Positions 1 to 64,000 of a stretch of 64,000 bases of DNA are shown here, one piece after another. Under the pieces are notes generated by a model that saw only the letters and a program-made list of their open reading frames with translations, did not search any database and was not told where the DNA came from. The stretch spans positions 15,126,801-15,190,800 of the forward strand of contig JARWKL010000015.1 in the NCBI GenBank assembly GCA_029961685.1, in the 5' to 3' direction. The stretch is from Aristolochia californica (lineage: Eukaryota > Streptophyta > Magnoliopsida > Piperales > Aristolochiaceae). Positions within the stretch are counted from its first letter, which is position 1. Each line of letters begins with the position of its first letter. The position numbers were made by a program, and so were the translations under genes.

Positions 1-2505
1 AGTTACCAGAGCCAAACAACCCACTTTTTGTCTATCCTTAAAAATCACAGATACTTTTTGGAATTATTTCTCTATGATTTGTGCATATCCATTTTGGATG
101 TTCAAATTTTTTTTCACATGCAAACTTGAGTTTTCACTATCCCATTTTTCAAGTAAAGAAAGAAGATATAAGGCAAATAAATCGCAACAAAATTAAAATT
201 TTAGAGTCCATGTGTGCAAAAATATTTGAAAACTACAATAAATGTAATTGGAGAAAATTATTTCACGCACTAAAAATGAACTCCAAAGTTTTGTTATCCG
301 TGTTTATGAAATTCCACTAGTACAACCCTCTAATAATAGCTTGGTGGGATTTTATAGGAAAGAGACTTCTAACTGATCCTACCATTTTTTAAGTGTGGTG
401 GATATGCATGCCAGAAACATGTTGAGGATACAAGTGACCTAATGATAGAAAAATTCAAGGAGAAGAAAAAATTAAATTCTAAAGTTAACGGGTGGTTGGA
501 TATTTACCAAAGCCAAACAACCCACTTTTTTCCTATCTTTAAAAATCACAGATACTTTTTGGAATTATCTCTCTCAGCATTTGTGCATTTCCATTTTGGA
601 TGTTCAAATTTTTTTTCAGATCCAAACTTGAATTTTTACTCTCCCATTTTTCCCATAAACAAAAAAGATATAATGCAAATAGATCGCAACAAAATGAAAA
701 TTTTAGAGTTCATGTGTGCAAAAAAATTTGAAAACTATAATCAATGTAAGTGAAGAAAATTATTTCACGCACTAAAAATGGGCTTCAAAGTTTTGTTATC
801 CGTGTTTGGGAAATTCCACTAGTACAACCCCCGAATAATAGCTTGGAGAAATTTGATAGGAAAGAGACTTCTAACTGATCCTAACATGTTTTAAGTGTGG
901 TGGATATACATGCAAGAAACATGTTGAGAATGCAAGTGACCTAATGATCCAAAAATTTTGAGGAGTAGATAAAATTAAATTCTCAAGTTAACGTGTGGTT
1001 GGATATTTACCATAGCCAAACAACCCACTTTTTGTGTATCCTTAAAAATCTCATATACTTTTTGGAATTATATCTCTCAGCATTTGTGCATTTCCATTTT
1101 GGATGTTCAAATTTTTTTTCAGATCCCGACTTGAGTTTTCACTCTCCCATTTTTCTCATAAACAAAAAAGATATAAGGCAAACAAATTGGAACAAAATGA
1201 ATATTTTAGAGTTCATGTGTGCAAAAAAATTTGAAAACTATAATAAATGTAAGTGAAGAAAATTATTTAACGCACTAAAATTTAACTCCAATGTTTTATT
1301 ATCCATGTTTGGGAAATTCCTCTAGAACAACCCCCTAATAATAGCTCTTTGGAATTTTATAGGAAAGAGACTTCTAATTGATCCTGACATGTTTTAAATG
1401 TGGTGGATATGCATGCCAAAAACATGTTGAGGAAGCAAGAGACCTAATGATCCAAAAATTTCAAGGAGTAGAAAAAATTAAATTCTCAAGTTAACGTGTG
1501 GTTGGATATTAACCAGAGCTAAACAACCAACTTTTTGCCTATCCTTAAAAATCATAGATACTTTTTGGAATTATCTCTCTCAGCATTTGTCAATTACCAT
1601 TTTGGATGTTCAAATTTTTTTTCAGATCCCAACTTGAGTTTTCACTCTCCCATTTTTCTCGTAAACAAAAAAGATATAAGGCGAACAGATTGGAACAAAA
1701 TGAATATTTTACAGTTCATGTGTGCAAAAAAATTTGAAAACTATAATAAATGTAAGTGAGGAAAATTATTTCACGCACTAAAATTGAACTCCAATGTTTT
1801 GTTATCCATGTTTGGGAAATTCCTTTAGAACAACCCCCTAATAATAGCTTGGTTGAATTTTATAGGAAGGAGACACCTAACTGATCCTAACATGTTTTAA
1901 GTGTGGTGGATATGCATGCCAGAAACATGTTGAGGATGCAAGTGACCTAATGATCCAAAAATTTCAAGGAGTAGAAAAAATTAATTTCTGAAGTTAACGT
2001 GTAGTTGGATATTAACCTGAGCCAAACCACCCACTTTTTGCCTATCCTTAAAAATCACAGTTACCTTTTGGAATTATCTCTCTCAGCATTTGTGCATTAC
2101 AATTTTGGATGTTTAAATTTTTTTTCACATCCAAACTTGAGTTTTCACTGTCCCATTTTTCTCGTAAACAAAAAAGATATAAGGCAAATAGGTCGCAACA
2201 AAATGAAAATTTTACAGTTCATGTGTGGAAAAAAATTTCAAAACTATAATAAATGTAAGGGAAGAAAATTATTTCACGCACTAAATATGAACTCCAAAGT
2301 TTTGTTATCCATGTTTGGGAAATTCCACTAGTACAACCCCCTAATAAATGCTTGGTGGAATTTTATAGGAAAGAGACTTCTAACTGATCCTAAAATGTCT
2401 TAAATGTGGTGGATATGCATGCCAGAAATATGTTGAGGATGCAAGTGACCTAATGATCCAAAAATTTCAAGCAGTAGAAAAAATTAAATTCACAAGTTAA
2501 CATGT
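1..2505 (+). repeat. Arm A block A1: five near-regular 503-bp monomers
   Basis: Anchors fall at 494, 997, 1500, 2003 and 2506, exactly 503 bp apart by my count. The window opens inside a monomer a few bases after its anchor. Most of these monomers read GGATATTTACC or GGATATTAACC after the anchor, whereas monomers from 3.6 to 16.5 kb mostly read GGATACTTACC. They keep the AAAGTTTTGTTATCC motif that A3 has lost. Nothing else is present in this stretch. Confidence 0.9.
883..925. repeat. Representative 43-bp dyad in arm A
   Basis: AACATGTTT (883-891) and its exact reverse complement AAACATGTT (917-925) flank a 25-bp spacer with palindromic or near-palindromic ATGCATGC-like sequence (here ATACATGC). 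The same arrangement at the same spacing is seen in most arm A monomers and is the most obvious inverted repeat in the unit. It could form a hairpin or cruciform, or be a paired protein site. Function is unknown. Confidence 0.8.
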
Positions 2506-3109
2506 GGTTGGATATTTTAACTGAGCCAAAAAACCCACTTTTTGCGAATCCTAAAAAATCATAGATACTTTTTCGAATTATCTCTCTCAGTATTTGTGCA
2601 TTTCCTTTTTGGATGTTCAAATTTTTTTTCAGATCCAAACTTTGCCTATCCTTAAAAATCACTGATACTTTTTGGAATGATCTCTCTCAGCATTTGTGCA
2701 TTTCCATTTTGGATGTTCAATTTTTTTTTCAGATCCAAACTTGTGTTTTCACCCTCCCTTTTTTCTCGTAAACAAAAAAGATATAAGGCAAATAGATCGC
2801 AACAAAATAAAAATTTTAGAGTTCATGTGTGAAAAAAAATTTCAAAACTATAATAAATGTAAATGAAGAAAATTATTTCACTCACTAAATATCAACTCCA
2901 AAGTTTTGTTATCCATGTTTGGGAAATTCCACTAGTACAACCCCCTAATAATTGGTTGGTGGAATTTTATAGGAAAAAGACTTCTAACTGAACCTAACAT
3001 GTTTTAAGCATGGTGGATATGCATGCCAAAAACATGTTGAGGATGCAAGTAACCTAATGGTCCAAAAATTTCAAGGAGTAGAAAAAATTAAATTCTCAAG
3101 TTAACATGT
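2506..3109 (+). repeat. Over-long monomer (604 bp) with an internal out-of-register repeat
   Basis: The segment starting TTTGCGAATC at 2541 is repeated 100 bp later as TTTGCCTATC at 2641. The join is directly after CAGATCCAAAC near 2640. The two copies differ at roughly ten positions, so this is not a fresh duplication. The second copy (CACTGATAC, GGAATGATC, long T run) resembles the monomer type at 7716 more than its own first copy. That suggests a fusion of two different monomers out of register. Confidence 0.85.
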
Positions 3110-3806
3110 GGTTGGACACATACCAGAGCCAAACAACCCACTTTTTGCCTATCCTTAAAAATCATAGATATTTTTTTGAATTATCTCTCTCAGCATTTGT
3201 GCATTTCCATTTTGGATGTTCAAATTTTTTTTCAGATCCAAACTTGAGTTTTCACTCTCCAATTTTTCTCGTAAACAAAAAAGATAAAAGGCAAATAGAT
3301 AACAACAAAATGAAAATTTTAGAGTTCATGGGTGCAAAAAAATTTGAAAAATATAATAAATGTAAGTGAAGAAAATTATTTCACGCACAAAAAATGAACT
3401 CCAAAGTTTTGTTATCCATGTTTGGGAAATTCTACTAGTACAACCCCATAATAATACCTTGGTGGAATTTTATAGGAAAGAGACTTCTAACTGATCCTAA
3501 CATGTTTTAAATGTGGTGGATATGCATGCCAGAAACATGTTGAGGATGCAAGTGACCTAATGATCCAAAAATTTCAAGGAGTAAAAACACTTAAATTCTC
3601 AAGTTAACGTGTGGTTGGATACTTACCAGAGCCAAACAACCCACTTTTTGCCTATCCTTAAAAAGTACAGATACGAATTATCTCTCTCAGCATTTGTGCA
3701 TTTCCATTTTGGATGTTTAAAAAAATTTTTAGATCCAAACATGAGGTTTCACTCTCCCATTTTTCTCGAAAACAAAAAAGATATATGGCAAATAGATCGC
3801 AATAAA

Positions 3807-3982
3807 ATGAAAATTTAAGAGTTCAAGTGTGAAAAAAAATTTGAAAACTATAAAAAAAGTAAGTGAAGAAAATTATTTCACGCACTAAATATGAATGAAA
3901 ATTTAAGAGTTCAAGTGTGAAAAAAAATTTGAAAACTATAAAAAAAGTAAGTGAAGAAAATTATTTCACGCACTAAATATGA
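3807..3982 (+). repeat. Perfect 88-bp tandem duplication inside a monomer
   Basis: The segment starting ATGAAAATTTAAGAGTTC at 3807 is followed directly by a second copy at 3895, and I read the two 88-bp copies as identical. It makes the 3613 monomer about 586 bp long, a small deletion of about 7 bp near 3675 (CAGATACGAATTATC) partly offsetting it. Identity, against the usual several percent divergence between neighbours, points to a recent event or an assembly artefact. Confidence 0.93.
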
Positions 3983-5707
3983 ACTCCAAAGTTTTGTTAT
4001 CTATGTTTGGGAAATTACACTAGTGCAACCCCCTAATAATAGCTAGGTGGAATTTTATAGGAAAGAGACTTCTAACTGATCCTAACATGTTTTAAGTGTT
4101 GTGGATATGCACGCAAGAAACATTTTGAGGATGCATGTGACCAAATCATCCCAAAATTTCAAGGAGTAGAAAGAATTAAATTCTCAAGTTAACGTGTGGT
4201 TGGATACTTACCAGAGCCAAACAACACTCTTTTTGCCAATCCTTAAAAAACACATATACCTTTTAGGAATTATCTCTCTCAGCATTTGTACATTTCCATT
4301 TTAGATGTTTAAATTTTTTTTCAGATCCAAACATGAGGTTTCACTCTCCCACTTTTCTCGTAAACAAAAAAGATATATGGCAAATATATCTCAACAAAAT
4401 GAAAATTTTAGAGTTCATGTGTGCAAAAAAAATTGAAAACTATAATAAAAGTAAGTGAAGAAAATTATTTCACCCACTAAATATGAACTCCAAAGTTTTG
4501 CTCTCCTTGTTTGGGAAATTCCACTAGTACAACCCCCTAATAGCAACTTGGTGGAATTTTATAGGAAAGAGACTTCTAACTGAACCTAACATGTTTTACG
4601 CGTGGTGGATATGCATGCCAGAAACATGTTGAGGATGCAAGTAACCTAATGATCCAAAAATTTCAAGGAGTAGAAAAAAATTAAATTCTCAAGTTAACAT
4701 GTGGTTGGACACATACCAGACCCAAACAACCTACTTTTTGCCTATCCTTAAAAATCATAGATACTTTTTGGAATTATCTCTCTCAGCATTTGAGCATTTC
4801 CATTTTGGATGTTCAAATTTTTTTTGAGATCCAAACTTGAGTTTTCACTCTCCCATTTTTCTTGTAAACAAAAAAGATATAAGGCAAATAGATAACAACA
4901 AAATGAAAATTTTAGAGTTCATGTGTGCAAAAAATTGAAAAATATAATAAATGTAAGTGAAGAAAATTATTTCACGCACAAAAAGTGAACTCCAAAGTTT
5001 AGTTATCCATGTTTGTGAAATTCTACTAGTGCAACCCCATAATAATACCTTGGTGGAATTTTATAGGAAGGAGAGTTCTAACTGATCCTAACATGTTTTA
5101 AATTTGGTGGATATGCATGCCAGAAACATGTTGTGGATGCAAGTGACCTAATGATCCAAAAATTTCAAGGAGTAGAAAAACTTAAATTCTCAAGTTAACG
5201 TGTGGTTGGATACTTACCAGAGCCAAACAACCCACTTTTTGCCTATCCTTAAAAAACACAGATACTTTTTGGAATTATCTCTCTCAGCATTTGTGCATTT
5301 CCATTTTGGATGTTTAATATCTTTTTCAGATCCAAACATGAGGTTTAACTCTCCCATTTTTCTAATAAACAAAAAAGATAAAAGGCAAATAGATCGCAAT
5401 AAAATGAAAATTTTAGAGTTCATGTGTGCAAAAAAATTTGAAAACTTTTAATAAAAGTAAGTGAAGAAAATTATTTCATGCACTAAATACGAACTGCAAA
5501 GTTTTTTTATCCTTGTTTGGGAAATTCCACTAGTACAACCCCTTAATAATAGCTTGGTGGAATTTTATAGGAAAGAGACTTCAAACTAATCCTAACATGT
5601 TTTAAGTGTTGTGGATATGCATGCAAGAAACATGTTGAGGATGCAAGTGACCTAATGATCCAAAAAATTCAAGGAGTAGAAAAAATTAAATTCTCAAGTT
5701 CACGTGT

Positions 5708-6713
5708 GGTTGGATACTTACCAGAGCCAAACAACCCACTTTTTGCCTATCCTTAAAAAACACAGATACTTTTTAGGAATTGTCTCTCTCAGCATTTGTA
5801 CATTTCAATTTTGGATGTTTTAATTTTTTTTCAAATCCAAACATGAGGTTTCACTCTCCCATTTTTCTCGTAAACAAAAAAGATATAAGGCAAATAGATC
5901 GCAACAAAATGAAAATTTATGAGTTCATGTGTGCAAAAAAATTTGAAAACTATAATAAATGTAAGTGAAGAAATTTATTTCACTCACTAAATATGAACTC
6001 CAAAGTTTTGTTATCCATATTTGGAAATTCCACTAGTACAACCCCCTAATAATAGCTTGGTGGAATTTTATAGGAAAAAGACTTTTAACTGATCCTAACA
6101 TGTTTTAAGTGTGGGGGATATGCAAGCCAGAAACATGTTGAGGATGCAAGTGACCTAATGATCCCAAAATTTCAAGGAGTAGAAAAAAATAAATTCTCAA
6201 GTTAACTTGTGGTTGGATACTTACCTGAGCCAAACAACCCACTTTTTTCCTATCCTTCAAAAACACAGATACTTTTTAGGAATTGTCTCTCTCAGCATTT
6301 GTACATTTCCATTTTGGATGTTTAAATTTTTTTTCAGATCCAAACATGAGGTTTCACTCTCCCATTTTTCTCGTAAACAAAAAAGATATAAGGCAAATAG
6401 ATCGCAACAAAATGAAAATTTATGAGTTCATGTGTGCTAAAAAATTTGAAAACTATAATAAATGTAAGTGAAGAAAATTATTTCACTCACTAAATATGAA
6501 CTCCAAATTCTTGTTATCCATGTTTGGAAATTCCACTAGTACAACCCCCTAATAATAGCTTGGTGGAATTTTATAGGAAAGAGACTTTTAACTGATCCTA
6601 ACATGTTTTAAGTGTGGTGGATATGCAAGCCAGAACCATGTTGAGGATGCAAGTGACCTAATGATCCAAAAATTTCAAGGAGTAGAAAAACTTAAATTCT
6701 CAAGTTAACGTGT
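5708..6713 (+). repeat. Adjacent near-identical Y2 monomer pair
   Basis: The monomers anchored at 5708 and 6211 share private variants: GGAATTGTCTCTC, TTTGTACATTTC, AAAATTTATGAGTTC and TTTGGAAATTCC (one G short). They differ at only a scatter of sites over 503 bp, so one probably arose by recent duplication of the other. Confidence 0.8.
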
Positions 6714-7216
6714 GGTTGGATACTTACCGGAGCCAAACAACCCACTTTTTGCCTATCCTTAAAAAACACAGATACTTTTTGGAATTATCTCGCTCAGCAT
6801 TTGTGCATTTCCATTTTGGATGTTTAAAATCTTTTTCAGATCCAAACATGAGGTTTCACTCTCCCATTTTTCTCATAAACAAAAAAGATATAAGGCAAAT
6901 AGATCGCAATAAAATGAAAATTTTAGAGTTCAAGGGTGCAAAAAAATTTGAAAACTATAATAAAACTAAGGGAAGAAAATTATTTCAGGCACTAAATATG
7001 AACTGAAAAGTTTTTTTATCCTTGTTTTGGAAATTCCACTTGTACAACCCCCTAATAATAGCTTGGTGGAATTTTATAGGAAAGTGACTTCTAACAAATC
7101 CTAACATGTTTTAAGTGTTGTGGATATGCATGCAAGAAACATGTTGAGGATGCAAGTGACCTAATGATCCCAAAATTTCAAGGAGTAGAAAAAATTAAAT
7201 TCTCAAGTTAACGTGT

Positions 7217-10200
7217 GGTTGGACACATACCAGAGCCAAACAACCCACTTTTTGCCTATCCTTAAAAATCACAGATACTTTTTGGTATTATCTCTCTCAG
7301 CATTTGTGCATTTCCATTTTGCATGTTCAAATTTTTTTCCCGATCCAAACTTGAGTTTTCACTCTCCAATTTTTCTCGTAAACAAAAAAGATATAAGGCA
7401 AATAGAAAACCATTTAAAATTTAAGAGTTCATGTGTGCAAAAAAGTTTTAAAACTATTATAAATGTAAGTGAAGAAAATTATTTCACGCACTATAAATGA
7501 ACTCCAAAGTTTTTTTATCCATGTTTGGGAAATTCTACTAGTACAACCCCCTAATAATAGCTTGGTGGAATTTTATAGGAAAGAGACTTCTAACTGATCC
7601 TAACATGTTTTAAGTTTGGTGGATTTGCTTGCCAGAAACATGTTTAGGATGCAAGTGACCTAATGATCCAAAAATTTCAAGGAGTCGAAAAAATTATAAT
7701 CTCAAGTTAACTTGTGGTTGGATACTTTCCAGAGCTAAACAACACACTTTTTGCCTATCCTTAAAAATCACTGATACTTTTTGGAATGATCTCTCTCAGT
7801 ATTTCTGCATTTCCATTTTGGATGTTCAATTTTTTTTTCTGATCCAAACTTGAGTTTTTACTCTCCCATTTTTCTCGTAAAAAAAAAAAGATATGAGGCA
7901 AACAGATCGCAAAAAAATAAAAATTTGAAAACTATAATAAATGTAATTGAAGAAAATTATTTCACGCACTAAATATGAACTCCAAAGTTTTGTTATCCAT
8001 GTTTGGGAAATTCCACTAGTTCAACCCCCTAATAATAGCTTAGTGGAATTTTATAGGAAAGTGACTTCTAACTGATCCTAACATGTTTTAAGTGTGGTGG
8101 ATATGCATGCCAGAAACATGTTGAGGATGCAAGTAACCTAATGATCCAAAAATTTCACGGTGTACAAAAAATTAAATTCTCAAGTTAACACGTTTTGTTG
8201 GATACTTACTAGACCCAAACAACCCACTTTTTGCCTATCCTTAAAAACCACAGATACTTTTTGGAATTATCTCTCTCAGCATTTGTGCATTTCCATTTTG
8301 GATGTTAAATTTTTTTTCAAATCCAAACTTGTCCCACTTTTCTCGTCAATGAAAATTTAGATATGATAAATGTAAGTGAAGAAAATAATTTCTCGCACTA
8401 AAAATGAACACCAAAGTTTTGTTATCAGTGTTTGGGAAATTTCACTAGTACAACCCCTAATAGCTCTGTGGAATTTTATGGGAAGAGACTTCTAACTGAT
8501 CCTAACATGTTTTAAATGTGGTGGATATGCATGCCAGAAAGATGTTGAGGATGCAAGTGACCTAATGATCCAAAAATTTCTAGGAGTTGAAAAAATTAAA
8601 TTCTCAAGTTTACATGTGGTTGGATACTTACCAGAGCCAAACAACCCACTTTTTCCCTATCCTTGAAAATCACAGATACTTTTTGGAAATATCTCTCTCA
8701 GCGTTTGTGCATTTCCATTTTGGATCTACAAATTTTTTTTCAGATCCAAACTTGAGTTTTCACTCTCCCATTTTTCTCGTAAACAATAAAGATAAAAGGC
8801 AAATAAATAACAACAAAATGAAAATTTTAGAGTTCAAGTGTGCAAAAAAATTTGAAAAATATAATAAATGTAAGTGAAGAAAATTATTTCATGCACAAAA
8901 AATGAACTCCAAAGTTTTGTTATCCATGTTTGGGAAATTCTACTAGTACTACCCCATAATAATAGCTTGGTGGAATTTTATAGGAAAGAGACTTCTAACT
9001 GATCCTAACATATTTTAAATGTAGTGGATATGCAACCCAGAAGTATGTTGAGGATGCAAGAGACCTAATGATCCAAAAATTTCAAGGAGTAGAAAAAATT
9101 AAATTCTCAAGTTAACGTGTGGTTGGATACTTACCAGAGCCAAAAAACCCACTTTTTGCCAATCCTTAAAAAACACAGATACTTTTTGGAATTATCTCTC
9201 TCAGGATTTGTGCATTTCCATTTTGGATGTTTAAAATCTTTTTCAGATCCAAACATGATGTTTCACTCTCCCATTTTTCTCATAAACAAATAAGATATAA
9301 AGCAAATAGATAGCAATAAAATGAAAATTTTAGAGTTCATGTGTGCAAAAAAATTTGAAAACTATAATAAAATTAAGTGAACAAAATTATTTCACGCACT
9401 AAATATGAACTCCAAATTTTTGTTATCCTTGTTAGGAAAATTTGACTAGTACAACCCCCTAATAATAGCTTGGTGGAATTTTATAGGAAAGAGACTTCTA
9501 AGTCATCCTAAAATGTTTTAAGTGTTGTGGAAATGCATGCATGAAACATGTTGAGGATGCAAGTGACCTAATGATCCCAAAATTTCAAGGAGTAGAAAGA
9601 ATTAAATTCTCAAGTTAACGTGTGGTTGGATACTTACCAGAGCCAAACAACCCACTCTTTGCCAATCCTTAAAAAACATAGATACTTTTTAGGAATTATC
9701 TCTCCCAGCATTTGTGTATTTCCATTTTGGATGTTTAAAATCTTTTCCAGATCCAAACAAGAGGTTTCGCTCTCCCCTTTTTCTCGTAAACGAAAAAGAT
9801 ATAAGGCAAATAGATCGCAATAAAATGAAAATTTTAGAGTTCATGTGTGCCAAAAAATTTGAAAACTATAATTAAAGTTAGTGCAGAAAATTATTTCACG
9901 CACTAAATATGAACTCCAAAATTTTTTTATCCTTGTTTTGGAAATTCCACTACTACAACCCCCTAATAATATCTTGGTGGAATTTTATAGGAAAGAGACT
10001 TCTAACTGATCCTAACATGTTTTAAGTGTTGTGGATATGCATGCAAGAAACATGTTGAGGAAGTTAGTGACCTAATGATCCCAAAATTTCAAGGAGTAGA
10101 AAAAATTAAATTCTCAAGTTAACGTGTGGTTGGATACTTACCAGAGCCAAACAACCCACTTTTTGCCTATCCTTAAAAAACACAGATACTTTTTAGGAAT

Positions 10201-10630
10201 TATCTCTCTCAGCATTTGTACATTTCCATTTTGGATGTTTTAATTTTTTTTTCAGAACCAAACTTGAGGTTTCACACTCCCATTTTTCTCGTAAAAAAAA
10301 GATATAAGGCAAATAGATCGCAACAAAATGAAAATTTAAGATTTCAAGTGTGCAAAAAAATTTGAAATATATAATAAATGTAAGTGTAGAAAATTATTTC
10401 ACTCACTAAATATGAACTCCAAAGTTTTGTTATCCATGTTTGGGAAATTCCACTAGTACAACCCCTTAATAATAGCTTGGTGGAATTTTATAGGAAAGAG
10501 ACTTCTAACTGATCCTAACATGTTTTAATCGTGGTGGATATGCATACCAGAAACATGTTGAGGATGCAAGTGACCTAATGATCCAAAAATTTGAAGGACT
10601 AGATAAAATTAAATTCTCAAGTTAACATGT
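7217..10630 (+). repeat. Seven-monomer higher-order repeat, first copy (X-Z-S-W-Y1-Y1'-Y2)
   Basis: Anchors are 7217, 7716, 8196, 8618, 9121, 9624 and 10128. X has GGACACATACC and GGTATTATC. Z has CACTGATAC with GGAATGATC. S is the short monomer. W has GGAAATATC and GGATCTAC/GGATCTTC. The Y types carry CATGATG/CAAGAGG variants with AAATCTTTTCCAG or AGGAATTATC. The X-Z-S-W order recurs from 10,631, giving a higher-order period of 3,414 bp. Confidence 0.78.
8196..8617 (+). repeat. Short monomer S1 (422 bp) with arm-B sequence
   Basis: The monomer reads CAAATCCAAACTTGTCCCAC, then TTTTCTCGTCAATGAAAATT, then jumps to GATATGATAAATGTAAG. It has ACCCCTAATAGC and GTTTTAAATGTGGTGG. The TTGTCCCACTTTTCTCG join, the short ACCCCTAATAGC and the AAATG variant are all arm-B diagnostic states. 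A further loss of about 50 bp around the CTCGTCAATG and TTAGATATGATAAATG joins is private to the S type. Confidence 0.87.
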
Positions 10631-12565
10631 GGTCTGACACATACCAGAGCAAAACAACCCAGTTTTTGCCTATCCTTAAAAATCACAGATACTTTTTGGT
10701 ATTATCTCTCTTAGCATTTGTGCATTTCCATTTTGGATATTCAAATTTTTTTTCAGATCCAAACTTGAGTTTTCACTCTCCTATTTTTCTCGTAAATAAA
10801 AAGATATAAGGCAAATAAAAAAGAACAAAATGAAAATTTTAGAGTTCACGTGTGCAAAAAACTTTGAAAACTATAATAAATGTAAGTGAAGAAAATTATT
10901 TCACGCACTATAAATGAACTCCAAAGTTTTTTTATCCACGTTTGTGAAATTCCACTAGTAAAACCCCCTAATAATAGATTGGTGGAATTTTATAGGAAAT
11001 TGACTTCTAACTGATCCTAACAAGTTTTAAGTTTTGTGGATTTGCATGCCATAAACATGTTTAGGATGCAAGTGACCTAATGATCCAAAAATTTCAAGGA
11101 GTAGAAAAAATTATAATCTCAACTTAACTTGTGGTTGGATACTTTCTAGAGCCAAACAACACACTTTTTGCCTATCCTTAAAAATCACTGATACTTTTGG
11201 GAATGATCTCTCTCTACATTTCTTCATTTTCAATTTGGATGTACAATTTTTTTTTCAGATCCAAACTTGAGTTTTCACTCTCTCATTTTTCTCGTAAACA
11301 AAAAAGATATAAGGCAAATAGATCACAACAAAATGATAATTTTAGAGTTCCTGTGTGCAAAAAAATTTTAAAAATATAATAAATGTAATTGAAGAAAATT
11401 ATTTCATGCACTAAATATGAACTCCAAAGTTTTGTTATCCATGTTTGGGAAATTCCACTAGTACAACCCCCTAATAATAGATTGGTGGAATTTTATAGGA
11501 AAGAGACTTGTAACTGATCCTAACATGTTTTAAGTGTGGTGGATATGCATGCCAGAAACAAGTTGAGGATGCAAGTAACCTAATGATCCAAAAATTTCAC
11601 GGTGTAGAAAAAATTAAATTCTCAAGTTAACACGTGTGGTTGGATACTTATCAGACCCTAACAACCCACTTTTTGTCTAACCTTAAAAATCACAGATACT
11701 TTTTGGAATTGTCTCTCTCAGCATTTGTGCATTTCCATTTTGGATGTTCAATTTTTTTGCAAATCCACACTTGTCCCACTTTTCTCGTCAATGAAAATTT
11801 AGATATGATAAATGTAAGTGAAGAAAATAATTTCTCGCACTAAAAATGAACACCAAAGTTTTGTTATCCATGTTTGGGAAATTCCACTAGTATTACCCCT
11901 AATAGCTCTGTGAAATTTTATGGGAAAGAGAATTCTAACTGATCCTAACATGTTTTAAATGTGGTGGATATGCATGCCAGAAAGATGTTGAGGATGCAAG
12001 TGACCTTATGATCCAAATATTTCTAGGAGTTGAAAAAATTAAATTCTCAAGTTAACGTGTGGTTGGATACTTACCAGAACCAAACAACCCAATTTTTCCC
12101 TATCCTTAAAAATCACAAATACTTTTTGGAAATATCTCTCTCAGCATTTGTGCAGTTCCATTTTGGATCTTCAAATTGTTTTCCAAATGCAAACTTGAGT
12201 TTTCACTCTCCCATTTTTCTCGTAAATAAAAAAGATATAAGGCAAATAGATAACGTCGAAATAAAAATTTTAGAGTTCATGTGTGCCAAAAAATTTCAAA
12301 AATATAATAAATGTAAGTGAAGAAAATTATTTCACACACTAAAAATTAAATCCAAAGTTTTGTTTTCCATGTTTGGGAAATTCCACTAGTATAACCCCCT
12401 AATAATAGCTTGGTGGAATTTTATGGGAAAGAGATTTCTAACTGATCCTAACAAGTTTTAAGTGTGGTGGATTTGCATGCCAGAAAGATGTTTTGGATGC
12501 AAGTGACCTAATGAACCAAAAAATTCAAGGAGTAGAAAAAATTAAATTCTCAAGTTGACACGTGT
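10631..12565 (+). repeat. Higher-order repeat, second partial copy (X-Z-S-W)
   Basis: Anchors 10631, 11133, 11638 and 12061 reproduce, in order, the diagnostic variants of the monomers at 7217, 7716, 8196 and 8618. X has GTATTATCTC, Z has CACTGATAC and GGAATGATC, S is about 423 bp, and W has GGAAATATC and GGATCTTC. The copy then diverges into the S-W-V trimer pattern. Confidence 0.78.
11638..12060 (+). repeat. Short monomer S2 (423 bp) with arm-B sequence
   Basis: It shares with S1 the joins CTTGTCCCACTTTTCTCG, CTCGTCAATGAAAATTTAG and ATATGATAAATG, and ACCCCTAATAGCTCTGTG. The T run before the join is reduced (TTTTTTTGCAAATCCACAC). The shared private deletions show that S1, S2 and S3 descend from one hybrid monomer. 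Confidence 0.87.
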
Positions 12566-13070
12566 GGTTGGATACTTACTAGAGCCAAACAACCCACGTT
12601 TTGCCTATCCTTAAAAATCACTGATACTTTTTGGAATTATCTCTCTCTGCATTTGTGGATTTCCATTTTGGATATTCAAATTATTTTTCAGATCCAAACT
12701 TGAGTTATCACTCTCCCATTTTTCTCGTAAACAAAAAATATATAAGGCAAATAGATCGCAACAAATTAAAAATTTTAGAGTTCATGTGTGGAAAAAAATT
12801 TGAAAACTATAATAAATGTAAGTGAAGAAAATTATTTCACACACTATAAATGAACTGCAAAGTTTTGTTATCCATGTTTGGGAAATTCCACTAGTACAAC
12901 CCCCTAATAATAGCTTGATGAAATTTTATAGGAAAGAGACTTCTAACAGATCCTCACATGTTTTAAGTGTGGTGAATATGCATGCCAGAAACATGTTGAG
13001 GATGCCTGTGACCCAATTATCCAAAAATTTCAAGGAGTAGAAAAAATTAAAATTTATTGTTAACACGTGT

Positions 13071-13494
13071 GGTTGGATACTTACCAAACCCAAACAACCC
13101 ACTTTTTGCCTATCCTTAAAAATCATAGATACTTTTTGGAATTATCTCTCTCAACATTTGTGCATTTCCATTTTGGATGTTCAAATTTTTTGAAAATCCA
13201 CACTTGTCCCACTTTTCTCGTCAATGAAAATTTAGATATGATAAATGTAAGTGAAGAAAATAATTTCTTGCACTAAAAATGAACACCAAAGTTTTGTTAT
13301 CCATGTTTGGGAAATTCCACTAGTATAACCCCTAATAGCTCTGTGGAATTTTATGGGAAAGAGAATTCTAACTGATCCTAACATGTTTTAAATGTGGTGG
13401 ATATGCATGCCAGAAAGATGTTGAGGATGCAAGTGACCTTATGATCCAAATATTTCTAGGAGTTGAAAAAATTAAATTCTCAAGTTAAATGTGT
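13071..13494 (+). repeat. Short monomer S3 (424 bp) with arm-B sequence
   Basis: Same joins as S1 and S2. It shares the CCACACTTGTCCCAC variant and the adjacent GGGAAAGAGAATTCTAAC variant with S2, so S2 and S3 are the closest pair. This fits the trimer duplication that contains them. Confidence 0.87.
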
Positions 13495-14500
13495 GGTTGG
13501 ATACTTACCAGAACCAAACAACCCAATTTTTCCCTATCCTTAAAAATCACAGATACTTTTTGGAAATATCTCTCTCAGCATTTGTGCATTTCCATTTTGG
13601 ATCTTCAAATTGTTTTTCAGATGCAAACTTGAGTTTTCACTCTCCCATTTTTCTCGTAAACAAAAAAGATAAAAGGCAAATAGATAACGTCAAAATGAAA
13701 ATTTTAGAGTTCATGTGTGCCAAAAAATTTCAAAAATATAATAAATGTAAGTGAAGAAAATTATTTTACGCACTAAAAATGAAATCCAAAGTTTTGTTTT
13801 CCATGTTTGGGAAATTCCACTAGTACAACCCCCTAATAATAGCTTGGTGGAATTTTATGGGAAAGAGACTTCTAACTGATCCTAACAAGTTTTAAGTATG
13901 GTGGATTTGCATGCCAGAAAGATGTTTTGGATGCAAGTGACCTAATGAACCAAAAATTTCGAGTAGAAAAAATTAAATTCTCTAGTTGACACGTGTGGTT
14001 GGATACTTGCTAGAGCCAAACAACCCACTTTTTGCCTATCCTTAAAATCACTGATACTTTTTGGAATTATCTCTCTCTGCATTTGTGGATTTCCATTTTG
14101 GATATTCAAATTATTTTTCAGATCCAAACTTGAGTTATCACTCTCCCATTTTTTTCGTAAACAAAAAAGATATAAGGCAAATAGATCGCAACAAATTGAA
14201 AATTTTAGAGTTCATGTGTGGAAAAAAATTTGAAAACTATAATAAATGTAAGTGAAGAAAATTATTTCACACACTAAAAATGAACTGCAAAGTTTTGTTA
14301 TCCATGTTTGGGAAATTCCACTAGTACAACCCCCTAATAATAGCTTTGTGAAATTTTATAGGAAAGAGACTTCTAACGGATCCTCACATGTTTTAAGTGT
14401 GGTGAATATGCATGCCAGAAACATGTTGAGGATGCCAGTGACCCAATGATCCAAAAATTTCAAGGAGTAGAAAAAATTAAATTCTATTGTTAACACGTGT

Positions 14501-16998
14501 GGTTGGATACTTACCAAACCCAAACAACCCACTTTTTGCCTGTCCTTAAAAATCACAGATACTTTTTGGAATTATCTCTCTCAACATTTGTGCATTTCCA
14601 TTTTGGATGTTCAATTTTTTTTTCAGATCCAAACTTGAGTTTTCACTCACCCATTTTTCTCATAAACAAAAAAGATATAAGGCAAATAGATTGCAACAAA
14701 ATGAAAATTATCGAATTCATGTGTGCAAAAAAAATTGAAAACTATAATAAATGTAAGTGAAGAAAATTTTTTCATGCACTAAAAATGAACTGCAAAGTTT
14801 TGTTATCCATGTTTGGGAAATTCCACTAGTACAACCCCCTAATAATAGCTTGGTGGAATTTTATAGGAAAGAGACTTCTAACTGATCCTAAAGTGATTTC
14901 AGTGTGGTGGATATGCATGCCAGAAACATGTTGAGGATCCAACTGACCTAATGATCCAAAAATTTCAAGGAGTAGAAAAAATTAAATTCTCAAGTTAACA
15001 CGTGTGGTTGGATCCTTACCGGAGCCAAACAACCCACTTATTGCCTATCCTTAAAAATCACAAATACTTTTTGGAATTATCTCTCTCAGCATTAGTCCAT
15101 TTCCATTTTGGAGGTTCAATTTTTTTTCAGATCGAAACTTGAATTTTCACTCTCCCATTTTTCACTTAAACAAAAAAGATATAAGGCAAATAGATCGCAA
15201 CAAAATGAAAATTATAGAGTTCATGTGTGCAAAAAAATTAGAAAACTATAATAAATGTTAATGAAGAAAATTATTTCACGCACTAAAAATGAACTCCAAA
15301 GCTTTCTTAACCATGTTTGGGAAATTCTACTAGTAGAACCCCCTAATAATAGCTCGGTGGAATTTTATAGGAAAGAGACTTCTAACTGATCCTAACATGT
15401 TTTAATTGTGGTGGATATGCAAGCCAAAAACAAGTTGAGGATGCAAGTGACCTAACGATCCAGATTTTTGAAGGAGTAGAAAAAATTAAATTCTCAAGTT
15501 AACGTGTGGTTGGGTACTTACCAGAGCCAAACAACCCACTTTTTGCCTGTCCTTAAAAATGACGGATGATTTTTGGAATTATTTCTCTCAGAATTTGTGC
15601 ATTTCAATTTTGGATGTTCAATTTTTTTTTTCAGATCCAAACTTGAGGTTTCACTCTCCCATTTTTCTCGTAAACAAAAAAAAAATATAAGGCAAATAGA
15701 TCGCAACAAAATGAAAATTTAAGAGTTCATGTGTGCAAAAAAATTTGAAAACTTTAATAAATGTAAGTGAAGAAAATTATTTCATGCACTAAAAATGAAC
15801 TCGAAAGTCTTGTTATCCATGTTAGGGAAATTCTACTAGTACAACCCCCTAATAATAGCTTGGTAGAATTTTATAGGAAAGAGACTTCTAACTGATCTTT
15901 AAGTGTGGTCGATATGCATGCCAGAAACATGTTGAGGATACAAGTGACCTAATGATCCAAAAATTTCATCGAGTAGAAAAAATTAAATTCACAAGTTAAC
16001 GTGTGGTTGGATACTTACCAGAGCCAAACAACCCACTTTTTGCCTATCCTTAAAAATGACAGATACTTTTTGGAATTATCTCTCTCAGCATTTGTGCATT
16101 TTCATTTTGGATGTTCTATTTTTTTTTCAGATCCAAACTTAAGTTTTCACACTCCCATTTTTCTCATGAACAAAAGAGATATAAGGGAAATAGGTCACAA
16201 AAAAAAGAAAATTTTAGAGTTCATGTGTGCAAAAATATCAGAAAACTATAATAAATGTAAGTGAAGAAAACTATTTCACGCACTAAAAATGAACTCCAAA
16301 GTTTTGTTATCCATGTTTGGGAAATTCCACTAGTACAACCCCCTTATAATAGCTTGGTGGAATTTTATAGGAAAGAGATTTCTAACTGATCCTAACATGT
16401 TTTAAGTGTGGTGAATATGCTTGCCAGAAATATGACGAGGATGCAAGTGACCTAATGTTTCAAAATTTCAAGGAGTAGAAAAAATTAAATTCTCAAGTTA
16501 ACGTGTGGTTGGATACTTACTAGAGCCAAACAACCCACTTTTTGCCTATCCTTAAAAATCACAGATACCTTTTGGAATTATCTCTCTCAGTATTAGTGCA
16601 TTTCCTTTTTAGATGTTCAAATTTTATTTCATATCCAAACTTGAGTTTTCACACTCCCATTTTTCTCGTAAACAAAAGAGATACATGACAAATAGAACGC
16701 AACAAAATGAAAATTTTAGAGTTCATGTGTAAAAAATTTGAAAACTATAACAAATGTAAGTGAAGAAAATTATTTCACGCACTAAAAATGAACTCCGAAA
16801 TCCATGTTTGGGAAATTCCACTAGTACAACCCCCTAAAAATAGCATGGTGGAATTTTATATGGAAGAGACTTCAAACTGATCTTAACAAGTTTTAAGTGT
16901 GGTGGATATGCATGCCAGAAACATGATGAGGATGCAAGTGACCTAGTGATCCAAAATTTTGAAGGAGTAGAAAAAATTAAATTCTCAAGTTAATGTGT
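14501..16998 (+). repeat. Ordinary A2 monomers
   Basis: Anchors 14501, 15006, 15508, 16005 and 16507, spaced 492-505 bp. Two notes. Near 15,897 a loss of about 10 bp (GATCTTTAAGTGTGG) removes the left arm of the 43-bp dyad. The 16507 monomer already has CTCCGAAATCCATG, an isolated early instance of the 8-bp loss typical of A3. Nothing else is seen here. Confidence 0.85.
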
Positions 16999-17740
16999 GG
17001 TAGGATACTTACCAGAGCCGAACAATGCACTTTTTGCCTATCATTAAAAATCACAAATGCTTTTTGGAATTATCTCTATCAACGATTGTGCATTTCCATT
17101 TTGGATGTTCAAATTTTTTTTCAGATCCAAACTAGAGTTTTCACTTTCCCATTTTTCTCGTAAACAAAAACGATATAAGGCAAATAGATCGCATCAAAAT
17201 GAAAATTTTTGAGTTCATGTGTGCAAAAAAAATTGAAAACTACAATAAATGCAAGTGATGAAAATTATTTCACGCACTAAAAATGAACTCCAAAGTTTTG
17301 TTATGCAGGTTAGGGAAATTCCACTAGTACAACCCCCTAATAAAACCTTCGTGGAATTTTATAGGAATGAGACTTCTAACTGATTCTAACATGTCTTAAG
17401 TGTGGTGGATATGCATGGCAGAAACATGTTTAGGATCCAAGTGACCTAAGGATCCAAAAATTTCAAGGAGTAGAAAAGCTATAATAAATGTATGTGAAGA
17501 AAATTATTTCACGCACTAAAAATGAACTCCAAAGTTTTGTTACCCTTGTTTGGGAAATTCCACTAGTACAACCCCCCGATAATAGCTTGGTGGAATTTTA
17601 TTGGAAAGAGACTTCTAACTGGTCCTAACATGTTTTAAGTGTGGTGGATATGCATGCCAGAAACATGTTGAGGATGCAAGTGACCTAATGATCCAAAAAT
17701 TTCAAGGAGTAGAAAAAATTAATTTCTGAAGTTAGCGTGT
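16999..17740 (+). repeat. Monomer followed by a truncated monomer
   Basis: Anchor-to-anchor distance is 742 bp. A full monomer runs to about 17,476. There GGAGTAGAAAA is joined directly to GCTATAATAAATG, so about 264 bp of the next monomer, including its anchor, is missing. The bases GAAAA occur at both original flanks, consistent with a deletion at short homology. Confidence 0.88.
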
Positions 17741-18801
17741 GGTTGGATATTTACCAGAGCCAAACAACCCACATTTTGCCTATCCTTAAAAATCACAGAC
17801 ACTTTTTGGAATTATCTCTCTTAGCATTTGTGCATTTCCATTTTGGATGTTCAAATTTTTTTTAGATCCAAACTTGAGTTTTCACTCTCCCATTTTTCTA
17901 GTAAACAAAAACGATATAAGGCAAACAGATCGCTACAAAATGAAAATTTTAGAGTTCCTGTGTGCAAAAAAATTTGAAAACTATAATAAATGTAAGTGAA
18001 GAAAATTATTTCACGCAAAAAAAATGAACTCCAAATTTTTGTTATCCACGTTAGGGAAATTCCACTAGTACAACCCCCTAATAATAGCTTGGTGGAATTT
18101 TGTAGGAAATAAAATTCTAACTGATCCTAACATGTTTTAATTGTGGTGGATATGCATGCCAGAAACATGTTGAGGATGCAAGTGACCTAATGATCCCGAA
18201 ATTTCAAGGAGTAGAAAAAATTAAATTCTCAAGTTAACGTGTGGTTGGATACTTACCAGAGCCAAACAACCCACTTTTTGCCTATCCTTAAAAATCACAG
18301 ACACTTTTTGGAATTATCTCTCTTAGCATTTGTGCATTTCCATTTTGGATGTTCAAATTTTTTTTCAGATCCAAACTTGAGTTTTCACTCGTCCATTTTT
18401 ATCGTAAACAAAAAAGATATAAGGCAAATAGATCGCACCAAAATGAAAATTTTAGAGTTCATGTGTGCAAAAAAATAGATATAAGGGAAATAGATCGCAA
18501 CAAAATGAAAATTTTAGAGTTCATGTGTACAAAAAAATTTGAAAACTATATAATAAATGTAAGTGATGAAAATTATTTCATGCACTAAAATTGAACTCCA
18601 AAATCCATGTACGGGAAATTCCACTAGTACAACGCCCAAATAATAGCTTGGTGGAATTTTATAGGAAAGAGACTTCTAACTAATCCTAACATGTTTTAAG
18701 TGTGGTGGATATGCAAGCCACAAACAAATTGATGATGCAAGTGGCCTAATGATCCAAAAATTTCAAGTAGTAGAAAAAATTAAATTCTCAAGTTAACGTG
18801 T
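17741..18801 (+). repeat. A2-to-A3 transition monomers, one with a 62-bp duplication
   Basis: The 17741 monomer still has a GTTATCC motif. The 18243 monomer is the first of the continuous run with CTCCAAAATCC. It is about 559 bp long because the segment starting AGATATAAGG at 18,415 is repeated from 18,477, 62 bp downstream. The copies differ at a few sites (GGCAAAT/GGGAAAT, GCACC/GCAAC, GTGCA/GTACA). Confidence 0.85.
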
Positions 18802-21800
18802 GGTTGGATATTTACCAGAGCCAAACAACCCACTTTTCCTATCCTTAAAAATCACAGATACTTTTTTGAATTATCTCTCTCAGCATTTGTGCATTTCCAT
18901 TATGGATGTTCAAATTTTTTTTAAAATCCAATCTTTAGTTTTAACTCTCCAATTTTTCTCGAAAACAAAACAGATATAAGGCAAATAGATCGCAACAAAA
19001 TGAAAATTTTAGAGTTCATGTGTGCAAAAAAATTTGAAAACTACAATAAATAGAAAATTATTTCACACACTAAAAATGAACTCCAAAATCCATGTTTGGG
19101 AAATTCCACTAGTACAACCCCCTAATAATAGCATGGTGGAATTTTATAGGAAAGAGACTTCTAACTGATCCAAACATGTTTTAAGTGTGGTGGATATGCA
19201 TGCCACAAACATGTTGAGGATGCAAGTGGCCTAATGATCCAAAAATTTCAAGGAGTAGAAAAAATTAAATTCTCAAGTAAACGTGTAGTTGGATATTTAC
19301 CAAAGCCCAACAACCAACTTTTTACCTGTCCTTAAAAATCACAGATACTTTTTGGAATTATCTCACTCAGCATTTGTGCATTTCCGTTTTGGATGATCAA
19401 ATTTTTTTTCAGATCCAAACTTGTGTTTTCACTCTCCCATTTTTCTTATTAACAAAAATATATAAGGCAAATAGATCGCAACAAAATGAAAAATTTAGAG
19501 TTCATGTGTGCAAAAAAATTTGAAAACTATATAATAAATGTAAGTGAAGAAAATTATTTCACTCACTAAAATTGAACTCCAAAATCCATGTTTGGAAAAT
19601 TCCACTAGTACAACCCCCTAATAATAGCTGGGTGAAATTTTATACAAAAGAGACTTCTAACTGATCCTAACATGTTTTAAGTGTGGTGGATATGCATGCC
19701 ACAAACATGTTGAGGATGCAAGCGGCCTAATGATCCAAAACTTCAAGGAGTAGAAAAAATTAAATTCTCAAGTTAACGTGTGGTTGGATATTTACCAGAG
19801 CCAAACAACCCACTTTTTGCCTATCATTGAAAATCACAGATACTTTTTGAAATTATCTCTCTCAGCATTTGTGCTTTTCCATTTTGGATGTTCAAATTTT
19901 TTTTCTGATCCAAACTTGAGTTTTCACTCTCCCATTTTTCTCGTAAACAAAAAAGATATAAGGCAAACAGATCACAACAAAATGAAAATTTTAGAGCTCA
20001 TGTGTGCAAAAAAAATTGAAAACTATATAGTAAATGTAGATTAAGAAAATTAACTCATGCACAAAAAATGAACTCCCAAATCCATGTTTGGGAAATTCCA
20101 CTAGTACAGCCCACTAATAATAGCTTAGTGGAATTTTATAGGAAAGTGACTTCTAACTGATCCTATCATGTTTTAAGTGTGGTGGATATGCATGCCAGAA
20201 ACATGTTGCGGATGCAAGTGGCCTAATGATCCAAAAATTTCAAGGTGTAGAAAAAAATAAATTCTCAAGTTAACGTGTGGTTGGATATTTACCAGAGCCA
20301 AACAACCCACTTTTTGCCTATCCTTAAAAATCACAGATACTTTGTAGAATTATCTCTCTCACCATTTGTGCATTTCCATTTTGGATGTTCAAATTTTTTT
20401 CATATCCAAACATGAGTTTTCACTCTCCAATTTTTCTTGTTAACAAAAATATATAAGGCAAATAGATCGCAACAAAATAAATATTTAGAGTTCATGTGTG
20501 AAAAATAATTTGAAAACTATATAATAAATGTAGGAGAAGAAAACTATTTCACGCACAAAAAATGAACTCCAAAATCCATGTTTGGGAAATTCTACTAGTA
20601 CAACCACCTAATAATAGCTGGGTGGAATTTTATAGGAAAGAGACTTCTAACTGATCCTAACATGTTTTAAGTGTGGTGGATATGCATTCCACAAACATGT
20701 TGAGGATCCAAGTGGCCTAATGATCCAAAAATTTCAAGGAGTAGATAAAATTAAATTCTCAAGTTAACGTGTGGTTGGATATTTGCCAGAGCCAAACAAC
20801 CCACTTTTTGCCTATCCTTAACAAGCACAGATACTTTTTAGAATTATCACAGTCAGCATTTGTGCATTTCCATTTTAGATGCTCAAATTTCTTTTCAGAT
20901 TCAAACTTGAGTTTTCACTCTCCCATTTTTCGCGTAAACAAAAAAGATATAAGGCAAATAGATCGCAACAAAATGAAAATTTTAGAGTTTATGTGTGCAA
21001 AACAATTTAAAAAATATATAATAAATGTAAGTGAAGAAAATTATTTAACGCACTAAAAATGAACTCCAAAATCCATGTTATGGAAATTCCACTTGTACAA
21101 CCCCCAAATAATAGCTTGGTGGAATTTTATAGGAAAGAGACTTCTAACTGATCCTAACATATTTTAAGTGTGGTGGATATGCATGCCACAAACATGTTGA
21201 GGATGCACGAGGCCTAATGATCCAAAAATTTCAAGTAGTAGAAAAAATTAAATTCTCAAGTTAACGTGTGGTTGGATATTTACCAGAGCCGAACATCCCA
21301 CTTTTTGCCTATCCTTAAAAATCACAGATACTTTTTTGAATTATCTCTCTCAGCATTTTTGCATTTCCATTTTGGATGTTCAAATTTTTTTTCAAATCCA
21401 ATCTTTAGTTTCCACACTCCCATTTTTATCGTAAACAAAAAAGATATAAGGCAAACAGATCACAACAAAATGAAAATTTTAGAGTTCATGTGTGCAAAAA
21501 ACTTTGAAAACTATAATAAATAGAAAATTATTTCACGCACTAAAATTGAACTCCAAAATCCATGTTTGGAAAATTCCACTAGTACAACCCCCTAATAATA
21601 GCTTGGTGGAATTTTATAGGAAAGAGACTTCTAACTGATCCTAACATGTTTTAAGTGTGGTGGATATGCATGCCACAAACATGTTGAGGAAGCAAGTGGC
21701 CTATTGATCAAAAAATTTTGAGTAGAAAAAATTAAATTCTCAAGTTAACGTGTGATTGGATATTTACCAGAGCCAAACAACCCACATTTTGCCTATCCTT

Positions 21801-24800
21801 AAAAATCACAGGTTCTTTTTGAAATTATCTCTCTCAGCATTTGTGCATTTCCATTTTGGATGTTCAAATTTTTTTTCAGATCCAAAATTGAGTTTTCACT
21901 CTCCCATTTTTCTCGTAAACAAAAAAGATATAAGGCAAACAGATCGCAGCAAAATTAAAATTTTAGAGTTCATGTATGAAAAAAATTTGAAAACTATATA
22001 ATAAATGTAGGTTAAGAAAATTATCTCACGCAGTAAAAATGAACTCCAAAATCCATGTTTGGGAAATTCCACTAGTACAACCCACTAATAATCACCTGGT
22101 GGAATTTTTTAGGAAAGAGACTTCTAACTGATCCTATCATGTTTTAAGTTTGGTGGATATGCATGCCACAAACATGTTGAGGATGCAAGTGGCCTAATGA
22201 TCCAAAAATTCAAGGAGTAGAAAAAATTAAATTCTCAAGTTAACGTGTGGTTGGATGTTTACCAGAGCCAAACAACCCACTTTTTGCCTATCCTTAAAAA
22301 TAGCAGATACTTTTTGGAATTATCTCTCTTAGAATTTGTACATTTCCATTTTGGATGTTCAAATTTCTTTTCAGATCCAAACTTGAGTTTTCAATGTCCC
22401 ATATTTCTCGTTAAAAAAATAGATATAAAGCAAATAGATCGCCACAAAAAGAAAATATTAGAATTCATGTGTGCAAAAAAATTTGAAAACTATATAATAA
22501 ATGTAAGAGAAGAAAATTATTTCACGCCCTAAAAATAAACTCCAAAACCCATGTTTGGAAAATTCCACTAGTACAACCCCCTAATAATAGCTTGGTTGAG
22601 GAAAGAGACTTCTAACTGATCCTAACATGTTTTAAGTGTGGTGGATATGCATGCCACAAACATGTTGAGGATGCAAGTGGCCTAATGATCCAAAAATTTA
22701 AAAGAGTAGAAAAAATTAAATTCTCAAGTTACCGTGTGGTTGGATATTTACAAGAACCAAACAACCCCCTTTTTGCCTATCCTTAAAAATCACAGCTACT
22801 TTTTTTAAATTATCTCTCTCAGCATTTGTACATTTCCATTTTGGATGTTTAAATTTTTTTTCAGTTCCAAACTTGAGTTTTCACACTGCCATTTTTCTCG
22901 TAAGCAAAAAAGATATAAGGCAATTAGATAGCAACCAAATGAAAATTTTAGAGTTCATGTGTGCAAAAAAATTTGAAAGCTATATAATAAATGTCAGTGA
23001 AGAAAACTATTTCACGCACTAAAAATGAACCCCAAAATCCATGTTTGGGAAATTCCACTAGTACAACCCCCTAAAAATAACTTGGTGGAATTATATAGGA
23101 AAGAGACTTTTAACTGATCCTAACTTGTTTTAAGTGTGGTGGATATGCATCACACAAACATGTTGAGGATGCAAGTGGCCTAATGAACCAAAAATTTCGA
23201 ATATAAAAAATTAAATTCTCATGTTAACGTGTGGTGGGATATTTACCAGTGCCAAACAACCCACTTTTTGACTATCCCTAAAAATCATAGATACCTTTTG
23301 GAATTATCTCTCTTAGCATTTCAGCATTTCCATTTTGGATATTCAAATTTTTTTCAGATCCAAACTTGTGTTTTCACTCTCCCATTTTTCTTGTAAACAA
23401 AAAGGATATAAGGCAAATAGATCGCAACAAAATGACAATTTTAGAGTTCATGAGTGCAAAAAAATTTGAAAAATATATAAAAAATGTAAGTGAAGGAAAC
23501 TATTTCACGCACTGAAAATGAACTCCAAAATCCATATTTTGGAAATTCCACTAATACAACCCCCGAATAATAGTTTGGTGCAATTTGAAAGGAAAGAGAC
23601 TTCTAACTGATCCTAACATGTTTTAATTGTGGTGGATATGCATGCCACAAACATGTTGAGGATGCAAGTGGCCTAATGATCCAAAAATTTCAAGGAGTAG
23701 AAAAAATTAAATTCTCAAGTTAACGTGTGGTTGGATATTTACCAGAGTAAAACAACCCACTTTTTGCCTATCCTTAAAAATCAGATATACTTTTTGGAAT
23801 TATCTCTCTCAGCATTTGTGCATTTCGATTTTGTATGTTCAAATTTTTTTTATTATCCAAACTTGAGTTTTCACTCTCCCTTTTTTCTCGTAAACAAAAA
23901 AGATATATGGCAAATAGATCGCAACAATATGAAAATTTTAGAGTTCATGTGTGCAAAAATATTTGAAAACTATATAAAAATTTAAGTGTAGAAAATTATT
24001 TCACGCACTAAAAATGAAATTCAAAATCCATGTTTGAGAAATTCCACTAGTACAACGCCCTAATAATAGCTAGGTGGAATTTTATAGGAAAAAAACTTCT
24101 AACTGATCCTAACATGTTTTAAGTGTGGTGGATATGCATGCCACAAACAATATGAGGATGCAAGTGCCTAATGATCCAAAATTTTCAAGGAGTAGAAAAA
24201 ATTAAATTCTCAAGTTAACTTGTGGTTGGATATTTATCAGAGAAAAACAACCCACTTTTTTTCTTTCCTTAAAAATCACAGATACTTTTTGGAATTATCT
24301 CTCTTAGCATTTGTGCATTTCCTTTTTTTATGTTCAAATTTTTTTTCTGATCCAAACTTGAGTTTTCACTCTGCCATTTGTCTAGTAAACAAAAAAGATA
24401 TAAGGCAAACAGATTGCAACAAAATGAAAATTTTAGAGTTCATGTGTGCAAAAAAATTTGAAAACTATATAATAAAAGTAGGTGATGAAAATTATTTCAC
24501 GCACTAAAAATGAACTCCAAAATCCATGTTTGGGAAATTCCACTAGTACAACCCCTAATAATAGCTTGGTGCAATTTTATAGGAAAGAGACTCCTAGCTG
24601 ATCCTATCATGTTTTAAATGTGGTGGATATGCATGCCACAAACATGTTGAGGATGCAAGACCCCTAATGATCCAAAAATTTCAAGGAGTAGAAAAAATTA
24701 AATTCTCAAGTTAAAGTGTGGTTGGATATTTACCAGAGCCAAAGAACCCACTTTTTGCCTATCCATAAAAATCACAGATACTTTTGGGAATTATCTCTCT

Positions 24801-27800
24801 CAGCAATTGTGCATTTCCATTTTGGATGTTCATATTTTTTTTGAGATCCAAACTTGAGCTTTCACTCTCACATTTTTCGCGTAAACAAAAAAGATATAAG
24901 GCAAATAGTTTGGAACAAAATGAAAATTTTAGAGTTCATGTGTACAAAAAATTTGAAAACTACATAATAAAAGTTAGTGAAGAAAACTATTTCACACACT
25001 AAAAATGAACTCCAAAATCAATGTTAGGGAAATTCCACTTGTAAAACCCCCTAATAATAGCTTGGTGGAATTTTATATGAAAGAAACTTCAAAATGATCC
25101 TCACATGTTTTAAGTGTGGTGGATATGCATGCCACAAACATGTTGAGGATCCAAGTGGCCTAATGATCCATAAATTTCAAGAAGTAGAAAAAATTAAATT
25201 CTCAAGTTAACGTGTGGTTGGATATTTACCAGAGCCAAACAACCAACTTTTGGCCTATCCTTAAAATCACAGATACTTTTGGAATTATCTCTCTCAGATT
25301 TTGTCTATTTCCATTTTGGATGTTCAATTTTTTTTTGAGGTCGAAACTTGAGTTTTCACTCTCCCATTTTTCTCGTAACCAAAAAAGATATAAGGCAAAT
25401 AGATCGCAACGAAATGAAAATTTTAGAGTTCATGTGTACAAAAAAATTTGAAAACTATATAATAAATGTAAGAGAAGAAAACTATTTCACGCACTACAAA
25501 TGAACTCCAAAATGCAGATTTGGGAAATTCCACTAGTACAACCCCCTAATAATAGCTTGGTGGAATTTTATAGGAAAGAGACTTCTAACTGATCCTAAAA
25601 TGTTTTAAGTGTGGTGGATATGCATGCCACAAATATGTTGAGGATGCAAGTGGCCTAATAATCAAAAAATTTCAAGGAGTAGAAAAAATTAAATTCTCAA
25701 GTTAACGTGTGGATGGATATTTTACTGGAGCCAAACAACCAACTTTTTGCCTATCCTTAAAAATGATAGATACTTTTTGGAATTATCTCTCTCAGCATTT
25801 GTGCATTTCCATTTTGGATGTTCGAATTTTTTTTTCAGATCCAAACTTTTGTTTTCACTCTCCCATTTTTCTCGTAAACAAAAAAGATATAAGGCAAATA
25901 CATCGCAACAAAGTGAAAATTTTAGAGTTCATGTGTGCAAAAAAAATTGAAAACTATACTTAAAATTTAAGTGAAGAAAATTATTTCATGCACTAAAAAT
26001 GAACTTCAAAATCGATGTTTGGGAAATTCCACTAGTACAACGCCCTAATAATAGCTTGGTGGAATTTTATAGGAATGAGACTTCTAACCGATCCTAACAT
26101 GTTTTAATTGTGGTGGATATGCATGCCACAAACATGTTGAGGATGCAAGTGGCCTAATGATCCAAAAATTTCAAGGAGTAGAAAAAATTAAATTCTCAAG
26201 TTAATGTGTGGTTGGATATTTACCTGAGTCAAAACCCCCCACTTTTTGCCTATCCTTAAAAATCACAGATACTTTTTGGAATTATCTCTCTCAGCATTTG
26301 TGCATTTCCATTTTGGATATTCAATTTTTTTTTCCAGATCCAACCTCGAGTTTTGACTCTCCTATTTTTCTCAAAAATAATAAAGATATAAGGCAAACAG
26401 ATCGCAACAAAATGAAAATTTTAGACTTCATGTGTGCAAAAAAATTTGAAAACTATATAAAAAATTTAAGTGAAGAAAATTATTTCACACACTAAAAATG
26501 AACTTCAAAATCGATGTTTCGGAAATTCCACTAGTACAACGCCCTAATTATAGCTTGGTGGAATTTTATCGGAAAGAGACTTCTAACTGATCCTAACATG
26601 TTTTAAGTGTGGTGGATATGCTTGCCACAAACAAGTTGAGGATGCAAGTGGCCTAAAGATACAAAAATTTCAAGGAGTAGAAAAAATTAAATTCTCAAGT
26701 TCACGTGTGGTTGGATATTACAAGAGCCAAACAACCCACTTTTTGCCTATCCTTAAAAATCACAGACACTTTTTGGAATTATCTCTGTCGGGATTTGTGC
26801 ATTTCCATTTTGGATGTTCAAATTTTTTTTCAGATCCAAACTTGAGTTTTCATTCTCCCATTTTTCTCGTAAACAAAAAAGATATAAGGCAAACAGATCG
26901 CAACAAAATGAAAATTTTAGGGTTCATGTGTGCAAAAAAAATTGAAAACTATATAATAAATGTAAGTGAAGAAAATTATTTCATGCACTAAAAATGAACT
27001 CTAAAATCCATGTTTGGGAAATTCCACTAGTAGAACCCCCTAATAATAGCTTAGTGGAATTTTATTGGAAAGCTTCTAACTGATCCTAACATGTTTCAAG
27101 TGCGGTGGATATGTATGCCACAAACATGTTGAGGATGCAAGTGGCCTAATGATCCAAAAACTTCAAGGAGTAGAAAAAATTAAAATCTAAAGTTAATGTG
27201 TGGTTGGATATTTACCAGAGCCAAGCAACCCACTTTTTTTCTATCCTTAAAATTCACTGATACTTTTTGGAAATATCTCTCTCAGCATTTGTGCATTTCC
27301 AATTTGGATATTCAAATTTTTTTTAAGATCCAAACTTGAGTTTTCACTCTCCCATTTTTCTCTTAAACAAAAAAGATATAAGGCAAATAGATCACAACAA
27401 AATGAAAAGTTTAGAGTTCATGCGTGCAAAAAAAATTGAAAACTATGTAATAAATGTAAGTGAAGAAAATTATTTCACGCACTAAAAATGAACTCCAAAA
27501 TCCATGTTGGGAAATTCCACTATTACCCCTAATATAGCTTGGTGGAATTTTATAGGAAAGAGACTTCTAACTGATCCTAACATGTTTTAAATGTGGTGGA
27601 TATGCATACCACAAACATGTTGAGGATGCAAGTGGCCTAATGATCCAAAAATTTTAAGGAGTAGAAAAAATTAAATTCTTAAGTTAACGTGTGGTTACCA
27701 GAGCCAAACAACCCACTTTTTTCCAATCCTTAAAAATCATAGATACTTTTTGGAATTATCTCTCTCAGCAATTGTGCATTTCCATTTTGGATGTTCAAAT

Positions 27801-28178
27801 TTTTTTTCAGATCCAAACTTGATTTTTCACTCTCCCATTTTTCTCGTAAACAAAAAAGATATAAGGTAAACAGATCGCAACAAAATGAAAATTTTAGAGT
27901 TCATGTGTGCAAAAGAATTTGAAAACTATATAATAAATGTAGGTGAAGAAAATTATTTCACGCACTAAATATGAACTCCGAAATCCATGTTTGGGAAATT
28001 CCACTAGTACAACCCCCTAATAATTGCTTGGTGGAATTTTATAGGAAAGAGACTTCTAACTGATCCTATCATGTTTTAAATGTGGTGGATATGCATGCCA
28101 CAAATATGTTGAGGATGCAAGTGGCCTAATGATCCAAAAATTTCTAGTAGAAAAAATTAAATTCTCAAGTTAACGTGT
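18802..28178 (+). repeat. Arm A block A3: about 495-bp monomers
   Basis: Anchors are 18802, 19287, 19782, 20279, 20773, 21270, 21754, 22249, 22738, 23233, 23729, 24224, 24720, 25216, 25711, 26210, 26709, 27202 and 27693. Linked states are: AACTCCAAAATCCATG (8 bp lost against AAAGTTTTGTTATCC), ACTATATAATAAATG (TA gained), GCCACAAACATG, and AAGTGGCCTAATG. Higher-order signs: 18802 and 21270 share CCAATCTTTAGTTT and a shortened AATAAATAGAAAATT. Monomers 19782 and 21754 share CCCACTAATAAT and CCTATCATG. Monomers 19287 and 20279 share TTAACAAAAATATATAAGG. Monomers 25711 and 26210 share AAAATCGATG and ACAACGCCC. The 27693 monomer lacks about 7 bp after its anchor. Confidence 0.88.
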
Positions 28179-28304
28179 GGTAGGATATTAACTAGAGCCA
28201 AACAACCCACTTTTTGCCTATCCATAAAAATCACATATACTTATTTGAATTATCTCTTTCAGCATTTTTGCATTTCCGTTTTCGAAGTTCAAATTTTTTT
28301 TTCA
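28179..28304 (+). repeat. Last, truncated arm-A monomer
   Basis: Begins GTGTGGTAGGATATTAAC and follows the A consensus through GCATTTTTGCATTTCCG to the long T run and TTCAA near 28,304, where monomer sequence stops. It is more diverged than typical neighbours (TTCGAAGTTC for TTGGATGTTC). Confidence 0.88.
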
Positions 28305-28330
28305 AAAATTCTCAAGTTAACGATTATTTT
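28303..28330. other. Orientation-switch junction between arms A and B
   Basis: Arm A sequence ends in the T run plus CAA. A 17-base patch AAATTCTCAAGTTAACG (28,306-28,322), which is the + oriented monomer start, follows. The next bases, ATTTTGTTGTGATCG from about 28,326, are in B orientation and lie in the middle of a B monomer. So two joins sit within about 25 bp: an internal A deletion of about 385 bp, then an inversion join. No target-site duplication or mobile element is visible. Confidence 0.85.
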
Positions 28331-28436
28331 GTTGTGATCGTTTTGTTTACGAGAAAAGTGGGACATGCTTGAATTTGAAAAGTATCTCTGATTTTGAAGG
28401 ATAGGCAAAAAGTGGGTTGTTTGGCACGGGTAAATA
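28323..28436 (-). repeat. First, doubly truncated arm-B monomer
   Basis: It starts mid-monomer at the junction. It then lacks about 60 bp: GAATTTGAAAAGTATCTCTG joins what are normally two separate motifs, removing the segment with TTGAACATCCAAAATGG and GCTGAGAGAGATAATTCC. A run of A residues is present at both original flanks. Confidence 0.82.
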
Positions 28437-31400
28437 TCCTACCACACGTTAACTTGAGAATTTAATTTTTTCTACTCCTTGAAATTTTTGGATCATTAGA
28501 TCATTTGCATCTTCAACATCTTTTATGCATGCATACCCACCACTTTTAAAACCTATTAGAATCAATTGAAATCTCTTTCTTATAAAATTCCACCAAGCTA
28601 TTAGGGGTTGTACTAGTGGAATTCCAAACATGGATAACAAAACTTTGGAGTTCATTTTTAGTGCATGAAATAATTTTCTTCACTTACGTTTATTATAGTT
28701 TTCAATTTGTTTTGCATACATGAACTCAAAAATTTTCATTTTGTTCTGAACGTTTTGTATACGAGCAAAGTGGGACAATTTTGGATTTAAAAAAAAATTG
28801 AACATCCAAGATGGAAATGCACAAATGCTGAGAGAGATAATTCAGAAAAAGTATCTCTGATTTGGAAGGATAGGCAAAAAGTGGGTTGTTTGGCTCTGGT
28901 AAATATCCAACCACATGTTAACTTGAGAATTTAATTTTCCCTACTCCTTGAAATTTTTGGATCATTAGGTCATTTGCATCTTCAACATGTTTCATGCATG
29001 CATACCCACCACATTTAAAACATGTTAGGATCAATTAGAAATCTCCCTCTTATACAATTCCACCAAGCTATTAGGGGTTGTACAAGTGGAATTTCCCGAA
29101 CGTGGATAACAAAACTTTGGAGTTTATTTTTAGTGCAAGAAATAATTTTCTTCACTTAAATTTATTATAGTTTTCAATTTTTTTGCTTACATGAACTCTA
29201 AAATTTTCATTTAGTTGTGCTCATTTTGTTTACGAGAAAAGTGGGACAAGTTTGGATTTGAAAACAAATTGAACACCCAAAATGGAAAACCACAAATGCT
29301 GAGAGAGATAATTCCAAAAAGTATCTCTGATTTTGAAGGATAGACAAAAAGTGGGTTGTTTGGCTTTGGTAAATATCCAACCACACGCTTGAGAATTTAA
29401 TTTTTTCTACTCCTTGAAATTTCTGAATCATTAGGTCATTTGCATCTTCAATATGTTTCTGGCATGCATACCCACCACATTTAAAACATGTTAGGATCAA
29501 TTAGAAATCTCTTTCTTATAAAATTCCACCAAGCTATTTGGGGTTGTACTAGTGGAATTTCCCAAACATGGATAACAAAACTTTGGAGTTCATTTTAAGT
29601 GAGTGAAATAATTTTCTTAACTTACATTTATTATAGTTTTCAAAATTTTTTGCATACATGAACTCTTAAATTTTCATTTTGTTGTGATCGTTTTGTTTAC
29701 GAGGAAAATGGGACAAGTTTGGATTTGAAAAAAATTTGAACATCCAAAATGAAAACGTACAAATGCTGAGAGAGATAATTCAAAAAAGTGTCTCTGATTT
29801 TGAAGGAGAGGCAAAATGTGGGTTGTTTGGCCTTGGTAAATATCCAACCACACGTTAATTTGAGAATTTAATTTTTTCTACTCCTTGAAATTTTTGGATC
29901 ATTAGGTCAAATGCATCTTCAACATATTTCTGGCATGCATACCCACCACATTTAAAACATGTTAGTATCTATTAGAAATCTCTTTCTTATAAAATTCCAC
30001 CAAGCTATTAGGTGTTGTACTAGTGGAATTTCCCTAACATGGATAACAAACTTTGGAGTTCATTTTTAGTGAGTGAAATAATTTTCTTAACTTACATTTA
30101 TTATAGTTTTCAAATTTTTTTGCATACATGAACACTAAAATTTTCATTTTGTTGTGATCGTTTTGTTTATGAGAAAAGTGGGACAAGTTTGCATTTGAAA
30201 AAAAATTGAACATCCAAAATGGAAACGTATAAATGCTGAGAGAGATAATTCCAAAAAGTGTCTATGATTTTGTAGGATAGGCAAAATGTGGGTTGTTTGG
30301 CCCTGGTAAAATATCCAACCACACGTTAACTTGAGAATTTAATTTTTTCTACTCCTTGAAATTTTTAGATCATTAGGTCATTTGCATCTTCAACATGTTT
30401 CTGGTATGCATACCCACCACATTTAAAACATGTTAGGATCTATAAGAAATCTCTTTCTTAAAAAATTCCACCAAGCTATTTGGGGTTATACAAGTGGAAT
30501 TTCCCAAACATGGATGACAAAACTTGGAAGTTCATTTTTAGTGCGTGAAATAATTTTCTTCACTTACATTTATTATAGTTTTCAAATTTTTTTGCATACA
30601 TGAACTTTAAAATTTTCATTTTGTTGTGATCGTTTTGTTTACGAGAAAAGTGGGACAAGTTTGGATTTGAAAAAAAAAATTGAACATCCAAAAGGGAAAG
30701 GCACACATGCAGAGAGAGATAATTCCAAAAAGTATCTCTGATTTTGAATGATAGGTAAAAAGTGAGTTGTTTGGCTCTGGTAAAAATATCCAACCACACG
30801 TTAACTTGAGAATTTAATTTTTTGTACTCCTTGAAATTTTTTTATCATTAGGTCATTTGCATCTTCAACATGTTTTTGGCATGCTTACCCACCACATTTA
30901 AAACATGTTAGGATCAATTAGAAATCTCTTTCACATAAAATTCCACCAAGTTATTTGGGGTTGTACTAGTGGAATTTCCCAAACATGGCTAACAAAACTT
31001 TGGATTTCATTTTAGTGCGTTAAATAAATTTTTTCGCTCACATTTATTATAGATTTCAAATTTTTTTGCATACATGAACTCTAAAATTTTCATTTTGTTG
31101 GGATCGTTTTGTTTACGAGAAAAATGGGACAAGTTTGGATTTGAAAAAAAATTGAACATCCAAAATGGAAACGTACAAATGCTGAGAGAGATAATTCCAA
31201 AAGTGTCTCTGATTTTGAAGGATAGGGAAAATGTGGGTTGTTTGGCCTTGGTAAATATCCAACCGCATGTTAACTTGAGAATTTAATTTTTTCTACTCCT
31301 TGAAATTTTTGGATCATTAGGTCATTATCATCTTCAACATGTTTTTGGCATGCATACCCACCACATTTAAAACATGTTAGGATCTATTAGAAATCTCCTT

Positions 31401-34400
31401 CATATAAAATTCCACCAAGCTATTAGGGGTTGTACTAGTTGAATTTCCCAAACATGTATAACAAAACTTTGGAGTTCATTTGTAGTACGTGAAATTATTT
31501 TCTTCACTTACATTTATTATAGTTTTCAAATTTGTTTGCATACATGAACTCCTAAATTTTCATTTTTTTGTGATCATTTTGTTTATGAGAAAAGTGGGAC
31601 AAGTTTGGATTTGAAAAAAAAAAATTGAACATCAAAAATGGAAAGGATCAAATGCTGAGAGTGATAATTCCAAAAAGTATCTCTGATTTTGAACGATGGG
31701 TAAAAAGTGGGTTGTTTGGCTCTGGTAAAAATCTCCAACCACACATTAACTTGAGAATTTAATTTTTTGTACTGCTTGAAATTTTTTTATCACTAGGTCA
31801 TTTGCATCTTCAACATGTTTTTGGCATGCTTACCCACCACATTTAAAACATGTTAGGATCAATTAGAAATCTCTTTCTTAAAAAATTCCACCAAGTTATT
31901 TGTGGTTGTACTAGTGGAATTTCCCAAACATGGATAACAAAACATTGGAGTTCATTTTTAGTGCATGAAATAATTTTCTTCACTTACATTTATTATAGTT
32001 CTCAAATTTTTTTGCATACATGAACTCTAAAATTTTTATTTTTTTGTGATCGTTTTGTTTACGAGAAAAGTGGGACAAGTTTTGATTTGAAAAAAAAAAT
32101 TGAACATCCAAAATGGGAAGGCACAAATGCTGAGAGAGATAATTCCAAAAAGTATCTCTGATTTTGAACGATAGGCAAAAAGTGGGTTGCTTTGCTCTGG
32201 TAAAAATATCCAACCACATGTTAACTTGAGAATTTAATTTTTTAAACTCCTTGAAATTTTTTGATCACTAGGCTATTTGCATCTTGAACATGTTTTTGGC
32301 ATGCTTACCCACCACATTTAAAACATGTTAGGATCAATTAAAAATCTCTTTCTTAAAATATTCCACCAAGTTATTTGGGGTTGTACTAGTGGAATTTCCA
32401 AAACATGGATAACAATACTTTGGAGTTCACTTTTAGCGCGTTAAATAATTTTTTTCACTTACATTTATTATAGATTTCAAATTTTTTAGCATACATGAAC
32501 TCTAAAATTTTCATTTTGTTGTGATCGTTTTGTTTATAAGAAATGTGGGGCAGGTTTGGATTTGAAAATCAATGGAACATCAAAAATGGAAATGCACAAA
32601 TGTTGAGAGAGATAATTCCAAAAAGTATCTCTAATTTTGAAGGATACGCAAAAAGTGGGGTTTTTGGCAATGGTAAATATCCAACCACATGTTAACTTGA
32701 GAATTTAATTTTTTCTGCTCATTGAAATTTTTGGATCATTAGGTCACTTGCATCCTCAACATGTTTCTGGCATGCATATCCACCACACTTAAAACATGTT
32801 CGGATCAGTTAGAAGTCTCTTTCCTCAAAAATTCCACCAAGCTATTATTAGGGGGTTGTACTAGTGGAATTTCCCAAACAAGGATAACAAAACTTTGGAG
32901 TTCATTTTTAGTGAGTGAAATAATTTTCTTAACTTACATTTATTATAGTTTTCAATTTTTTTTTGCATACATGAACTCTAAAATTTTCATTTTGTTGTGA
33001 TCGTTTTGTTCACGAGAAAAGTGGGACAAGTTTGGATTTGAAAATAATTGAACATCCAAAATGTAAACGTACAAATGCAAAGAGAGATAATTCCAAAAAG
33101 TGTCTATGATTTTGGAGGATAGGTAAAATGTGGGTTTTTTGGTATCCAACCACACATTAACTTGAGAGTTTAATTTTTTCTACTCCTTGAAATTTTTGGA
33201 TCATTAGGTCATTTGCATCTTCAACATGTTTCATGCATGCACACCCACCACATTTAAAAAATGTTAGTATCAATTAGAAATCTCTTTCTTATAAAATTCC
33301 ACCAAGCTATTAGGGGTTGTACTAGTGGAATTTCCCAAACATGGATAACAAAACTTTGGAGTTCATTTTTTAGTGCGTGAAATAATTTTGTTCACTTACA
33401 TTTATTATTGTTTTCAATTTTTTTTGCATACGTGAACTCTAAAATTTTCATTTTGCTGTGATCGTTTTTTTACGAGAAAAGTAGGACAAGTTTGGATTTG
33501 AAAAAAAATAGAACATCCAAAATGGAAATGCACAAATGCTGAGAAAGATAATTCCTAAAGTATCTCTGATTTTGAAGGATAGGCAAAAATTGGGTTGTTT
33601 GGCCATCGTTAATATCCAACCACACGTTAACTTGAGAATTAAAATTTTTCTGCTCCATGAAATTTTAGGATCATTAGGTCATTTGCATCTTCAACATGTT
33701 TCTAGCATGTACACCCACCACAGTTAAAACATGTTAGGATATATTAGAAATCACTTTCTTATAAAATTCCACCAAGCTATTAGGGTTTGTACTAGTGGAA
33801 TTTCAAAAACATAGATAACAAAACTTTGGAGTTCATTTTTAGAGCGTGAAATAATTTACTTCACTTGCATTTATTATAGTTTTCAATTTTTTTTGCATAC
33901 TTGAACTCTAAAATTTTCATTTTGTTGTGATCATTTTGTTTACAAGAAAAATGGGACAAGTTGTATTTGAAAAAAAAATTGAACATCCAGAATGGAAATT
34001 CACAAATTCTGAGAGAGATAATTCAAAAAATTATCTCTGATTTTGAAGGATAGGCAAAAAGTGGGTTGTTTGTCTCCGGTAAATATCCAACCACACGTTA
34101 ACTGGAGAAATTAATATTTTGTACTCCTTAAATTTTTTTGATAACTAGATCATTTGCATCTTCAACATGATTTTGGCATGCATACCCACCACATTTAAAA
34201 CATGTTAGGATCAATTAGAAAACTCTTTCTTATAAAATTCCACCAAGTTATTTGGGGTTGTACTAGTGGAATTTCCCAAACAAGGTTAACAAAACTTTGG
34301 AGTTCATTTTTACCGCGTTAAATAACTTTTTTCACTTACATTTATTATTGATTTCAATTGTTTTTGCATACATGAACTCTAAAATTTTCATTTTGTTGTG

Positions 34401-34557
34401 AACGTTTTGTTTACGAGAATAGTGGGACAAGTTGGATTTTTAAAAAAAATCCAACATCCAAAATGGAAATGCACAAATGCTGAGAGAGATAATTCAAATA
34501 AAGTATCTCTGATTTGGAAGTATAGGCAAAAAGTGGGTTGTTTGGCTCTGGTAAATA
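28437..34557 (-). repeat. Arm B monomers, first block
   Basis: Anchors are 28437, 28906, 29376, 29843, 30314, 30789, 31258, 31734, 32209, 32680, 33145, 33615, 34086 and 34558, spaced 465-476 bp. Subtype C monomers (30789, 31734, 32209) read GGTAAAAAT before the anchor, GAACGAT or GAATGAT, and often TTTTTTGTACT after it. The 33145 monomer lacks about 10 bp just before its anchor. The block also contains an arm-A-like patch near 32.8 kb. Confidence 0.9.
32735..32860 (-). repeat. Arm-A-like patch inside arm B
   Basis: On the minus strand this stretch reads AGCTATTATTAGGGGGTTGT in complement, i.e. the A state ACCCCCTAATAATAGC. It also has AGACTTCTAACTGATCC (A) rather than AGATTTCTAATTGATCC (B), GTGTGGTGGATATGC (A) rather than ATGTGGTGGGTATGC (B), and GAGGATGCAAGTGACC (A) rather than GAAGATGCAAATGACC (B). 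Both flanks return to B states. Four linked A-diagnostic states in about 125 bp make chance mutation unlikely. Confidence 0.85.
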
Positions 34558-34774
34558 TCCGACCACTAGTTAACTTGAGAATTTAATTTTCCCTACTCCT
34601 TGAAATTTTTGGATCATTAGGTCATTTGTTTACGAGAAAAGTGGGACAAGTTTGGATATGAAAAAAATTGAACACCCAAAATGGAAATGCACAAATGCAG
34701 AGAGAGATAATTCCAAAAAGTATCTCTGATTTTGAAGGATAGATAAAAAGTAGGTTGTTTGGCTCATGTAAATA
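34558..34774 (-). repeat. Truncated arm-B monomer (217 bp)
   Basis: GGATCATTAGGTCATTTG joins directly to TTTACGAGAAAAGTGGG near 34,628, removing about 253 bp. That missing part includes the dyad and the CCACTAGTACAACC region. TTTG is present at both original flanks, consistent with deletion at short homology. Confidence 0.9.
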
Positions 34775-37124
34775 TCCAACCACACGCTTGAGAATTTAAT
34801 TTTTTCTACTCCTTGAAAATTTTGGATCATTAGATCATTTGCATATTCAACATGTTTCTGGCATGAATACCCACCACATTTAAAACATGTTAGGATCAAT
34901 TAGAAATCTCTTTCTTATAAAATTCCACCAACCTATTAGGGGTTGTTCTAATAGAATTTCCCAAACATGGATAACAAAACTTTGGAGTTCATTTTTAGTG
35001 AGTGAAATAATTTTCTTAACATACATTTATTATAGTTTTCAATTTTTTTTGCATACATGAACCCTAAAATTTTCATTTAGTTGTGATCGTTTTATTTAGG
35101 AGAAAAGTGGGACAAGTTTGGATTTGAAAAACAATTGACCATCAACAATGTAAACGTACAAATGCTGAGAGAGATAATTCAAAAACGTATCGTAGATTTT
35201 GAAGGATAGGGAAAAATTGTGGGGTTGTTTGGCCGTGGTAAATATCCAACCACACGTTAACTTGAGATATTAGTTTTTTCTACTCCTAGAAATTTTTGGA
35301 TCATTAGGTCATTTGCATCTTCAATATGTTTCTAGCATGCATACCCACCACTTTTAAAATATGTTTGAATCAATTAGAAATCACTTTCTTATAAAATTCC
35401 ACCAAGCTATTAGGGGTTGTACTAGTGGAATTTCCAAAACATGGATAACAAAAATTTGGAGTTCATTTTTAGTGCGTGAAATAATTTTCATCACTTACAT
35501 TTATTATAGTTTTCAATTTTTTTTGCATGCATCAACTCTAAAATTTTTATTTTGTCGTGATCGTTTTGTTTACGAGAAAAGTGGGACAACTTAGATTTAA
35601 AAAAAATTGAACATCCAAAATGGAAATGCACAAATGCTGAGAGAGATAATTCCATAAAGTATCTCTGATTTTGAAGAATAGGCAAAAATTGGGTTGTTTG
35701 GCCATGGTAAATATACAACAACACGTTAACTTGAGAATTTAATTTTTTCCACTCGTTGAAATTTTTGGATCATTAGGTCATTTGCATCTTCAACAGGTTT
35801 CTGGCATGCACACCCAACACATTTAAAACATGTTACGATCTACAACAAATCTCTTTCTAATAAAAATTCCACCAAGCTATTAGGGTTCTACTAGTGCAAT
35901 TTCCCAAACATGGATAACAAAACTTTGGAGTTCATTTTTAGTGCGTGAAATAATTTTATTCACTTACATTTATTATAGTTTTCAAATTTTTTTGCATACA
36001 TGATCTCTAAAATTTTCATTTTTTTGTGATCGTTTTGTTTACAAGAAAAGTGGGACAAGTTTGGATTTGAAAAAAAATAGAACATCCAAAATGGAAACGC
36101 ACAATTGCTGAGAGAGATAATTCCAAAAAGTATCTCTGATTTTGAAGGATAGGAAAAAATGGGGTTGTTTGGCCATGTTAAATATCCAACCACACGTTAA
36201 CTTGAGAATTTAATTTTTTCTACTCCTTGAAATTTTTGGATCATTAGGTCATTTGCATCTTCAACATATTTCTGGCATGCACACCCACAACATTTAAAAC
36301 ATGTTAGGATTTATTAGAAATCTCTTTCTTTAAAATTCCACCGAGCTATTAGCGGTTGTACTAGTGGAATTTCCTAAACATGGATAACAAAACTTTGGAA
36401 TTCATTTTTAGAGCATGAAATAATTTTATTCACTTACATTTAATATATTTTTCAAATTTTTTTGCATACATGAACTCTAAAATTTTTATTTTGTTGTGAT
36501 CATTTTGATTACGAGAAAAGTGGGACAAGTTTGGACTTGAAAAAAAAATTGAACAACCAAAATGGAAATTCAAAAATGCTAAGAGAGATAATTCCAAAAA
36601 TTATCTCTGATTTTGAAGGATAGGCAAAAAGTGGGTTGTTTGGCTCAGGTAAATATCCAACCACACGTTAACTTGAGAATTTAATTTTTTCTACTCGGAA
36701 TTTTTGGGTCATTAGGTCATTTGCATCTTCAACATGTTTCTGGCATGCATACCCACCACATTTAAAAAATGTCAGTATCAATTAGAAATCTCTTTGTCTT
36801 AAAATTCCATCATGCTATTAGGGGTTGTACTAGTGGAATTTCCCAAACATGGATAACAAAACTTATGAGTTCATTTTTAGTGAGTGAAATAATTTTCTTA
36901 AATTACATTTATTATAGTTTTCAAAATTTTTTGCTTACATGAACTCTAAAGTTTTCGTTTTGTTGTGATCATTTTGTTCACGAGAAAAGTGGGACAAGTT
37001 TGGATTTTAAAAAAAAATTGAACCTCGAAAATGGAGACGTACAAACGCTGAGAGAGATAATTCCAAAAAGTATCTCTGATTTTGAAGGATAGGCAAAAAG
37101 TGGGGGTTTTGGCTTAGGTAAATA
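34775..37124 (-). repeat. Arm B monomers, second block
   Basis: Anchors 34775, 35245, 35714, 36185, 36656 and 37125, spaced 469-471 bp. Ordinary B monomers. Some have GGCCATGG before the anchor and others GGCTCAGG. Near 36,697 the TCCTTGAAATT motif is shortened to TCGGAATT. Similar TCGAAATT losses recur at about 39,157, 47,598, 60,727 and 61,197, so that short form is a heritable variant. Confidence 0.9.
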
Positions 37125-37710
37125 TCACACCGCACGTTTACTTGAGAATTTAATTTTTTCTACTCCATGAAATTTTTGGATCATTAGGTCATTTGCATCT
37201 TCAACATGTTTCTGGCATGCATACCCACCACTTTTAAAACATGTTAGAAACAATTAGAAATATCTTTCTTATAAAATTCCACCAAGCTATTAGGGGTTGT
37301 ACTAGTAGAATTTCCCAAACATGGATAACAAAGCTTTGGAGTTCATTTTTAGTGCGTGAAATAATTTTCATCACTTACATTTTTTATTGTTTTCAATTTT
37401 TTTTGCAGACAAGAACTCTAAAATTTAGCATTTTGTTGTGATCATTTTCATTAAGAGAACACTGGGAAAATTTTGGATTTGAAAACAATGACCTCCATAG
37501 TTTTGTTATCCATTTTTTGCATACGTGAACTGTAAAATTTTCATTTTGTTGTGATTGTTTTTTTTACGTGAAAAGTGGGACAAGTTTGGATTTGAATAAA
37601 AATTGAACATAAAAAATGGAAACACACAAATGTTGAGAGAGATAATTCCAAAAAGTATCTATGATTTTGAAGGATAGGCAAAAAGTAGGTTGTTTGGCCA
37701 TGGTAAATAT
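37125..37710 (-). repeat. Over-long arm-B monomer (586 bp) with re-duplicated segment
   Basis: About 115 bp longer than its neighbours. The segment from the T run and GCAGACAAGAACTC to GGATTTGAAAA is followed by a short inverted piece. The same segment then starts again as TTTTTGCATACGTGAACTG and runs on as TTTGGATTTGAATAAAAATT. The two passes differ (GAGAACACTGGG versus GTGAAAAGTGGG), so the second pass came from another monomer type. Confidence 0.85.
37487..37513 (+). repeat. 27-bp micro-inverted patch in arm B
   Basis: Reads AATGACCTCCATAGTTTTG then TTATCCAT on the plus strand. That matches the + oriented consensus (AATGAACTCCAAAGTTTTG...) at 25 of 27 positions, while all surrounding sequence is in minus orientation. 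The corresponding minus-oriented segment lies about 150-165 bp upstream in the same monomer (37,321-37,347). Confidence 0.85.
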
Positions 37711-40700
37711 CCAACCACACGTTAACTTGAGAATTAAAATTTTTCTACTCCTTGAAATTTTTTGATCATTAGGTCATTTGCATCTTCAACTTGTTTCTGG
37801 CATGCATACCCACCACATTTAAAACATGTTAGGATCTATTAGAAATCTCTTTCTTATAAAATTCCTCCAAGCTATTAGGGGTTGTACTAGTGGAATTTCC
37901 CAAACATGGATAACAAAACTTTGGATTTCATTTTTAATGAGTGAAATAATTTTCTTCACTTACATAAATTATAATTTAAATTTTTTTTTGCATACATCAA
38001 CTCGAAACTTTTCATTTTGTTGTGATCGTTTTGTTTACGAGAAAAGTGGGACAAGTTTGGATTTTAAAAAAAAATTGAACATCCAAAAAGGAAACATACA
38101 AATGCTGAGAGAAATAATTCCAAAACGTATCTCTGATTTTGAAGGATAGGAAAAAATTGGGGGTTTTGGCCATGGTATATATCAAACCACACGTTAACTT
38201 GAGAATTTAATTTTGTCTTCTCGAAATTTTAGGATCATTAGATCATTTGCATCTTCAACATGTTTCTGGCTTGCATACCCACCACATTTAAAACATGTTA
38301 GGATCTATTAGAAATCTCTTTCTTATAAAATTCCACCAAGCTATTAGGGGTTGTACTAGTGGAAGTTCCCAAACATGGATAACAAAACTTTGGAGTTCAT
38401 TTTTAGTGCGTGAAATAAATTTCTTCACTTACATTTATTATAGTTTTTAATTTTTTTTGCATACATAAAATCTAAAAAGTTCATTTTGTTTTGATCGTTT
38501 TCTTTACGAGAAAAGTGGGAAAAGTTTGGATTGGAAAAAAAATTGAACATCCAAAATGGAAACGTACAAATGCTGAGAGAGATAATTCATAATTGTAACT
38601 CTGATTTTGAAGGATAGGCAAAAAGTGGGTTGTTTGGCTCATGTTAATATCCAACCACACGTTAACTTGAAAATTTATTTTTTTCTACACCTTGAAATTT
38701 TTGGATCATTAGGTCATTTGCATCATCAACATGTTTCTGGCATGCACACCCACCACATTTAAAACATGTTAGGATCTATTCGAAATCTCTTTTTATAAAA
38801 TTCCACCTAGCTATTAGGGGTTGTACTTGTGGAATTTCCCAAACATGAATAACAAAACTTTGGAGTTCATTTTTGGTGCGTGAAATAATTTTCTTCATAT
38901 ACATTTATTTTAGTTTTCAAATTTGTTTGCTTACATGAACTTTAAAAAGTTCATTTTGTTTCGATTGTTTTGTTTACGTGAAAAGTGGGACAAGTTTTGA
39001 TTGGAAAAAAAATTGAACATCCAAAATGGAAACGTACAAATGTTGAGAGAGATAATTCATAAAAGTATCTTTGATTTTGAAGGATAGGCAAAAAGTGGGA
39101 TGTTTGGCTCTGGTAAGTATCCAACCACACGTTAACTTGAGAATTTAATTTTTTCTACTCGAAATTTTTGGATCATTAGATCATGTGCATCTTCAACATG
39201 TTTTTGGAATGCATACCCACAACTTTTAAAACATGTTAGAATCAATTAGAAATCTATTTCTTAAAAAATTCCACCAAGCTATTAGGGGTTGTACTAGTGG
39301 AATTTCCCAAACATGGATAACAAAACTTTGGAGTTCATTTTTAGTGCGTGAAATGATTTTCTTCACTTACATTTATTACAGTTTTCGAATTTTTTTGCAT
39401 ACATGATCTCTAAAATTTTCATTTTCTTTTGATCGTTTTGTTTACGAGAAAAGTGGGACAAGTTTGCATTTGAAAGAAAATAGAACATCCAAAATGGAAA
39501 TGCACAAATGCTGAGAGAAATAATTCCAAAAAGTATCTCTGATTTTGAACGATAGGCAAAAATTGGGTTGTTTGGCCATGTTAAATATCCAACCATACGT
39601 TAGCTTGAGAATTTAATTTTTTCTACTCGTTGAAATTTTTTGATGATTAGGTCATTTGCATCTTCAACATGTTTCTGGCATGCACACCCACCACATTTAA
39701 AACATGTTAGGATCTATTAGAAATCTCTTTCTTATAAAATTCCACCAAGCTATTAGGGGTTGTACTAGTGGAATTTCCCAAACTTGGATAACAAAACCTT
39801 GGAGTTCATTTTTAGAGCGTGAAATAATTTTATTCACTTACATTTATTGTATTTTTAAAATTTTTTTGCATACATGAACTCAGAAATTTTCATTTTGTTG
39901 TGATCCTTTTGTTTACGAGAAAAGTGGGACAAGTTTGGATTTTGAAAAAAAATTGAACAACTAAAATAGAAACTCACAAATGCTGAGAGAGATAATTCCA
40001 AAAAGTATCTCTGATTTTGAAGGATAGGCAAAACGTAGGTTGTTTGGCTCTGGTAAATATCCAACCACACATTAACTTGAGAATTTATGTTTTTCTACTC
40101 CTTGAAATTTTTGGATTATTAGGTCATTTGCATCTTCAACATGTTTCTGGCATGCATACCCACCACTTTTAAAACATGTTAGAATCAATTAGAAATCTCT
40201 TTCTTATAAAATTCCACCAAGTTGTTGGGGGTTGTATTAGTGGAATTTCCCAAACATGGATAACAAACCTTTGGAGTTCATTTTTAGTGCGTGAAATAAT
40301 TTTCATCACTTACATTTTTTATAGTTTTCAATTTTTTTTGCATACAAGAACTCAAAAATTTATCATTTTGTTGTGATCATTTTCTTTACGAGAACACTGG
40401 GACAAGTTTAGTTTTGAAAAAAAATTGAACATCCAAAATGGAAAGGCACAAATGCTGAGAGAGAAAATTCCAAAAAGTATCTCTGATTTTGAACGATAGG
40501 TAAAAAGTGGGTTGTTTGGCTCTGGTAAAAATGTCCTACCACACGTTAACTTGAGAATTTAATTTTTTGCACTCCTTGAAATTTTTTGATCACTAGGTCA
40601 TTTGCATATTCAACATGTTTTTGGCATGCATACCCACCACATTTAAAACATGTTATGATCAATTAGAAATCTCTTTCTTATAATATTCCACCAAGTTATT

Positions 40701-43700
40701 TGGGGTTGTACTAGTGGAATTTCTGAAACATGGATAACAAAACTTTGGAGTTCATTTTTAGCGCGAGAAGTAATTTTTTTCACTTACATTTATTATATAT
40801 TTCAAATTTTTTTGCATACATAAACTCTAAAATTTTCATTTTGTTGTGATAGTTTTTTCTACGGGAAAGGTGGGACAAGTTTGGATTTGAAAAAAAATTG
40901 AACATCAAAAATGGAAACGCGCAAATGCTGAGAGAGGTAATTTCAAAAAGTAACTTTAATTTTGATGCATAGGAAAAAATTGGGTTATTTGGCCCTGGTA
41001 AATATCCAACCACACGTTAACTTGAGAATTTAATTTTCCCTTCTCCAAGAAATTTTTGGATCATTAGGTCATTTGCATCTTCAACAAGTTTTTGGCATGC
41101 ATACCCACCGCATTTAAATCATGTTAGGATCAATTAGAAATCTCTCTCTTATAAAATTCCACCAAGCTATTAGGGGTTGTACTAGCGGAATTTCCCAAAC
41201 ATGGATAACAAAACTTTTGAGTTCATTGTTAATGTGTGAAATAATTTTTTTCTCTTACATTTGTTAGAGTTTTCAATTCTTTTACATACATGAACTTTAA
41301 CATTTTCATTTTGTTTCGATTGTTTTGTTTACGAGAAAAGTGCGACAAGTTTGGATTTTAAAAAAAATTGAACATCCAAAATGGAAATGCACAAATGCTG
41401 TGAGAGATAATTCTGAAAAAGTATCTCTGATTTGGAAGGGTAGGCAAAAAGTGGTTTGTTTGGCTCTGGTAAATATCCCACCACACGTTAACTTGAGAAT
41501 TTAATTTTCCCTATTCCTTGAAATTTTTGGATCATTAGGTCATTTGCATCTTCAACATGTTTCTGGCATGCATACCCCACATTTAAAACATGTTAGGATC
41601 AATTAGAAATCTTTCTCTTATAAAATTCCACAAAGCTATTAGGGGTTGTACTAGTGGAATTTCCTAAACATGGATAACAAAACTTTGGAGTTCTTTTTTA
41701 GTGAGTGAAATAATTTTCTTCTCTTACATTTATTATAGTTTTCAATTTTTTTGCATACATGAACTCTAAAATTTTCATTTTGTTGTGATTGTTTTGTTTA
41801 CAAGAAAAGTGGGACAAGTTTGGATTTGAAAAAAAATTGAACATCCAAAATGGAAACGTACAAATGCTGAGAGAGATAATTCCAAAAAGAACCTCTAATT
41901 TTGAAGGATAGACAAAAAGTGGGTTGTTTGACTCTGGTAAATATCCAACCGCACGCTTGAGAATTTAATTTTTTCTACTCCTTGACATTTTTGGATCATT
42001 AGGTAATTTCCATCTTCATCATGTTTCTGGCATGCATACCCACCACATTTAAAACTTGTTAGGATCTATTAGAAATCTCTTTCTTATAAAATGCCTCCAA
42101 TACTTGTGGAATTTCCCAAACATGGATCACAAAACGTTGTAGTTCATTTTTAGTACGTGAACTAATTTTCTTTACTTACATTTATTATAGTTTTTAATTT
42201 TTTTTGCCAACATGAACTCTAAAATTTTCATTTGGTGTGATCGTTTTGTTTACGAGAAAAGTAGGACAAGTTTGGATTTGAAAAAAAATTGAACATCCAA
42301 AATGCAACCGCACAATTGCTGAGAGAGATAATTCCAAAAAGTGTCTCAGATTTTAAAGGATAGGCAAAAAGTGGGTTGTTTGGCCATGGTAAATATCCAA
42401 CCACACGTTAACTTGAGAATTTAATTTTTTCTACTCCATGAAATTTTTCGATCGTTAGGTCGTTTGCATCTTCAACATGTTCTGGCATGCATACCCACCA
42501 CAATTAAAACATGTTAGGATCAATTAGAAATCTCTTTCATATAAAATTCCACCAAGCTATTAGGGGTTAAACTAGTGGAATTTCCCAAACATGGATAACA
42601 AAACTTTGGAGTTCATTTTTAATGAGTAAAATAATTTTCTTAACTGACATTAATTATAGTTTTCAAATTTTTTGGCATTCATGAACTCTAAAATTTTAAT
42701 TTTGTTGTGATCGTTATGTTTATGAGAAAAGTGGGACAAGTTTGGATTTGAAAAAAAGTTGAACATCCAAAATGGAAACATACAAATGCTGAGAGAGATA
42801 ATTCCAAAAAGTATCTCTGATTTTGAAGGATAGGGAAAAATGGGGTTGTTTGGCCATGTTAAATATCCAACACACGTTAACTTGAGAATTTAATTTTTTC
42901 TACTCCTTGAAATTTGTGGATCATTAGGTCATTTGCATCTTCAACATGTTTCTGGCATGCACACCCACAACATTTAAAACATGTTAGGATCTATTAGAAA
43001 TATTTTTTTTTTTATAAAATTCCACAAAGCTATTTGGGGTTGTGGAATTTCCCAAACATGCATTTACAAAACTTTGGAGTTCATTTTTTGTGCGTGAAAT
43101 AATTTTCTTTACTTACATTTATTATAGTTTACAGATTTTTTTGCATACATGAACTCTAAAAAGTTCATTTTGTTTACGGTTAAAGTGGGATAAGTTTGGA
43201 TTGGAAAAAAAATAGAACATCCAAAATGGAAATGTACAAATGCTGAGAGAGATAATTCATAAAAGTATCTCTGATTTTGAATGATAGGCAAAATGTGAGT
43301 TGTTTGGCTCTGGTAAATATCCAACCACACGTTAAATTTAGAATTTAATTTTTTCTACTCTTTGAAATTTTTGGATCATTAGCTCATTTGCATCATCAAC
43401 ATGTTTCTGGCATGCATACCCACCACATTTAAAACATGTTAGAATCAATTAGAGATCTCTTTCTTATAAAATTCCTACACGCTATTAGGGGTTGTACTAG
43501 TGGAATTTCCCAAACATGGATAACAAAACTTTGGAGTTCATTTTTAGTGAGTGAAATAATTTTCTTCACTTTTTTTATAGTTTTCAATTTTTTTTGCATT
43601 CATGAACTCTAAAATTTTCTTTTTGTTGTGATCGTTTTGTTTACGAGAAAAGTAGGACAAGTTTGGATTTGACAAAAAATTGAACATCCAAAATGGAAAC

Positions 43701-46439
43701 GCACAAATGCTGAGAGAGATAATTCAGAAAAGTATATCTTATTTTAAAGGATTGGCCAAAAGTGGGTTGTTTGGCTCAGGTAAATATCCAACCACACGTT
43801 AACTTGGGAGTATAATTTTTTCTACTCTTTGAAATTTTTGGATCATTAGGTCATTAGCATCTTCAACATGTTTCTAGCATGCATACCCACCACATTTCAA
43901 ACATGTTAGGATAAATTAGAAATCTCTTTCTTATAAAATTCCACCAAGCTATTAGGGGTTGTACTTGTGGAATTTCCCAAACATAGATAACAAAACTTTG
44001 GAGTTCATTTTTAGTGAGTGATATCATTTTCTTCACTTACATTTGTTTTGTTTTTAAATTTTTTTGCATACATGAACTCTAAAATTTTCATTTTGTTGTG
44101 ATCGTGTTGTTTACAAGAAAAGTAGGACAAGTTTGGATTTGAAAAAAAATTGAACATCCAAAATGGAAACGCACAAATGCGGAGAGAGATAATTCCAAAA
44201 AGTGTCTCTGTTTTTGAAGGATAGGCAAAATGTGGGTTGTTTGGCCATGGTAAATATCCAACCACACGTTAACTTGAGAATTTAATTTTTTCTACTCCTC
44301 GAAATTTTTGGATCATTAGATCATTTGCATCTTCAACATGTTTTATGCATTCATATCTACCACATTTAAAACATGTTATGATCAATTAGAAATCTCTTTC
44401 TTATAAAATTCCACCAAGCTATTAGGGGTTGTACTAGTGGAATTTCCCAAACATGGATAACAAAACTTTGGCGTTCATTTTTAGAGCGTGAAATAATTTT
44501 ATTCACTTACATTTATTATAGTTTTCAAATTTTTTTGCATACATGAACTCTAAAATTTTCATTTTGTTGTGATCATTTTGTTTACGAGAAAAGTTAGACA
44601 AGTTTGGATTTGAAAAAAAATTGAAAAACCAAAATGGAGACGTACAAATGCTGAGAGAGATTATTCCAAAAAGTATCACTGATTTTGAAGGATACGCAAA
44701 ACGTGCGTTGTTTGGCTTTGGTAAATATACAACCACACGCTAACTTGAGAATTTAATTTTTTCCACTCTTTCAAATTTTTTTTGATCATTGGGTCATTTG
44801 CATCTTCAACATGTTTCTGGCATGCATGCCCACCACTTTTAAAACTTGTTAGAATCAATTAGAAATCCCTTTCTTATAAAATTCCACCAAGCTATTAGGG
44901 ATTGTACTTGTGGAATTCCCCAAACATGGATAACAAAACTTTGGAGTTCATTTTTACTGCGTGAAATAATTTTCTTCACTTACCTTTTTTATAGTTTTCA
45001 ATTTGTTTTTGCATACAAGAACTCTAAAATTTATCATTTTGTTGTGATCACTTTTTTTCGAGAACACTGGGACATGTTTGGATTTGAAAAAAAATTGAAC
45101 ATCCAACATGGAAATGCACAAATGCTGAGAGAGATAATTCAGAAAAAGTATCTCTGATTTGGAAGGGTAGGCAAAAAGTGGTTTGTTTGGCTCTGGTAAA
45201 TATCCAAACAAACGTTAACTTGAGAATTTAATTTTTCCAACTCCTTGAAATTTTTGAATCATTAGGTCTTTTGCATCTTCAACATGTTTCTGGCATGCAT
45301 AGCCACCACATTTCAAACATGTTAGGATCAATAAGAAATCTCTCTGTTATAAAATTCCACCAAGCTATTAGGGGTTGTTCTAGTGGAATTTCCCAAACAT
45401 GGATAACAAAACTTTGGAGTTCTTTTTTAGTGCGTGAAATAATTTTCATCTCTTACATTTATTATAGTTTTCAATTTTTTGGCATACATAAACTCTAAAA
45501 TTTTCATTTTGTTTTGATCGTTTTGTTTACGAAAAAAGTGGGACAAGTTTGGATTTGAAAAAGAATTGAACATCCTAAATGCAAACGGACAAATGCTGAG
45601 AGAGATAATTCCAAAAAGTATCTCTGATTTCGAAGGACAGACAAAAAGTGGGTTGTTTGGCTCTGGTAAATATCCTACCACACGCTTGAGAATTTAATTT
45701 TTTCTACTCCTTGAAATTTTTGGATCATTAGGTCATTTGCATCTTCAACATGTTTCAGGCATGCATACCGACCACATTTAAAAGATGTTAGGATCTATTA
45801 GAAATCTTTTTCTTATAAAATTCCTCCAAGCTATTAGGGGTTGTACTAGTGGAATTTCCCAAACATGGATAACAAAACTTTGTAGTTCAATTTTAGTGCG
45901 TGAATTAATTTTCTTCACTAACATATATTATAATTTTCAATTTTTTTTACATACATGAACTCTAAAATTTTTATTTTGTTGTGATCTTTTTGTTTACGAG
46001 AAAAGTGGGACAAGTTTGGATTTGAAAAAAAGTTGAACATCCAAAGTGGAAACGCACAAATGCTGAGAGAGATAATTCCAAAAAGTTTCTCTGATTTTGA
46101 AGGATACGCCAAAAGTGGGTTGTTTGGCAATGGTAAATATCCAACCACACCTTAATTTGAGAATTTAATTTTTTCTACTCCATGAAATTTTTGGATCATT
46201 AGGTCGTTTTCATCTTCAACATGTTTCTGGCACACATACCCACCACAATTAAAACAAGTTATGATTAATTAGATATCTCTTCCTTATAAAATTCCACCAA
46301 GCTATTAGGGATTGTACTAGTGGAGTTTCCAAAACATGGATAACAAAACTTTGAAGTTCATTTTTTGTGCGTGAAATAATTTTGTTCACTTACATTTATT
46401 ATAGTTTTCAAATTTTTTTTCATACCTGAACTCTAAAAT

Positions 46440-48070
46440 TTTCATTTTGTTGTGCTCATTTTGTTTATGAGAAAAGTGGGACAAGTTTGGGTTTCAAAAC
46501 AAAATTGAACATCCAAAATGGAAAGGCACAAATGCTGAGAGAGATAATTCCAAAAAGTATCTCTGATTTTGAACGATAGGTAAAAAGTAGGTTGTTTGGC
46601 TCTGGTAAAAATATCTAACCACACGTTGACTTGAGAATTTAATTTTTTGTACTCCTGGAAATTTTTTAATCACTAGGTCATTTGCATCTTCAACATGTTT
46701 CTGGCATGCACACCCACCACATTTAAAACATGTTAGGATCTATTAGAAATCTCTTTCTTATAAAATTCCTCCAAGCTATTAGGGGTTGTCCTAGTGGAAT
46801 TTCCCAAACATGGATAACAAAACTTTGGAGTTCATTTTTAGTGCGTGAAATAATTTTCTTCACTTACATTTATTATAGTTTTCAAATTTTTTTGTATACA
46901 TGAACTCTAAAATTTTCATTTTGTTGTGATCGTTTTGTTTACGAGAAAAGTGGGACAAGTTTGGGTTTGAAAACAAAATTGAACATCCAAAATGGAAAGG
47001 CACAAATGCTGAGAGAGATATTTCCAAAAAGTATCTCTGATTTTAAACGATAGGTAAAAAGTGGGTTGTTTCGCTCTAGTAAAAATATCCAACCACACGT
47101 TAACTTGAGAATTTAATTTTTTGTACTCCTGGAATTTTTTTGATCACTAGGTCATTTGCATCTTCAACATGTTTCTAGCATGCACACCCCCCACATTTAA
47201 AACATGTTAGGATCTATTAGAAATCTTTTTCTTACAAAATTCCACCAAGCTATTAGGGGTTGTACTAGTGGAATTTCCCGAACACTGATAACAAAACTTT
47301 GGAGTTCATTTTTAGTGCGTGAAATAATTTTCTTGACTTACATTTATTATAGTTTTCAAAATTTTTTGCATACATGAACTCTAAAATTTTCATTTTGTTG
47401 TGATCGTTTTGTTTACAAGAAAAGTGGGACATGTTTGGATTTTAAAAAAAATTGAACATCCAAAATGGAAACGCACAAATGCTAAGAGAGATAATTCCAA
47501 AAAGTGTCTCTGATTTTGAAGGACCGGTAAAATGTGGGTTGTTTGGCCCTGGTAAATATCCAACCACATGTTAACTTGAGAATTTAATTTTTTCTACTCG
47601 AAATTTTTGGATCATTAGGACATTTACCTCATCAACATGTTTCTGGCATGCATACCCACCACATTTAAAACATGTTAGGATCTATTAGAAATCTCTTTCG
47701 TATAAAATTCGACTAAGCTATTAGGGGTTGTACTAGTGGAATTTCCCAAACATGGATAACAAAACTTTGGAGTTCATTTTTAGTGCGTGAAATAATTTTC
47801 TTCAATTACATTTATTATAGTTTTCAAATTTTTTTGCATACATGAGCTCTAAAATATATATTTTGTTTTGATCATTTTGTTTACGAGAAAAGTGGGACAA
47901 GTTTGGGTTTGAAAAAAAAATTGAACATCCAAAATGGAAAGGCACAAATGCTGAGTGAGATAATTCCAAAAAGTATCTCTGATTTTGAACGATAGGTAAA
48001 AAGTGGGTTGTTTGGCTCTGGTAAAAATATCCAACCACACGTTAACTTGAGAATTTCAATTTTTGTACTC
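46440..48070 (-). repeat. Local cluster of subtype C monomers
   Basis: The monomers ending at anchors 46614, 47088 and 48030 share AAGTTTGGGTTT, AATGGAAAGGCAC, GAACGATAGGTAAAAAG or AAACGATAGG, GGTAAAAATATC and the following TTTTTGTACTCCTGGAA. The first two are adjacent and nearly identical. One ordinary B monomer (47559) is interposed before the third. This suggests recent local amplification. Confidence 0.8.
47634..47676. repeat. Representative 43-bp dyad in arm B
   Basis: AACATGTTT (47,634-47,642) and AAACATGTT (47,668-47,676) flank a 25-bp spacer containing GGCATGCATACCC. Arm length and spacer length equal those in arm A, although the spacer sequence and the bases outside differ between subfamilies. 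Confidence 0.8.
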
Positions 48071-49436
48071 CTGGAAATTTTTTGATCACTAGGTCATTTG
48101 CATCTTCAACATGTTTCTGGCATGCACACCCACCACATTTAAAACATGTTAGGATCTATTAGAAATCTCTTTCTTATAAAATTCCACCAAGCTATTAGGG
48201 GTTGTACTAGTGGAATTTCGTAAACAAGGATAACAAAACTTTTGATTTCATTTTTAGTGTGTGAAATAATTTTCTTCTCTTACATTTCTTAAAGTTTTCA
48301 ATTTTTTTGCATACATGAACTCTAAAATTTTCATTTTCTTGAGAACGTTTTGTTGACGAAAAAAGTGGGACAAGTTTGGATTTTAAAAAAAATTGAACAT
48401 CCAAAATGGAAATGCACAAATGCTGAGAGAGTTAATTTAGAAAAAGTATCATTGATTTGGAACGTAGGCAAAAAGTGGTTTGTTTGGTTCTCGTAAATAT
48501 TCAACCACACGTTAACTTGAGAATTTAAGTTTCCCTACTCCTTCAAAATTTTGGATTATTAGGTCATTTGCTTCTTCAACTTGTTTCTGGCATGCATTGC
48601 CACCACATTTAAAACATGTTAGGATCAATTAGAAATCTCTCTCTTATAAAATTCCACCAAGCTATTAGGGGTTGTACTAGTGGAATTTCCCAAACATGGA
48701 TAACAAAACTTTGGAGTTCTTTTTTCGTGCATGAAATAATTTTCTTTTCTTACATTGTTATAGTTTTCACTTTTTTTGCATACATCAACTCTAAAATTTT
48801 CATTTTGTTGTGATCGTTTTGTTTACAAGAAAAGTGGGACAAGTTTGGATTTGAAAAAAAAATTGAACGTCCTAAATGGAAACGGACAAATGATGAGAGA
48901 GATAATTCCAAAAAGTATCTCTCATTTTGAAGGATAGACAAAAAGTGGGTTGTTTGGCTTTTGTAAATATCCAACCACATGCTTGAGAATTTAATTTTTT
49001 CTACCCCTTGAAATTTTTGGATCATTAGGTCATTGTCATATTCAACATGTTTCTAGCATGCATACCCACCACATTTAAAAGATGTTAGGATCTATTAGAA
49101 ATCTCATTCTTATAAAATTCCTCCAAGCTATTAGGGGTTGTACTAGTGGAATATCCCAAACATGGATAACAAAACTTTGAAGTTCATTTTTTGTATGTCA
49201 ATTAATTATCTTCACTTACGTTTGTTATAGTTTTTAAATTTTTTTGCATACATGAGCTCTAAAATATACATTTTCTTGTGTTCATTTTGTTTACGAGAAA
49301 AGTGGGACAAGTTTGGATTTGAAAAAAAATTGAACATCCAAAATTGAAATGCACAAATGCTGAGAGAGATAATTCACAAAAGTTTCTCATATTTTGAATG
49401 ATAGCCAAAATGTGGGTTGTTTGGCCATGGTAAATA

Positions 49437-52400
49437 TACAACCACACGTTAACTTGAGAATTTAATTTTTTCTACTCCATGAAATTTTTGGATCATTAGG
49501 TCGTTTGCATCTTCAACATGTTTCAGGCATGTATACCCACCACAATTAAAACATGTTAGGATCAATTAGAAATCTCTTTCTTATATAATTCCACCAAGCA
49601 ATTGGGGGTTGTACTAGTGGAATTTCCCAAACATGGATAACAAAACTTTGGAGTTCATTTTTAGTGAGTGAAATAATTTTCTTCACTTACATTAATTATA
49701 GTTTTCAAATTTTTTTGCATACTTGAAATCTAAAATTTTCATTTTGTTGTGATCGTTTTGTTTACGAGAAAAGTGGGAAAAGTTTTGATTTGAAACAAAA
49801 TTGAACATCCAAAATGGAAACGTACAATTGCTGAGAGAGATAATTCCAAAAAGTATCTCTGATTTTGAAGGATGGAGGAAAATTAGGTTGTTTGGCCATG
49901 GTAAATATCAAACCACACGTTAACTTGAGAATTTTTTTTTTCTACTCCTTGAAATTTTTGGATCGTTGGGTCATTTGCATCTTCAACATGTTTCTGGCAT
50001 GCATACCCACCACATTTAAAACATGTTAGGATCTATTAGAAGTCTCTTTCTTACAAAATTCCACCAAGCTATTCGGGGTTGTTCTAGTGGAATTTCCCAA
50101 ACATGGATAACAAAACTTAGGAGTTCATTTTTAGTGCGTGAAATAAATTTCTTCTCTTACATTTATTATAGTTTTCAATTTTTTTTGCATACATGTACTC
50201 TAAAAGTTCATTTTGTTGTTTATCGTTTTGTTTACGAGAAAAGTGGGACAAGTTTGGATTGGAAAAAAAATTGAAGATCCAAAATGGAAATGTACAAATG
50301 CTGAGAGTGATAATTCATAAAAGTATCTCTGATTTTGAAGGATAGGCAAAAGTGGGTTGTTTGGCTCTGGTAACTATCCAACCACACGTTAACTTGCGAA
50401 TATAATTTTTTCTTCTCCTTGAAATTTTTGGATCATTACGTCATTTGCATCATCAACATGTTTCTGGCATGCATACCCACCACATTTAAAACATGTTAGA
50501 ATCAATTAGAGATCTCTTTCTTATAAAATTCCTCCAAGCTATTTGGGGTTGCACTAGTGGAATTTCCCAAACACGGATAACAAAACTTTGGAGTTCAATT
50601 TTAGTGCGTGAAATAATTTTCTTCACTTACATTTATTATAGTATTCAAATTTTTTTGCATACATGAACTCTAAAATTTTCATTTTGTTTTGATCGTTTTG
50701 TTTATGAGAAAAGTTGGACAAGTTTCGATTTGACAAAAAATTGCACATCCAAAATGGAAACACACAAATGCTGAGAGAGATAATTCCAAAAAGTATCTCT
50801 GATTTGGATGGATAGGCAAAAAGTGGGTTGTTTGGTTCTGGTAAATATCCAACCACACGTTAACTTGAGAATTTAATTTTTTCTACTCCTTGAAATTTTT
50901 GGCTCATTAGGTCATTTGTATCTTCCACATGTTTCTAGCATGCATACCCACCACATTTAAAACATGTTAGGATTAATTAGAAATCTCTTTCTTATAAAAT
51001 TCCACCAAGCTATTAGGGGTTGTACTAGTGGAATTTCCTAAACATGGATAACAAAACTTTGGAGTTCATTTTTAGTGAGTGAAATAATTTTCTTCGCATA
51101 CATTTATTTTAGTTTTCAAAATTTTTTGCATACATGAACTCTTAAATTTTAATTTTTTTATGATCGTTTTGTTTACAAGAAATGTGGGGCAAGTTTGGAT
51201 TTGAAAAAAAATTGAACATCCAAAATGGAAACGCCCAAATACGGAAAGAGATAATTCCAAAAAGTGTCTCTGATTTTCAAGGATAGGCAAAATGTGGGTT
51301 GTATGGCCATGGTAAATATCCAACGACACGTTAACTTGAGAATTTAAATTTTTCTACTACTCGAAATTTTTGGTTCGTTAGGTCATTTACATCTTCAACA
51401 TGTTTCTGGCATGCATACCCACCACTTTTAAAACTTGTTAGAATCAATTAGAAATCTCTTTCTTATAAAATTCCACCAAGCTATTAGGGGTTGTACTAGT
51501 AGAATTTCGCAAACATGGATAACAAAAATCCTGAGTTAATTTTTAGAGCGTGAATTAATTTTCTTCACTTACATTTGTTATACTTTTCAATTTTTTTTGC
51601 TTACATGAACTCCAAAATTTTGATTTTTTTGTGATTATTTTGTTTATGAAAAAAGTGGGACAAGTTTTGATTTTAAAAAAAAAATTGAACACCCAAAATG
51701 GAAATTCACAAATGCTGAGCGAGATAATTCCAGAAAGTATCTCAAATTTTGAAGGATACGCAAAAAGTGGGTTGTTTGGTTCTGGTCAATATCCATCCAC
51801 ACGTTAACTTGAGAATTTAATTTTGTCTACTCCTTGAAATATTTGGATCATTAGTTCATTTGCATCTTCAACATGTTTCTGCCATGCATACCCTCCACAT
51901 TTAAAACAAGTTAGGATCAATTAGAAATCTCTTTCTTATAAAATTCCACCAAGCTATTAGGGGTTGTACTAGTGGAACTTGCCAAACGTGGATACTAAAA
52001 TTTTGGAGTTCATTTTTAGAGAGTGAAATAATTTTCTTCACTTACATTTATTATAGTTTTCAATTTTTTTTGCATACTTGAACTCAAAAATTTTCATTTT
52101 GTTGTGATCGTTTTGTTTACGAGAAAAGTGGTACAAGTTTGGATTTCAAAAAAAATTGAACATCCAAAATGGAAACGTACAAATGCTGAGAGAGATAATT
52201 CAAAAAAGTATCTCTGATTTTGAAGGATAGGGAAAAAGTGGGTTGTTTGGCTTTGGTAAATATCCAACCACACGTTAATTTGAGAATTTACTTTTTTCTA
52301 CTCCTTGAAATTTTTATGTCATTAGGTCATTTGCATCTTCAACATGTTTCTTGCTTGCATACCCACGACTTTTAAAACATGTTAGAATCAACTAGAAATC

Positions 52401-55400
52401 TCTTTCTTATAAAATTCCACTAAGCTATTAGTGGTTGTACTAGTGTAATTTCCCAAACATGGATAAAAAAATCTCGAGTTCATATTTAATGGGTGAAATA
52501 ATTTTCTTCACTTACATTTATTGTAGTTTTCAATTTTTTTTGCATACATGAACTCTAAATTTTTCATTTTGTTGTGATAGTTTTCTTTACGAGAATAGTG
52601 GGACAAGTTTGAATTTGAAAAAAAATTGAACATCAAAAATGGAAACGCACAAATGCTGGGAGAGATAATTCCAAAAAGTATATCTGATTTTGAAGGATAG
52701 GCAAAAATTGAGTTTTTTGGCCATGGAAAATATCCGACCACATGTTAACTTGAGAATTTAATTTTTTCTACTGCTTCAAATTTTTGGATCATTTTGTCAT
52801 TTGCATCTTAAATATGTTTCTGGTTTGCATACCCACCACATTTAAAACATGTTAGGGTCTATTAGAAATATCTTTCTTATAAAATTCCACCAGACTATTA
52901 GGGGTTGTACTAGTGGAATTTCCATAACATGGATAACAAAACATTGGACTTCATTTTTAGAGTGTGAATTAATTTTCTTCACTTACAATTGTTATAGTTT
53001 TCAAATTTTTTTGCATACATGAATTCTAAAATTTTCATTTTGCTGTGATTGTTTTGTTTACGAGAAAAGTGAGACAAGTTTGGATTTAAAAAAAAATTGA
53101 ACATCCAAAATGGAAACATACAAAAGCTGAGAGAGATAATTCATGAAAGTATCTCTGATTTTGAAGGATAGGCAAAAAGTGGGTTGTTTGGCTCATGTAA
53201 ATATCCAACCACATGTTAACTTCTGAATTTAATTTTTTCAACTCCTTGAAATTTTTTGATATTTAGGTCATTTGCATCTTCAACTTGTTTCTGGCATGCA
53301 TACCTACCGCATTTACAACATGTTAGAATCAATTAGAAATTTCTTTGTAATAAAATTCCACCAAGCTATTAGTGGTTGTACTAGAGGAATTTCCCAAACA
53401 TGGATAACAAAACTCTAGAGTTCATATTTAATGGATGAAATAATTTTTTCACTTACATTTATTGTAGTTTTCAATTTTTTTTGCATACATGAACTCTAAA
53501 TTTTTCATTTTGTTGTGATCGTTTTCTTTACGAGATCTGTGGGACAAGTTTGGATTTGAAAAACAATTGAACATCAAAATGGAAACGCACAAATGCTGAG
53601 AGAGATAATTCCAAAAAGTATCTCTGATTTTGAATGATAGGCAAAAATTGAGTTGTTTGGCCGTTGTAAATATCCGACCACACGTTAACTTGAGAATTTA
53701 ATTTTTTCTACTCCAAATTTTTGGATCATTAGGTCATTTGCATCTTCAACATGTTCCTGGCATGCATACCCACCACATTTAAAACATGTTAGGGTCAATT
53801 AGAAATCTCTTCCTTATAAAATTCCACCAAGCTGTTAGGGGATGTACTAATGGAATTTCCAAAAGATGGATAAAAAAATGTTGGAGTTCATTTTTAGTGC
53901 GTGTAATAATTTTCTTCACTTACATTTATTATAGTTTTTAATTTTTTTTGCATACATGAACTCTAAATTTTTCATTTTGTTATGATTGTTTTCTTTACGA
54001 GAGCAATGGGACAAGTTTGGATTTCAAAAAAAATTGAACATCTAAAATGGAAACGCACAAATGCTGAGAGTGATAATTCCAAAAAGTATCTCTGATTTTA
54101 AAGGATAGGCAAAAATTGAGTTGTTTGGCCATGGTAAATATCCGACCACACCTTAACTAGAGAATTTAATTTTTTCTACTCCTTGAAATTTTTGGATCAT
54201 TAGTTCATTTGCATCTTCAACATGTTTCTGGCAGGCCTACCCACCACATTTTAAACATGTTAGCATCTATTAGAAATCTCTTTCTTATAAAATTCCACCA
54301 AGCTATTAGGGGTGGTACTAGTGGAATTTCCCAAACATGGGTAACAAAACTTTGCAGTTCATTTTTAGTGTGTGAATTAATTTTCTTCACTTACATTTAT
54401 TATTGTTTTCAATTTTTTTAGCATACTTGAACTCTAAAATTTTCATTTTGTTGTGATTGTTTTGTTTACCAGAACTGTGGGACCAGTTTGGATTTGAAAA
54501 AAAATTGAACATAAAAAATGGAAACGCACAAATGCTGAGAGAGATAATTCCATAAAGTATCTCTGATTTTGACGGATAGGCAAAAATTGAGTTGTTTGGC
54601 CTTGGTAAATATCCAACCACACGTTAACTTGAGAATTTAATTTTTTCTACTCCTTGAAATTTTTGGATCATTAGGTCATTTGCATCTTCACCATGTTTCT
54701 GGAATCCAAACCCACCTCATTGAAAACATGTTAGGATCTATTAGAAATCTATTTCTTATAAAATTCCTCCAAGCTATTAGGGGTTTTACTAGTGGAATTT
54801 CACAAACATGGATAAGAAAACTTTGGAGTTCATTTTTAGTGAGTGAAATAATTTTCTTCACTTACATTTATTATAGTTTTCAAATTTTTTTGCTTACATG
54901 AACTCTAAAATTTTCATTTTGTTGAGATCGTTTTGTTTACGAGAAAAGTGGGACATGTCTGGATTTGAAAAAAAATTGAACATAAAAAATGGGAACGTAC
55001 AAATGCTGAGAGAGATAATTCCAAAAAGTATCTCTGATTTTGAAGGATAGGCAAAAAGTGGGTTGTTTTGCTCTGGTAAATATCCAACTACCCATTAACT
55101 TGTGAGTTTAATTTTTTCTACTCCTTGAAATTTTTGGATCATTAGGTCATTTGCATCTTCAACATGTTTATGGCATGCATACCCTCCACATTTAAAACAT
55201 GTTAGAATCAATTAGAAATCTCTTTCTTATAAAATTCCACCAAGCTATTACGGGTTGAACTAGTGGAATTTCCCAACCATGGATAACAAAATTTTGGAGT
55301 TCTTTTTTAGTGCGTGAAATAATTTTCTTCACCTACATTTATTATAGTTTTCAAGTTTTTTTGCATACATGAACACTAAAATTTTCATTTTCTTGTGAAT

Positions 55401-58400
55401 GTTTTGTTTACGAAAAAAGTGGGAGAGGTTTGGATTTGAAAAAAATTTTAACATCCAAAATGGAAACGCACAAATTCTGAGAGAGATAATTCCAAAAAAT
55501 ATCTTTGATTTTAACGAATAGGAAAAAATTGGGTTGTTTGGCCATGGTAAATATCCAACCACATGTTAACTTGAAAATTTAATTTTTTCTACTCCTTGAA
55601 ATTTTTTGATCATTAGGTCATTTGCATCTTAAACATGTTTCTGGCATTCATACCCACCACATTTAAAACATGTTAGAATCAATTAGAAATCTCTTTCTTA
55701 TAAATTTCCACAAAGCTATTAGGGGTTGTACTCGTGAAATTTCCCAAACATGGATAACAAAACATTGGAGTTCATTTTTAGTATGTGAAATAATTTTCTT
55801 CACTTACATTTATTATAATTTTCAATTTTTTTTGCAGATATGAACTCTAAATTTTGCATTTTGTTATGATCGTTTTGTTTACTAGAAAAGTGGGACAAAT
55901 TTGGATTTGAAAAAAAATTGAACATCCAAAATGGAAACGTACAAATGCTAAGAGAGAAAATTCCAAAAAGTATCTCTCATTTTGAAGGATAAGCAAAAAG
56001 TGGGTTGTTTGACTTTGGTAAATATCCAACCACACCTTAACTTGAGAATTTAATCTTTTCTACTCCTTGAAATTTTGGGATCATTAGGTCATTTGCATCT
56101 TAAAGATGTATCTGGCATGCATTCCCACCACATTTAAAGCATGATAGAATCAATTAGAAATCTCTTTCTTACAAATTTCCACTAAGCTATTAGGGGTTGT
56201 ACTAGTGGAATTTTCCCAAACATGGACAACAAAATTTTTGAGTTCATTTTTAGTGTGTGAAATAACTTTCTTCACTTACATTTATTATAGTTTTCAATTT
56301 TTTTTGCAACCACGAACTCTAACATTTTCATTTTGCTGTGATCGTTTATTTTACAAGAAAATTGGGACAAGTTTGGAGTTGAAAACAAAATTGAACATCT
56401 AAAAAGGAAACGCACAAATGCTGTGAGAGATAATTCCTAAAAGTATCTCTGATTTAGAAGGATAGGGAAAAATTGGGTTGTTTGGCCATGGTAAATATCC
56501 AACCACACATTAACTTGAGAATTTAATTTTTTCTACTCCTTGAAATTTTTGGATCAATAGGTCATCTGCATCTTCAACATGTTTTTGGCATGCATACCCA
56601 CCACATTTAAAATATGTTAGGATCTATTAGAAATTTTTTTCTTATAAAATTCTACCAAGCTATTAGGGGTTGTACTAGTGGAATTTTTGACACATAGATA
56701 ACAAAACTTTGGAGTTCATTTTTAGTGCGTGAAAAATTTTCTTCACTTACATTTGTTACAGTTTTCAAATTTTTTTGCATACACGAACTCTAAAATTTTC
56801 ATTTTGATGTGATCGTATTGTTTACGAGAAAAGTGGGACAAGTTTGGATTAGAAAAAAAATTGAACATCCAAAATGGAAACGCACAAATGTTGAGAGAGA
56901 TAATTCCAAAAAGTATCTCTGATTTTTAAGGATTGGCAAAAAGTGGGTTGTTTGGCTCTGGTAAATATCCAACCACACGTTAACTTCATAATTTAATTTT
57001 TTCTACTCCTTGAAATTTTTGGATCATTAGGTCATTTGCATCTTCAACATGTTTCTGGCATGCATACGCACCACATTTAAAACATGTTAAGATCAATTTG
57101 AAATCTCTTTTTTATAAAATTCCACCAAGTTATTTGGGGTTTTACTAGTGGAATTTCAAAAACATGGATAACAAAACGTTGGAGTTCAATTTTAGTGCGT
57201 GAAATAATTTTCTTCTTTTACATTTATTTTAGTTTTCTATTTTTTTTTGCATACATGAACTCTAAAATTTTCATTTTGTTGTGATCGTTTCGATTACGAG
57301 AAAAATGGGAGAGGTTTGGATTTGAAAAAAATTGAACATCCAAAATGGAAATTCACAAATGCTGAGAGAGATAATTCCAAAAAGTATCTCTAATTTTGAA
57401 AGATAGGCAAAAAGTGCGTTCTTTGGTTATGGTAAATATCCAACCACATGTTAACTTGAGAATTTAATTTTTTCTTCTCGTTGAAACTTTTGGATAATTA
57501 AGTCGTTTGCATCTTCAACATGTTTCTGGCATGCATACCCTCCACATTTAAAACTTGTTAGGATCAATTAGAAATCTCCACCAAGCTATAAGGGGTTGTA
57601 CTAGTGGAATTTCCAAAACATGGATAACAAAACTTTGGAGTTCATTTTTAGTGCGTGAAATATTTTTTTCACTTACATTTATTATAGATTTAAAATTTTT
57701 TTGCATACGAGAACTTTAAAATTTTCATTTTGTTGTGATCTTTTATTTATGAGAAAAGTGGGACAAGTTTAGATTTTAAAAAAATATAACATGCAAAATG
57801 GTACTGCACAAATGCTGAGAGAGATAATTCCCAAAAGTATCTCTCATTTTGAAGTATAGGCAAAAAGTGGGTTGTTTGGCTTTGGTAAATATCCAACCAC
57901 ACGTTAACTTGAGAATTTAATTTTTTCAACTCCTTGAAATTTTTGGTTCATTAGGTCATTTGCATCTTCAGCATGTTTTTGGCATGCATACCCACCACAT
58001 TTAAAACATGTTAGGATCAATTAGAAAACTCTTTCTTATAAAATTCCACCAAGCTATTAGGGGTTGTACTAGTGGAACTGCCCAACATGGATAACAAAAC
58101 TTTGGAGTTCATTTTTAATGAGTGAAATAATTTTCTTCACTTACATTTATTATAGTTTTCAATTTCTTTTGCATACAAGAACTTTAAAATTTTCATTTCG
58201 TTGTGATCTTTTGTTTACGAGAAAAATGGGACAAGTTTAGATTTTTAAAAAAATTGAACATCCAAAATCGTAATGCACAAATGTTAAGAGAGATAATTCC
58301 CAAAAGCATCTCTGATTTTGAAGGATAGGCAAAAAGTGGGTTGCTTGGCTCTGGTAAATATCCAACCACATGTTAACTTGAGAATTTAATTTTTTCTACT

Positions 58401-61400
58401 CCTTGAAATTTTTGGATCATTAGGTCATTTGCATCTTCAACTTGTTTCTAGCATGCATACCCACCATATTTAAAACATGTTAGTATCAATTAGAAATCTC
58501 TTTCTTAAAAAAATCCACCAAGCTAGTATGGGTTGTACTAGTGGAATTTCCCAAACATGGATAACAAAACTTTGGAGTTCATTTTTAGTGCATGAAATAA
58601 TTTTCTTCACTTTCATATATTATAGTTTTCAAATTTTTTTGCATACTTGAACCCTAAAATTTTCATTTTTTTTACTGGAAAAGTTTGGATTTGAAAAAAA
58701 ATTGAACATCCGTAATGGAAACGCACAAATGTTGAGGGAGATAATTCCTAAAAGTATGTCTGATTTTGAAGGATAGGGAAAAAGAGGGTGGTTTGGCTCT
58801 GGTAAATATCCAACCACAATTTGACTAGAGAATTTAATTTTTTCAACTCCTTCAAAATTTTGGTTCATTAGGTCATTTGCATCTTCAACATATTTCTGCC
58901 ATGCATACCCACCACATTTAAAACATGTTAGGATCAATTAGAAATCTCTTTCTTATAAAATTCCACAAAGCTATTAGGTATTATACTAGAGGAATTTACC
59001 AAACATAGATAACAAAACTTGGAGTTCATTTTTAGTGCAATAATTTGCTTCACTTACATTTATTATAGATTTCAAATTTTTTTGATACGTAAACTCTATA
59101 ATTTTTGTTTTGTTGTGATCATTTTGTTGACGGAAAAAGTGGGACAAGTTTGGATTTGGAAAAAAATTGAACATCCAAAATGGAAAAGCAGAAATGCTCA
59201 GAAAGATAATTCCAAAAAGTATCTCTGATTTTGAAGGATAGGCAAAAAGTGGCTTGCTTGGCTCTGGTAAATATCCAACCACACGTTAAGTTGAGAATTT
59301 AATTTTTTGTACTCCTTGAAATTTTTGGATCATTAGGTCATTTGCATCTTCAATATATTTAGGCCATGCACACCCGCCACATTTAAAACATGTTAGGATC
59401 AATTAGAAATTTCTTTCTTATAAAATTCCACCAAGCTATTAGGGGTAGTACTAGTGGAATTTCACAAACATGGATAACAAAACGTTGGAGTTAATTTTAG
59501 AGCGTGAAATAATTTTCTTCACATTCATTTATTATAGTTTTCAAATTTTTTTGCATACATGAACTCCAAAATTTTCCTTTTTTTGTGATCGTTTTGTTTA
59601 CGAGAAAAGTGGGACAAGTTTGAATTTGAAAAAAAATCGAACATCCAAAATGGAAACGCACAAATGCTGAGAGAGATAATTCCAAAAAGTATCTCTGATT
59701 TTGAAAGATAGGCAAAAAGTGAGTTGTTTGGCTCCGGTAAATATCCAACGACACGTTAACTTGAGAATTTAATTTTTTCTACACCTTGAATTTTTTTGAT
59801 AATTAAGTCATTTGCATCTTCATCATGTTTCTGGCATGCATACCCACCACTTTTAAAACATGTTAGCATCAATTAGAAATTTCTTTCATATAAAATTTCA
59901 CCAAGCTATTAAGGGTTGTACTAGTGGAATTTCCCAAACATGGATAACAAAACTTTGGAGTTCATTTTTAGGCCGTGAAATAATTTTCTTCACTTACATT
60001 TATTATAGTTTTCAAATTTTTTTGCATAAATGAACTCTAAAATTTTTATGTTGTTGTGATCGTTTTGTTTATGAGAAAAGTGGGACAAGTTTGGATTTGA
60101 AAAAGAATTGAACATCCAAAATAGAAACACACAAAAGCTGAGAGAGATAATTCCAAAAAGTAACTCTGATTTTGAAGGATAGGCAAAAAGAGGGTTGTTT
60201 GGCTCTGGTAAATATCAAACCACATGTTAACTTTAGAATTTAATTTTTTCTACTCCTTGAAATTTTTGGATCATTAGGTCATTTGTATCTTCAACATGTT
60301 TCTCGCATGCATACCTACCACATTTAAAACAAGTTAGGATCCATTAGAAATCTCTTTCTTATAAAATTCAACCAAGCTAGAAGGGGTTGTACTACTGGAA
60401 TTTCCCAAACATGGATAACGAAACTTTGGAGTTCATTTTTAGTGAATGAAATATTTTCTTCACTTACTTTTATTATAGTTTTCAATTTTTTTGCATGCAT
60501 GTACTCTAAAATTTTCATTTTGTTGTGATCGTTTTGTTTACGAGAAAAGTGGGACAATTTTGGATATGAAAAAAAAAAAATTGAACATCCAAAATGGAAA
60601 TTCACAAATGCTGAGAGAGATATTTCCAAAAAGTATCTCTGATTTTGAAGAATAGGCAAAAAGTGAGTTGTTTGGCTCTGGTAAATATCCAACTACACGT
60701 TAACCTGAGAATTTAATTTTTTCTACTCGAAATTTTTGGATGATTAGGTCAATTGCATCTTCAACATGTTACATGCATGCATACCCACCAAATTTAAAAC
60801 ATGTTAGGATCAATTGGAAATCACTTTCATATAAAATTCATTCAAGTTATTTGTGGTTGTGCTAGTGGAATTTCCCAAACATGGATAACAAAACTTTGGA
60901 GTTCATTTTTAGTGCATAAAAAAAAATTTGACCCTTACATTTATTATAGTTTTCAAATTTTTTTCCATACATGAACTCTAAAATTTTCATTTTGTTGTGA
61001 TCATTTTGCTTACGAGAAAAGTGGGACAAGTTTGGATTTGAAAAAAAAATTGAACATCCCAAATGGAAATTCACAAATGCTGAGAGACATAATTCCAAAA
61101 AGTATCTCTTATTTTGAAGGATAGGCAAAGAGTGGGTTGTTTGGCTTTGGTAAATATCTAACCACACGTTAACTTAAGAATTAAATTTTTTCTACTCGAA
61201 ATTTTTGGATCATTAGATCATTTGCATCTTCAACTTGTTTCTGGCATGCATACCCACCACTTTTGAAACATGTTAGAATCAATTAGAAATCTCTTTCTTA
61301 TAAAATTTCACCAAGCTATTAGGGGTTGTACTAGTCGAATTTCCCAAACATGGATAACAAAACTTTGGAGTTCATTTTTGGTGCGTGAAATAATTTTCTT

Positions 61401-64000
61401 CACTTATATTTATTATAGTTTTCAATTTTTTTTGCATACATGAACTCTAAATTTTTCATTTTGTAGTGATCATGTTCTTTATGAGAACAGTGGGACAAGT
61501 TTGGATTTGAAAAACAATTTAACATAAAAAATGGAAACGCACAAATGCTGAAAGAGATAATTCCAAAAAGTATCTCTGATTTTTAAGGATAGGCAAAAAT
61601 TGGGTTATTTGGCCACGGTAAATATCCAACCACACATTAACTTGAGAATTTTAAATTTTTCTACTCCTTGAAATTTTTGGATCAATAGGTCATTTACATC
61701 TTCAACATGTTTTTGGCATGCATACCCACCACCACATTTAAAAGATGTTAGGATCTACAAGAAATCTCGTTCTTATAAAATTCCACCAAGCAATTAAGGG
61801 TTGTACAAGTGGAATCTCCCAAACATGGATAACAAAACTTTGGAGTTCATTTTTTGTGCAAGAATTAATTTTCGTTACTTAAATTTTTTATAGTTTTCAA
61901 TTTTTTTTTTGATAGATGAACTCCAAAATTTTTATTTTGTTGTGACCGTTTTGTTTATGAAAAAAGAGGGACAAGTTTGGTTTTGAAAAAATATTGAACA
62001 TCCAAAATGGAAACGTACAAATGCTGAGAGAGATAATTCTAAAAAGTATCTCCGATTTTGAAGGATAGGCAAAAAGTGGCTTGTTTGGCAATGGAAAATA
62101 TCCAACCACGCGTTCTCTTGAGAATTTATTTTTTTCTACTTATTGAAATTTTTTGATCATTAGGTCATTTGCATCTTCAATATGTTTCAGGCATGCAAAC
62201 CTACCACATTTAAAACATGTTAGGATTTATTAGAAATCTCTTTGTTATAAAATTCCACCAAGCAATTAGGGGTTGTACTAGTGGAATTTCCCAAACATGG
62301 ATAACAAAACTTTGGAGTTCATTTTTAGTGAGTGAAATAATTTTCTTCACTTACATTTATTATAGTTTTCAAATTTTTATGGATACATGAACTCTAAAAT
62401 TTTCATTTTTTTGTGAACATTTTGTTTACAAGAAAAGTGGGACAAGTTAGGATTTTTAAAAAAATAGAATATCCAAAATGGAAATGCACAAATGCTGAGA
62501 GTGATAATTCAGAAAAAGTATATGTTTTTTGGAAGGATAGGGAAAAAGTGGGTTGTTTAGCTTTGGTAAATATCCAACCACATGTTAACTAGAGAATTTA
62601 ATTTTCCCCACTCCTTGAAATTTTTGGATCATTAGGAGATTTGCATCATGAACATGTTTCTGGCATGCATACCCACCACTTTTAAAACATGTTAGGATCA
62701 ATTAGAAATCTCTTTATTGTAAAATTCCACCAAGATATTAGGGGTTGTACTAGTGGAATTTCCCAAACATGGATAACAAAACTTTGGAGTTCATTTTTAG
62801 TGTCTGAAATAATTTTCTTCACTTACATTTATCATAGTTTTCAATTTTTTTGCATACATGAACTCTAACATTGTCATTTTGTTGTGATCGTTTTGTTTAC
62901 GAGAAAAGTGGGACAAGTATGGATTTGAAAAAAAAAATGAACATCCAAAATGGAAACTCACAAATACTGAAAGAGATAATTCAAAAAGTATCTCTGATTT
63001 TGTAGGTTTGGCAAAAAGTGGGTTGTTTGACTCCAGTAAATTTCGAACCACACGTTAACTTGAGAATTTAATTTTTTCTACCCCTTGAAATTTTTGGATC
63101 ATTAGGTCATTTGCATCTTCAACATGTTTCTGGCATACATACCCACCACATTTAAAACTTGTTAAGATCAATTGGAAATCTCTTTCTTATAAAATTCCAT
63201 TAAGCTATTAGGGGTTGTACTAGTGGAATTTCCCAAACATGGATAACAAAACTTTGGAGTTCATGTTTAGTGTGTGAAACAATTTTCTTCCCTTACATTT
63301 ATTATAGTTTTCAAATTTTTTTGCATGCATGAACTCTAAAATTTTCATTTTGTTGTGATCGTTTTGCTTACGAGAAAAGTGGGACAAGTTTGTATTTGAA
63401 AAAAAAAAAATTGAACTTCCAAAATGGAAACGCACAAACGCGGAGAGTGATAATTCCAAAAAGTATCTCTGATTTTGAAGGATAGGGAAAAAGTGGGTTG
63501 TTTGACTCTGGTAAATATCCAACCACATGTTAACTTGAGAATTGAATTTTTTCTACTCCTTGAAATTTTTGGATCTTTAGATCATTTGCATCTTCAACAT
63601 GTTTATGGCATGCATACCCACCACTTTTAAAACATGTTAGAATCAATTAGATATCTCTTTCTTATAAATTTCCACCAAGCTATCAGAGGTTGTACTAGTG
63701 GAATTTCCCAAACATGGATAACAAAACTTTGGAGTTCATTTTTAGTGCGTGAAAAAATTTTCTTTACTAACATTTATTATAGTTTTCAATTTTTTTTCAT
63801 ACATGAACTCTAAAATTTTCATTTTGCTGTGATCATTTTCTTTACGAGAACAGTGGGAAAAGTTTGGATTTGAAAAACAATTGAACATCAAAAATGGAAA
63901 CGCACAAATGCTGAAAGAGATAATTCAAAAAAGTATCTCTTATTTTGAAGGATAGGCAAAAATTGGGTTGATTGGCCATGGTAAATATCCAACCACACGT
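49437..64000 (-). repeat. Arm B monomers, fourth block, running off the right edge
   Basis: Anchors are 49437, 49908, 50377, 50848, 51319, 51792, 52263, 52733, 53204, 53673, 54141, 54612, 55083, 55554, 56025, 56498, 56968, 57439, 57892, 58361, 58809, 59274, 59744, 60215, 60688, 61157, 61625, 62101, 62573, 63043, 63518 and 63988. Most spacings are 468-476 bp. Shorter ones are 57439-57892 (453 bp, about 14 bp lost near 57,577) and 58361-58809 (448 bp, about 22 bp lost near 58,670). A TTTTCTTTACGAGA variant clusters at about 52,580, 53,520 and 53,990 and recurs near 63,840. Near 61,729 a CCA triplet is expanded. Confidence 0.9.

Follow-up and report, generated by a model that had tools for sequence, protein, structure and literature searches.

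The window analysed here, a stretch of 64 kb, is occupied from end to end by a single AT-rich family of tandem satellite DNA. Its monomers belong to three subfamilies (A1, A2 and B), whose consensus monomers were derived from 30, 19 and 74 full-length copies, respectively. The arrays, and the features of the two scars described below, are as follows (coordinates in the window, strand, feature):

1..18476, minus strand: array of subfamily A1 (period approx. 503 bp, consensus 501 bp)
18477..28287, minus strand: array of subfamily A2 (period approx. 496 bp, consensus 495 bp)
28243..28304, minus strand: truncated last A monomer, with the end of the A arm at 28301-28304
28288..28300, no strand assigned: TTCAAATTTTTTT, the proposed switch point, present in the end of the A arm (minus) and at phase 327-339 of B (plus)
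28304..28322, minus strand: A-oriented templated patch (17 nt exact at 28306-28322)
28323..28325, no strand assigned: ATT, either filler or a slip copy of the following ATT
28326..28377, plus strand: 52-nt piece of B (consensus phase 364-415)
28374..28381, plus strand: gap join; the 54 bp of B phase 416-469 are absent ahead of 28378, with AAAA on either side
28378..64000, plus strand: array of subfamily B (period approx. 471 bp, consensus 469 bp)
37484..37517, minus strand: second scar with an inverted patch (30 of 34 nt match reversed B; 24 nt are uncovered at 37489-37512)

The array periods include approximately 2 inter-alignment bases per copy that fall outside the consensus. With gaps excluded, the A1 and A2 consensus sequences are 99.4% identical, and those of A2 and B 96.5% identical; the B consensus is without three stretches (16, 11 and 4 bp) that are found in both A1 and A2. 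Individual monomers diverge on average by about 5-6% from their own consensus and by 9-11% from one another inside a subfamily. No higher-order repeat was seen in the B array, where the mean divergence is flat (0.109-0.113) at lags 1-15. At the A1/A2 boundary (18300-18540) the direction of the monomers is unchanged; the join lies at an A/T run near 18470 and is accompanied by a 62-bp repeat.

The rate of C>T substitution is highest at CG sites (0.11-0.19), followed by CTG (0.091) and CAG (0.071), the latter values being based on just 15 sites per CHG kind across the three consensus monomers; the baseline is 0.028-0.043 at the remaining CT/CA sites and 0.014-0.048 at CC sites. This excess suggests the mark of CG and CHG methylation, a combination that points to a plant. 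An Rfam search of 26-31 kb gave nothing at gathering scores, and monomer patterns had no exact match in viral or prokaryote sequence sets, which says little about this satellite. Searches of the open-licence literature with monomer words and with the lengths 471, 496 and 503 bp found no matching paper.

A preliminary description of this DNA had stated that the monomers on the left point one way and those on the right the other. This is borne out by all but one of the 142 non-overlapping satellite hits being uniform within their arm: 62 of 62 ending at or before 28310 are on the minus strand (best matches: 35 A1, 24 A2 and 3 B), and 79 of 79 starting after 28310 are on the plus strand. The single hit that straddles this point is also plus (B phase 327-419 at 28288-28381). 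There is thus one net flip only in the 64-kb window, at approximately 28.31 kb, with a uniform direction on each side and the opposite one across it.

The flip is not a clean inversion, as had already been recognized. Reading from left to right, the A arm is followed by the A-oriented patch of 17-19 nt, 3 further nt, 52 nt of B, the 54-bp gap and finally the regular B array, so that several joins indeed occur inside 150 bp, and the suggestion of a replication-based or end-joining rearrangement fits this anatomy. The truncated last A monomer was typed as A by ATTTGAAC (22 copies in the A arm vs 1 in the B arm) and by GGAAATGC (37 vs 11). The B-specific deletions of 16 and 11 bp are both found as early as the 52-nt piece next to the join, the array resumes at phase 1 at position 28378, and the first full B monomer carries the B allele at 16 of 17 diagnostic sites. 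The deletion reported in the first B monomer is therefore real, its size being 54 bp and not about 60 bp.

The anatomy of the junction, including the patch, can be read directly from the letters. The 17 nt at 28306-28322, the length given in the preliminary description, are found exactly in dozens of monomers, and the match extends to 19 nt (28304-28322) in the B monomer at 49918 only; the label 'monomer start' that had been given to the patch depends on the phase convention. The filler matches satellite sequence elsewhere beyond chance, since among 3000 random 24-mers matched in dinucleotide composition, no match reached 17 nt and 4 were of 16 nt. The 35-mer at 28306-28340, which spans the patch/B join, has a single copy in the window; with as many as 3 mismatches allowed, none of 100 shuffles contained it. 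BLAST offers an alternative in which the filler aligns loosely to B with two gaps, so that it may be strongly decayed B. Because the filler scores 34 in the reversed and 15 in the direct orientation, it is read as a patch that probably stands in for 24 nt of the first B monomer.

The B arm has two discontinuities exceeding 20 bp (34627 and 37488-37513) in addition to that at 28378. By simple arithmetic, the chance that such a discontinuity would lie within 52 bp of the flip is approximately 0.3%, which favours the flip and the 54-bp gap being one compound event.

The end of the A arm and the entry into B had been treated as unrelated, yet both carry the same 13 nt. The A1 and A2 consensus sequences each contain exactly one inverted repeat of at least 10 nt, formed by TTCAAATTTTTTT and AAAAAAATTTGAA, the starts of which are 117 bp apart. 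The B consensus contains no inverted repeat of at least 10 nt, its second half being one T short. Accordingly, the first half is present in 23 copies in the A arm and 22 in the B arm, and the second half in 26 and 1, respectively. The junction sits on this pre-existing inverted repeat: the A arm terminates on one half, and the re-entry into B is in register with the other, following the T run at a distance of 23 nt where 24 nt would be expected (the distance in the B consensus from the end of TTCAAATTTTTTT to phase 364). BLAST, unaided, starts the plus-strand B hit as early as 28288 (phase 327).

At least 13 shared nt in register were found in 2 of 40,000 random pairs of an A2 break and a B register, and in 31 of 20,000 random pairs when register was not demanded; the element is AT-rich and was spotted after the fact. 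The in-register test used a slack of 4, the same for the observed pair and the null, to span the 9-T run. With a narrower slack, the observed overlap is 7 nt (the T run alone), a length that 81 of 20,000 random pairs also attained.

Since the 13 shared nt form the only inverted repeat of at least 10 nt in the A1 and A2 consensus and are in register, we propose, with moderate confidence, that the junction arose when microhomology primed a strand switch at the inverted repeat of the monomer itself, accompanied by short templated patches. From the sequence we infer a priming event and the following order of steps: (i) a 3′ end, broken or stalled within an A-type array, would have finished in TTCAAATTTTTTT, (ii) this end would have annealed to the complementary half on a strand of a B-type array, (iii) the annealed end would have primed synthesis or joining on the B strand, reversing the direction of the array, (iv) copying over the first 80 bp or so would have been unstable, with a jump to oppositely oriented satellite for 17-19 nt and then back to B, and (v) 54 bp would have been skipped via the AAAA microhomology, the B array being regular thereafter. 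Candidate enzymology would be microhomology-mediated template switching, or end joining of the polymerase theta or delta type.

The second arm does not copy the first: the right arm is of B type and the left of A2 type. Because the 52-nt piece has both B deletions and the first full monomer is B at nearly all diagnostic sites, the A end appears to have met a B-type partner, rather than copying its own arm in its present form. The right arm is B from 28326, and a same-strand foldback of A could yield it only if B had served as an ectopic template or had replaced the arm afterwards; in addition, there are mismatches in the closest upstream pairing partner on the A strand (27909). Mutations accumulated in the monomers on either side do not date the join.

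A second scar, absent from the preliminary description, was found at 37.5 kb. Apart from the junction, the 24 nt at 37489-37512 form the sole stretch of at least 7 nt that is uncovered by direct-orientation hits. The array exits here in the A8 tract (phase 422) and resumes in the T7 tract (phase 334), with its direction unchanged. These 24 nt score 38 when aligned to B in reversed orientation and 17 in direct orientation, and 400 random 24-mers scored at most 36. The 34-nt patch scores 48, compared with at most 29 in 400 random sequences, a comparison that is biased by its ends having been picked by alignment. There is a competing, weaker direct alignment, in which, with a gap of 3 nt, B resumes at 37497 (phase 321). 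The nearest copies of the possible template (37317 and 37902) have 5 mismatches each, and 0 of 99 candidate sites have fewer than 4. As judged from these alignments, the scars at 28.3 and 37.5 kb would use one pair of tracts, with and without a net flip.

Other parts of the window also bear traces of rearrangement. The B monomer at 32621-33093 contains an A1-like block of 7 consecutive diagnostic sites together with a 4-bp TTAG insert, flanked by B alleles, and this block resembles a conversion-like tract. Three short units of approximately 420 bp in the A1 arm (8264-8683, 11706-12126 and 13139-13560) share an internal deletion and carry B-like tails that run in the A direction; they appear to be one mosaic unit duplicated inside the array. 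The A-type block in a B monomer and the B-like tails in the A1 arm indicate that A and B have exchanged sequence, and exchange therefore connects the subfamilies that are oppositely directed in this window, be it at this site or at another. Further direct-orientation truncation joins, with overlaps of 2-5 nt, are located at 2575-2672, 3675-3895, 17475-17477 and 34625-34628. Clusters of opposite-oriented 12-mers at 11748, 26994, 53710 and 56231 were set aside as chance, as normal monomers align there.

Divergence is not clearly correlated with distance from the junction, B showing no more than a weak trend (Spearman coefficients of 0.005 for A1, p 0.98; -0.12 for A2, p 0.62; and +0.22 for B, p 0.06). 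There is no edge decay in this test, and the idea that the junction is an old array edge was not supported by it. If anything, the 8 B monomers nearest to the junction (28378-32145) resemble the consensus more closely, with a divergence of 0.0486 vs 0.0620, the lowest of 68 windows of 8 monomers.

Of the other explanations, plain end joining is the likeliest, although itself unlikely. Two double-strand breaks unrelated to each other, located in an A array and in a B array of inverse orientation, would have been joined with a short templated filler, and the 13 nt would be an A/T coincidence. Alternative end joining typically involves filler, a few extra nt and a microhomology of 4 nt, and all of these (with 3 extra nt) are present at the junction. 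Moreover, several direct joins in the window have alignment overlaps of 2-8 nt, and micro-homologous joining may be common. Two unrelated breaks, however, would seldom share 13 nt in register, given the 2 cases among 40,000 random breakpoint pairs, and the scar at 37.5 kb falls on the identical pair of tracts.

An assembly or read artefact, in which two separate arrays were wrongly joined, seems improbable. Long tandem repeats are difficult to assemble, and assembly errors have been suspected at orientation changes in some human arrays, according to the available part of one report (PMC2588610). A false overlap join, however, would be expected in shared sequence, and not in unique filler with a patch and a deletion, and the arms of a chimeric foldback read would be almost identical, whereas the subfamilies are distinct here right up to the join.

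A slightly less probable explanation still is that one subfamily long ago underwent a simple foldback (a hairpin-capped or palindromic end) and that homogenization subsequently turned the two arms into A and B: the arms do pair on either side of the junction, 97 nt being 92% complementary across an interval of 137 nt, as any inverted arrays pair somewhere, and A/B sequence exchange did occur, but the diagnostic sites are almost pure on either side of the join and both B deletions are already in the 52-nt piece that adjoins it. The energy of the junction hairpin (z -18) was dropped as evidence, being expected from any two inverted arrays.

The proposed strand switch has counterparts in several known systems, compared here on the basis of the available portions of the papers cited. 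The macro-dyads of Tribolium madens likewise consist of kilobase-scale opposite subarrays of one satellite with a defined inversion site, and dyads of up to tens of kb with hairpin potential are a trait shared with the present array (PMC13081366). Their inversion sites recur thousands of times at approximately 98% identity, and the authors state in the same portion that such satellite symmetries are documented solely in that genus (PMC13081366). In contrast, there is one site within our window, its arms are of different subfamilies, and the source, judging from C>T at CAG/CTG, appears to be a plant.

Orientation changes inside a satellite are also described for the human HSATII, GSATII and CER arrays; in the accessible part of that report they are presented as dot plots and a table, whereas the junction described here is read at base level (PMC2588610). 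In yeast, foldback junctions have stems from 4 bp and loops of a few to thousands of nt, in the sections at hand (PMC7467729), and templated inverted insertions at breaks are given as mostly 5-34 bp (PMC11724301, in the part available). The present junction is similar to these in that a short inverted repeat would prime the reversal, with patches in the 5-34-bp range and microhomology at the far end; the yeast foldback, however, duplicates its own locus, and here the second arm is another subfamily (PMC7467729, PMC10622511 and PMC11724301, as far as their available text goes). Nothing on flips was found in the available part of a nanopore study of plant satellite arrays (PMC7004042).

Both strand switching in satellites and templated patches have precedents, and this junction adds a well-resolved case whose scar is unusually easy to read. 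Direction changes in arrays are often visible merely as a dot-plot feature; here the scar is legible base by base, and it combines microhomology, a templated patch and a sister scar on the same tracts.

A further idea, which we put forward very tentatively and regard as rather doubtful, is that an orientation switch is built into the A-type monomer. The inverted repeat of this monomer, with halves 117 bp apart, would be a recurrent substrate for strand switching, and the loss of a T would have removed it in B. If this were true, inverted subarrays should recur genome-wide at both tracts, at least one flank being of A type, and the frequency with which satellite arrays flip would be set by the sequence of the monomer. 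The idea that a monomer sequence can seed the inversion of an array leads in this way to a prediction that may be checked in any assembly of the species.
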